Positions 1-64,000 of a stretch of DNA of 64,000 nt are shown here, piece by piece; the first letter of the stretch is position 1, and the number at the start of each line of letters is the position of its first letter. The stretch comes from Bolinopsis microptera (Eukaryota > Ctenophora > Tentaculata > Lobata > Bolinopsidae): positions 15,635,337 to 15,699,336 of the forward strand of contig NC_087080.1 of the NCBI RefSeq assembly GCF_026151205.1, read 5' to 3'. The notes under the pieces were generated by a model that worked only from the letters and a program-made list of their open reading frames with translations, was not told the origin of the DNA and searched no databases. The position numbers and the translations under genes are program-made.

Positions 1-260
1 AGACTTTCAGCTGTATCAAAAGTTTGCCTCTTTCTTTTTAAGACTGTCCATCTTATTTTTGTCATACTATTTCTTGTGTTTATTAATCAATTCTTCTTCA
101 TTGTAAAGGAAATTTTAGCAATTCAATTTTTTCTCATTTTTTGTCGTCTCCAAATGTCTCTAATTCAAATCAAAACACGAAGCCATGATACTATGGTGTC
201 TAAAAATAAGTTCAATTTCAATCAAAACAAGGCATACCGCACTATAGCGGAGAGTTTAGG

Positions 261-282
261 GTCACGTGTCACGTGTCACGTG
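261..282. promoter_or_regulatory. Three overlapping-spaced CACGTG E-boxes
   Basis: CACGTG occurs at 263, 270 and 277, exactly 7 bp apart, in the WDR11 intron upstream of the exon at 486. CACGTG is the palindromic target of bHLH factors such as USF and Myc. Function here is only a possibility; it may be a short tandem repeat. Confidence 0.25.
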
Positions 283-485
283 ACACGCAGCCATAAACCT
301 GAGAGCAGAGTAACAGAGGAGTCATGGTTTTACGGATGCTGGATGTTAAAATTTGAAAAGTCGTATATAAATTCCATTAGATTCACCACGTCAATATTCT
401 CACCCGGACTCCCGGAGCTAAATTATCAATTTATAAAACGTCCAACAAACAGTGATCCTTGAGTCTGACAAGTGACTTATTCCAG

Positions 486-3400
486 GGCCAATAAAGAACG
501 AGCTGTACTACACGGACATCAACACGGGACGGTACCAGCTTCTGAGGACCACAACTAAAGATAGGGACGATGTTCCTATTGTCGGGATCAAAGTATCTTA
601 TCTTCATCAGGTTATTTTTCTAATAATTATTATTAGAAATTAAATTTAAATAATTATTTCTTATAATTCTAATTTGCCTGCTTTTGTGAGACCCTGATGT
701 TTTTTTTACTGTTTTCACATTTGCCAAAATCAATCGTATTCAAAATGACACTCGTAAGAGAATCAAGCTCCTTCAAGAAGAGCATGCAGACACTCTTGCT
801 GAAGAGATAAACGAAACTGATAGTTCTAGAGCATACTTTGCAGCCACTCGCCAACTAGCAGGTATCAAACGTGCTCCAACCATAAGTGTGCATGATGATA
901 ACTCTAACTTCATAGGTACAGACACTGGAAAAGCTGCTACACTAAAGAACCACTTTGAAGAGAAGTTCACTGCAAAACATACAGTTGAGCCTATTGACAC
1001 TTTCTTTGATCAACCTAGTCCTCTCGCTGACCCTATTACTGCTATTGAAGTTGAGATAGCTGCTAAAGCTTTGAAGAATGGTAGAGCCACTGGGCCTGAT
1101 GATATCCCAAGTGAATTGATTAAGTATGCAAACAGAAGTGTATTTCAGAAATATGCAGACTGTATAAATACCGCATTTGAAACAAACACCACCATAACAT
1201 CTATTGGAAAAGGCAACATTACTCCACTCCAAAAGCCTAAGAAACCACTTGGTCCAGCAGCAAACATCAGACCTCTCACCCTCTCAAACTGCTCCAGAAA
1301 ATTACTGTCAATGATTACCCTAAAACGTATCCAAGGCAAGCTAGATCAGTACACCTGTCCTACACAAAGTGCTTACAAGAGAGGTAGAAGTTGTGGCGAT
1401 ATAATTTGGTCTCAACGTATGCTAACCTCAGTGGTACTTAGAAAGCATTGGAGCTACCACAGAATGAGTATAGACATGTCAAGTGCCTTTGACACCATCA
1501 GCAGAGAAACAGTACTCAATGTTCTTGAAGATGCTGGCTGTACTAGTGATGAAATTAGGATGGTACGGCTCCTACTATCAAACACAGTGTTGAAAGTAAA
1601 AGTCAATAATACTGTATCAATTGAGTTCCATAGCACAACTGGAGCATTTCAAGGAGATGCACTATCAGGTAATCTATTTACAGTTGTTGAAGCCGCTGCA
1701 CTTATTCACCTCAGATCTGTACTCTCCCAAGTATCATCAACACCTTACCCAGTGAATCATCCAATCCCTAATCCTCCTATCTCAGAAGAATTCATGCCAC
1801 TCGAAACAGGATACTCTGATGATATTGACTTTAATAACACTGAACTTGCTCCACTCAAAGAAATGCTTCCTATCGCTAAAGATATATTCCAGCAGTGGGA
1901 CCTTCATATCAATTCTTCCAAGACTGAATTTGTCCATTTTTATTTAGCAGATCCTAAACCCACTGTTAAACGCAAGGTGATTGTTGGAAAAGTGTATAGA
2001 GGTGATGAAGAGTGGCGCTCTAACAAAACTTTAGGATCGTTGATGTGCACTGTTAAGGATATCAAGAATCGAATATTCCTTGGTAATGTTGCCTTTAGTA
2101 AATTTCAGAAAGTTTGGATGAAGAGCAAGATTTCAGTCCAAAGGAAGATCAAAATCTACGAGGCACAAGTAGTCTCTATTCTACTCTACAACTGCAACTC
2201 CTGGGCTGCACCACTAGCTTCGTTGAATGAACTTGATATTGCTCATCGCAAACACCTCCGAAGAATCCTCAACATCAGATGGCCTACTGGGGTTATTTCT
2301 AATGAGGCACTCTATGCTCGTTGTTATGTCACTCCCTTGTCTGTGAGAGTCTCTAAGTTTCGATGGAGAATGTTAGGACATATCTTAAGAGGACAGGAAG
2401 ACTCACCAGCATACACCTCTATGTTATTTGCTATAAATTCTGATATTTTTATGGAAGGGAGACGGGGTAGACCATGTTTAAACTTATTAGATGTTATTAG
2501 AAAAGACTTGACTAGTAGAAATCTTGATATTAGACTTAAGAATTTGACTGATTTCGAAGACCTTAGATTTTTAGCTTTAGATAGGGAGGAGTGGAAGAAG
2601 TTAGAAGATGGTTGATGTTTTTGTTTTCTTTTTTATGCGTTTTGATATCTATAAGGTGCCTAGGATGCTCTTTTAAAGAGATATTTCGTACTTTGAAAGA
2701 TTTGCTACTTTCACATTTGCATGATCAAAGAAATCATAGACTTAGCAGGGGAAACGTGCGTATACTAGTGCGGTGGGTGTGGAATCGCACCATTGACCTA
2801 ATACCGCACTTTTCCGCACCATCAACACAAAGGGAGGTGAATCTAAGCCAATGAATAACTCAAACTGGATCGCTATCCCTCAACAGATTGAAATTGAATC
2901 GCTTGATTAATTTACCCTATGATAATATAATTCGCAAACATTTTAGCTTATAATTATTTCCGAGAATTATTTCACTGAGCACTGATAATTTACCTCAAGT
3001 GCGCCACTGTTATTTGTTTTGAAACTTCCCATCAGCCAGTCTGAGGTGACTGGCCAGTGGCAGTCTGTCCTCATAATACTCTGGCAACCCTTCCGGAAAA
3101 TGATCGGTTACCAGTGTCCACGACTTTTCGGGGAAATAATTCCCGGAAAATATTATAACGAATAATACCTTGACTTAGTATCGTCCCGGACTCGCCCGTA
3201 GCACTCAACAGCCAAGGTATTATTGTATTACATGAGGTTCGACTCTATTAAACGTTATATACTACTCTATTGAATATTTCATGTACACTCATGATGTTGG
3301 AAATTGGAATCTAATGGTGTATCATTACAATATTGAATACCTTGCCTCAATTAAGCTCATCGCCAGTCATCCTGCCCAGTACCTATCTAATTGTAAAAGT

Positions 3401-6400
3401 TTCTATGAGTAGAGGGTTATGAGGGTCATTCTAGAATTTTATGTCTTGAATTGTCAGGAAACTCGGTGTACTACATTAGCCTTGTAATTGATTTGATGTG
3501 TTAAACTAACCCAACTAAACAACCGTGTAATGCAACGCTATATAATATAGGTTGTATTATTCAACAGGGTAGTGTATATATATATACTACCCTGTTGAAT
3601 AATCCAACCTGAGATAACCTAAAGGCTGCAAATTTGGCGAACTCTTCAGCTAAATTGCAGTGTTTTTTTCCCTCCACATTTGCAGCACATAAAACAGTTT
3701 TGGGCAGGTGCAGGATCGCACTATTTGCAAAATGTTACCGCACCTATATGTTGCCTCTGTAGTCTGTAGTGTAGGCTACGTTACACCTTAAATTAAAAGA
3801 TTGGTTTCCATTAGATCGATTAAAACATTCGCTTCTCACTTCAGTATTTCATCGTTTTACTGAAAGACCGACCTTTCGAACTTTGGGACCTAAAGAGTCT
3901 TAACATCATTCGGGAAATGCCGGGAAATTTCCCGCCAGTCACCACTTTGGAGTGGTCTCCCACTCAAAACCACTCCCTGAAGCATGCTAAGGTTAGTTAA
4001 TTTCCCTTTTACACGTACCAGTTAGTATTATTCCAAGAAACAAATCGTATTCCTCATTTTCTGGTTCTCCGCCCTATTACCAGGCTACTTCATCAAAACA
4101 TTCGATATTTAATAAAACAGAACTGATTGGTTTCAAAATAGTTCCCAACTATAATGTTCAGTTCAGTAAAAAAGGAGAAGAGCCAGCAGGGATAATAGAA
4201 CAGGTGACGAATCCGACTGACGGCCCAATTAGAGAGCACTTCGTTTTCACTGATACTGATGGGGTCGTGTACCATCTCATGGTGGAAGGTATGTTGCGTG
4301 GTATTTCCTTATCGTGGTTCGAGGATATCGAATATTTTGATAAATAAGCGGTTATCAAACCAGATGTTTATTATATGTTTATTTAGGTACCGTGATAAAA
4401 GAAGGTACACGTATTAATAAGCGGTTATCAAACCAGATGTTTATTATATGTTTATTTAGGTACCGTGATAAAAGAAGGTACACGTATTAATAAGCGGTTA
4501 TCAAACCATTTGTTTATTACATGTTTATTTAGGTACCGTGATAAAAGAAGGTACACGTATTAATAAGCGGTTATCAAACCAGTTGTTTATTACATGTTTA
4601 TTTAGGTACCGTGATAAAAGAAGGTACACGTATTAATAAGCGGTTATAAAACCAGATGTTTATTATATGTTTATTTAGGTACCGTGATAAAAGAAGGTAG
4701 ACGTATTAATAAGCGGTTATAAAACGAGATGTTTGTTACATGTTTATTTAGGTACCGTGATAAAAGAAGGTACACGTATTAATAAGCGGTTATAAAACGC
4801 AATGTTTGTTACATGTTTATTTAGGTACCGTGATAAAAGAAGGTACACGTATTAATAAGCGGTTATCAAACCAGATGTTTGTTACATGTTTATTTAGGTA
4901 CCGTGATAAAAGAAGGTACACGCATACCACCTGACTCTCAGACTGGGTTGATCAACAGTATAGCTTGGAGAGGTGATTTAATGGTGTTGGGTGACTCTAC
5001 TGGACATCTGAGTTTCTGGGACCTGAAGGCAAGGTTAGTTTGGAAGTGTGTGAAATTATCTGTTAAAATAAGAATCGAATTTCATACTGTTGTTTATCTC
5101 ATGAAACGTATTTGTGGATCAATATTTTGAGGAGATTTTCACAACTAAGATTTTGTTTTCCTTAATTAAATCCAGTAAAAGTGCGCACTTATCAAAGATC
5201 ACTGTTTTCCAGACAATCAAGACTAGTTCCCACAAGTCGAGGAGCGATAAAGAAACTCTTGCTAGCTCCGGGAAGAAACACTCAGCTCCTGCTAGTCTTG
5301 TTTAATGATGGAGTGGAGATATGGGACTGTGCTGAAAGTGAGGTGGGTTTTTGTGAGGTGAACACTTCGGTTATATACTCTATGTTTACGTATGTTATGT
5401 CTGCATACAAATTGCATTGCAGTATGGTGGAAATGTTGTGTAAAACACAAGGTTCGCTCCGTCACGCGCAAGAGATGACGACTTTGGAAGGCGCTAAAAC
5501 AATTCTTTTCATAATTGCAGTTTTTCAGCAGTTGAAAACGTGAGCATACGACGCGCTATTTCAGGTTTTATTATCATGTTGCCACGTGCGATGTGATTTA
5601 TGAGCGCGAACCTCACGAACTGTACATTATCCAATATTTATGATTAGTTGCTTTTGTCAGAGTTAGTGTACCACCCAATCCGATAACAAATATGCCCCAT
5701 ACATTCCCCAGGTCCTGTCGTCTATCAAGTCCTCTAAGATTGGGGAGGTTGTTGACGTTGACTGGGGAGCAAGTGATAGACCGATTATTGTTAACGATTC
5801 GGGTGCTGTGCACATCATGGATGTTAACCTGGACACTGCACCCAACCCTGTCACTGCTTTGTCTCTTCATACCCCCATTTGGTTAGTCAGCCGTCAGGCG
5901 ATTAAATAAACTTTGTTCAGCTTAGATGATTTTAGTTTCAATGTAAAGTAAGACTGATGCTGCACATACGATTTGATTTGAAACTTTTACACATTGTGTT
6001 GATAATAAGTTTAGGGAAGTTAACGTGTCTCGATTTCTGCAGGTTACCATTCATCTATAATCAGAAAGAAATGATGAACTTTAAGATATACATTCAACAT
6101 ATGGTGAGTTCTCACTTTCTCACACTATTGACAATTCTTGTCAATGATCGCAACCTTTCATTTGGTCGTCTACAAGGTTCAAATTTGGACTCTGTAAATT
6201 TGATTGATATTGAATACAATCAGGGTTGGCAAGAGAACTGGGATATGAAATGTCCAGCATCCTGCACTCCGATAATTTGGGACTCAATGTTGCACACCCT
6301 CAAACTGAGAGACAAGTTCTCAACCCTCTCTTTTCTGGAGCGCTGTCTCGTCACTGCAGGTCCGTTACTTTCTTGACTGCTTTCAAATGTTTTATCAAGG

Positions 6401-6878
6401 TTTTGTATTGAATTGTGATCTGATCTAAATTAAGATTCGTTTCTGGCACCAGGGCTTCTTTCAAACTATTCAAAATGAATCTCTGTTATCAAGAAACTGA
6501 GCAGTTTTCACAAATAACAATCACTCTTAATTATTCAATAATTACTTGAATTCCACTCAGCACTGTACGGAGACATGGTAGAATGGAGACTGTGGCAAGT
6601 TCTAGCATACTATCTTGATCAGAGCTCGCCTCTCTCATCAGCTTTCGATATAGTCCAGGATAACCAGAGCTATCTCAAAGATCAGGTTTGTTTTTAAGAC
6701 CTCCTCTAGATGTCAAGAATTACCCATTTACCCTGATCTGTGATATCTTAGACCTCGCGGCATGTTGATCACACCTTTTCGTTTCAGACTAAGAGCCTGG
6801 CAGTTCAGGAGAAGTGTCGGAGCACTTACTCTCACAGGCAGCACTCTATTCATCGGCACATTCTGTTAGGTACATTAC

Positions 6879-6911
<33 letters not shown>

Positions 6912-6965
6912 TTACTCTCACAGGCAGCACTCTATTCATCGGCACATTCTGTTAGGTACGTTACT

Positions 6966-6997
<32 letters not shown>

Positions 6998-9900
6998 GCA
7001 CTTACTCTCACAGGCAGCACTCTATTCATCGGCACATTCTGTTAGGTACATTCTGTTAGGTACATTCTGTTAGGTACATTCTGTTAGGTACATTCTGTTA
7101 GGTACATTCTGTTAGGTACATTCTGTTAGGTACATTCTGTTAGGTACATTCTGTTAGGTACATTCTGTTAGGTACATTCTGTTAGGTACATTCTGTTAGG
7201 TACATTCTGTTAGGTACATTCTGTTAGGTACATTCTGTTAGGTACATTCTGTTAGGTACATTCTGTTAGGTACATTCTGTTAGGTACATTCTGTTAGGTA
7301 CATTCTGTTAGGTACATTCTGTTAGGTACATTCTGTTAGGTACATTCTGTTAGGTACATTCTGTTAGGTACATTCTGTTAGGTACATTCTGTTAGGAACA
7401 TTACTGTTAGGCACATTACTGTTAGGCACATTACTGTTAGGTACATTATTTGGGGGGGGGGGGTCCTGTTTTTTTGTACGGTTTTGTCCGTGCGGTACCC
7501 TATATTTTCAAGACGGACAAAAAATAGGGCGGACAAAAACGGACAAAGAAAACATGAGCCCCCTCCCCCCCTAAGTAGGGACCAAGTTGACCACACCCCT
7601 ACTTCTCGAATTCAGGAAACACGGATAAACCAGTGCAGTTGTTACTTGAAGTTGAGCAGGACTCTCCTAACTTCTATCAGGATTGTTTGAGAGCTTCTCT
7701 TATTTCCAGCGTATCTGACAGCGAGGTTCGTTCATTTTATTTTTATAGATCTCGTTTAAAACAGATAGGAGTCATCTTTATACTTGAGTTTTGATGACCT
7801 ATCCACTCACACCATATTATCGGCTACCCTCGCTACCAGCGATGTGACCATGTAGTTTCTACATTAGTTCACTGTGTGAAGCTCGTTGTTGCTATTATAT
7901 TTCTGACACTACATTCAGTACACGGTGGACAGTGACACGACCTACTTGAGCAGCAAGCTGAGTAGCGGTCCCCAGCAGCCTCTTGAGCGAGTGAGAATAA
8001 CACGTGTGACACTCTTTAAGTGATGAGACCGTAGATTATTGCGTGATTTGATCTCAGTTTGCGTGATGAGATTTTAAAGTTATGATTTGATGTCGCTTTC
8101 CGTGATTCGTATGCACAGTAGATTCACCCCATTTTATTTATAAGCGTGTGATGCGACTTTGATTATGTGAATGGGTACGTTTCTAGCATTTTGACACATT
8201 ATTTCTCATTTATCTGTCATTTATTGTACTTACATAAACTTGGCTGGTTCCATTCGATATTGATCCTTGACCTTGTCTTATGTTCTTGGACATGGATTTC
8301 AATTTCCCTGAAATCTTAGGAATGCCACTCTTCCATTTGGACATGAACCATACTATGAACCATTTACAATTCTCTTTTTCTTCTCCATTTTCTTCGGAAT
8401 CTTAATATGTCAAAAGTTTTGGAATCGCATCTCCCATTGAATATGTTCCATTCCCATCCTCATTCCTCATTGTTATAGTTGTGAAGTTTCTGGGTTGCAT
8501 GACTATACATACTTTATTATCTTAATAAATGTGCGGTAAATATATTAGGATTTAGGAGTGTACACCGAAGTGAGCCTGAAGTTTCCCATACCCTCCATTA
8601 TTCTCTCGAAGGCACGAAAGATTCAGTCAGCCCTACTCTGAAATCTAAGCTCTAAAATAAGTCAAGACTTTATTTTCATCATATTCACTCCACACCGCAG
8701 GTGGCACAAAGTACAATAAAACTAGTGGCTACAAACCTGATAGCAAACGATCACCTGCTCGAGGGATGCCAGCTGCTATGTCTTATCAAGAAAGCTGTCG
8801 ACGCTTGCAGGTACGTATTTCAAATGTTAGCAATGACGGTAACCGTTTTAGCAAGTATAAAGATCTTAGAGTGCAAAAGTAGACAACTTAGTTTTAACCG
8901 GGATATAAGCATCGTTATTAATCTAACATGTAAGTTTACACTTTACACTTTGTATATCTTGGAACTGCTTATTAAGCAATCCGACACTCCGCTTCAAGTA
9001 TGTTATTTCCAATTAAAAACATGTATAAAGTTAAATTTATTAACAACATTTTATAATTTGTTAACAACATATATAATATAGAATTACGCACTATAAGCCC
9101 CAAAATATTAAACCGTGTTTAAATGTTGCCAGGTATATGCAGAACTTCCATCACTACAACGAGGCTATATGGCTCGCTAAAGTAGCTCTGAGCAGAGATG
9201 AGTATTTCGAGGTAAAAACTACCACTTTTAACCGCCTGGCGCCTACCGGTATTTTAGTATCGTACCGTATACGTATTACGTGAGCCAAACTTTTTCCATT
9301 TTAAACACCCCTACCCTCCATAAATTTTGAAACTCAATAATTTAGACGTTTTAATCAACTATATAATGTAGTGGAGTACTACTTGTACACGTGCCTGAAA
9401 TATGCAGTGTAACTGTTACAACAGAACAATAGGTAGCTTGCTAAGAGAGTGTCCCCTAGTCTAGGGAGTAGCTAAGGATCCATTGGATCTATGCGATCTC
9501 CTCGGTCGACTGATAGGAAACTTAATTGAGGGTTAAATGAGTTAAAAGTTCAAAAAACCTCCTAGGATACCCCTTCACTCTTCCGTGCATACTGTAAACA
9601 TAGTACTATTAACTATCATTAACTATTATGAGAGCTAAAATATAACCGCCAGGTAACCAGGTAACCAGGTAACCAGGTAACCAGGTAACCAAAACGTATA
9701 ACCGCCAGGTAATGAAGTACTACATAGACCTGCTGGTCAACAACGGATCCAGACATCTGGGTATACTGCTGGCTATATCACTTCACTATTTCGATAAAGC
9801 AGCCGAGATTCTTCTTGCTACCAAACTTGTCACTGTTAGTATCTTTAACAGTTGCTATAAATCAAACTTATTAGCCAACCTTGCTGTTTTGATAACTACA

Positions 9901-10223
9901 AATTGCATTTTCAACAAGGCTACTCTGACTGTAGTTCTTATTTGAGGGTAGAGTGAACTCTGCAGCCAATATGTTGAGTATCTTACTTTTTTTTCTTTTT
10001 TTTACCACATACCCTTCCTCAGATCGCAGCTCCACTAGTGGAGTCGTGTATAGAAGCAGGAAAGTGGCCGGACACCGGCTCTGACATTAAAGACAGGGTA
10101 TTTGTAGAGTATGCTAAGTACATGGTGTCCCTGAACAACGTGGAACTAGCCCTGAAGTACTGTGATATGGGAGGGGAGAAGGGGAAACAGCTGGGGGAGG
10201 AACTCAGAATTTGTGCTCAGTAA
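486..10223 (+). CDS. WDR11: WDR11-like WD-repeat protein, 3' half of a multi-exon gene
   Basis: WDR11 is a beta-propeller protein of the endosome-to-Golgi tethering complex, also linked to cilia and Hedgehog signalling. The exons I can join are 486-610, 3845-3991, 4084-4288, 4898-5033, 5213-5342, 5712-5881, 6043-6103, ~6177-6359, 6561-6685, 6788-6869, 7616-7725, 8701-8810, 9133-9211, 9709-9834 and 10023-10223 (TAA). In order they match vertebrate WDR11: KVSYLHQ, FELWDLKSLNIIREMPGNFP, EHFVFTDTDGVVYHL, SFWDLKA, VDVDWGASD, SFLERCLVTAG, KPVQLLLEVEQDSP, STIKLVATNLIAN and AIWLAKVALS. Phases agree at the joined junctions except into ~6177, where the frame stays open through the supposed intron. The 5' half, including the start codon, lies off the left edge. 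The last 200 bases encode the end of the C-terminal helical region. Assignment is firm; individual splice sites are inferred. Confidence 0.93.
690..2615 (+). mobile_element. 5'-truncated non-LTR retrotransposon: reverse transcriptase region
   Basis: One reading frame is open from about 690 to the stop at 2615. It encodes the linker before the RT, the fingers/palm (RATGPDDIPSEL near 1083; MSSAFDTIS near 1480; GAFQGDALSGNLF near 1640), the catalytic box YSDD near 1812, and the post-RT thumb and tail (LRRILNIRWPTG, RWRMLGHILRG). The usual catalytic box is YADD or FADD, so the alanine is replaced by serine while both aspartates are kept. No apurinic endonuclease domain lies upstream, so this is a 5'-truncated copy with an uninterrupted RT. 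The tail resembles RTE-like elements, but the clade is not certain. It sits in the sense direction in the WDR11 intron between the exons at 486 and 3845. Confidence 0.82.
3161..3224. mobile_element. Small MITE-like element, copy 1
   Basis: A 64-bp segment starts AATAATACCTTG and ends CAAGGTATTATT, a 12-bp terminal inverted repeat. Its interior GCACTCAACAGCC is the reverse complement of the interior of a related element at 30009-30099. Confidence 0.45.
3550..3609. repeat. Near-perfect hairpin
   Basis: Arms of about 24 bp, with ATTCAACAGGGTAGT on the left and ACTACCCTGTTGAAT on the right, are separated by a short TA-alternating loop that is itself self-complementary. It lies in a WDR11 intron and could be a tiny foldback element. 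Confidence 0.7.
4345..4915 (+). repeat. 73-bp minisatellite spanning a WDR11 3' splice site
   Basis: About eight copies of a 73-bp unit run into the exon at 4898. Each unit holds the intron end GTTTATTTAG followed by the first exon bases GTACCGTGATAAAAGAAGGT. Every copy therefore repeats the acceptor plus about 25 bp of coding sequence. Only the last copy (junction 4897/4898) leads into the open WDR11 exon; 73 is not a multiple of 3, so using an upstream acceptor would shift the frame. Confidence 0.9.
6788..7045 (+). repeat. Triplicated WDR11 exon fragment separated by poly-G runs
   Basis: The exon 6788-6869 carries the segment from GCACTTACTCTCACAGG to CTGTTAG. The same ~50 bp recurs at about 6909-6957 and 6997-7045. 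Between copies lie G runs of about 29 (6880-6908) and 31 bases (6966-6996). Copy 1 is the one in frame with the upstream exon. Confidence 0.88.
7046..7396 (+). repeat. 14-bp minisatellite of a WDR11 5' splice site
   Basis: About 25 uninterrupted copies of GTACATTCTGTTAG. The unit is the last bases of the WDR11 exon (TTCTGTTAG) joined to the first intron bases (GTACA), so each copy holds a potential donor. Slightly altered copies (ACATTACTGTTAGGC) continue to about 7450, then a 12-base G run. Confidence 0.92.
9445..9635 (+). mobile_element. 5'-truncated SINE body
   Basis: This stretch, including GGAGTAGCTAAGGATCCATT, AGGAAACTTAATTGAG and CATACTGTAAACATAGT, is a diverged copy of the sequence following the tRNA-like head at 56731, 59923 and 63036. 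The tRNA-like head is absent here; the match begins around CCTAGTCTAGGG. It lies in the WDR11 intron before the exon at 9709. Confidence 0.75.
9641..9712 (+). repeat. Duplicated acceptor with GTAACCAG array
   Basis: TATAACCGCCAGGTAA appears at about 9641 and again at 9697, the second being the real 3' splice site of the exon at 9709. Between them lie about five copies of GTAACCAG. This is a small local amplification around an acceptor. Confidence 0.6.
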
Positions 10224-11470
10224 AGTTTGATAAAACAGATGGACAGAAAGTTAAAAGAAAACAGAAATATAAAGGAAAAAGAAGGTGAAAAGTCTGATTT
10301 CCGGAGAGGTAAGTGCAGAACAATTTTCAGTTTAAATAGCAAGGACTCTATTTTATAAATTGGAGCTGACAGTGCAGTTTGCAATTGCAATCTTACAAAA
10401 TGATTAATATTTGGGACTTAAGCTAAAACTTAAATGTATTTCACAGTTTTGATACGCGAGTTATATAGCATAAGTTGTATAGTATCTTTGAAAGAATTAT
10501 GAATTTCGCTTCAATTGGAAATTGAAATTCACGAAAATTATTGTGATGTAATGCCCTCAAAAGCAAACTACTGTATTTAATTGATATGACCTACGTTTTG
10601 AGTGTTGCTGATTTTGGTATTCGTATTCATTTTGACTGATTTATTTTGAATGTTTAATTTTACTCCTTAGCTTTACTATTGAATGGATATAACACAAATT
10701 GACATCACGTGCCATTGTTCACCCACTCATCTCCATTCTCCATTAACAATTAATTCCGTCCGAACACGAATTATTGACACACAACTGTACACGTTAACTT
10801 CATTTCAGAAGTAAACTTTCAGACACTTTCAGATGTTTATATAGATATGATAACATTGCAATTATATACTTGACAATAGAGCTACGATTGAATAGGGCCA
10901 GGGAGCTTTTTGAAGTACTTGCTAAATTGACTTCAATCCCGAATAGTGACTCCAAGCTGAACTAAAATTAAATATGTCCAGTCAAGCACGATGTGACTCT
11001 GACATCTAGTTTGAAATGGGTCATCCTGGAGTCCAAACTGTTCTATTCATAAGCTCTGAATCAATATCCACGCCAATGCCATCATATGACAACATTATAA
11101 GCAGAAAGCAAAGCTTTACTCCTTCATAATAACATTATAAATCATTTCTCAGCCTTGAACTTCAACTGTTTATTCAACTCAATCACATGACAGTTATCTC
11201 TCCCCGCTGAGAATCGTTTTGGTTCTCTAAAACGTAAGAATATTCCAGATTGTTCCTTAATGTTTTTAGAATTTACCTCCTCTTCTGCTAATCTCTGTCG
11301 TTCCCTCTTCGTGTGATACGGTGTCAGAGGCTTACCTGGAATGCTCCGCTATAATATCCACTGTTTCAAAAGATGTGCACCTCGACGGGCAATATCTTCA
11401 AGGTTACATCAGAAATGTATTACAAACTGTGATATTCAAATGGGATCTCTTTTTGAGAGACTGATGGTAA
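10224..11470. other. WDR11 3' flank and intergenic region
   Basis: Follows the WDR11 stop. A short frame begins with ATG at 10239 (MDRKLKENRN...) and runs into AGAG|GTAAGT at 10309; this could be 3'UTR or a separate first exon. At 11142-11348 the minus strand holds a 69-codon open frame (KPLTPYHTKRERQRLAEEE) after a weak acceptor, but a strong donor CAG|GTAAGC lies inside it on the same strand, so its status is unresolved. Confidence 0.3.
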
Positions 11471-11471
11471 A

Positions 11472-11935
11472 TGGTAATGGTGCAATCTAAATAAACTCAT
11501 GTTTATTAATATAATAAATATAATAATAATACTGACCAGGGGCTTGGTAATGGTGCAATCTAAATAAACTCATGTAATCCTGCACACTGACCAGGGGCGT
11601 GGTAATGGTGCAATCTAAATAAACTCATGTAATCCTGCATACTGACCAGGGGCGTGGTAATGGTGCAATCTAAATAAACTCATGTAATCCTGCACACTGA
11701 CCAGGGGCGTGGTAATGGTGCAATCTAAATAAACTCATGTAATCCTGCATACTGACCAGGGGCGTGGTAATGGTGCAATCTAAATAAACTCATGTAATCC
11801 TGCACACTGACCAGGGGCGTGGTAATGGTGCAATCTAAATAAACTCAAGTAATCCTGCATACTGACCAGGGGCGTGGTAATGGTGCAATCTAAATAAACT
11901 CAAGTAATCCTGCATACTGACCAGGGGCGTGATAG
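11472..11935. repeat. 55-bp tandem repeat
   Basis: About eight copies of a 55-bp unit containing GGTAATGGTGCAATCTAAAT and CTGACCAGGGGCGT. The first copy carries an AT-rich insertion. It ends about 40 bp before the possible plus-strand exon at 11974. Confidence 0.88.
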
Positions 11936-11973
11936 TAAGGTTTGGTGACCTGCATGTGTCTCCCTCTCTCCAG

Positions 11974-12059
11974 TACTAACAAGCACCTGTTCAGGTGGTT
12001 GCTCATCCAGCTGTTTGTACTGGTCACGTGCTTCGTGCTCATGGAAACCACTTTCTGGG
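11974..12059 (+). CDS. Possible single exon encoding a transmembrane segment
   Basis: Between CTCTCTCCAG| and TTTCTGGG|GTATTT lies an 86-bp open stretch encoding a hydrophobic helix (LFRWLLIQLFVLVTCFVL) with basic residues before it. Splice signals at both ends and natural composition favour an exon, but I found no partner exon with matching phase and cannot name the protein. The donor end is the founder of the following 25-bp satellite. Confidence 0.35.
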
Positions 12060-12775
12060 GTATTTCACACGTGTTATTTGTGGGGTATTACATGTAAATT
12101 ACACACGTGTTATTTGTGGGGTATTACACACGTGTTATTTGTGGGGTATTACGCACGTGTTATTTGTGGGGTATTACACACGTGTTATTTGTAGGGTATT
12201 ACACACGTGTTATTTGTGGGGTATTACACACGTGTTATTTGTGGGGTATTACACACGTGTTATTTGTGGGGTATTACGCACGTGTTATTTGTGGGGTATT
12301 ACACACGTGTTATTTGTGGGGTATTACACACGTGTTATGTGTGGGGTATTACACACGTGTTGTTTGTGGGGTATTACGCACGTGTTATTTGTGGGGTATT
12401 ACACACGTGTTATTTGTGGGGTATTACATGTAAATTACACACGTGTTATTTGTTGGGTATTACACACGTGTTATTTATGGGGTATTACACACGTGTTATT
12501 TGTGGGGTATTACACACGTGTTATTTGTAGGGTATTACACACGTGTTATTTGTGGGGTATTACATGTACGTGTTATTTGTGGGGTATTACGCACGTGTTA
12601 TTTGTGGGGTATTACACACGTGTTATTTGTGGGGTATTACACACGTGTTATTTGTGGGGTATTACACACGTGTTATTTGTGGGGTATTACACACGTGTTA
12701 TTTGTGGGGTATTACACACGTGTTATTTGTGGGGTATTACACACGTGTTATTTATGGGGTATTACACACGTGTTG
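12050..12775. repeat. 25-bp minisatellite with an E-box in nearly every unit
   Basis: About 28 copies of a 25-bp unit built from TTTGTGGGGTATTACACACG plus TGTTA. Almost every unit contains the palindrome CACGTG. The first unit, TTTCTGGGGTATTTCACACG, is the end of the possible exon at 11974-12059 with its donor. Since 25 is not a multiple of 3 and the unit lacks stops in any frame of this strand, it yields long spurious open frames (up to 267 codons) with a 25-residue period. Confidence 0.93.
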
Positions 12776-12928
12776 TAGTGACTTATATTCTGGGATAATT
12801 AATAATGTACTATGTAGTCACTAGTCTGAAAAGTAAAAATATTAACATGTGCGTCTCGCGGAGGCTTAACTCTTAATTGATACAATATGAAATAACAAAA
12901 TAGAAAGGTGAATCATAGGTGCAAAAAT

Positions 12929-13147
12929 CAGTTTGATGTCACTTCCTGATTGTATCCTACCTTAACATGGTTAGTTTGATGTCACTTCCTGATTGTATCC
13001 TACCTTAACATGGTTAGTTTGATGTCACTTCCTGATTGTATCCTACCTTAACATGGTTAGTTTGATGTCACTTCCTGGTTGTATCCTACCTTAACATGGT
13101 TAGTTTGATGTCACTTCCTGATTGTATCCTACCTTAACATGGTTAGT
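12929..13147 (-). repeat. 43-bp minisatellite spanning a minus-strand 5' splice site
   Basis: Five copies of a 43-bp unit. Read on the minus strand each contains AACCATGTTAAG|GTAGGATA, the last bases and donor of the coiled-coil exon 13133-13247. Confidence 0.85.
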
Positions 13148-14148
13148 GATCTGGTTCCTTCTTTCCTTCCTCTTTTCTAAAGTAGCATGGGAGTGTTTCA
13201 GTTCCTCGTTCAGCAAATTGTTGTTCCTCAGGGCTCTCTGGGAGGGACTAAAAGTCAGCACAGTGTTTATTCTATTAAAATAATATGGGAGCTATCAACA
13301 TTTAACGAGATTTTTGCACATTTGTCACATTTAGGTTCTTTGTCCTGTACTGTGTGAATGTGGAGGAAAGAAAAAAACATGTGTGTGAAGATAATAAATT
13401 AGAATATAAACGAACTTGAACTTGAACATGTGTGAAGATGATAAATTAGAATATAAACGAACTTGAACTTTCTTTGAAAAAAACTGTTCCTTCGTACGGA
13501 GTCCTAATTCCTTAATTTCCGGAAGCTTTATCATCTTTTGAGCACTTAGAGATTCACTTATCACGTTAAATTATGCCAAAACTTTCCTATTTCCAACAAA
13601 TCTAACGAAACTAACTCTGTTCGAACGTGCAGAAAATGTTTTTTATTCAGAATAGTATAGTGGACAACATTCAGCACCATCTTAATAAGTTAATACAAGC
13701 ACTGATGATTTTGACAAAAACGCATATTAGTACTACATGACAAAATATTAAACCGTTTTGAACGTTCAGATTTTTGTTGGTGTCCAGATTAAATCTTCAA
13801 CGAACGAAAAGCTTTCAAACAAATGTTTAAGCTAGACAAATTGCGTTGACTGTTTTAGCTTAAACTGACGGAATAAACTCGTCAATTAACATAGAAAAAG
13901 GCATCCAAGTTGGTTAGGAGTGCTGTTTCTACTCATTCGATTGCAAGCAGTGATGCAGCGGTTGTACATGATTTTCACAAATGTTTGACCACAATTTCGA
14001 AGATAAAATTATACTAATTTGCATCACAGGGATCGCTCATAACCATACTCACATTGAAGGAGTAAAGCTTTGCTTTCTGCTTCCTTTTAGTCGTGGGGCT
14101 ACGTTTTTTAGAGCTCTCAGCGCGACTTTCTGTGTCACTACCAGCCAT
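13133..14148 (-). CDS. Coiled-coil protein, 5' part (two exons recognised)
   Basis: Exon 1 (14148-14053) starts with ATG in good context (TCATCATGG) and encodes a 32-residue Ser/Lys-rich basic N-terminus (MAGSDTESRAESSKKRSP...KLYSFN) ending at AAT|GTGAGT. A second exon (13247-13133) encodes a charged, heptad-like helix (LRNNNLLNEELKHSHATLEK, then RKERRNQ) ending AAG|GTAGGA. Exon 1 ends in phase 0 while the second exon needs phase 2, so a further exon probably lies between them. Downstream exons are not settled; 11142-11348 is one candidate. I do not recognise the family. A basic N-terminus followed by a coiled coil with N..L spacing is seen in several chromosomal and centrosomal proteins. Confidence 0.45.
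13381..13470. repeat. ~47-bp direct duplication
   Basis: GTGTGAAGAT(A/G)ATAAATTAGAATATAAACGAACTTGAACTT is present twice in a row in the intron between the two recognised coiled-coil exons. Confidence 0.7.
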
Positions 14149-14730
14149 GATGACAAAATAATACAACGAAAATGTAATAAAAATCTACAAGTGTGTGAGC
14201 CGACTGCAAATACTGAACATTATGACGTTTTGAAGTCCGATATATATCAGTGCACATTGCACAATACTCTTCAACAGGACACCGGCAGTGCTCTATGCTT
14301 GTCAATCTTGATTTCTCAACTTTTTTATGGATATCTATATTATTTGATTTAAAAACTGCCGTACTATGTTCTTTGCCATAGCGAGTTTATTTGTGAATAT
14401 TGGCTATCAAAGTTTTAAGAAGAATTAAATAAAAGTTTAATTTTAAATTCTCTTCGCAAGCAGATTATCGCTTTGTGTCCCTGAACCAGTAACTCTATCA
14501 AAATATACAGATTAATTAAAATAATCAACATTTACGCTTATGTCACTAAAAAAACTTTGTCAAGATACATTGGAACTTGCCATGTAAATATGATATGTTA
14601 AAATAGTTTCAATCGTGAATGCGTCTATAATCGTAAGTATTGCACTAATACAGACACTTTTCTCATTTCTACGTAGAGTTTATCAGTAGTTAACTGATAC
14701 TGATAGCAAACTGAAATTCAGACTCTCGCC

Positions 14731-14736
14731 TTTATT
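14731..14736 (-). terminator. Poly(A) signal of the acidic-protein gene
   Basis: AATAAA on the minus strand, 87 bases beyond the stop codon at 14823. Confidence 0.5.
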
Positions 14737-14822
14737 CTTCAACCATTCAAGGTAATTTAAGCTCTTTTGACTCTTGGGGATGGCTCTTGAAATCGGAGCC
14801 GTTAACCAAGAATATTTTCAAT

Positions 14823-15983
14823 CTATTCTTCTTCTTCTGGCTCTTCTTCTGGTTCTTCTTCTGGCTCCTCCTCAGGTTCTTCTTCTGGCTCCTCCTCAGG
14901 TTCTTCTTCTGGCTCTTCCTCAGCCTCCGGTTCCTCTTCGGCTTCCTCTTCTACTTCGGCTTCTTCTTCAACCTCCGGTTCCTCTACGGCTTCCTCTTCT
15001 ACTTCCGGTTCGGCTTCTTCTTCTGCTTCCGGTTCGGCTTCTTCTTCTGCTTCCGGTTCGGCTGCTTCTTCTGCTTCTGCTTCCGGTTCTGCTTCTGCCT
15101 CTGCTTCAGCTTCAGCTTCTGCTTCGGGTTCTGCTTCACCTTCGGGTTCTGCTTCCGCTTCAGCGTCTGCTTCCGCTTCAGTGTCTGCCTCAGGTTCAAC
15201 ACCTTCTCCAACTTCAGCTGGGGCTGCTTCCACTGCCTCCTCACCTTCAGCTGCTGGAGCATCTTCTGATGGAACCTCCACTGGCTCTCCCTCTGCAGGC
15301 TCTCCCTCAACTGCTTCACCTTCAGCTGCTTCACCTTCAGCAGGGGCCGCTTCAACCGGAGCCTCGGCATCTTCACCTTCTGCTCCAGCTGGAGCAGCCT
15401 CGACAGCTACATCGTCTGCTAGTGCATCTCCGTCTGCTTCAACGTCCTCTATAACTGCGTCTCCCTCTGCAGGTTCCACAGATACACCATCTTCTGCAGG
15501 TGGTGCTGATGCCACATCACTTGGTGGTGCATCACCTGGCGCCACAATAATGGTATCTCCTTGATTAATAGTTATGTTAACATCTTGGTCAGGCTGATCA
15601 TGGTCATGATGATGATGATGGATCACCTGCTGAACCACTATGACGTCTGGATCATTACTGGAACAACTCTCCATACTCCAATCACTGAACTCGATTGAAA
15701 CTGAAATACCATCGCTGTTCTTCTCTCGCTTCTTCTTCTTCTTCTTTACCTTCTTCTTCTTCGATTTTGCTTTGCCAGACTTCTTTTTGGGTTTTTTCTC
15801 AACCGCTTTCCCATCTGAGTCTGAGTCTGAGTTAACATGGCCATTGTCCGCGACTACTCTCGCTGGCTTGGCGGGAGATTCTGTTTTGGCTGGTTTAGTT
15901 GGAGTCGTGGGTTTTGAGTTGTGGTCTGATTTAAGGGCCTGTGGGTCTACGTGGATCACCTCTTTGCTTCCACAAGTCCCCAT
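14823..15983 (-). CDS. Acidic, probably N-myristoylated MARCKS/BASP1-like protein
   Basis: A single 386-codon frame from ATG at 15983. The frame is open further upstream without an ATG, so this is the first Met. It begins MGTCGSKE, matching the N-myristoylation pattern MGxxxS with a Cys at position 4 suited to palmitoylation. Then come a Ser/Thr/Pro region, SDSDSD, a lysine block (KKKKVKKKKKKREK) at about residues 75-90, a histidine run (HHHHHDHDQ) near 130, and a long Ala/Glu/Pro tail rich in EAEAEPE and ending in EEPEEEP repeats. Myristate plus a basic cluster plus an acidic, disordered tail is the layout of MARCKS, BASP1 and GAP-43-type membrane proteins. Homology is not demonstrable because composition dominates. 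A CTCTCAG| at about 16021 could be the acceptor of a 5'UTR intron. Confidence 0.75.
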   Translation of the reverse strand: MGTCGSKEVIHVDPQALKSDHNSKPTTPTKPAKTESPAKPARVVADNGHVNSDSDSDGKAVEKKPKKKSGKAKSKKKKVKKKKKKREKNSDGISVSIEFSDWSMESCSSNDPDVIVVQQVIHHHHHDHDQPDQDVNITINQGDTIIVAPGDAPPSDVASAPPAEDGVSVEPAEGDAVIEDVEADGDALADDVAVEAAPAGAEGEDAEAPVEAAPAEGEAAEGEAVEGEPAEGEPVEVPSEDAPAAEGEEAVEAAPAEVGEGVEPEADTEAEADAEAEAEPEGEAEPEAEAEAEAEAEAEPEAEAEEAAEPEAEEEAEPEAEEEAEPEVEEEAVEEPEVEEEAEVEEEAEEEPEAEEEPEEEPEEEPEEEPEEEPEEEPEEEPEEEE

Positions 15984-16019
15984 GTTGCTTTTACCCAAGT
16001 TAAAGGACGCTACCTTTTG

Positions 16020-18120
16020 ATCATTCTGAGAGAAGTGAGATTAGTTTACTAATTACAAAGGCAATACCAATTTAACTGATTTCTTAGTAGTTTTAAATAA
16101 TTCAATGACAAATAACAAGATTGCAGATTAAATCATCTTCAATAAATGAACAAACAACACTTAAGCTTCATATTAGTTATTACTAACATCACATTGTGGA
16201 ACTTATTACAGTAACTGAAGTATTTTTAGTGGGAACGTCCGCAGAATGTTTAAGTGCACAAATTGCATGCGAAACAACCATACTGATATACGATACTCAG
16301 TGACTCACGCTCTACATCAATACGTTTGATATGAGGTGTTGCCATGACAACCCTTGGTAACAACTAACATATTATGCAGCTTTGCTCACGGATTATATAC
16401 TTCTTTATTGTACAACCATACAACCAGTGAAATCAGTGACCACACTGTTGATACCATGTTACCATGGATCTTCATTCGTCTAATTGATTTAACAGAACTA
16501 AATGGTAATCTCCTTGAAAGTAGAGAGATTGTACAGGCCAGGATGTCGCGTCGTAAATCATAAAGTTGATAAAATTAAGGAATTAAGTTAAGTTCAAATA
16601 GGCTGGAGGCCACTTTTCCTGTGCCCCGTCCATTTCAAAGCATTCAATTTCATGCCCGACATTCGCTAACAAAATAAAGCATCGCATCGAAAAGTCACAG
16701 AGACAAAGTAATATTCTCTTAAACGGCATGTTGTTATGCTCCGGTTGCCATGGTAACACGTTGCATTTATGTCAGCATGCAAGTGGACCTGGCAAGCTTA
16801 GATTAAGCTACATTGTAATAGTAGTACGTGGAAGAATTTCAAGAATTCCAACTAGTAGACAGTGGCACTTCAAACGTACTTCAATGTAACAATGTTGATA
16901 GAAAATTTGTTTCATTCTGAGTCGGAATCAGAAAATCCTGTGTTAGAGGCAATTGATTCGTACATTTTCAAAAGATTTGTTGACACCTGATTGGCTCCTT
17001 CAGAAATTATAATAACTTACAAACCTCTCCAAGTACATCGTGAAATCATGTATTCAGCCGTTCCTTCGAAAAGCCTAGACCGCAGTAAAATAAAATCTCG
17101 CCAAGGCTTGTAATGAAATACATTTGCTTTGGCTTAAACTGGTGTGCCAAAACGGGCGGATGATTTCAGAAATACTTTAGCATGTTGACCAAGATTCACC
17201 ATTAAAACTTGAGCAACAAATGCACTAATTTGGTATAACCTTTGGTTCCAGTACAATAGATACCCTCTTAATTTACTACTATTACAACACGATTTATAAC
17301 TATTACAAAGAGGCAAATGAAAGCTTTATAAAACTATTGTACATAAAACGTCCCGCTTATAATACAGTAGATCGGTTATTATAATGCTAAGAACACTAAG
17401 GAACCCTATTCCGCAGACTACCGTTGATAGGTAATGTTACTAGTGACTATCATTAATTGTACAGATACTAGATAGGTAATGCTACTAGTAACTATCAGTA
17501 ATTGTACAGAAACTAGCACCCGGTCTTGCACATATCATAAGTCTACAGGAAGGCTGGGAGGAAGGCTGATAATAAACATTTACAGCTCCTCCAGTAAGAC
17601 ACCTGTAAAGCATGCAGCTCAAAGACATGACAAACTTAAACGGTACTTTCGGGGTCCGCGCTATATCAAAACTACCAAATCTAGAGGCCAGGACCCTCCC
17701 CCCTCCCCTACAATCGCCACGTATCAAACCCTGAACAATAAGATGTACTGAACACGGATCCAGTGACCACTCTACTAAAGAGCTCTTTATATATAATACC
17801 TCGTTTGTTGCATTAGCAACCCGAACCTAATGTCTTGGTAACCATGGTAACCTATTATAGGTAAACAAGGACGGACAGTCGCCAGGTGGGGTGATCTCAC
17901 AACATAACGAATGATATGGTAACCTTGAAAGTGTACTTAATAATAGCTTAATCATTCATCCCCCGTGTTTCAGGTCCTCTGCCTGCCACGTGGTCCAGGT
18001 TCGCTAAAGTCTGGCCCTTAATTCGACCCTTAATATTGGCTGAGAGCCGGAAATGGTGGCCATCGGTTTTGTTGGCACAGATTATGTGTTAAGTACTGGA
18101 AGCCTCTGTGTTTTGCTATG
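16020..18120. other. Intergenic region between acidic-protein gene and KRI1
   Basis: No convincing exon. A 43-bp direct duplication (GATAGGTAATG.TACTAGT.ACTATCA) is at 17427-17514. Confidence 0.4.
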
Positions 18121-18127
18121 ATCTGCA

Positions 18128-18176
18128 TGACGTAAATCGTTTCCAGGGCAACACAACAACTCTTATTATAAATAGT
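18128..18176 (+). promoter_or_regulatory. Candidate KRI1 promoter: CRE-like site and TATA box
   Basis: TGACGTAA at about 18128 is followed by TTATAAATAGTAGCC at about 18166, about 300 bases upstream of the KRI1 start codon at 18474. Confidence 0.35.
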
Positions 18177-18473
18177 AGCCGGAGAGGAGGAACCACAATT
18201 AATTACAAATTAGTCTTACAATCTCACCAACTGTGACCAAACTAGTCTCCTAGCAACCAAAACTACTCACATACATGCTCAGCACCAAAATCACCGCAAA
18301 AAAAACACCAAAACGGTTCCTTTTAAAACACAACCTCAACAACACACAAAACGACACAAGCTGCTTCTAGCACTGTAATAGCTTAATAGTAGTGAATGTT
18401 ATGTAATGTTTGGTTACCATGACGACTCCTCTCATACTCTCTCTCTCGCTCAGTAGTAGCTAGAGTATATGTT

Positions 18474-21400
18474 ATGTTTGAAGCAGATAATCTCGAGGAT
18501 GTGAGTTTTACTATAAACGAGGGTTACGCTAAACGTTTCGAACACAATAACAAGCGCGAGGACCTTCATAGATGTGAGTTTCTAATCAAGTACTTACAAA
18601 TGTGATTGAAGTTTCATACTTAGCTCCATTCACCGTAGATTTTATGATGGGATTAATTTCCCTTATTAATGTTTGAGTTTTGTCTTTTTATTTATCCTGG
18701 GTAAATCTATGATCGGCAGTGTTTACGTTATAAATAATAATCAGATAATTCGGATTATCTCACGAATTATGTCAATTTTGAGACATGTTATTTGCAGTAC
18801 AGGAGAAGTATGGAAAGGACGCTCAAATTGAGGAGGATAGTAGCAGCGGTTCAGAGGAAGACGAGGATGCCATGGTTCGTAATTAATTAATTAGTAATTA
18901 ATTAATTAATTACTAATTAGTAATTACTAATTCTTACTCTGTCTTTTTATAAAAACCCTCTAACTTCATCCGATTGTTGTTTAAGTGACTCCCTTGTGAC
19001 CTCCCTGTTTGAGTAACTACACTATAGCAATCCGGCATTCGGCCATATATCAAGCTGATATGATTACACTCAGCTTGTTTAAGGGGCGGGGGGGGGGGGG
19101 GGGGTTCTGCTTGTTTAACCTAACGTTTGGTCGTTAACAGTACGACAGCATCGCAAAAGACAAGGGCTTCCTGCGAGTTCTCTCAAAGCTGAAAAGCAAG
19201 GACCCAGCCATCTACGACAAGGACAAGAATTGGTTTGAGAATGGTGAGGGTGAGGATGCAAATAAAGGTGAGGAAGTGTTACAGTAGGGGCCAGGGGGGT
19301 TACTCTACATAACTGTTAGCAGTAGACTGTCGGTATGGTTCTAATATGGTATTGGCTGGTCCAGTTCGTATTATACCTGGTTTCAGCTGGCCGGTTTTAA
19401 ATTGATAAAATAGGGCGACCGTTACAATTATTTTCATATTCTAACAGACTTTGGTGCTGATGACTTGATATTGAAAAAATTGGATTTCAATGACAGATTA
19501 ATTTAAATGTGTTGATCAGAAGGTGGGGATGATGGCGAGACAAAAAAGAAGAAAGAAAAGCCTATGTTTTTGAAAGACTACGAGCGAGAAACACTACTTA
19601 CTAAAGGAGGTGATTAACACTGCTTATGACTTGTTTCCTTGTAAATTCAACCACGTTTCATTTGCCCATTAAAGGCATTATTAGCCGATTGACTGGTAGT
19701 TGAAATATTTCTTGGAAGTGGAGACGACAACAAAGTTGAGGCCACGATCAAAAAGTAACTCATATCAGTAATCTTTATAGATTAATTTAGACGTCCGAGG
19801 ATGACTAATTAACAAGAATATCATCACCATGTACAACTCTTTCAGTTTGGTGGTTGACTCAGACGAGGACACCCCATCTGCTCCTACCTACACGGAGGAA
19901 CAGCGAGCTCTGAAAGAGGGCCTGAAGTCAGCCCTGAACTCTGTGGTAGATGAGGAGCCTGTTCTGACTCTTCGTCCTAAGTCTGATAATGATAAGGTTA
20001 ACTTTTATGTTCCCATTTTCATGATAAATCCTACCATTTAAAAGCACAATATCTACGGTAGTAGTTTGGATGTTTTGTTTAAAACTAACTGATACTGGGC
20101 TAGATCTGCGAAAGATGTTATTTTAACTTTTTATTTAACCATTAACCCCCATTAACGCTAACAGGAAAAGGAAGATGAAGATTACCGACAGTGGATGAAA
20201 GGCGAGAAATCCAAGATAAAAGACAAGAATCTGAAAAGTGACTGTGACCACCTAAAGAAAGCTTGGTCCGATCCCAATATCGAGGAAAATGAGAAGTTTT
20301 TGAGGGATTTCATCTTAAACAAAGGCTGGGCAGAGGAAGATGAGAAAGATTTGTAAGTCTATCAACACTTTTTTCTGCACCTTAAATTGTAAATTTACTT
20401 GACCGTTCAGATGCTGAAATCAAAACTTGCGATACATACGTCATCATAATGTCGCTATATATATAGAGTTGAGACACAGTTAATAAACTGCGGAGTGACT
20501 AAAATGCTATACAGCAAAAACAGAAGGCTCCAACCAAACACTCCACCTACTAATCCTAACCACCCTAACAACTCTCAAGCTCTCTCTCTTCAACCCTCAT
20601 TCCCTCACTCCTCTTGGTGCACAAAACCATTCTAACCTATGTATGTCCCCCTTACGGGTTCCACAAGCCCAACGGTACATAGTTAGACGAAAAACAGAGA
20701 AGCCTTGATTGCCAGATCAAGGACTGCATCAGTAGCAGCGAAATACGGATATACCTTCTCCCTTACAGTCAGCGAGCTGACAACTATCTGACTGTGTCTT
20801 TTAGGCCTTGCCACACCACCTTCGCTATTGCATCCGCTCGCCCGTATTCACTGACACATGCCACACCTGGGTTTAGTATGAAGATGTACGCATATTCACC
20901 CAAGATGCGGAGATGCCTCAGTTTAGCGAGTTGGGATACAACAGCAAACTCACAGGAGCATGGATCAGAATCATCAGTTACCAACCTGACACCGTTTCGG
21001 GGCTTTAATTGCAATACGGTTTCCTGTCAGGCGCCCCAGCAGTCCACCCTTGAACCACCATCTGATCCGAGAGTCACTTGAGGAGACCCGTTAGAGCTCG
21101 CAATTGGCGACGAGATAACGTTTATGGTACCTCTAGATGTTATAGTGAACTCTCAAGCTCCAACCTTCCTGAACTCCCACTCCCTCTTTCTCGATAACAA
21201 GTAAATCCATCTGGAACAGTGGGCTGCCTCTTTCCCACTGTCCCGTACCAGCTTCTTCAGCTCTCTTCCCCTAAAACCAATCCTCCTCGCAGCTCTCTCC
21301 AATTATAATAACACAAAATTGAAATGATATTTTCCTTTTTTGTTGTTGAAATATTTTACTTCAGTGTCCCAACGTATGATGAGATTGTGAACGACGACGT

Positions 21401-24400
21401 GAGTTGAATTTACTAAGCACCAATTTCTTTTGAATCATCATCAGCTCTTCCAAATTCCTCCATTATATTTCCCTGGTTTATATCATTTGATGACGTCATA
21501 CGTTAGGATGACGTCACAATATTAACAGGATGACGAGCTGCAACAGCACGCAAAGTTCGAACGGCAGTTTAACTTCCGTTATGAAGAACCTGATCATGAC
21601 CTTGTGAGTCATCGTTATATTTACACATTATATGTACATAATATATGTACATATTATGTAGTCCGTGTTTTTTCTAATTCAACTTTTAGTACCTACAGCA
21701 TATCGTACTATTGGAGTCAAATACAGAAAGTTAGAGATTAAAACTATCAGAATAATAATTATTGATATTCCATTTCAGATCAAGAATTACCCTCGTACGA
21801 TAGCGAACAGTGTGAGGAAAAACAACGAAGGCAGGAAGGAGAAACGAAAAAGAAAACAAGACAGAAAACTGAAGGTTACACAGTTTTCTGACATTTAATA
21901 TTTAGTACTACGCTGAGGAAGAGCGTACAATATCCCGCATCAGACATAGCATTGTAATTATAGTTATCAAATAACGTCACCATCTACTGCTACTTTATTT
22001 CATTCTAACTTACATAAAATGAGATGTTGTTTGCAGTTGGATCCTATGCATTATAACAATACATAATATGTCTAAAGGAAAAAGAAGAGAGAAAGCAGGA
22101 GATTGAACGACTGAAGAAACTGAAGTTAGACGAAATAGAGACAAAGTTACAGATATTGTCAGAGAACGCAGGAACTGATTTGAAACCAGCCCTCGAGGGC
22201 TGCCTAGAAGAAGATTTCAATCCAGGTAATAAGGTTATTATTCTGGGAGAGAGACACATTCTGACTCCAAAACTTGGATCAAAGTCATTTTCTTAGATTT
22301 CAGAAGTTCATTGAAAAACATTATGTTCCATGATTTGTTATCAGGTCAGTAGAACACATTAACTAATTATAAACAAGTTAATTGCCCACACAGAGGAGCA
22401 CGACAAGGTTATGAGCAAGTTGTTTGACGAGGACTACTACCAGGAAGAAGACGTGAAGAAGCCAGTCTTTAGTGACTCTGACGATGACCTTGTCAGTAAG
22501 TAGTTATTTTATCAGTCTTCAGTGACTCTGACGAGGACCTTATCAGTAAGTAGTTATTTTATCAGTCTTCAGTGACTCTGACGAGGACCTTATCAGTAAG
22601 TAGTTATTTTATCAGTCTTCAGTGACTCTGACGATGACCTTGTCAGTAAGTAGTTATTTTATCAGTCTTCAGTGACTCTGACGATGACCTTATCAGTAAG
22701 TAGTTATTTTATCAGTCTTCAGTGACTCTGACGAGGACCTTATCAGTAAGTAGTTATTTTATCGCCGTGTAGATATTTTATGGAGAAGTTTGTAAACACT
22801 TTATCAAAAGTAACAACTTGGTAGTGGGTATGGTACTTAGGACTTAGTTATGAGTTTGTTGGAGCTAGCTTATTGGAAGAATCAACTATGATGTGTTCTT
22901 GACTTAATAACGTTGTAGTCTTAATGTTTTTTTTTTTTTCAAAATTTAATCTTAAAATCAGTCCAGACTGAAAATTTGCGAAATATAAACCGTGAGTAAA
23001 AAATTTATAAATTTTACTGCCGAAATGAATTAAAATATTGAAAACAACAAAAATTTTGATTAACACTGATACCACTTTCCAGTAATGTTTACAATTTACC
23101 AAATACCGTATCATAAAGTTGTTCATCACAGTTAGTAGTTATCCAAGGAGAGGAAAGTTAGAAAATTTGTTATAAAATCAAATTAATTTGTTAATAAAAT
23201 CAAACACATATTATAAAACTTAAATTGCGAACCAAAGAAAAACTCTTTTTGACTTGATCTTGCCTGTATCGTATCCTCCTCGGACTTTATCGTAATATCT
23301 TGACTCTAAAAGGATTTAGTTAGTAGTCTCAGATGTTAATTGCGGGTTAAATTATATATAGTACTATTTTGATACTACATAATATATGGTACCTCGACAC
23401 CAACACCTTGGTGACTCACGCCGATATAGAATACTCCAGAAAGATATCTGAAGCCTAATGATCCATTTGTGTTGCCCTGATCATTGGAATACTATATTCT
23501 AAACTACCTTGTGATAAAAAATCAACAATATTTAAGGGATCGTATTATTATCAATAACTCCAGATTTTTGGAAATAATCGACGACGAATGCTCAAGAAGT
23601 CGTTTAAAAAAACTTAAGTACTGAAAGCCTCTACAGTTTACTATACAGCAAATGGGTTCTTATAAAAATATTTTTTATTAAAAAATCAGGAGATTATATC
23701 CCAACTCTCCAGCACTCAGCAGTCATATACTCATATATTATAGTCCCCAATCTCCAGTATCAGCAGGCATGTCTTATAGTTCCCACTCTTCAGTACTCAG
23801 CAGGCATGTCTTATAGTCCCCACTCTCCAGTACTCAGCAGTCCTGTCTTATAGTTCCCACTCTTCAGTACTCAGCAGTCATGTCTTATAGTTCCCACTCT
23901 CCAGTACTTAGCACTCAGCGGTCAGGTCTTATACTTTATAGTCCCACTCTCCAGTACTCAGCAGTCATGTCTTATAGTTCCCACTCTCCAGTACTCAGCA
24001 GGCATGTCTTATAGTCCCCACTCTCCAGTACTCAGCAGGCATGTCTTCTACTTTATAGTCCCACTCTCCAGTACTCAGCAGTCATGTCTTCTAGTCCCCA
24101 CTCTCCAGTACTCAGCAGTCCTGTCTTATAGTCCCCACTCTCCAGTACTCAGCAGTCCTGTCGTATAGTCCCCACTCTCCACTCTCCAGCACTCAGCAGT
24201 CATGTCTTCTACTTTATAGTCCCCACTCTCCAGTACTCAGCAGTCATGTCTTATAGTCCCCACTCTCCAGTACTCAGCAGTCCTATCTTATAGTCCCCAC
24301 TCTCCAGCACTCGGCAGTCATGTCTTATAGTCCCCACTCTCCAGTACTCAGCAGTCATGTCTTATAGTCCCCACTCTCCAGTACTCAGCAGTCATGTCTT

Positions 24401-27400
24401 ATAGGCCCCACTCTCCAGTACTCAGCAGTCATGTCTTATAGTCCCCACTCTCCAGTATTCAGCAGTCATGTCTTATAGTCCCCACTCTCCAGTACTCAGC
24501 AGTCATGTCTTATAGTCCCCACTCTCCAGTACTCAGCAGTCATGTCTTATAGTCCCAACTCTCCAGCACTAAGCAGTCATGCCTTATAGTCCCCACTCTC
24601 CAGTACTCAGCAGTCATGTCTTCTACTATATAGTCCCCACCCTTCAGCACTCAACAGTCATGTCTTATAGTCCCCACCCTTCAGCACTCAACAGTCATGT
24701 CTTATAGTCCCCACTCTCCAGTACTCAACAGTCATGTCTTATAGTCCCCACTCTCCAGTACTCAGCAGTCATGTCTTCTACTTTATAGTCCCACTCTCCA
24801 GTACTCAGCAGTCATGTCTTCTAGTCCCCACTTTTCAGCACTCAGCAGTCATTTCTTACATTTCCCACATATTGTAGTGTCATATTGACCACTATTAATA
24901 TATGTGCCAGTTGAGGACTCATAAGTAGTTTAAACAGTCGAAACAGATATTTTAAAGTTATAGCTGTAGAAATTACTGCTTTGATTTCCCGATAAATTTA
25001 ATAAAACGTAGTTAATTATACGTTTTATGTGATTGTGAACAATTTTGATCAAAAAATATTTTTGAAATTTTTGAAAATTTTCATATTAATTGATTAATTA
25101 ATTATATAATCTAAAAGTTGTTCTCTTTTATTTTTAAACACACTGGTCCAACCTAGAGTATTCTACGACATCCAGAAGTCGAATGCATTTGCTTATTTGT
25201 TATTGGCCTAGTTGACTATTTATCATTTTATATTCTATCGCAGTATCGTAGTACCGCAATCTCTGATAAATCCATGATAACACTCAATAATACCTGATAG
25301 CGGCTGTTCTCAATATATTACACAAAACGGACCCCTCAGGGTGTCAACGTTGCCATATCAACCATGGAAATGTAGCGGTAGCCCTACTCTATAGTTTACT
25401 AAACTCGAATAATACAGCCATCTGATTGGGTATTATTATAATAGGAGCATCACGTATTCTGGTAATTGTAGTGCCAGAAATAAACACCTGATATTAGCAG
25501 TTCCGTTTACCGTTTACGATAAGCTCGCTATCTTGCATTATCTTATATTTATCTGTCGCCGTAGTTGCGATAAGCCACTGCTTGAATACGTTTGTCGACC
25601 AATAACATTTCCGGAAAGACCCCCACGTGACATCTCTGTTTTGTCATTGGAGTGTAGGTAGCACATTATCAGTATCGCAGTGGCTTTCAAATTTGTTCGT
25701 TGCCCTAATCTCTTGTGCTGCTAATTCTAAATAATTTGCTTTCGTTATCTCAACAATTGACAACCATCATTTATTCTTTAATATACACTCAGTTTGTTTT
25801 ATAAAGACGATTAATTTTGGCGAAGGCTTCACCGTATTTAATTTTGCTGGTAGAAGTAAGGTCAGCGTGTGAAATGTGCTTTATTACATCTGATCTATTT
25901 TTAGACTTGTTGTGGCGTCTTTAATTTTTAAATCTTGAATTTTTGTCGTTTTTAATTTTTGTTCATTTGAAGGCTCCGTCTTTATCAAGGGCGTCTTTAA
26001 AAAACAATCTGAGTGTAGTCCTCAAATTTCATTTCCCGTTTATATTTTATGTTCCTGTATACATTTCCCGTCCCTATTTAATTTTCCCGTTTATATTTAA
26101 TTTTCCTGTTTACATTTCCCGTTGTACAGTTCCCATTTATAATAATTGATTAGAAGTTAGCTTGAGGCCAATGAGTCATAAGTGCCGAAACGTCGATTAT
26201 TGTTATTTAATTTTCACCAGTTATTATTTGCCTTATTTCACTTTATGTGTCGAGAGCCGTTATGCTCCCTACTAAACACTATAATGCATTATAAAATACA
26301 AATTACATGCTTCATAATATTATGCACTAGTCCAATTTCAAAATCTGCACTGGATATCTTACACATCCACTCAGGATATAATTAATACACTAAACACTTA
26401 GCATAAATAAAATATCGGTACTTATTGGCGTGAACAGAATTATCAATCAATGTAAATACTAAATAAATAATTTCACGATCAAATAGATAAAGAAGATAAC
26501 TGGTGGTATTGACGATAATAAAGTTAAACAAGTAAGAACCAGTACTGTATAATCGCACCAGTTTAAACAACCCAATGCGAAAGGTGTCTGTTGTAACGCA
26601 TTATCGAATACAACAAAACACTCTGCATTAACAGTACTACCCATGTACTGGATAATCATTCCAACTATTCTAAATATCATAGCAAAACTCATACATCCTC
26701 TTGCTAGTGTTGCTGGAATGTAAAGTAAATATGCCTCCAAACTGCCTTCTTTCTCCTTAATTAACTTAAAATCATTAAAACCTGACTTTAATATCCCTAT
26801 AACCGGTAAAATATAAATTAGTGCAGTCACAACGTCCTTGGCTACCAGAAACCAAGGAGGGTTATTAATAATAAATTTATCTACAAAAAAGTATTCTAAT
26901 ATTAACTCAGGTGCATCTTCTAACAATAATTTAACAGATACAGCTAACAATGTAAATAACACCACCTCGTTGTGTTCCTCCTCTCATTCTTGTTATTCTG
27001 CACAATAACAAGATAACAGAGAGCAACTATCACACTTTTAATAGCACCTAAACATGCAAATCCTAATATACTATTATTAACGTGAGTATTTCTGTAAATT
27101 AAGGGATCTATTAACTCACCACGCTCTAGTTTATAAAAATAATACGTGTCAAACAAAACGTCCACCATATCCCATAAAATAGCAATTATTGGTAAAATAA
27201 TAAGTTGTGAAATTAAAAGTTTATGTGCACAACGTAATGGTAAAGTTATACATCCGAGGATCTGCCTACGTTTTATAAATCCTTTAACATCACCTTTTGT
27301 TACTTTTATCTCCTTAATACTTATTATTTCCTCTTTAAATAAATTAGCTACTTCACCGTTAATGTAAAACTTACTGTATTGTTTTGATTCCTTCTTTTTA

Positions 27401-30400
27401 AGTATAATTATTTCCTCTTTCAATAAATTATCTTCTATATCTTTGTAATCTGTCTCTTTTTTGTTTAAAAACTTCACTTTAAGTTCTGTCACAAGTAACT
27501 CTCTTTTAATCTTCCCATACTGGGCACTCCCTAAATGTTTCTTAGCGTACAATAGATCAGTGTTTCTCCTGTACGTGTCCTTAATATCTGTCCAGGGGTT
27601 TTATAACCTAATTTAATTCTAATAACAAGATACAACACAAACATTACCACAGTGAATAGGACAGGTACTATCATAGCAAATATTGCTCCTGTCTCACTCA
27701 CACGTGGTGTCCACGCAACCGTAACATTGCAGAGCGTGTTGCCAGCTACTGTTACACATGTTCCGTTCTTTGTTGTGTTACCTGAGGGGTAAAACAATTA
27801 TCAGTTTATTATATTAAACAATAAACTTAATTGTTATTATTTTTTTTGTACTTAATTTTTTAAATTTTTTTTATTTAATTTTATTTTTTTTATTTTTTTA
27901 TTTTTTAGATTTTTATCTTTTTAGAATTTTTTTTTCATTTTTTAAAAATTTTCATTCATAGGAATTTTTTTCCATTTTTTAGGATGCCCCTTTCAAAATC
28001 AATGGTGCTCGTGAGTGTCAGTACTCAGTATTTGTCGCCCACCAAGCTCTTGCTGGTTTAATTTTGTTCAATAAAGTTTTACAACATGTGTAGATTACAC
28101 GTCGTACAATACTGTACCCTTCAGAAATTAGATAAACCGTTTCAAAATGAGTAAAGGAGGGCGGATAATGTACGTTAATGATTAACTTGGAACTGAGTCA
28201 TCCGAACTAAATATTTCCAACAATAAATAAATCCTTAATCCCACGAGGACTTACAGACTGGGCAGCATTGATCCTGAGTTTTGATCAGTTTATCAGGTTC
28301 ACATTCATTGGTCTCGTCACATGCCAATCTGTCACATTCAACGTTGTTTCTTCCTGTCAAAACAACAGATTCACAAACCAGTTATAATGTAATCTGATCC
28401 ATTAGTATTTAGTACGGACAAATCCGTCTGAAAAATGGAGTTGCTAACACGAGAAGCTTTCTAGTATAGGAATTTTTACGTTTAGATTAGAGTTCCATTA
28501 GATGCCCTTTATGGCTGACAAAACATGTTATGGCCAATTTTTACCACGTCTCTTGTTTGTCAAATATCTTTAGTTGTGGACATCGTAGAAAGTTGCAGAT
28601 TAATCGAGGGTGTCTAAATTATCAATTAGAAACACTTTTTTAAACAATTTTAACGTCAGATAATCAGTTAATTGGATAATTAACCAATTAGCTAATGACC
28701 AACAAATTCTCATTGGCTTTGAAGAAGATCGGAATTGATTTAAAACCGGAGAAAAGCAGTTTTTAGAGAAACGTCGAAATTCTTTCACTTAAAAATGTTT
28801 CTTACCTGGGGACCCCACGACCCCTGGCTGATATTGTTCATAAATACCGATACAAGCTGCGGCAGACTGACAGACTGAGCGCCGCCCATTAAAATTTCGA
28901 GAAAATATATATTTTACCAAAATAGATATAATTGCATGAAACGTGGAGTAAAATGGTAATTATGAGAGCTTTGAATTTTAACACTGTCTTATTGATTCTG
29001 ACCACAAAAGAATTGATCGACCTGATAAAAGGATTTGAAAAAAGTTCAATTTTTCCCATCACCCTTTATCTAGTAAGATTATACACTATATAATGTCATA
29101 ATATATATTGTTTTATTATATGTGATATGATGTCTTGTGAGTTATACTGGTGTCGTGTGTATTCTAAATATTGACAGTAATATTCTAAACTAAACTCTAA
29201 ACTCTATTCAGATCTGATAAATACCTTGTAATATTCCCAGTGTAAGTTCGTTAAAAACAGCTCCAGATCCTTGCAACTTCTTTACATCTGTGTTATCTAA
29301 TGAATAATATTTTATTACTAACAAAGTTAGAATGAGGAGAAATACGTAAAGAATATACTGCAGAAATCAAAATTGATAGCTTAGATAATAGATATCATGG
29401 TTTCGTGATATGGATAAATTAATACACTTCACTTCTAAACATCAGAAAACATGAAAGAATTAGAGTATACTGTTTTAAATCTAAGAAAATCGGTTTCATT
29501 ATAGCTTAACATCTGATGTTGGTTAAAATTTGCAATAGAACCAACCTATGAAGCAGTCCATATTAGCGGCTTTAATGTTTACCAAACGGGTTGCTCCTCT
29601 ACCATACTTCCGACTCTTACACCAGCACCAGTTGACTTGTTTCAAACTAATACTCCCTTTGTAAACGATCGCGAAAGCTTCACAATTTGTCATATTTAGA
29701 CACCTAGTAGGACGAGAAGTCAAATTTAGTAAAACTATAAGGGGCCGGGGCCAAACGTAACACTTCATACCTTGGCCCCAAAGTTACATCTTAATGTCCG
29801 TTCAAATTTTGGTGGAAGTCCTAAGTAAGTAAGTAGATTTATAAACATTATGTAGGTTCGCGTTTTCGGTCAAATAACGTCCAATAAGGTACCTGTTATA
29901 ACAGTCCGCGATTCCAGAAGAGTTCCCCTCGTGTATATCGTATCCTCCAAAGTCTGTATCCACGTGCATACACTGCCAGTCTAGGAGAGTTACCAGTAGT
30001 TATAATACAATAATACCTTGGCTGTTGAGTGCTACCCGCGATAAATCCCGACGCTTTAGCGGAGGGACCGCGGGGCACGAAGCCACACCAAGGTGTTATA
30101 TGTTATAATTTTTTCCGGTTTCTGTGTTACCTTAAGGCCGGAATAAATTTGGTAAATGTTGGTTACAAAAATTTGGTTACCATAATTTTAGTCACAAATT
30201 TTGCAAATTTTTAGTCTACAACTGTTTTAGTCACATTTTTCGACTTTTCGAGACCATTTTTCATTCCATTTATTTAATTTTTCCATTGCTTAATAGCTAG
30301 CTTTTTTTCTATTTCGCACATATTATTATAACATATAGTTTTAATACTTTCAACACTACTATATAACAAATAATTTGAGTGCTATGTAACCTGGCAGTAA

Positions 30401-33400
30401 CGTTGTAAAGGACTTTGAGGGGGTCTGTAGTCCCCCCGCATAGTATGTTTGTGTTTCACTGATTTGTAAACTGAAGACGTAAATATAGCAGCGGTTTTTA
30501 TGGTTAAATTCTAGAAGGGGTCGTTTTACATAATTACTTCAATTAGTTAAACTAAATGCATATATATACTGCCTGATGGGAAAAGGAAGTAAGATAATGT
30601 GAAAGCATAAAAGCGGTTGATTACACGTGTAATAGTCAAAGTAGTACCAGCAGTTACCAGTAGTTACCAGCAGTTACCAACTTAGTTACCAGACATATTT
30701 GATTTGACTCATATTTGGTTTACTCCCGTTATGGTAATCATGTGAATTTGCGGCCTGATATAAATATCGAAAAAGGAAAAGAAATTTCTTTGATTGACAC
30801 AAGATACAACAGCTATGTTAAACACATTTTTCATGATAATATTGTTCAATTATCAACGTTTTAGTAGATTTTCTTCATAATCATAGATCCTATGAGCCTT
30901 GAAATTAGCGGTATTTACTTAGATTGTTACCTAGTTTGCTAGTGTATTGCTTGCTTCTCTCACGTATAGAGTGAGATGCTCGAAAAGAGCGCCGCGCATA
31001 AGGATAGGCACGCCTGGTAACATAGGCTGTAAAACTACTGTAATACTACCTTTCGTGAAACTACAAGTTAAATTTACCGGACTTAGCGTAGAGAGTGACC
31101 GGCAACTTTTCTCTCTGGAAAGTAGTCGAGTATCCCTCATTTGTAATATCCACTTGGTATTCGTAACTCTCACCCTCTTTTAGCGGTGATCTCAGATTTT
31201 TTGTAAACTGAATTTAATATTGAGCGTGAGTTTTTTGCAAAATTAGTTATCTAGGTTAATTTTGGAATGAAATTCAATCATCAAATTTCACCATCGTATC
31301 AAACGAATATTGTTTCTGTTTGTATAATATGATCTTAAACCTTGGTTCTGTCATTTCCACAAGTAACAGTGAGACCATCTGTAGCTACAGCTAAGTAGAA
31401 AGCTGTTAAATCAGCTTCAGTCAAGAACTTTATCACTCCCTCTTTAGAACTGTTAAATTGGGCCCTAAAAATGTATACCATAAATTTTATAATCTTTGTA
31501 CTTTCAATCAAAAATTTGAGTGCTCAAAAGTGACAGTTTAATTCTCCGATGTTTAGAAATCTAATAATATTAACAAGTATTCCTTAAAAGGGCAAGATGC
31601 TTACCTGACGTTAAGCTGAGACCCTGTAACAAGACTGTCAATATTGGTTGTTTTAGCAACGCTCAGCGTGTTTTGATCTTCTGTCCATGTTATCACTCCA
31701 GTTGCTGAAAAATAGTTTATGAGTGGTCGCTCGAATAAATTCCTGATGAATCATGAAATGAGTCACCACTTATGAAGGAACTACACATTCCAGAGACAAA
31801 ATAAATAATGTAAAGTTGAAAATACCTGATCCGAGGATGGCAGCTGTTGCAGTGAACCATAATACAAAAATCCACATGTTCTTATGATAAATCAATATCA
31901 ATTACTTCTTGCCATAACTTTTGCTGAATATTAGACGTTGTATGGAAAACCGCATATTCTTATAGTTAAAGTTATGTAAACAAAATCAGCTATAAGGACA
32001 CGTTCATTTGAGTTTGAGGATATTGGTAAATATAAGTGACCCTATTAAAAGGCACAGTGTAGTTGACTTTGTCACACTATGAAATTACTTAAACCCTTGA
32101 TGGTTAGGATAATCGTCTCATCCTCTAGGCTAACTTTGTCACATAACGATATCTTAATCAGGTGATAAGATATCGCTTAAATACGGCCGGCACGGAAATG
32201 GTTACATTGTCACACTATAAACATGTGACGGAGTAAATATGGACCCCTTGCTGCCGTTTTTGACCAAATTTTTGAGTGTCTAGTTGATTGGATGGGTACA
32301 TATGACCATTACCTACATATTTGACGACTTTTTTCGTTAGATGGTGCATTCAGGTTTACTCTGTCACACATTAAAGAAAATATGTGATGAATGTTTAGGG
32401 CACCCTGATAAGCAATGCTGAGTAGTGTAAGTTTATTTGATGGCCTGGAAGTGCTGGGAATTGTTATTATATCATATAGTCGTAAGAAATTAAAACACAG
32501 AAGGCACAACCAAGCTTACTTTGTCACATAATCTTGATAATATCTGAACATGTGTGAAATTGAACAAATAATGATATACCTGCTTAAACCCCTTATATTA
32601 TACGTACTATGGATCAAACAACACTGCTAGTACCATGCACCAGTCACATAAATCATTATCAGGTGGTAATATGTTAACAGTGTCACAATTAAACTACCGC
32701 TACATGGTCAAAAATAGGGTAATTTCGTCACAACAAATTATTATAACTCTGTTAGCTCCTTGCTGGCAAAATAACTAGTTTATCGAAATTTTTATGATGA
32801 TAAAGTTACATAGTATTCTAATAGAAGTATAGTTCTTCAAAATAGGGGCAAGACATGTTTACTTTGTCACATCAGTTATTATAAGAGTTAGGTAATCGTC
32901 ATCATGATCAGATTAAAAGATATTTTTCGTAGTTTGGATCGATTAATACTTTAATATACCTGTAATAAATCCTATGCCAATTTTAACACACTATCTTGAT
33001 ACTGTTGGGGCAGGGAAATTTAATTTTGTCACATTTTCAATGTCTTTGACAAATTAATCTAAATTTTAAAAATTGAGTTCTTATGTTCTGGACAATATTC
33101 TTCCAATCGTTTCTGAAATAATGTTGAATTCTAATAGAGTTATAGATCTTCAAAATAGGGGCAAGACATGTTTACTTTGTCACATCAGTTATTATAAGAG
33201 TTAGGTAATCGTCATCACATTAACATATATTTTTTGTAGTTTGGATTGATTTATATAGGTAATAATTAATAAAGCAGCTTATGCTAATTTTTACACACTA
33301 TCTTGAAATTGTTGGGGCATGAAAAGTTAATTATGTCACATTTTTAGTGACTTTGACAAATTTAACCTAAAATTGTTAAACTTAAGCTCTGATGTTCTGG

Positions 33401-36400
33401 ACAATATTCTAATAGAGGTGTAGAATATAGATCTTCAAAATAGGGGCAAGACATGTTTACTTTGTCACATCAGTTATTATAAGAGTTATTATAAGAGACT
33501 ATTTCATTCTATAATCATTGTTTTTAATCTATTTACGATTTCGTATAATTTTTTGTGACAATGTAAACATCAACTGATCTTAACTTGCATCAACTACATT
33601 GTCATCATATAAAATTTTCCCGCCTTTCAAACCAAAATCAGATATAAATTATTCGCCCAAAATTTTAAATTTCATATATTGTGACAGAATTAACCTCATT
33701 TCCCAATAACCAAGTGCCTGTATTAGCTAACTATTCAAAACAACATATTTTAGGGCTATGCTTGGTAAAGCAACCCTAAAATAATGAGTTGAAAGGGTTT
33801 TTAGGACACCTCCCAGTAGAATAGAGGTATGGTATCATGAGTGTGACAAAGTTACCCAAATATTGCCTTGTAACCGTTCGATCCGTGCCCATTAACCAAT
33901 GTTGTATCATAATTGTTAGATAGACCTAATTTACTATATTTCAGACCAAGGAATGATAATTAGACAACTGCAGTTAACTAAGTCACACAAAATGTGACAT
34001 TTGAAACATTATAGTACCTAACAACAATAGATTTTCTTTCTGAGCGGTGCATATGGGACTATGGGTGACGTGGCTAACGTTCAGAACTTCGAACTGCAAA
34101 AAAGGTCTTCTCTCTTCTCTCTTTTTTCCCCTCTCTCTCCCCTTTTTCTTTTCTCTCTTCCCCTTCCTCTCTCTTTCTTCTCTTTTTTCTTTTTTAAAAC
34201 CTCTCTCTCCCCTCTCTCTCTTCTCCCCCTCTTTTCTCTCTTCTCTTCCCCCTTTTCCTCTCCCCTTTTTTTCCCCTTCTCTTCTCTCCTCTCTCTTCTC
34301 TCCTCTTCTTCTTTCTCCTCTCTCTCTTCTCTTTCCCTTGCATGGGTGATGAGTTTTTCCCTATGTTTTTGTTTTTTTAATGAGTTTTGGGAAAATCGCA
34401 CAGATTTAAAATTTTTAAAGGTTTTAACGTTTCTTTTTTAAATTTTTTTTTTAAACCCAGTTTTTGAGGGCGGATGAAAAAGAGCAAAAACCAGGGGTAC
34501 CCCTTTAAAAGAAGTGATGAAATACGGGTATAGTAGCCCATTCTTTACCAAGTAACCCACACGTATACCCACTCAATCTCAGGTATACTCCCGTCAAAAC
34601 CTCACAAAGAAACAGATGCACTTTATTATTATTGGGGGGGGGGGCCAAAGGATATTTGTAGATATTTGTAAATGTACCCTTTTTTTCGTAAAATTATCCA
34701 TTGAAAAAATTATCTAAAAAATATTACATTTATCTCAAAAAATGTATAAAAATTTTGTGGTTTCTTATCCATTACATGTTTTATTTTTTGGGTTTCCAGA
34801 AAGTTTCTAGAAATTTTAATACATGTTTTAAAAATCCCTAAATTTGGGGTTTCCCAAAAATTTGATTAAATACTATAATTTCATCAAAGGAAAAACCCCT
34901 AATGCTTCCCAAAATTTTTTCCTCAGTGCTTTGAATCTAAAGGGCCCGCCCCCAAGACCCTTCACTTTTTCTGGATTGTCCTGTTTACTATTTTTTTTTT
35001 GAGAGAAGGATTTCACCCAAGGACTTTTTTGAAGGGAGTACCCATTTTTTTAGTAAAGGTTTTCCCTTAGGGAAAGTTTTTTTTTTCCGGTTTTCAAATT
35101 TAACGATATTTGTCATTTATAACTTGGCAGCTTTTTTAAAGATTGAAATTTTAATTGCGATGGATCTTTCTCTATCCCCTTTTTTTCTGCAAAGTAAAAA
35201 ACCATACCTACTAGGATCTGATGCTAATGAAAACTCTTTGCTTGGTTTTCGAACGGGGAAATTTTTTGCTGGTCGCCGCCAAATTCAAATGCCATAACTT
35301 TAGCATACGGCTGCAAAGAAAAAAAATTTTTCGTAGAGCTCGCTTTTGGGCAGATGACATGAAGCCATGCCCTTTCCCCTGGACGCAGTATTTTGGGGGA
35401 AAAGAATTTCCCCACTAAAACCGGACAGGGAAAAATGATACGAAGGGGCCCAAATTTGATTCAAGTGGACATCAAAATAAAATAGTTTGAAAAAAACCCA
35501 TGGAACGGGGTTTAACCGGGGGCTGTCGGGGAACGAGGGTAAAATTCAAGTTCCCCTTCCCTGAAAAATTTTTTGAAGATGAAAAAATCACCCGATTGAA
35601 TGGGGGAGGATAAAAATGACCCTGCAGAGTTGACTGAGTGTGAATGATGAAGGGGGATTTCCCCCCTTGCAGGATGTTTACTTATAAAATGTTAAAACCG
35701 GGGGAAAACAGTTTCCCGGGGGGCCCCGGGCAAACTGGGGTCGCACAACCCTCTTCGGAACGATGGGAATGATGGGAGAAACCCCTTTTGTTTGGAACGG
35801 GGGAAAAACAATTTTGGGGATTTTGATCAGCTTTGATCAAAAAAGGGGATGAGAGAGTTAAAATTTTCATGTTTTTTCGGGGGAAACCAAAAATGTTACG
35901 GGAAATAACTTTTTAGTGGTTCATCCCCCTTTTTTCCTTCTAAATGTTCCTACTCATCTTCCTCATTGACACCCTCCTTTTATATCCCCTCAACCCCCCT
36001 TTTGGGAGGGGGGGGGGGGTTTTTTAGCTCCTTTCGTTTCAAGAAAGCGAAGCTGGGGGATTTCAAATTCATGTTTTTCCGGGGTGGGGTTTAAAGTTTT
36101 TTTGGGCAAAAAATTCTCCAGAAAAAGTTTGATTCCCTGCAGGACGGCTCAAGATAAATTCATACTAATTTCACAAAGCAATGTTTCCTTGCCCAATGGG
36201 GTGTTTACGAAAAAAGTCAACCACATGCTCCTTCTCCTCCTTGGCCCTCTTCCTCCCCCCAAGCCTCCCCCCCTTCCTTTATCCCCCTTTCCCCTCCTCC
36301 TCCCCCTCCCCCTCCTCCCCCTTCCCCCTCCTCCTCCTCCTCATCCCCTCCCCTCCTCCCCCTCCTCAGTCCTTCTCCTCCTTTCCTTTCCTTCTCAGCC

Positions 36401-38537
36401 CTTTCCCAACCTCCCCTCCCCCCTCTTAAAATACCCTCCTCCGCATTTCCGGAGGGGAACAAAAAATGTTAGGGAAAAATGCTTTTAGATGGTTCATCCC
36501 CCTTTCACCCTTTCCCTCAGGGTTCCAAATCATCCTTTTCCCTCATCCTGAACCCTCCCCTTATAAACCTCCTCAGATCTCCTCTTCCTGTCCTTTTTTC
36601 CCCTTTCCTTTCCTCACCCTTTCCACCTTTTTTCCCAGTTCCTCTTCCTAAAGCCCCTTCCTCAGTAAACCTTTTTCCCTCCTCTCCCCTCGTACCCGGA
36701 AAATTACATTGTACATTTTCCTTCTCGTCCCCCTTTTCCCCCCCATCTGAAACCTCCTCCCCCCAGAAAGGGGGCCCTTTTTCCCGGCCCTCCTCCCCCT
36801 AATCTTCCTCCTCATTCCCCCCCCTCCTAACTTTTCCCTCCTCAGTCCCCCTCCTCCTAATCTTCCCCCTCGGCCCCCCCTTTTTAACTCTTACCCTCTT
36901 TCCCCCCTCCCCCAAAACTCTTCCCCCTCTTCCCCCTTCTAACCCCTTTCCTTCTCTTCCCCTTCCTCCCAATCCTTCCCTCCCCTCGGGCCTCCTAAAA
37001 CTCCTCCCCCCAGTCACGAATTTTCATTTCCCTTTCAGTCCCCCGGGTTTTTTCCCCAAATCCGCATCTCTTCCCCAAAAGGGGGAAAAAAACCCGGCCT
37101 TTAAACGGTTAAAAACGGACAAAAAACTCCAGGGAAAAATAACATTTAGATGCCCCTCCTCCCCTTCCCCCTCCCCCCCTTTCCCCCCATCACCCCCGAA
37201 ATCCTCCACCCCCTCCAAAAGTCCTCCTCCCATTCCCCCCCCATTCCTCCTTCTTCCAAGCCCATTTCCCCTTTCTACTCACCCCCTTCCCCCAAGTCCC
37301 CCTCCTTCTCAGCCCTATGTTCCCCTGATTATTTTCCCCCCTTTTTCCCTCAGTCCCCTAAAACCCCCCCCCCCTCCCCCCTCCTTTCGGGTTCCTCTTT
37401 TTCCCCGTCCCCCCCTCAGTTATCCTTTCCTCCTCAGTTCCCCTCGCCCCCCTTTGGGAAAGTTTCTTTCCATCCTCCGCCCCCCACCCGGGCAACGGAA
37501 AAAAAATGGCCAAAAAAGGGAAACAAAACTTTTAAAAAAAATAAAATTTAAAATGCCCCCCCTTCCCTCCCCTATTTTCCCTTCCCCTCCTCAGTTTTTC
37601 CCCTTTCCCCGGCCCTCCTCAACCCCCTCCCCCTTTCCCCCCTCACCCTCCCCCTCGGGTCCCCCCTTTCCCCTTAAAGTCCTTTCCTCGCCCCCCCTCC
37701 TGACCCCCAACCCTTTTCCTCCTGTCCCCCTTTTCCTAATTTCCCTCCTACCCCACCTCCTCCTTAATTTCCCCCTCCTAAATTTCCCCTCCTCCAACCC
37801 CTTCCCCCCTTTCAGTCCCCCCCCTTTGATTCTTCCTCCCCCGTCCCCTCCAAAACCTTCCCCCCAGTATTTTTTTTCCCCCTCACCCTTCCTTTTTCGG
37901 CCCTACGGGCCCTTGAGGTTTTTCCTCCCGGGCCCCTTTTCCCGCCCTTTCCCTCCCCCCAGTCCCCCCAAACCCCCCTCCACCCTTTCCTTTCCTTTTT
38001 TTCCCCCGTCCTCCTCCCCCTTTCATCTCCTTTCCCCCTTACCCTTTAATATGTACGCAAAACCCCTCATTTCTCATTTTAAAAACTTTTTTCCTTTTTT
38101 TTTCCTAATTACATGATGGGTTTTTTAAAAAGGGCTTTATAAAGGAAACCTCGGGCCACGGTAAAAAAAACACCCCACGGCTTCCCCCGGCCTCGGTTTA
38201 AACAAAGATGGCACCCCTGGGCCTGGGCAAATTAAAAAAAAAAAAAGTACCCCTGGGCCTGCCCTAACCCGATCGGGACCCTCATCCCCTCAATTTTCCC
38301 TTTCCTTAGTCCTCCCCCCACCCCTTTTCCTCCTTCCTTCCGCCTTCCTCCCTTTCCTTCTTCATCCCCTCCTCAGTTCCCCTTTCCCTTCCCTTCATCC
38401 CCCCCCCCCAAACAGTCCCCCTACCCCCTCTTCCCTTCCCCCCTTTCCATTTTTCAACGAACCTCTTTTATTTCCCTATTCAGGCGGGGCAGGGTTTGGG
38501 GAAGTCAGACTGCCCAGCAAGGATAAGTCAGAACTTT

Positions 38538-38574
<37 letters not shown>

Positions 38575-39736
38575 AATAGGGAAACCCAAAAAAATTAAAT
38601 ATTTTTCCCCCCCTTTTAGATAAAAGTTTTTTCTTATTGTTATATTTTTAAAAGGGGCCCCAAAAACTCCATGTAAATACACTCAAAAAAAATTTAAAAG
38701 AAGGGAAAAGGGAAAGTCTGATAATATCATTAAAGCACTTAGCATATATAAAACGTGATGAAATTGAAGTTAATGCCCAGAAATTCTACTGAATTTTTGG
38801 AGATAAATGTAGATATTTGTAGAATGTCATCCACTTTTTTCGTGGATTATCCATTCTACATTAATCTACAAATATCTACAAATATCCACTTGGCCCCCCC
38901 CCCCCCCCCCCCCCCCCCCATTATTCCGTATTAACACTTACTATACTTACTCTTTTTCCGGTGTTAAACCTCTTGGAGCAAAGAAATAGATTTGTAACTT
39001 TATATCGTGTCTGCAGAGTAGATCTTTTTTCTAATCCAGTTTTAACACTCGTTTTTTTTTTCAGGACTCCTGGTCAAGAAGCTAAGGATAACAAGAAATT
39101 TCTGAATAAGAGACATAATGAGTTTATGAAGAGACAAATTTTGAAAAGGTAGCTATATGTGTAATAATTTAATATTTATAACCCCCAGGGCCCAGATTTT
39201 CGTTTTTAACATATTTTTGGATGACTCAATCTTAAGCATATGACATATTATACAACGTTTACCAAATTACCTGTTTCAGTTTGTATCCAGAGGAAAATGC
39301 TGAGCAGCCGGAGAATTCAGGACTTAAAGAAAAGAGAAGGTCCAAAAAGCACAGGACAACACCAGAATCAACTGACATTGCTACAGAACCGAATGAAACT
39401 TCGACTGAAGCTGTGATAGCAAGCCCGACCTTAGAATCAGAGAGTAACAGCGAACCTGCGAAGAAAAAGAAGAAGAAGAAGAAGAAGGAAGCTGCATCTT
39501 ACGAAGCCGATGATTCAAACATTGCTGTCGTTTCAGCAGTTAATGAGGAATTAGCTGACTCTAGGAAGGAGGAGAAGAAGAAAACCAAGGTCGTGTCATC
39601 AGAACCTTCAGAAACTGTGCCGTCTGCAAACAGTCAGACACCTCAGAAAAATGTTTTGGAATCAAAGAAGAAAGGAAAGGAGAAGCAAGTAAAGAGCATA
39701 AGTCAGACAAGGCTGGCAGCGTACGGTCTGGGTTGA
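18474..39736 (+). CDS. KRI1: KRI1-like ribosome biogenesis factor, interrupted by a 16.6 kb intron
   Basis: KRI1 is a nucleolar factor needed for 40S ribosomal subunit maturation. Exons: 18474-18573, 18798-18874, 19141-19267, 19520-19609, 19846-19996, 20165-20352, 21365-21398, 21539-21603, 21779-21874, 22078-22225, 22394-22495, then 39065-39150 and 39280-39736 (TGA). Diagnostic matches are RVLSKLKSKDPAIYDKD, PMFLKDYERETLLTKGG, FLRDFILNKGWAEED, KFERQFNFRYEEP, NYPRTIANSVRKNNEGRKEK and, at the end, KRQILKSLYPEE and QTRLAAYGLG. Phases agree except between 19609 and 19846, where one base or a micro-exon is missing. The conserved C-terminal segment between the exon at 22495 and that at 39065 (tryptophan-rich stretch and the acidic/Tyr-rich Kri1 C-domain) was not found in the big intron. 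Convergent with the Ly6 gene. Confidence 0.9.
19088..19104. repeat. Poly-G run
   Basis: 17 G in the KRI1 intron just before the exon at 19141; similar G or C runs occur at 6880, 6966, 7452, 34635, 38539, 38894, 43851 and 44492. Confidence 0.8.
20353..21364. other. KRI1 intron of 1.0 kb
   Basis: Opposed open frames of 76 and 95 codons around 20784-21081 are unlike any family I know. Low-copy mobile-element debris is possible but not shown. Confidence 0.35.
21491..21516. promoter_or_regulatory. Two perfect CRE palindromes
   Basis: TGACGTCA at 21491-21498 and 21509-21516, 18 bp start to start, inside a KRI1 intron just before the exon at 21539. This is the CREB/ATF consensus; activity is untested. 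Confidence 0.35.
22476..22762 (+). repeat. 50-bp minisatellite spanning a KRI1 5' splice site
   Basis: Six copies of a 50-bp unit. Each has the exon end TTCAGTGACTCTGACGA.GAC and CTTATCA|GTAAGTAG, which is the tail of the KRI1 exon 22394-22495 (encoding VFSDSDDDLV) with its GTAAGT donor. The first copy is the genuine exon end; later copies differ by GAT/GAG and CTTGTCA/CTTATCA. Confidence 0.92.
22763..23690. other. KRI1 intron, AT-rich
   Basis: No exon, hairpin or repeat recognised. Confidence 0.4.
23692..24865. repeat. 37-bp satellite
   Basis: About 30 imperfect copies of a 37-bp unit with core CCCACTCTCCAGTACTCAGC followed by AGTCATGTCTTATAGT, some with a CTACTTTATAG insertion. It lies in the large KRI1 intron. 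Confidence 0.9.
24900..25190 (-). mobile_element. Diverged relic of the 3.18 kb inverted-repeat element
   Basis: GCCAGTTGAGGACTCATAAG and, further on, AAAAGTTGTTCTCTTTTAT, AACACACTGGTCCAACCTAGAG and CATCCAGAAGTCG correspond, in reverse orientation, to 55680-55970 of the element at 55176. Only the inner part of one arm plus the CXC end is present. Confidence 0.65.
25191..26458. other. KRI1 intron between relic and nested gene
   Basis: AT-rich with short C-rich motifs (TTTCCCGT repeated near 26030-26130). No gene recognised. Confidence 0.35.
26459..31877 (-). CDS. Receptor-like membrane protein with VWC-like module, nested in the KRI1 intron; two frame breaks
   Basis: Phase-consistent exons: 31877-31826 (signal peptide MWIFVLWFTATAAIL), 31704-31605, 31464-31341, 31207-31078, 29296-29225, ~28370-28254 and 27797-26459. 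After a novel extracellular region comes a cysteine module, CDRLACDETNECEP...DQCCPVC, with the CCxxC ending typical of von Willebrand C domains. Then a transmembrane helix (IFAMIVPVLFTVVMFVLYLV), a Lys/Glu-rich cytoplasmic stretch and about six more hydrophobic segments, including LLEDAPELILEYF, which loosely recalls XK-related proteins. The last exon needs two frame changes: at AAAACCCC near 27600 and at GAGAGGAGG near 26970. Either these are sequencing errors in simple runs, unseen micro-introns, or the gene is decaying. I cannot name the family. Confidence 0.62.
27830..27975. repeat. T-rich low-complexity tract
   Basis: Mostly T with short A interruptions inside an intron of the nested gene; on that gene's strand this is an A-rich stretch. 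Confidence 0.7.
29523..29768 (-). other. Open stretch with cysteine-rich coding look
   Basis: Encodes RCLNMTNCEAFAIVYKG ... WCWCKSR ... MDCFIGWFYCKF, faintly reminiscent of PAN/apple modules. It lies in an intron of the nested membrane gene, on the same strand. Splice sites do not clearly support inclusion, so it may be an unused or decayed exon. Confidence 0.22.
30009..30099. mobile_element. Small MITE-like element, copy 2
   Basis: Begins AATAATACCTTGGCTGTTGA and ends ACACCAAGGTGTTAT. Shares the terminal repeat and the TTGGCTGTTGAGTGCTAC core with 3161-3224 (reverse orientation). The interior is unusually GC-rich for the window. Confidence 0.45.
31960..34000. repeat. Field of recurring TGTCACA motifs with a ~300-bp repeated block
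   Basis: TTTGTCACA-type motifs recur roughly every 50-170 bp from 32070 to about 33470, then appear in the opposite orientation (TGTGACA) from about 33555 to 33990. A longer block containing CAAAATAGGGGCAAGACATG and CACATCAGTTATTATAAGAG occurs three times, near 32830, 33140 and 33425. It lies upstream of the nested gene's start codon. Confidence 0.7.
34104..34348. repeat. CT-rich polypyrimidine tract
   Basis: Almost entirely C and T on the plus strand. Open frames here are low-complexity artefacts. Confidence 0.85.
34634..38919. other. ~4.3 kb homopolymer-rich block with inverted-repeat ends
   Basis: The left end is poly-G then CCAAAGGATATTTGTAGATA; the right end is CTACAAATATCTACAAATAT then CCACTTGG and poly-C. 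The right end also folds on itself (GTAGATATTTGTAGAATG with CATTCTACATTAATCTAC). The interior has runs of G, A, T and C, and 36220-38460 is nearly all pyrimidine. This is either an inverted-repeat element or a region degraded by poor base calling beside G/C runs. No real gene recognised. Confidence 0.55.
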
Positions 39737-39979
39737 GGTTTTGTAGTTCCTTTTTATTCTTTCGTCGGCTCACAATCAGCAGTTATTTTATTTATCTTCC
39801 TTTAAGTTTTTATCGGGTAATTTATTAAAGTTGGTGTGTTTGATCAATGATGTAATATGGCAATAACTACAATTTTTTCAACAAAATGATACTCTAACTT
39901 TTATCAGATGGTAATCATATTGCACTAAAACATTTCCATTAATTACTCGTGTCAAAACATTCAAAAAAGTCATTTTCTA

Positions 39980-39985
39980 CAATAA
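39980..39985 (+). terminator. Candidate KRI1 poly(A) signal
   Basis: AATAAA about 245 bases after the KRI1 stop codon. Confidence 0.35.
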
Positions 39986-40021
39986 AAACCTAAAAATAGT
40001 CAGCAGAGTTCCCTCCCGCAC

Positions 40022-40130
40022 CAATTATAGGCTTCTCTGCTGCTCTAATTGTTTGTAACCTGGGTAACTTAGGTAACCTGGTAACCTCGGTAACCAATAG
40101 GCTTCTCTGCTGCTCTAATTGTTTGTACAA
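40022..40130. repeat. Direct duplication
   Basis: ATAGGCTTCTCTGCTGCTCTAATTGTTTGTA occurs twice, 74 bp apart, separated by GGTAACCT-type repeats, between KRI1 and the Ly6 gene. Confidence 0.75.
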
Positions 40131-40558
40131 TTTTGTCTGGTCGATGTTAAAAAGCATTGGATAAGTAGATAACAAACCAATCTTTAAAAGAAATTACATT
40201 TAAAGATTTAATATTAACTTCTAATATTTATTTTAACTTGAACTGTTTTGGTCACAAAAGTACTTAAAATAACCATAAAATATGGGCACAGTACACATTC
40301 AGTCAATAATGATCATCATTGCAAGCATCTATTTTGCGTGGATAGAATACATTTTGAAGTGGTTCTTTTAGTTATCTTGGCGTACATCCAAAATCACACT
40401 GTCCTTTCTTCATTTGCACTTCACTGATAAGTCATGTATGATTCTTATTTCGGTTCTCAGGTGATTGATTATCTGTCCATCTAGATCTATTTCACAGTCA
40501 CATCTTCTTCTTTAAGCTTTTAAGAGAAGATCTGACTGTATGTCACGTGTTATTAGTC

Positions 40559-43500
40559 TCACCTCAAGATTAACGTGATAGCGAGGAGTACCATTGACAC
40601 GTGGGTTACTGAGCCTCCTGTCGGAGATGTCTGGTGAGAAAATTAAATTGTTTTGAACAAAGTATACTGGTATATTGGCCACACTGAAAAATCTGGATGC
40701 TGGCGGGGAGGTGAAACATATTCCAGAATTAGTCAAAAGTCACGTTAGCAGGAAAACTGTAAAGGTAACGTAAGATCTGTGTTACACAGTATATATAACA
40801 CAGATCTGACTTTACCTTTGCAGTTACCTATTGAACCAACATAAAGTCTGTACCTGAGGCTGAATTATCCGTCTGTGTGTCACGTGAGATCTGCACATCA
40901 CTGTCCTCTTCCTCGAATATAGCCATCGGCTCTTTTGTTATCGTCTTGTAAACTTGAGCTGGTAATATCGATAAGTTAAGGAGCTGGCAAAATGAGGTGG
41001 CCAGAGTAAAAACATCTAAAATAAAAACCTTGAGATAAGAATACTGAGAGGGTCACGAAATCCTCTCCGAACCTCCACGTGGTGTGGCCTGGTTGGCACT
41101 AACGGGTGGTGTGCTCTCTTGTTGAGTACTAAGGTTGGGACTTGCCAACTCAAAGTTCCCATGGGAACCAGGAAGTCAACAATAACAGCTACCAAGCACC
41201 AGGAAATTTCTCTTTCAGATATCAGGTTACAAGATAGTACACACACAAATGACGATACGTTAGACACAGATACCTAGCTCTAAGAGCTATTAAATCACCA
41301 GGAAATTCTCTTCCAGCTTTCAGGTCCCATCGAAGTCACCCACCACAGGGCTAGGGATTCCAATTCGCTCATCCTGACTACAAGGACACACTGATAATGA
41401 GTAGTCTTGGCACTTCTCCCTCCAGTAACCACTTTTCAGGTCTTTTCAGTTAAGACAGCTAATGCGTAAGGGCTGACACACGCTAGACACAGGCTCGTGA
41501 TAAGACAGAATTAGGGATTTCAACTCTGACTACGAGGACACAATGATAACGAGAATTCCTGGAACTTCTCCCTCCAGTAACCACTTTTCAGGGGACCGGG
41601 TTAGCTTTGCCACACTCTTTATTGAAGTGTGACTGGACGCTCTACAATCATCTAGTAGCAGCAGAGTTTGACTGACATCCTTACTGGTTCTATTCAGTTT
41701 CTACAGCGGAAGTTCTCAACACTCGAATCAGTTCATCTCGGACATCCTGCAGAGATGCTTTATCACAGCCTGCCCCATTACACGGGGAACCCTTAGATCT
41801 ACAGTACCCTGGTGGACAGCTTAGCTCATTAAAGCATAGTGGACCTCTTTATTTCTGAGACGCAAAGCTAACCGGACCAGGAATAAACATCAATGCAATG
41901 CTTAGGGGATGCAAATAGGACATACAACGTTTAACGATTTACTCGAACTTTTGATTCATTTTTAAGCTCGACGTTACATGGGATCAATTCAGGACAGATA
42001 TTCCTTCTTCAGGTTCATTGAGGAAATCGTACCCGCTATTTGCGTTATACATGGCAAGTATCTGGACTAATGATAACTTAGGATCTCAATCAATCATAAA
42101 TTCCTCTCAGATTCCCAGGCTGCATTTAAAGCCCTTAACAGCACCAATTTTAACTCCAGGTTCGTTCTGAACATCTCAGACCAACTCAACTCGCTAGGTT
42201 TTCTCATCGAGTAGAACTTTGTTCCAGGACATGAAGGAGTATACGGTAAAGAACTATAATCAACACCCAAATAAAAGATTACCTCTTCAATCTCCATATC
42301 AAGAAGTATAAACAGGTGGCACTCAGTGATAAAGGAAAAACCCCACTAACATTTTTCCTCAACAAAAACAGGTACAATAAAATTAACATCACAGGTACTC
42401 ACATCAGATGGCTAACATGGCTACTATCAGGACACAGCCCACTAGCATACTTCCAGACGGTAGCAAACAACTCCAATTTCGAAACACAAGACTGTGAACA
42501 CTGCCCAGGGGAAGCAGAAACATCACAACACTTCCTATGTGAATGCATCCAGCTGATGACAACTAGAATGAGGATATTTGGTAAACCCATCCTAACAATT
42601 GAGGAACTCATCAATAGTAAACTCGACCACATTATCAAATTCGTGGAACAGTCAACAAGGTTTGACAGAGACGATCTATTTGGATAAGCATCTAGGACAT
42701 ACACCAAGGTTCATAAACAATCATACACTAGACCCACACAGGACTATCTCAGATAGTGACACATATTCAGGTGTGGACCATGCTCGGAAGTCCCTCGCCT
42801 GCCCGCCAAAGAAGAACATCTGAAGTGGGTTTGCTCTGAGCAAGGTAGTAACAGCTTCGAGACTCCAGAGGTCTGTTGCGTTGATATCTATTATTCTATG
42901 TTTTTGTATATACTTAGGGAGTCCTGGAGTGTGGCTAGCAGGAGTCACACTCTGTGGGCACGGCGAGAAGGCCTCTCTCTTCACTAGGAGGCCAGAAACC
43001 GTTGACCAAAACAGAGAGAGAGAGAAGAATACTGAGATCTTGCGTTTCTAATATTCGCAAATCTTACCGAACATTCCATTACACTTGTCAGTTGAGCATC
43101 TTGTCACCATGCACGTGCAATCTTCATTTACATCTTTGCATGCGGTTCCAGATATAGAAACTGGTTTCCTACTCTTGCACAAATCCTCTGAAAGTAAAAT
43201 TAAGATTTAATGATAAACCTTGGCATCGGTGTTTGAGGATGATGATTTATAATGAGTTTGTAAATTTCATCAAAATTTCGCCATATTGTTTAACAAGGAA
43301 AACTGTTAAAACCCCGTACTTGTCGGACGATATTCAGTACAGTTCCTACTTATCAAACTCTAAATTCTAAAATGTTGGCACCTCAAATACAGTACAACCT
43401 TGTTTTTAATGTGTTAGCGCATTGCGTCATATGTTATCAGGAACACGAGATATTTTCCTTTAATTATGGTAATTAGTGTTCCAGTACTCCCTGCCTCCCT

Positions 43501-45741
43501 ACTTCTGTACACAGTTTACGGTCTGCTACTACTTTAGAGGAGGCGACTACACAGACAGAGGAATTGCCCGCCGTCTGTGGCACATATTCTAATGATTTTG
43601 GGGTTTTTGGTGGCCGTCGTCTGGTTTTGAGGAATGTGAACATGTGCAGTTAATGCCAAAAATTTGGGAGCTGTAAATTGTAAAGGGAAGGGAGTCAAAC
43701 TGACACCAGATATAATTCAAGTTATTTTGAAGTTTTGGTAATCCCAGAATAGGAGACCCCAATTTTTATTTACCGCGGGATGAAAACAGCTACATGGTAA
43801 ATCCATAAAAATCAATCCCCATTTCCCCGTTTCCTCCCATTTCCGGATTCCCCCCCCCCCCCCCCCCCCCCCCCCCATTTTTCACCACTCAATTTCATTA
43901 TTAAATTGATGTCTGTCTCAGTCTAGATAAAGAGTAAGTTAGAGTCAGCCCATGTAACAAATATTGTTAGTGCAGTCATTATTTTTCTTACATGGCAATG
44001 TCGCAATCCGGGAGGGGCTCAACTGATCTTATTTTGAAGTACGCTACGGTTTTTGTGTTCTACTATTTGAGTAATATATGATCAAATTTTGTTTTAATGC
44101 TATGGCTGGAATGTTGGTATAATTTCCACTTGGTCTTGAGTAGCTAAATCCTTTTAACTTCCTGGGCTCCGATTTATGAGTTCTGACACTACAATTATTA
44201 ACAGCTTCATACTATACACATGGCACTATTTTCAGTGATTTTATCATGCCCTGGCTTAAGTTACAAAATATTCTGAAAACATTGGGAAATGAAGTTACCC
44301 TTACATCTGATAAAGATAGCACTATGCAATATAATTTACAACATTTTGTTACCCCGTGCGAGTGGTAGCGATTTATGCTGTTAAAAAACACTCTGCCCAT
44401 TTAATTGCAATATTGTCACACACTGCAACTGGTTACTGTAATAACTTAATAAGGGATCACTTATCAAGTCAATAAAGTCAATCTAACGGAAATGGGGGGG
44501 GGGGGGGGGGGTAGCCAGCAGTTTCTATCCTTCTTCGCTCTATTTGAACTATTTTATTCTATAATTATATACATTCTCTTTCAGTATAATAAAAGACGGA
44601 AGGAGCTCCCTGTCAAAGTCCCAAAAGAACAAAAACCCCGCGCTTAAAAACCTTGGTTATTGTAAGGGATCAGGTATCAAGTCAATAAAGTCAATCCTGT
44701 AATTGGCTGGTTACACTTTTGCATCAATATGTGGCTGTTGGAATGTCCGAAGTAAAATACGTGTTAGATAAAATGCAGATATTCTAGTTATACTTGAAAC
44801 CTATTATAGGACACTAACCATTAGAAAAGCTGTTAGGAACACACATTCTGAGTTCTGTAGTGTCCACGGTTCCCCCCTCAACTGAAGTACTGTAGGTGAT
44901 TGTAGCGCATTTTCCTGTGCACATGTTGCTCGTACAGTCACCTGTTTGTGTTGCGTCCTTGTCACATTTGTAACATTGTAGATAGCTACTACCTGGTGAT
45001 GTTAAGCTGATGTTACATTAGTTGCATGACTGCTAACATAGTTACACTGTTGCCATAGTTACACTGTTGCCATATAGTTACATGAGGTTTTGTGAATGGG
45101 TCCCAATCCACATCGACTGCTATCTTTATTAACTTTTAATTTTTTTTGTTACCATCATGGCACGGTAACCATAGTAACCACTAACCCTGTTACCTTAGGG
45201 CTTAGTGACTCATTGATAGCTGGAACGTTGTTACTATAGTTACAGTTTCACTGATACTATGATATAGCGTTACAAAGTATATTGCAAATATATTCAGCTG
45301 TCTTTTCTCTTCGTGGGTGTTACTTTAGAATTGTTACTGTGGATTACAAGTTCCCTCCAGACACAGTAATATGTGTATAATTATAAAGTAATATATGTGT
45401 AATTAGTAAGTCCCGGCCGTGAGTAGGTGGTAAAAACTTCCCGGGCTTCTTGTAGTTTTTTAAAGTTAGCCTTCTAATGGTGTTTATTACCAAGGCAAAG
45501 AAGACTCTCCCTTGTTTGAATACAAACAACATACCTCTTGTTATATATTAACTTCTAAAAAGCTTTAGAAAACAGCCTAGTATACTCAATTTACACTCGA
45601 GTTTAGACATTATATTTTATAATAAAAAACAATACATAACATAATAAAAAACGATAAATAATTCTTCTTACCGAGAGATAGTATTCCAAAGAAACAGATC
45701 GCACAAGAAATAAATCCCAAGTTAGAAGCACCGACTGTCAT
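40559..45741 (-). CDS. Ly6/uPAR (three-finger) GPI-anchored surface protein
   Basis: Exons: 45741-45672 (signal peptide MTVGASNLGFISCAICFFGI), 44992-44819, 43187-43078, optional 41015-40854, and 40617-40559 (TGA). The mature part starts LQCYKCDKDATQTGDC and ends CTCMVTRCSTDKCNG. The opening CxxC and the terminal C....CN are hallmarks of the LU domain. After CNGMF the last exon gives GGSVTHVSMVLLAITLILR and stop, a hydrophobic tail of the kind replaced by a GPI anchor. All junction phases agree (each phase 1). The optional exon of 162 bp (54 codons) is phase 1 on both sides, so it can be included or skipped. Such proteins are small extracellular receptors or modulators; the ligand cannot be inferred. 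The gene converges on KRI1. Confidence 0.83.
40753..40828. repeat. Imperfect 30-bp-arm hairpin
   Basis: AAGATCTGTGTTA faces TAACACAGATCT across a short TA-rich loop; pairing extends outward through GTAAAGG and CCTTT to AACTG/CAGTT. It lies in the Ly6 gene's last intron. Confidence 0.65.
41385..41592. repeat. Diverged direct repeat
   Basis: ACTTCTCCCTCCAGTAACCACTTTTCAGG occurs at about 41415 and 41565 with similar flanks (GAGGACACA.TGATAA). Probably part of the adjacent retroelement debris. Confidence 0.6.
42095..42687 (+). pseudogene. Decayed non-LTR retrotransposon: RNase H and C-terminal Cys motif
   Basis: SDSQAAFKAL and, after an in-frame stop, VPGHEGVYGKEL are hallmarks of the RNase H domain in LINE polyproteins (Jockey/I-type order). 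Further stops follow, then an open stretch with WLTWLLSGHSPLAYFQ and a C..C....TSQHFLCEC motif common at the end of such proteins. Stops mean it is inactive. Inserted in an intron of the Ly6 gene, antisense to it. Confidence 0.72.
43851..43876. repeat. Poly-C run
   Basis: 26 C in a row in an intron of the Ly6 gene. A 20-base G run follows at 44492-44511. Confidence 0.85.
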
Positions 45742-45789
45742 TTTACTTAAATTGCCCTGATAAAGATTAAGTTATAAAATTATAGTCGT

Positions 45790-47400
45790 GTAATAAGTGC
45801 GGTTATCGTGTGATGTGTTTGGTGTGATGATTGCGAGTATCGTGTGATGTGTTTGCGGTGTGATAAGTGCAGATATCGTGTGATGTGTTTGGTGTGATGA
45901 GTGCGGGTATTGTGTGATGTGTTTGGTGTGATAAGTGCGGGTATCGTGTGATGTGTTTGGTGTGATGAGTGCGGGTATTGTGTGATGTGTTTGATGTGAT
46001 CAGTGCGGATATCGTGTGATGTGTTTGGTGTGATGAGTGCGGGTATTGTGTGATGTGTTTGGTGTGATGATTGCGAGTATCGTGTGATGTGTTTGGTGTG
46101 ATAAGTGCGGATATCGTGTGATGTGTTTGGTGCGATAAGTGCGGATATCGTGTAATGTGTTTGGCATGATAAGTGCGGATATCGTGTGACGTATTTGGTG
46201 CGATAAGTGCGGATATCGTGTGATGTGTTTGGTGTGATAAGTGAGGGTATCGTGTGATATGTTTGACATGATAAGTGCGGGTATCGTGTGATGTGTTTGG
46301 TGTGATAAGTGCGGATATCGTGTGATGTGTTTGGTGCGATAAGTGCGGATATCGTGTGATGTGTTTGGTGTGATAAGTACGGATATCGTGTGATGTGTTT
46401 GGTGTGATGATTGCGAGTATTGTGTGAAGTGCGGATATCGTGTGATGTGTTTGGTGTGATGATTGCGAGTATCGTGTGATGTGTTTGCGGTGTGATAAGT
46501 GCGGATATCGTGTGATGTGTTTGGTGTGATGAGTGCGGGTATTATGTGATGTGTTTGGTGCGATAAGTGCGGTTATCGTGTGATGTGTTTGGTGTGATGA
46601 TTGCGAGTATCGTGTGATGTGTTTGCGGTGTGATAAGTGCGGATATCGTGTGATGTGTTTGGTGTGATGAGTGCGGGTATTGTGTGATGTGTTTGGTGTG
46701 ATAAGTGCGGGTATCGTGTGATGTGTTTGGTGTGATGAGTGAGGGTATCGTGTGATGTGTTTGGTGTGATAAGTGCGGGTATCGTGCGATGTGTTTGGTG
46801 TGATGATTGCGAGTATCGTGTGATGTGTTTGGTGTGATAAGTGCGGATATCGTGTGATGTGTTTGGTGCGATAAGTGCGGATATCGTGTAATGTGTTTTG
46901 CATGATAAGTGCGAGTATTGTGTGATGTGTTTGGTGCGATAAGTGCGGTTATCGTGTGATGTGTTTGGTGTGATAAGTACGGATATCGTGTGATGTGTTT
47001 GGTGTGATGAGTGCGGGTATCGTGTAATATGTTTGGTGTGATAAGTGCGGGTATCGTGTGATGTGTTTGGTGTGATGAGTGCGGGTATTGTGTGATGTGT
47101 TTGGTGTGATGATTGCGAGTATCGTGTGATGTGTTTGGTGTGATAAGTGCGGATATCGTGTGATGTGTTTGGTGTGATGAGTGCGGGTATCGTGTGATGT
47201 GTTTGGTGTGATGAGTGCGGGTATCGTGTGATGTGTTTGGTGTGATGAGTGCGGGTATCGTGTGATATGTTTGGTGTGATAAGTGCGGGTATCGTGTAAT
47301 ATGTTTGGCATGATAAGTGCGGGTATCGTGTGATGTGTTTGGTGCGATAAGTGCGGATATCGTGTGATGTGTTTGGTGTGATGAGTGCGGGTATCGTGTT
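45790..47400. repeat. 34-bp satellite next to the Ly6 start
   Basis: About 47 copies of a 34-bp unit built on GTGCGGATATCGTGTGATGT plus GTTTGGTGTGATAA. It begins about 50 bases upstream of the Ly6 start codon. Because 34 is not a multiple of 3 and the minus strand lacks stops, it generates open frames up to 366 codons of Thr/His-rich repeat (HHTKHITRYPH) that I regard as non-coding. Confidence 0.93.
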
Positions 47401-47404
47401 ATCA

Positions 47405-49030
47405 GAGATTTGCTCAATTTTCAAGATCATAGAGACAAAATCAGAAAAACAAAGCGAATAATTCAAAATCTACAGTCGAACGTCAGTCCATAATAGTTAA
47501 AGCTAAATTTAAATTCCGAATCTAGGAAAGTTTAGCAAAACATTGCCCAGACCACAAATTTTATTAAAAAATATAGTGGTTTTACTTATGTCAGGTTGTA
47601 GACAGTTTTGTTAAAACCTTGGTCATGATGAGGAACCTTTTATTTTCCATTCATTCTTCTATTTTTAATGTTAGCAGAAACTAATACCGGAAAAGGGCAT
47701 CATTTAAACAACCATACAAAGAAACAGTACACTTAAAATCTCATAGGATATCAACGGCTCCTACCATTGTACACCAAAAGTGCGATATCACGGAAAATAA
47801 TTACAAGATTGGTGAGAGAGGTGCAACAGTACCGTAATAATTAGCTAATAGCAGCACAAGAATCCTGGCAGGACAATACCCAATACTGTAACTAACGTAT
47901 TCCTCTCAGAAACTATAGTGGTTGTTGTAGTGCCCAACAAAAAGTGTCAGCGCTTCCTCGGACGACTGTGTTGAACAAAAGCTGGTTACAGGGAGGAGAT
48001 TAATGTATTTCACTAGCACATGCACGTATGTAACAATTTCTTTAGTCACTCATACACAACTCAAGTAGTTTTTATTATTATTTATTTTTTCATTAATCGT
48101 GACAAAATCCACAGCTTGTGCTGGGTGCAACTTGTTTAATTAAATGCAAGCAATAAAGCTTTGACTGTTGACATATTTGTGTCATCAACAGTCGATTGAA
48201 ATGTTGGTCTTTGGTTGAAATTTGAAAAGTCAGTTGCAAAACGATTGATGATTGAACGATGCAATATTTAGTCGATAGACGTTGTAGGTTCTCTCTTCTA
48301 TTATAAATATAAGTATAACAATTACTTACAAAATAGACATACCCCCTCTCATGCTAGAATAGAATATCAATAAATAGATGGTATCAACCAAATACTGTAT
48401 TTAAATATTGTCTTCAGAGCCAAACCTTCAATCAACCGATTAAAACACATATAACACGTCACAAGATATCAGCAAATAACACGGATAGTAAAGTAACCAC
48501 CGAGCGTGTACTAACGAGAATATGATAACAAACCAACTCCAACAGCAACTTAATCGATGATCATGAGCCTCATAGGACCTCATAGGACTGCAGTACTGTC
48601 AACCGCTACTAACTTGTTCAGAAGTAGAGAATGACAATGACTTACTAGTTACTGCGCACCTTTTCTCTTCTATACGTCTTAATCTCTTCTCGCTGTAACG
48701 CATGGAAAAAGTGAGCATCAGTATTTATAAGAGCTGAGAGTAACTAGTTTAACAGCTTATAGCGTGACTATGATAGTTAGAATAATGTACTGGAAGCTCA
48801 ATGTAACACTCATGACCACGTGAGTCCAGACAAAGAGATCGACTGGCGGATTGTTTTTCAGCCTCTCAAAATTGGCAATACTTATCGCACCGAGCTCGCT
48901 GCAATTGTCTCAATTTATGTCCAATATTTCTGCATAACAAAGCTGTAAGGCGGTGTGTTGGTGTAAAGAAATAGACCGCCACACAGATCTGGTAATAGGC
49001 AACAGTAACAGAGCTCTCGATGTGTAAAAA
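47405..49030. other. Gene-free AT-rich region
   Basis: Upstream flank of the Ly6 gene beyond the satellite. No coding or RNA gene recognised. Confidence 0.4.
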
Positions 49031-49074
49031 CGTAATGGACTACGAGATTTCGACGGGGAAAAGTTCAACAACTA

Positions 49075-49225
49075 ACAGTTAAACCTCCTCGAAGAAGGGG
49101 GACTGAAGCCGGACAAGAACAGTGTCATTCTATATCAGGAAAACCAGACCGAGGATCTGATACCGTGATTTCTTGGCACCCTGCTAAACGTAGAGATGAT
49201 AAATTTCTTGACGCCTAATTGGTCC
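49075..49225 (+). pseudogene. Possible reverse transcriptase relic
   Basis: Reads LNLLEEGGLKPDKNSVILY, then a stop, then FLGTLLNVE. The order GL-x-PDK ... LG resembles the segment after the catalytic box of non-LTR RTs. Very short and broken. Confidence 0.3.
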
Positions 49226-50250
49226 TTCATTGGGTAAGATTTTTAGTCCATTACCTCGACATCTTGGAGACGCGTGCTGACAGGTGTTAAATGAAATTAT
49301 TATGCAGCCAACTGGTTACTTATCCCTCATTAGCATTTAGTACCCTAGATTTTTATAGATTAATTTGGCATTAATCTAATGAATCCTTTAAGCATGGAAT
49401 CTTTGACTCCAAAGGAAAATATAGGAAAATTAAAGTTTCGTAGAAAACGATTGGTCGAAAGTTTCAAACATCAAACACACCTGGACTGAATAGATTATGG
49501 GGATTTGAAATATAATTTAAATTTTCAACCAAACTGCAATTAACCGTCGATGAGGACAAAAATTTATTGAGCGAGCAAGGTTTCCTGGTTGCAGAATATA
49601 AATCAGAAACAGCTTTAAAACCGATCGAATCATTTGGAATATTTTAAAGGTCTATGAGTATGATTTTTAACAATTCTAAAAACGCAGGTAAACTAATAAA
49701 CTAATAATCTAAAAACCGGAAACAACACTATGCAGCAGTAATGGGCTGTGTAAGTAAAGAAGATTAATTAATCAATAGATTAGTTGGTAAACATGGGTGG
49801 CAGTGTGGTGACCCGTGTATTCTCTAATTACACAACTAATTAGGTAATTAAATATTGTCATGTTCTGTGTCTAGTTGCTTAAATTAGTAGCTTTTACACG
49901 TGTTTAACCGGCGGAGACCAGACGGGTTTTGGTGAGCCAATAATATTTACATTTATTACAAAAGTTAAAAACTAACTCAACACCTGAAATTGATTACACT
50001 TTATATCCAGCTAGGTGGTCCTGTGGTGGAAGATTAAACAGGGATAATTTTTATCAGTCACCTAATTCGTCTCGTCAATATTGTCGGTAGAATTGAAGAA
50101 TCATAAATATGAGACACATGTGTCATCACATTAGATACCCGGGCCGCGAAGCAATATATACCGATCTGGAAATCAGTTGCGACATGATATAAATCATTAG
50201 AAGGCTAGTACTAACTATGTACTTATAGTAAATATAATATAGTAATTGGT

Positions 50251-50384
50251 ATTAGAGGACTTGTTTTGTTTAACTTTAATCTCAAAGCTTTTGGTTCAAC
50301 GCGGTTCATGTTATTATCTAACATGAACCGCGTTCAACCAAAAGCTTCCAGAATAAAGTTAAACTAATACAAGTCCTCTGACAT
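50251..50384. repeat. Long hairpin with ~62-bp arms
   Basis: AGCTTTTGGTTCAACGCGGT followed by TCATGTTA faces TAACATGAACCGCGTTCAAC CAAAAGCT; the arms extend to GAGGACTTGT / ACAAGTCCTC with a loop of about 5 bases. Foldback element or hairpin transcript. Confidence 0.75.
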
Positions 50385-50684
50385 TAGTCTAGTAACAATT
50401 AGTATTGTTAGTTAGACCCGCTGTGAAATCTTCATCCTTGTAGCATATTGAATACATATCATGTACAAGTTGGATGGCTCATATTATGTGGCATGAGTAC
50501 TGGTTAGGAGTAGGACCATGTGACTCATTACTGATCACTAATAAACCATTATTGATTACTTTGAACCTTGATACAAAAGGATGTGAAGGACGAACTGGAA
50601 TGATTGCAGAATAAGCAATGTAACTTGCTGATCCTGATATCTTTGGCGCAGCATGAATATGATAAATGATCTTGATCGGTTACC

Positions 50685-50760
50685 TATTACACTTTCCTAT
50701 TACACTTACCTATTGCACTTACCTATTACAGTTACCTATTACAGTAACTATTTACCTATA
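50685..50760. repeat. TTACCTATTACA short tandem repeat
   Basis: About six imperfect 12-13-bp copies of TTACCTATTACAC/G. Confidence 0.75.
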
Positions 50761-51090
50761 CAGTATATCGGATAACTTGTGTTCATGTAGATGGGATGGC
50801 AGAAGTATATCAGTATATCCCCTTTGAACATTCGCCCTTTGAAAGTTTGAAAATCTAAACTAAGCACAATAGAGTTTAAAACTTTTCGGGATGTTATAGA
50901 CCTATTTTTTGTTATAAGACCTATTTTTAAAGCTATAGTGAAATTTGACATTCGCCCTCTTATCCCCTCTGTGGGCACACTATATGATGGCCCTATTAAA
51001 GCTTAGCTTAACGAATATCAACAAAGGTGACGTAGGGTATCTAATGAAGAATGGTAAATAAGTTTATTGTCAACAGTAATACTAATGGTA

Positions 51091-51363
51091 TTTGTAATTA
51101 AGAAACAGTAAACAATAAAGGCAGAGGGCGACACAAGTAGATGGCTTGAACATGCAGGTGCTACTGTAAACAATAAAGGCAGAGGACGACACAAGTAGAT
51201 GGCTTGAACGTGCAGGTGCTACTGTAAACAATAAAGGCAGATCTGTAAAGAATAAAGGCAGAGGGCGACACAAGTAGATGGCTTGAACGTGCAGGTGCTA
51301 CTGTAAACAATAAAGGCAGAGGGCGACACTTGTAGATGGCTTGAACGTGCAGGTGCTACTGTA
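51091..51363. repeat. ~58-bp tandem repeat
   Basis: Four copies containing AATAAAGGCAGAGGGCGACA and AGTAGATGGCTTGAACGTGC, the third preceded by a short partial copy. Confidence 0.88.
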
Positions 51364-54300
51364 CTACAGCACATTACTGGTCTTAATGTGGCAAATTTGG
51401 CAAATTCAGTGGTGTATGTCCTGTAGCTAAACTTAAATCTAGCACAGGATGAGCCGATGGAAATTGAAGAAATCGACAACCTACGATATAAATCTATCAT
51501 TACCAATATCACAGCGCAAACTATAATTATATTGTCAATATCATGATGCCTCGGAAAATGACAAAGTATTAGCAGAGCTACTGAACTATGACTTATAAGT
51601 TTAAAATAGCGCAAGGATTGAATAAATTTTAAACGTTAAACAACAATGGCAATGTAATTGTAAAAATTATACTCTATGACACTGTCCCACTGAAATTCTA
51701 TATTCTATGAGGTCTATTAAGTATTACGTTGCAATTGCCAAGGGAGCGTGAAATTTTAAAACTGGAATACTTCATAATTCTCTGGAAGTTAATCTTATTC
51801 CTAAAAGAGTAAGGAGCAACAAACACCAGCACAATAATGAGCGGATAAAATCTAAGATATGGTAAAGTGTGAACATGCCTCACGGGTACAATGACTCCAC
51901 GCCGATATAACTCATAATTACTAATTAGTAGTTATCACCCTTTGTTTGAACTCTCCCCCACAGAAGATCTAACGACCTTAATTAGCATAACAAGACCCGG
52001 TCTCTCAAGGTGCAAGGAGCTGGAGAGAAAATAAACGACCGTGCAACGAATGAGCTTGTATGACTAGGAGGTGTGCTTGCTTTAGGTGAACCAGTCTCCA
52101 ATCTATATTCTATAATGGGATTCCAGATGTCTGGACCTGTGCAGCTGCTGCTTCAATTGTATGACACCATGATGGGTCGTCCAGTTTAACGTATACAGTA
52201 CTTATAGTGCTAATGGCAGTAGAATAGTGAGTAGAGAGTGAGCATGAGTAGGCAGGGTTAATAAGGGGGTATGAGCGTTGTCATGGTAACACCATACCAC
52301 AGTCCTGTGAAATGAATTGATTTTGTCTGGTTTACTAGTCCAGATCACTGAACTAAATCTAATAAACAATATCTTCCAGAATATCAATATCGGATATCCA
52401 GATGAGTATGCGTTCAGTAGTATAATACTCATCAGTAGTATACTCATATTATACCCATTTAGTAATATTCGGTAGTACTCAATAGTTTAACTTTATCGAT
52501 TAAAGTTGTTTAAAAGCAATCTTCGTTATTCATCGCTCCCATCGCTCGCCCAAAATTTTTAAAATCTCGTGAAAAAGCCCTTGTAAGGGTATGAAAGTGA
52601 CTTCGTTTGATGTATTTTCAAACGCCTATTCTAAATCAGCTGCTATATTCATAGACGTATTACAAAACTATCAAAGGGCTTAAAATCGTGCACAAGTTTT
52701 TGACAGAATCCGTCAAATTGATGCATTGAAACACGATCAAAGTGCTTATAATTTGCTTAAACTCGGAAGCATATTTGTGAAATTGCAATCTGTCTTTGTC
52801 AAAAATTAAGAAATGACCGTAACTCGATTTACTGATATTTTGAACAGCTATAGTTACTTAGTATTAGTACGACTAAGCATTCACATACAATAGCACATAC
52901 TAACGACAGGAGAAAAACCATCATATGACAGATTTTACATTAGAAATTATTTCAATGTGGCAGCTGCTGTGACATTATGACTGTCACATCGGGCCGCATT
53001 AAAATAATTTCTAATATAAATCATGATTTGTATAAACTGGAGTAATCTCAGTATTCAGGCAACAACAGCAGTAAACGCTTTATTAGAGGAATGATATTTT
53101 GAATCTTCCACATTAAGATTTGGTAATTTGTGGACTAACTGAAGAAAGTTCAGATATTTTTTTAACTGTCCCAGCATGTCAAATGTACTTAATTGCGCTA
53201 ATCATTTTTATGTCGCAAATCACGAACAGGCCTTTCTACATAATTTGATGTTGTAAAATTTTGAAAATTTTCAATATCTACGTAGGACATACTTAGAGTC
53301 TACCATAAATTTAGTCAAATTTTTGGCTAAAATTGTTGTAAACTACATATATTTAATGCGACTAAATTAACCTTCGGTTAATTTTATAGCCAACTAACAT
53401 GTTGGTATTGAAGTAGTGAATACTTTAAAATGTTGACGTAACATCGTTTATGATGACTTCAAAACTGCGAAAGCTATTACACTTATCATTATCTTCCACC
53501 AACTCTAAAAAAGTTATAATTTTGAGTGAAATAAGAGAAATAAACAAAATCTAAGTGTTAATATGATAATATCGTCAAACAAATTTACAAACATTTTGGT
53601 AACCAAATTTTGTTGGACGTTATATGTTGAAAATAGCAATTTGGAAGTAGAAAATCGAATCATGCAATTACTACAATGACTACATTACAATTATGCATAA
53701 TTTTTAGGATAACATAATGTTTTGGATATTAATCATTAATGGCATTATTCCAATGAATTATTAAGTCGTAGGGATAAAATTGTAGGATATCAGCACAGTA
53801 ACCAATACCTTACGATCCTTATTCGCTGATAAAGCGGCGCAGATAATGCTGTTGGCAACTAAAAGTGAAACGAACTACTTACTAACTAACAATAAGAACA
53901 GTGTTCTTGTTGTTCTTAGAACACAAGTAATGTACGAGTTAAGCAGCTAAACGTAGCACAATTAATCTTCAATTATAAGTGGCCAGCACGAAAACAAATT
54001 TTCACACCAGGTAGCAGATTGTAGGTGCGATTGGAATTCTGAAACTTTTAGAACTTCTCTCTTCAAACAAACGTTGAACTAATTTTGTCAAGTTTGGGTT
54101 TATCATGAAATAATTCTGGGAATCAACATTAATTTCAATATCAAACTTTAAGGAATTTCTTTCTAGACGTTAGTGGATACTAAATAATTAGTAGGGCGTT
54201 GTCACGTACAAATATTGTATACGAATGAAAACTTTTCAATATCTGATGTTCCAAATATCATAAAACTCGAAATTTGATCCCCTTAAATGTCAAAAGTCAC

Positions 54301-54769
54301 AATATTTTTGAAATTTTTGATAAAATTGCGTAGCATGATGTCAACAAGTTCAAATACTTTTTAACCTCATGCTGACGATGTTATTGTGTCGAACATGTAA
54401 ATAACGGGATGAAAATCGCTGTTCAGAGCAATTTTCATTACAGACTTGACGTCTCCTAGCAAATACGAAAGACAAACGAAACAAAGGTATGATGTTTCTA
54501 AAGAGGTAAAAACTGGCCGAATAAGGTTAAAATCGTTGATGATTCTGAAATGAAACGGCAACACTTACCCGTATAAAATCTTCATTTAATAGTGTCATGT
54601 ATGAACAATACAGATTGAGCATTAAATTGTGAGCGATGTAAGTTTACTATTATTAGCTTAAAAATAAATGTAACGGAGAAAATTGCAAACTAATATTAAC
54701 GAACGATGTCGCTTTTCAATCCATATATCTACCGCCTAATTGATATATGCTGATGATACCACATATGGG
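51364..54769. other. Gene-free AT-rich region
   Basis: No gene recognised apart from the hairpin at 52935-53019. Open frames are short and lack recognisable motifs. Confidence 0.4.
52935..53019. repeat. Foldback element of 85 bp
   Basis: TTACATTAGAAATTATTTCA faces TAAAATAATTTCTAATATAA; an inner pair TGTGACA...TGTCACA is nested within. Probably a short MITE. Confidence 0.65.
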
Positions 54770-54966
54770 TTATAATTAGGGCAAGAATAAAAATTTATGG
54801 AACCATCTGTGAATAAATTCGTAACAAACGTTTCTCTACAGTAAAGTGTCGTTTGTAGTCCCAGGACCCACAAAAAAGCGTAAAACTTGGTGCGTTATGG
54901 TCCTATGGACAACACATTCTTGTAAAAATCATTTATTCACAGACTATTCTATTCTTGCCCTTATAA
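54770..54966. mobile_element. ~185-bp MITE flanked by TTATAA
   Basis: TTATAA then TTAGGGCAAGAATA opens the element and TATTCTTGCCC then TTATAA closes it. The inner pair CTGTGAATAAAT / ATTTATTCACAG extends the inverted repeat to about 50 bp. TTATAA is the likely target duplication. Confidence 0.65.
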
Positions 54967-55940
54967 CTATTACAGTTACACAGAAGCAGCAACAAAAATA
55001 ATTAGAAGTTAAGGCGATCAAATAAATTTGCCGGCAGGAAACTAAACAACTGATACACTATAAAATCCAGACACTGAATGAAAAATTTACAAGACCTGTC
55101 AGTTTTAGTACTTTCTCCAGCCCTTTATCTGAAAATGTCAAGCATTCTATTATCTTTTCCACAAAGTACATAGTACAGTCAAATCCGTCTTTTTGTCGGA
55201 CAAAATTCGCAACAAAGCGATTTTAACGGGATATGGTCGGGACAGGTCCCAGGATTCATTCCAGAGAGTTCCTAAAATCCTCGACTTCAGGAAAATCCAC
55301 AGTTACCACTTTTTTACCACCTTTTTACCACTTTGGTTTTCCGCAAATAAGTCACGTTCTGAATATCCTAGAAGATTCTAGTTTAAAGCATTGTGTTAAG
55401 AAAACAAAGAAGAACAACTTTTTCTTTAACAACGTTTTCAAAAATAAATTATTTATTTAATTAATTAAATAATTAATAAATTTTAAAATATTTCAAAAAT
55501 ACATTTTCATGAAAAATGTTCACAATTACATTCCACGAATATTGAACTAATTTCTATGAAAATTTTGAAAATTTTCACTAACAATATTTTGAACTTGTAA
55601 AATTTACGAAATTTGAGAAGAAAAACCACTATTTACCACTTTTTACCACATTGAATCTCCGCTAAAAAAACGACTTCTGAATATCGTAGAAGGTTCTAGA
55701 TTGAACCAATGTGTTCAAAATATAAAGAGAACAAAGTTTTATCTGACAACCTTTGGATTAGATAATTAATTAATTAGTTAATTCGATTATTAAACAAATA
55801 TCCAAAAATTATAAAAATTATTTTTGATCAAAATATTTTAAAATTACATATCACGAATAATTAACAAATTTCCATTAAATTAATCGGGAAATCGAAGTAG
55901 TACTTTATATAACCATATATATACTAGATAACAGTCTAAC

Positions 55941-56240
55941 TTATGAGTCCTCAGCTGGCACATTGCTGCAATTGTCCTGACATTTGAGGCAGGTTGATCC
56001 ACAATGTATTCCTGCTTTTCTGCATGAACAAGCATTGCCACAACCTGACTTTAAACATTTGCAACTGATTTTTTGAATGAGCTTTTTCGGAGCTGTACTC
56101 ATAAGAGTGGTCACTGGTACATGTGTCCCATTGTTCATCTTCCATCCCAGCTTATCGGATCTAGGTCATTCTCATCCCACACCTGCTGCTGATGGTAAAC
56201 ACGATAAGAATGTTGGCGGGAGCTGTTCGCACTTGATGTC
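55941..56240 (-). pseudogene. C-terminal fragment of a CXC-type cysteine-rich protein (copy A)
   Basis: Encodes the cysteine array ISCKCLKSGCGNACSCRKAG followed by IHCGSTCLKCQDNCSN and stop near 55941. This ending, preceded by LDPISW and NNGTHVPVTT, is a common C-terminus of uncharacterised invertebrate proteins linked to mobile elements and related to Tesmin/TSO1 CXC motifs. A one-base frame change near 56149 separates VYHQQQVWDENDLDPISW from the cysteine part. Only the C-terminal piece is present. Confidence 0.6.
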
Positions 56241-56353
56241 TGCTGTTGAAGATTGCGACTTCTGTTCAAGAACTGAAAGTCTTGCTTCATCTAGTGATCT
56301 CGATTTTTATGAAATCAGCTATTCTTAACCAATACAATGTTTTAATTTACCAG

Positions 56354-57103
56354 GCAAATGAGGAGTTAGTTTCGGTGAATAGCTTTAAGAGGGCGAATGA
56401 TCGACAATGTAAATTTGCATGGAATGAAATATGGAAAGGGTTGCTGTCCTCAGGTACTATTTAAACTATTTATCTTTTAAGTAAGTGCACTAACTTTTAA
56501 ACTATGCCCAGCAAATTTGAAACGGATACGTACAGTCCTATTCTTTATCCTGACGCCTCTCATACCTTGTATAAATAAAGAAATCAACGCACCACAGGTT
56601 GGATCAACAACCCCTGGTCACTGAACGAAATTAAACGGCAGTACAACGGCATGACTGATTCAGCTCTGAGTGACGTCTTGTGTGTATTATTGCAGACAGT
56701 GACCATAGACCAGTTCCAAAGATTCATATCTAGCCTAGCGGTTAGAGCATCCGCCTTCTGCGCAGAGGTTCAGGGTTCGAATCCCAGTGTCACCTAGTCT
56801 AGGGAGTAGCTAAGGATCCATTGGATCTAAGGGATCTCAACGGTCGACTCAACCGAATGATAGGAAACTTAATTGAGGTTTAAATGAGGCGGGGCACCTG
56901 TTAAAAGTTCAAGCAACTAGGATACCCCTTCAGTGCATACTGTAAACATAGTGCTGTTAACTATTATATCGGCCAATGAAGAGGAGTTCGTTGTAACTGA
57001 GACAGGACCATCTTTAGTCCGCGAACACAGTTTAAACAAATGTCCATTCTGTAACGTAGAGATCGCACTAAATGATAAATCCTCAAACCGGATTACAGAC
57101 AGG
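56354..57103 (+). pseudogene. Captured spliced gene fragment broken by a SINE (copy A)
   Basis: Exon 56354-56453 lies between TTACCAG| and CTCAG|GTACT and encodes FKRANDRQCKFAWNEIWKGL. It joins in phase to an exon from 56598 after CACCACAG|, encoding NNPWSLNEIKRQYNGMTDSA and TVTIDQFQRFIS. At 56731 a SINE interrupts the codons; coding resumes at about 56968 with ANEEEFVVTETGPSLVREH and KCPFCNVEIALND and ends at AGG|GTAAAT. A CPFC zinc-binding motif suggests a Zn-finger near the end. I do not recognise the parent gene. The SINE brings a stop, so the fragment is non-functional as it stands. Confidence 0.6.
56731..56963 (+). mobile_element. tRNA-derived SINE (copy A)
   Basis: The head TAGCCTAGCGGTTAGAGC fits the RNA polymerase III A box and GGTTCGAATCC is a perfect B box. 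The would-be anticodon loop CTTCTGC reads TCT, but the acceptor stem cannot form, so it is a tRNA-derived head and not a tRNA gene. The body GGAGTAGCTAAGGATCCATT recurs at 9445-9635. TTCATATC (56723-56730) before and TTATATC (56964-56970) after look like the target duplication. Confidence 0.78.
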
Positions 57104-59132
57104 GTAAATTATTGTGCGGGGGAGGGGGGAGGTGGTATAGTACACATACGTTAGGCTCTTACTAAGTTCCTAATTCGCTCGCCCAAAAATTTCTCGTGAC
57201 TTTCTCCGTAGCTTAGTGCACTAGATTCCCACTATCGGAATCGTTCTGAATAGCCGATCCTTACCAACTCCGTGGATCCGACTGGTGGTGTCTGATCCAG
57301 TGAAAGCGTGGCACAGAAATCGTGCAGAAAGCCCAATTACGGTATCCTAGCACCCTGTCACGTGATAAGCAATTAGGTAATCATTGATAACCCAATCAAT
57401 TTCGCTAACGAGATAAACAAATTGCTTGATAACTTCGTCATTTTCAATCCGTTTCGCACATCGTTTTGCAGATGTTTTGATTTGCAGAGAGGCAGTTCTG
57501 TGGTCTAATCCAGTTGATGTTTCTGTAAGTCGAGAGATATGATGTGTAAATATTTATAAATAAGCTATAATAGTATCGTACAAATTTTGATATTTTACCG
57601 TTTATTCCATTTATCTGAATTTTTTAAATCTGTTATCTAATCTATGTGACGGTGTATGTTCTGTTATTCAAGTAAATTCATTTTACGTCACGGCAAATAT
57701 TTTTGATAAAAAGTATATTTTGAAATTTTTAAAAATTTAATTATTATTTAATTAATAAATCAATTAATTATCTAATCCAAAGGTTGTCAGATAAAAAGTT
57801 GTTCTCTTTTATATTTTGAACACATTGGTTCAATCTAGAACCTTCGACGACATTCAGAAGTCGTTTTATTAGCGGAGATTCAATGTGGTAAAAAGTGATA
57901 AATAGTGGTTATTCTTTACGAATTTCGAAAATTTTACAAGTCCAAAATATTGAAAGTGAAAATTTTTATAAAAATTAGTTCATTGCACGTGGAATGTAAT
58001 TGTGAACATTTTTTATGAAAATATATTTTTGAAATATTTGAAATTTTATTAATTATTTAATTTATTAATTAAATAATTTATTTTTGAAAAAGTTGTTAAA
58101 GGAAAAGTTGTTCTTCTTTGTTTTCTAAACACAATGCTTTAAACTAGAATCTTCTAGGATATTCAGAACGTGACTTATTTGCAGAAAACCAAAGTGGTAA
58201 AAAGGTGGTAAAAAAGTGGTAATTGTGGATTTTCCTGAAGTCGAGGATTTTGGGAACTCTCTGGAATGATTCCTGGGACCTGTCCCGACCATATCCCGTT
58301 AAAATCGCTTTGTTGCGAATTTTGTCCGACAAAGGCTTAAATTAGGACGGATTTGACTGTACTAGTACAGTCAAATCCGTCTTTTTGTCGGACAAAATTC
58401 GCAACAAAGCGATTTTAACGGGATATGGTCGGGACAGGTCCCAGGATTCATTCCAGAGAGTTCCTAAAATCCTCGACTTCAGGAAAATCCACAGTTACCA
58501 CTTTTTTACCACCTTTTTACCACTTTGGTTTTCCGCAAATAAGTCACGTTCTGAATATCCTAGAAGATTCTAGTTTAAAGCATTGTGTTAAGAAAACAAA
58601 GAAGAACAACTTTTTCTTTAACAACGTTTTCAAAAATAAATTATTTATTTAATTAATTAAATAATTAATAAATTTTAAAATATTTCAAAAATACATTTTC
58701 ATGAAAAATGTTCACAATTACATTCCACGAATATTGAACTAATTTCTATGAAAATTTTGAAAATTTTCACTAACAATATTTTGAACTTGTAAAATTTACG
58801 AAATTTGAGAAGAAAAACCACTATTTACCACTTTTTACCACATTGAATCTCCGCTAAAAAAACGACTTCTGAATATCGTAGAAGGTTCTAGATTGAACCA
58901 ATGTGTTCAAAATATAAAGAGAACAAAGTTTTATCTGACAACCTTTGGATTAGATAATTAATTAATTAGTTAATTCGATTATTAAACAAATATCCAAAAA
59001 TTATAAAAATTATTTTTGATCAAAATATTTTAAAATTACATATCACGAATAATTAACAAATTTCCATTAAATTAATCGGGAAATCGAAGTAGTACTTTAT
59101 ATAACCATATATATACTAGATAACAGTCTAAC

Positions 59133-59432
59133 TTATGAGTCCTCAGCTGGCACATTGCTGCAATTGTCCTGACATTTGAGGCAGGTTGATCCACAATGTA
59201 TTCCTGCTTTTCTGCATGAACAAGCATTGCCACAACCTGACTTTAAACATTTGCAACTGATTTTTTGAATGAGCTTTTTCGGAGCTGTACTCATAAGAGT
59301 GGTCACTGGTACATGTGTCCCATTGTTCATCTTCCATCCCAGCTTATCGGATCTAGGTCATTCTCATCCCACACCTGCTGCTGATGGTAAACACGATAAG
59401 AATGTTGGCGGGAGCTGTTCGCACTTGATGTC
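59133..59432 (-). pseudogene. CXC-type protein fragment (copy B)
   Basis: Same sequence as in copy A, including the frame change; shares its history by duplication of the whole element. Confidence 0.6.
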
Positions 59433-59545
59433 TGCTGTTGAAGATTGCGACTTCTGTTCAAGAACTGAAAGTCTTGCTTCATCTAGTGATCTCGATTTTT
59501 ATGAAATCAGCTATTCTTAACCAATACAATGTTTTAATTTACCAG

Positions 59546-60295
59546 GCAAATGAGGAGTTAGTTTCGGTGAATAGCTTTAAGAGGGCGAATGATCGACAAT
59601 GTAAATTTGCATGGAATGAAATATGGAAAGGGTTGCTGTCCTCAGGTACTATTTAAACTATTTATCTTTTAAGTAAGTGCACTAACTTTTAAACTATGCC
59701 CAGCAAATTTGAAACGGATACGTACAGTCCTATTCTTTATCCTGACGCCTCTCATACCTTGTATAAATAAAGAAATCAACGCACCACAGGTTGGATCAAC
59801 AACCCCTGGTCACTGAACGAAATTAAACGGCAGTACAACGGCATGACTGATTCAGCTCTGAGTGACGTCTTGTGTGTATTATTGCAGACAGTGACCATAG
59901 ACCAGTTCCAAAGATTCATATCTAGCCTAGCGGTTAGAGCATCCGCCTTCTGCGCAGAGGTTCAGGGTTCGAATCCCAGTGTCACCTAGTCTAGGGAGTA
60001 GCTAAGGATCCATTGGATCTAAGGGATCTCAACGGTCGACTCAACCGAATGATAGGAAACTTAATTGAGGTTTAAATGAGGCGGGGCACCTGTTAAAAGT
60101 TCAAGCAACTAGGATACCCCTTCAGTGCATACTGTAAACATAGTGCTGTTAACTATTATATCGGCCAATGAAGAGGAGTTCGTTGTAACTGAGACAGGAC
60201 CATCTTTAGTCCGCGAACACAGTTTAAACAAATGTCCATTCTGTAACGTAGAGATCGCACTAAATGATAAATCCTCAAACCGGATTACAGACAGG
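59546..60295 (+). pseudogene. Captured gene fragment broken by a SINE (copy B)
   Basis: Identical layout to copy A: exons 59546-59645 and 59790 onward, SINE at 59923-60155. Confidence 0.6.
59923..60155 (+). mobile_element. tRNA-derived SINE (copy B)
   Basis: Duplicate of the SINE in copy A, carried along inside the larger element. Confidence 0.78.
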
Positions 60296-61554
60296 GTAAA
60301 TTATTGTGCGGGGGAGGGGGGAGGTGGTATAGTACACATACGTTAGGCTCTTACTAAGTTCCTAATTCGCTCGCCCAAAAATTTCTCGTGACTTTCTCCG
60401 TAGCTTAGTGCACTAGATTCCCACTATCGGAATCGTTCTGAATAGCCGATCCTTACCAACTCCGTGGATCCGACTGGTGGTGTCTGATCCAGTGAAAGCG
60501 TGGCACAGAAATCGTGCAGAAAGCCCAATTACGGTATCCTAGCACCCTGTCACGTGATAAGCAATTAGGTAATCATTGATAACCCAATCAATTTCGCTAA
60601 CGAGATAAACAAATTGCTTGATAACTTCGTCATTTTCAATCCGTTTCGCACATCGTTTTGCAGATGTTTTGATTTGCAGAGAGGCAGTTCTGTGGTCTAA
60701 TCCAGTTGATGTTTCTGTAAGTCGAGAGATATGATGTGTAAATATTTATAAATAAGCTATAATAGTATCGTACAAATTTTGATATTTTACCGTTTATTCC
60801 ATTTATCTGAATTTTTTAAATCTGTTATCTAATCTATGTGACGGTGTATGTTCTGTTATTCAAGTAAATTCATTTTACGTCACGGCAAATATTTTTGATA
60901 AAAAGTATATTTTGAAATTTTTAAAAATTTAATTATTATTTAATTAATAAATCAATTAATTATCTAATCCAAAGGTTGTCAGATAAAAAGTTGTTCTCTT
61001 TTATATTTTGAACACATTGGTTCAATCTAGAACCTTCGACGACATTCAGAAGTCGTTTTATTAGCGGAGATTCAATGTGGTAAAAAGTGATAAATAGTGG
61101 TTATTCTTTACGAATTTCGAAAATTTTACAAGTCCAAAATATTGAAAGTGAAAATTTTTATAAAAATTAGTTCATTGCACGTGGAATGTAATTGTGAACA
61201 TTTTTTATGAAAATATATTTTTGAAATATTTGAAATTTTATTAATTATTTAATTTATTAATTAAATAATTTATTTTTGAAAAAGTTGTTAAAGGAAAAGT
61301 TGTTCTTCTTTGTTTTCTAAACACAATGCTTTAAACTAGAATCTTCTAGGATATTCAGAACGTGACTTATTTGCAGAAAACCAAAGTGGTAAAAAGGTGG
61401 TAAAAAAGTGGTAATTGTGGATTTTCCTGAAGTCGAGGATTTTGGGAACTCTCTGGAATGATTCCTGGGACCTGTCCCGACCATATCCCGTTAAAATCGC
61501 TTTGTTGCGAATTTTGTCCGACAAAGGCTTAAATTAGGACGGATTTGACTGTAC

Positions 61555-62145
61555 TAACAGGATTCATGATACTCTTGTCTCACACTCTAATTAGATCAGG
61601 ATACCATCTGTTTACTGTAGAATGTGTTAATATTAGAGACTGATAGTGATGCAATGACTCAGGCACTGGAATCTGAAGCGAAACTTGAAGTCAGCAGACA
61701 ATACAATAGGTCGTGTCATGACCAGGTGCGGTCTGCATTGTTGTTCAAACTGTACCTTGAAATGTACAGATCTACTGTCCAGTGATCACCCGATCTACTG
61801 ATCTACACTCCACGTCTCCACAGACAATCTGATCAATACAGATGTCCCACCAGAGTGCAACTACATGATTTAAAGCTCTATAGCGCGGGTAAACGAAGAG
61901 TTGCTTTAGCGCATATAAGAGAAGAATAAGAAAACTCTGACGTTAACTAGTGAAGACAAGGCCTTGCCGCATGTTGACATGAATGGACAATCAGAACAAT
62001 TGACCGCTAATACACAGTTTTTGGGCAGACTTTTAACCTTTCTTATTTGAAATAATTGGCCCAACAACCAAGGCATCAAGTCTTGGAATTTAGTTTTTCG
62101 CATATAATTTTTGAAAATCAACACGATGAAAACCCAAATTGTGTG
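61555..62145. other. Unique spacer between copies B and C
   Basis: No relation to the element arms and no gene recognised. Confidence 0.4.
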
Positions 62146-62245
62146 ACAAATTTATAAAATTTCATATACGAATAACAAATTTTTAATTAAATTGGAATGA
62201 AGTAGTACTTTATATAACCATATATATACTAGATAACAGTCTAAC

Positions 62246-62545
62246 TTATGAGTCCTCAGCTGGCACATTGCTGCAATTGTCCTGACATTTGAGGCAGGTT
62301 GATCCACAATGTATTCCTGCTTTTCTGCATGAACAAGCATTGCCACAACCTGACTTTAAACATTTGCAACTGATTTTTTGAATGAGCTTTTTCGGAGCTG
62401 TACTCATAAGAGTGGTCACTGGTACATGTGTCCCATTGTTCATCTTCCATCCCAGCTTATCGGATCTAGGTCATTCTCATCCCACACCTGCTGCTGATGG
62501 TAAACACGATAAGAATGTTGGCGGGAGCTGTTCGCACTTGATGTC
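62246..62545 (-). pseudogene. CXC-type protein fragment (copy C)
   Basis: Same sequence as in copies A and B. The identity of copy C to B begins just outside this fragment. Confidence 0.6.
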
Positions 62546-62658
62546 TGCTGTTGAAGATTGCGACTTCTGTTCAAGAACTGAAAGTCTTGCTTCATCTAGT
62601 GATCTCGATTTTTATGAAATCAGCTATTCTTAACCAATACAATGTTTTAATTTACCAG

Positions 62659-63408
62659 GCAAATGAGGAGTTAGTTTCGGTGAATAGCTTTAAGAGGGCG
62701 AATGATCGACAATGTAAATTTGCATGGAATGAAATATGGAAAGGGTTGCTGTCCTCAGGTACTATTTAAACTATTTATCTTTTAAGTAAGTGCACTAACT
62801 TTTAAACTATGCCCAGCAAATTTGAAACGGATACGTACAGTCCTATTCTTTATCCTGACGCCTCTCATACCTTGTATAAATAAAGAAATCAACGCACCAC
62901 AGGTTGGATCAACAACCCCTGGTCACTGAACGAAATTAAACGGCAGTACAACGGCATGACTGATTCAGCTCTGAGTGACGTCTTGTGTGTATTATTGCAG
63001 ACAGTGACCATAGACCAGTTCCAAAGATTCATATCTAGCCTAGCGGTTAGAGCATCCGCCTTCTGCGCAGAGGTTCAGGGTTCGAATCCCAGTGTCACCT
63101 AGTCTAGGGAGTAGCTAAGGATCCATTGGATCTAAGGGATCTCAACGGTCGACTCAACCGAATGATAGGAAACTTAATTGAGGTTTAAATGAGGCGGGGC
63201 ACCTGTTAAAAGTTCAAGCAACTAGGATACCCCTTCAGTGCATACTGTAAACATAGTGCTGTTAACTATTATATCGGCCAATGAAGAGGAGTTCGTTGTA
63301 ACTGAGACAGGACCATCTTTAGTCCGCGAACACAGTTTAAACAAATGTCCATTCTGTAACGTAGAGATCGCACTAAATGATAAATCCTCAAACCGGATTA
63401 CAGACAGG
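62659..63408 (+). pseudogene. Captured gene fragment broken by a SINE (copy C)
   Basis: Identical layout: exons 62659-62758 and 62903 onward, SINE at 63036-63268. Confidence 0.6.
63036..63268 (+). mobile_element. tRNA-derived SINE (copy C)
   Basis: Duplicate of the SINE in copies A and B. Confidence 0.78.
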
Positions 63409-64000
63409 GTAAATTATTGTGCGGGGGAGGGGGGAGGTGGTATAGTACACATACGTTAGGCTCTTACTAAGTTCCTAATTCGCTCGCCCAAAAATTTCTC
63501 GTGACTTTCTCCGTAGCTTAGTGCACTAGATTCCCACTATCGGAATCGTTCTGAATAGCCGATCCTTACCAACTCCGTGGATCCGACTGGTGGTGTCTGA
63601 TCCAGTGAAAGCGTGGCACAGAAATCGTGCAGAAAGCCCAATTACGGTATCCTAGCACCCTGTCACGTGATAAGCAATTAGGTAATCATTGATAACCCAA
63701 TCAATTTCGCTAACGAGATAAACAAATTGCTTGATAACTTCGTCATTTTCAATCCGTTTCGCACATCGTTTTGCAGATGTTTTGATTTGCAGAGAGGCAG
63801 TTCTGTGGTCTAATCCAGTTGATGTTTCTGTAAGTCGAGAGATATGATGTGTAAATATTTATAAATAAGCTATAATAGTATCGTACAAATTTTGATATTT
63901 TACCGTTTATTCCATTTATCTGAATTTTTTAAATCTGTTATCTAATCTATGTGACGGTGTATGTTCTGTTATTCAAGTAAATTCATTTTACGTCACGGCA

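Follow-up and report, generated by a model that had tools for sequence, protein, structure and literature searches.

In the 64,000-nucleotide stretch of the Bolinopsis microptera genome analysed here (the window), several minisatellites lie across the boundary between an exon and its intron, which raises the question of what these arrays are and whether they sit there more often than chance would place them. The initial annotation had named arrays with units of 73, 14, 25, 43 and 50 bp and a smaller case at 9708, all of which are present in the window, and had put a splice junction within the five arrays. Four of these, the 73-bp, the 86/14-bp, the 43-bp and the 50-bp arrays, contain a junction in frame-consistent gene models, and the 25-bp array drops out since the exon in question is on the minus strand (Table 1). 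The units differ between genes, are unrelated and do not form one repeat family, as had been proposed, and the common feature is their position. We consider these arrays to be probably mirage-type minisatellites, of the kind known from amphioxus, with the junctions recognised here from reading frame and homology.

Table 1. Arrays and associated exons in the window (positions are those of the window)
Feature	Position	Strand	Description
73-bp minisatellite	4343-4922	+	7.9 copies; spans WDR11 acceptor 4897/4898; final 25 bp of the array coding
WDR11 exon	4898-5033	+	initial 25 bp are part of the 73-bp array
WDR11 exon	6788-6869	+	3' end (about 48-51 bp) is copy 1 of the 86-bp array
Compound array	6819-7447	+	86-bp unit x 2.7 running into 14-bp unit x 29.4; authentic donor 6869/6870
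8-bp array CCAGGTAA x 5.4 (9649-9691)	9641-9712	+	flanked by two TATAACCGCCAGGTAA copies, the second containing WDR11 acceptor 9708/9709
55-bp array x 7.3	11529-11931	-	stops 18 bp from preferred minus-strand donor 11949/11950; adjacent, not spanning
25-bp array	12098-12774		intronic in minus-strand gene; plus-strand exon unsupported; excluded from junction-spanning count
43-bp minisatellite x 5.1	12930-13147	-	spans donor (13133) of minus-strand exon; 15 bp exonic
Coding exon (RALRNNNLLNEELKHSHATLEKRKERRNQITNHVK)	13133-13237	-	in phase with exons 14053-14148, about 11950-12037 and 11142-11335
KRI1 exon	22394-22495	+	final 33 bp are copy 1 of the 50-bp array
50-bp minisatellite x 6	22463-22763	+	spans KRI1 donor 22495/22496

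The 16 exons of our WDR11 model join into a single open frame of 670 codons with one stop, at the end. Residues across the acceptor in the 73-bp array align without gaps to solved WDR11 chains (E=9.7e-15), as do those across the donor in the compound array (E=4.8e-9), and the array copy that is joined to the exon preserves the reading frame. A 1-kb query containing the 73-bp array matched only itself, in the one haplotype. For the WDR11 donor the initial annotation had listed a 14-bp array; the compound array does hold this donor, and its 86-bp unit, which had gone unlisted, is itself junction-spanning. The 86-bp copies (6819-7052) are composed of exon end, donor and poly-G, and the 14-bp copies (ACATTCTGTTAGGT, 7034-7447) continue from them. 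A smaller case reported at the acceptor at 9708 stands in part: an 8-bp array lies beside the acceptor, but its block ends before the junction, and the 16-bp junction sequence flanks the block on both sides.

The exon that enters the 50-bp array matches Pfam Kri1 (E=1.3e-8). The 50-bp units also contain an acceptor-like TTATTTTATCAG, so that KRI1 could on paper have an in-frame mini-exon of 30 nt. A weak motif search found no KRI1 exons downstream of this array in the window; a genome search with the Pfam Kri1_C profile gave zero matches, in its control genomes as well, and so carries no information. The minus-strand gene that carries the 43-bp array has no match in Pfam, and its exon phase and the extent of its last exon were read by eye. 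The 55-bp array in the same gene is counted as adjacent only, because by our own reading the alternative donor that would make it donor-spanning would put the next exon out of frame. The 25-bp array had been taken to hold the donor of a plus-strand exon ending at 12059, and was rejected as such on the minus-strand orientation of the local exon (about 11950-12037).

The same structure recurs at other genes of this genome. A pre-chosen sample of sequence contained the junction-spanning arrays L005 and L011/L021, and flanking sequence was fetched for 33 arrays built on donor words, of which, partly judged by eye, seven span a coding donor, two more begin 2-3 bp inside a coding donor and two lie across an acceptor of the other strand. 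At 14 donor arrays the repeat unit overlaps the exon by 2-48 bp, and by at least 7 bp in 12 of them. Homology searches, which covered the junction exons other than those of L025, L027 and L058, placed arrays at the donors of a dynein heavy chain-like exon (L043, 4.5e-7) and a C2H2 zinc-finger exon (L052, 7.6e-7), and matched the junction exon of L053 to CIB (5.5e-10). Below Pfam's cut-off were a copine match (1.5e-4) at L044, where the array lies at the acceptor, and a sushi match (0.023) at L022, where it lies at the donor. The Pfam search of junction-exon peptides gave no match for L024, L026, L042, L043 or L005, and the L026 exon had no match in the PDB. We left uncounted L019, which ends about 8 bp short of the acceptor of a minus-strand exon, L023 and L056, each about 20 bp or less from an acceptor, and L035, which adjoins a putative zinc-finger acceptor by eye only; at L050 and L040 the fetched sequence stops before the 5' edge of the array.

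Mirages were described in amphioxus, in Adh3 and the globin genes BflGb6 and BflGb9, as tandem copies of minisatellite type that extend across an exon-intron boundary. According to the available portion of that report (PMC3087553), they lie at the 5' or 3' boundary, have a gene-specific unit length, in many cases carry AG/GT signals and left splicing undisturbed; the same portion reports them for few amphioxus genes, in cephalochordates only. The arrays described here likewise have units that combine sequence from both sides, exon and intron, of a real junction, as judged from frame and homology, lie at both 5' and 3' boundaries (donors 6869, 22495 and 13133, acceptor 4897/4898 and the copine acceptor of L044) and differ in unit length from gene to gene. 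They differ from the amphioxus mirages, as far as the available text allows the comparison, in belonging to another phylum, the ctenophores, which are placed as sister to other animals (PMC10232365, available portion), and in being known from one assembled haplotype alone. They agree with ordinary intronic minisatellites in period, in copy number and in how nearly identical the copies are, but their units include coding sequence plus a splice site. The structure is already known from amphioxus, and here it occurs at a number of ctenophore loci. The amphioxus globin paper is the sole direct precedent that we recognised in a literature search that mostly excluded subscription papers; internal tandem repeats that alter human gene structure are treated in the available portion of PMC2812944, and junction repeats are unmentioned in the portion of a ctenophore paper available to us (PMC8527503).

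A mirage-type origin would begin with a short stretch that happens to straddle an exon-intron boundary and is tandemly duplicated, then amplified. The first duplication may have come from slippage during replication or a comparable local event, and copy number would later have been altered by unequal exchange. Such arrays may persist because splicing hides them, as the remaining copies on the intron side should leave with the intron. Arrays hold an excess of donor-like sequence, described below, and this suggests a further bias in favour of donor-type sequence, which could be a sequence preference of the duplication itself or a link to transcribed 5' splice sites.

A rival account is chance combined with tolerance, in which minisatellites would arise anywhere in a genome rich in repeats, be purged from coding interiors and elsewhere land on junctions in some cases, without bias. 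We find this account plausible, though somewhat short of probable. Among bases 1-24000 of the window, four of eight non-coding arrays span a junction, where 0.98 would be expected from founder units placed at random outside coding interiors (p=0.009, an optimistic value because the region was singled out for its junction arrays). Both the junction calls and this chance test use splice tables from WDR11 alone and a codon table partly derived from iterated predictions of a gene finder that recovered 15 of the 16 WDR11 exons at its best setting and 12 after iteration, through drift. In 20 pre-chosen 10-kb stretches the excess is not significant: 2/36 arrays span a junction, with 1.3 expected by chance (p=0.38), or 3/36 if an acceptor case of 2.2 copies is included (p=0.14). 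Against chance alone, arrays holding a donor 8-mer in triplicate outnumber control 8-mer arrays about 3.5-fold per Mb genome-wide (p about 2e-5; arrays counted by eye among the matches listed). Triple matches likewise total more for each of three donor 8-mers (836, 961 and 2343) than for any of eight non-donor words (0, 11, 20, 86, 94, 133, 192 and 493); whole-genome occurrence counts covered the k-mer test words other than AGGAAAGT, AGCTGAGT and AGGTTAGT. The initial annotation had judged chance placement unlikely, and an excess of arrays at junctions is partly supported, by the window and by the donor 8-mers but not by the pre-chosen stretches.

That 5' splice sites are mutationally biased, with transcription, R-loops or splicing seeding the duplications there, seems to us unlikely. 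Such a bias would explain why repeat units over-represent donor-like and not acceptor-like sequence: the units are more donor-like than nearby non-array DNA (p=0.0015), and arrays of the sole acceptor 8-mer tried (TTTTCAGG) are not enriched genome-wide. It also fits the two sushi-like exons of L022 and L042, 28 kb apart, whose equivalent donors hold different arrays. However, the sample signal is largely dinucleotide composition, with p=0.15 against dinucleotide-shuffled units (p=0.047 for arrays of three or more copies), and donor-word arrays occur also where no coding exon is visible. By one exon score, a coding exon is reached by 6/20 donor-word arrays, including the weakly scoring L028 (13.0, above the threshold but uncounted as spanning), and by 5/17 other donor-word sites, a similarity that chance with tolerance would predict. 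Acceptors are also affected (the 73-bp array, L044 and L058); the examples in the initial annotation mixed donors and acceptors, whereas the genome-wide signal is of donor-like sequence only. The mechanism tied to splice sites that had been suggested there was not borne out by the exon comparison, and we grade a splice-linked mechanism as possible. Unit length modulo three, examined as a sign that units are spliced out, is no guide: lengths are non-multiples of three in 15 of 18 cases, which does not differ from the neutral expectation (p=0.10). A more far-reaching proposal is that a process recognising transcribed donor sequence seeds minisatellites preferentially at 5' splice sites, which would make mirages a genome-wide, donor-biased mutational class that keeps supplying duplicate donors, in-frame mini-exons (as in KRI1) and new introns (as at L027). 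We regard it as distinctly unlikely.

Intron gain, in which tandem duplication of an exonic AGGT creates a splice site and the array made some of the introns or donors, is very unlikely. Its nearest candidate is L027, where the 23-bp unit matches the last 23 exonic bp, so that the donor GTGAGT itself copies exon sequence. A related route to new introns was proposed by the amphioxus authors, whose paper names the Rogers AG/GT model (PMC3087553), and in potato RdRp an intron is reported to have been gained by tandem duplication of an AGGT-containing sequence (PMC4974935; available portions of both). Local tandem duplication is common to those cases and ours, but here existing junctions have been multiplied many times, and L027 fits the duplicated-exon part only. 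Intron sequence is moreover present in most units, and the WDR11 junctions lie within a conserved multi-exon gene. Multiplication of junction sequence by long-read consensus or gap closing is most improbable: the assembly was likely gap-closed and polished (PMC10232365) and one draft contained an aberrant assembly of an amphioxus mirage (PMC3087553; available portions of both), but the copies here are set apart by point changes and minor differences in length, and arrays are found on many contigs, non-junction places included.

Mirage-type minisatellites at multiple ctenophore loci would mean that these structures are no peculiarity of amphioxus. With many young, countable cases, one could measure how introns are gained, how splice sites are chosen when copies are identical and how unstable the repeats are.

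TRF confirmed the existence of every tandem array named in the initial annotation, and both array junctions in WDR11 (see the table) fall within a hand-built model whose 16 exons read as a single 670-codon open frame ended by one stop. Peptides crossing these junctions show gap-free alignment to WDR11 chains of known structure, and frame and alignment together support the acceptor in the 73-bp array and the donor that the initial annotation put in the 14-bp array; the donor sequence is present in the 86-bp unit and then again in the 14-bp unit. A further proposed case, the WDR11 acceptor beside the 8-bp array, stood in part: on each side the array is flanked by a 16-bp copy of the junction sequence, and the repeats themselves stay between these copies. 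TRF also placed G runs of 29 and 31 inside the donor array, where they might have caused slippage or errors in assembly. A WDR11 intron holds the 641-codon open frame of a reverse-transcriptase-like element, LINE-type by eye.

The KRI1 donor was correctly placed inside the 50-bp array, its exon being supported by a match to Pfam PF05178; a weak motif search of the window for the exon spliced to this donor found none. Putative 30-nt in-frame mini-exons within the array score 4.4 (acceptor) and 4.3 (donor), low compared with most WDR11 sites. The minus-strand gene has no Pfam match, and its exons are phase-consistent by manual reading; its donor lies, as proposed, in the 43-bp array, where 15 bp are exonic. 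The plus-strand donor claimed for the 25-bp array falls because the adjoining exon belongs to this minus-strand gene. A second donor of this gene lies 18 bp beyond the end of the 55-bp array, and the 3′ end of the gene's first exon recurs inverted about 3 kb away (by eye). Nearby, a long Glu/Ala/Pro-rich coding frame carries in-frame repeats of 12, 18 and 24 bp; the period of its coding array is a multiple of three, whereas most junction arrays differ. Elsewhere in the window, two copies of a ~2.9-kb segment lie 3192 bp apart with ends TTACCACTTTT and its reverse complement; judged from TRF rows only, these may be duplicate copies of a terminal-inverted-repeat element.

Coordinates of arrays, junctions and neighbouring features (window positions unless a contig or stretch is named)
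Feature	Position	Strand	Junction or content
73-bp array	4343-4922		WDR11 acceptor 4897/4898
86-bp, then 14-bp array	6819-7447		WDR11 donor 6869/6870
G runs	6880-6908; 6966-6996		in WDR11 donor array
8-bp array	9649-9691		beside WDR11 acceptor 9708/9709
55-bp array	11529-11931		
25-bp array	12098-12774		
43-bp array	12930-13147	minus	donor 13133
50-bp array	22463-22763		KRI1 donor 22495
KRI1 exon	22394-22495		
Minus-strand gene exons	14053-14148; 13133-13237; about 11950-12037; 11142-11335	minus	
Inverted exon end	about 11101-11127; 14053-14080		minus-strand gene
Glu/Ala/Pro-rich frame	14823-16025	minus	coding array 14829-15179
Open frame in WDR11 intron	690-2615	plus	
2.9-kb segments	55303-58222; 58495-61414		
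Sushi-like exons	C1:400782 (L022); C1:428574 (L042)		donors
Dynein exon repeat	L043:900-1180		
Cluster, ~1-kb spacing	C1:1164786-1174568		
Strand-reversing array	C2:22506615-22507931		

The initial annotation had called chance placement on junctions unlikely. Under a null model in which a founder unit is dropped at random and allowed if it covers zero coding bases or straddles exactly one junction, four of eight arrays in bases 1-24000 span a junction against 0.98 expected (p = 0.009; 58 junctions in the models), a value biased because the region had been picked for its junction arrays. This test gave the compound array a unit of 86 bp and excluded the coding array; the 8-bp array fell under the score cut-off of 100. 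Twenty pre-chosen 10-kb stretches (one, L018, half N) yielded 36 TRF arrays with score at least 100 and period at least 8. Two span a donor: a 29 bp × 24 array in L005 with 21 exonic bp, where the exons have no Pfam match, and an array in L011, running on into L021, with 27 exonic bp. In this sample the excess is not significant: 2/36 compares with 1.3 expected from 198 predicted junctions (p = 0.38), or 3/36 (p = 0.14) with a 2.2-copy array in L014 that may span an acceptor.

Donor words, 8-mers resembling 5′ splice sites, were counted genome-wide (264.65 Mb in 232 contigs; window GC 38.1%) as three copies with gaps of 5-35 bp, the reversed word serving as control; long arrays are counted several times over in these totals. 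The donor words gave 961 triple matches against 11 reversed (AGGTAAGT), 836 against 192 (AGGTGAGT) and 2343 against 94 (AGGTTAGT); broken donors gave 133 against 20 (AGGAAAGT) and 493 against 0 (AGCTGAGT), and the acceptor word TTTTCAGG gave 183 against 86. Word abundance is not the cause of the excess for AGGTAAGT and AGGTGAGT, because total occurrences, array copies included, stand at 10764 and 8480 against 7968 and 7650 for the reversed words. The one acceptor word shows no array excess once its total occurrences (21700 versus 8941, array copies included) are considered. Distinct arrays, counted by eye among the matches listed, comprise 26 donor-word families (10 AGGTGAGT, 9 AGGTTAGT and 7 AGGTAAGT, the last from 10 loci) and 22 control arrays (5 TGAGTGGA, 6 AGCTGAGT and 11 AGGAAAGT), a pooled rate ratio of 3.5 (p = 1.6e-5) with Mb spans estimated from the lengths of contigs and rates unadjusted for word abundance. 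Single comparisons among these matches range from 2.5 (p = 0.052) to 6.7 (p = 6e-5), and two of the five TGAGTGGA control arrays contain GGTGAGT. One 35-bp array on contig C2 reverses strand midway, forming two inverted halves.

The 5′ flanks of 33 donor-word arrays were examined: all 10 AGGTGAGT (contig C1), 10 AGGTAAGT and 9 AGGTTAGT arrays among the matches listed, and 4 clusters chosen from all-occurrence lists, where 8 stretches were taken, 4 of them 3′ flanks; other clusters, such as one with ~1-kb spacing on C1, lie outside the set. By scoring and by eye, seven span a coding donor (L022, L024, L026, L027, L042, L043, L052), two begin 2-3 bp inside one (L025, L053) and two span an opposite-strand acceptor (L044, and L058 by eye only). 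L035 abuts a putative acceptor by eye and L023 and L056 lie near an acceptor, none counted as spanning; in the remaining 19 no junction was identified, the 5′ edge not being reached in two. None of the 10 AGGTAAGT arrays was seen spanning a donor. L027 is a candidate for an intron or donor that arose through exon duplication. Junction exons resemble dynein (L043), CIB (L053), C2H2 (L052) and, under the Pfam cut-off, copine (L044) and sushi (L022); peptides of L024, L026, L042 and L043 had no Pfam match, and that of L026 none in PDB. The sushi-like exons of L022 and L042 (the latter judged by eye) lie 28 kb apart and carry different arrays, 34 versus 54 bp, at the equivalent donor. Just upstream of the L043 donor array, a stretch of the dynein exon, 100 bp or longer, recurs with a shift of ~170 bp (by eye). 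An exon score of at least 12 (random GT sites reach 12.9 at the 90th percentile) was found for 6/20 AGGTAAGT and AGGTGAGT arrays versus 5/17 AGGT[AG]AGT sites in the sample, so array membership does not visibly raise the odds of a recognised coding donor; the 9 AGGTTAGT arrays, on a separate score scale, are outside this comparison, and the scoring is blind to UTR and non-coding exons in arrays and comparison sites alike.

Repeat units were themselves scored for likeness to donors. In 32 sample arrays whose units are no longer than 120 bp, the best donor score exceeded that of matched non-array DNA (mean percentile 0.67, p = 0.0015), and the acceptor score showed no excess (0.50); the donor percentile for the window's own 12 arrays was 0.66 (p = 0.03). 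Against dinucleotide-shuffled units the donor effect shrank (mean 0.57, p = 0.15; p = 0.047 for 20 arrays with at least three copies; p = 0.27 with the two junction arrays removed), so part of the signal is composition.

Amphioxus mirages, minisatellite-like tandem copies spanning exon-intron boundaries, occur at both boundaries, with unit length varying by gene and AG/GT in many copies, as described in PMC3087553, which states their range as cephalochordates. The Bolinopsis junction arrays share this structure (both boundaries, gene-specific unit length, AG/GT) and, classed by structural features alone, belong with mirages. The donor-word excess may be the new part of the finding, and its cause may be either a sequence preference or a splice-linked process.
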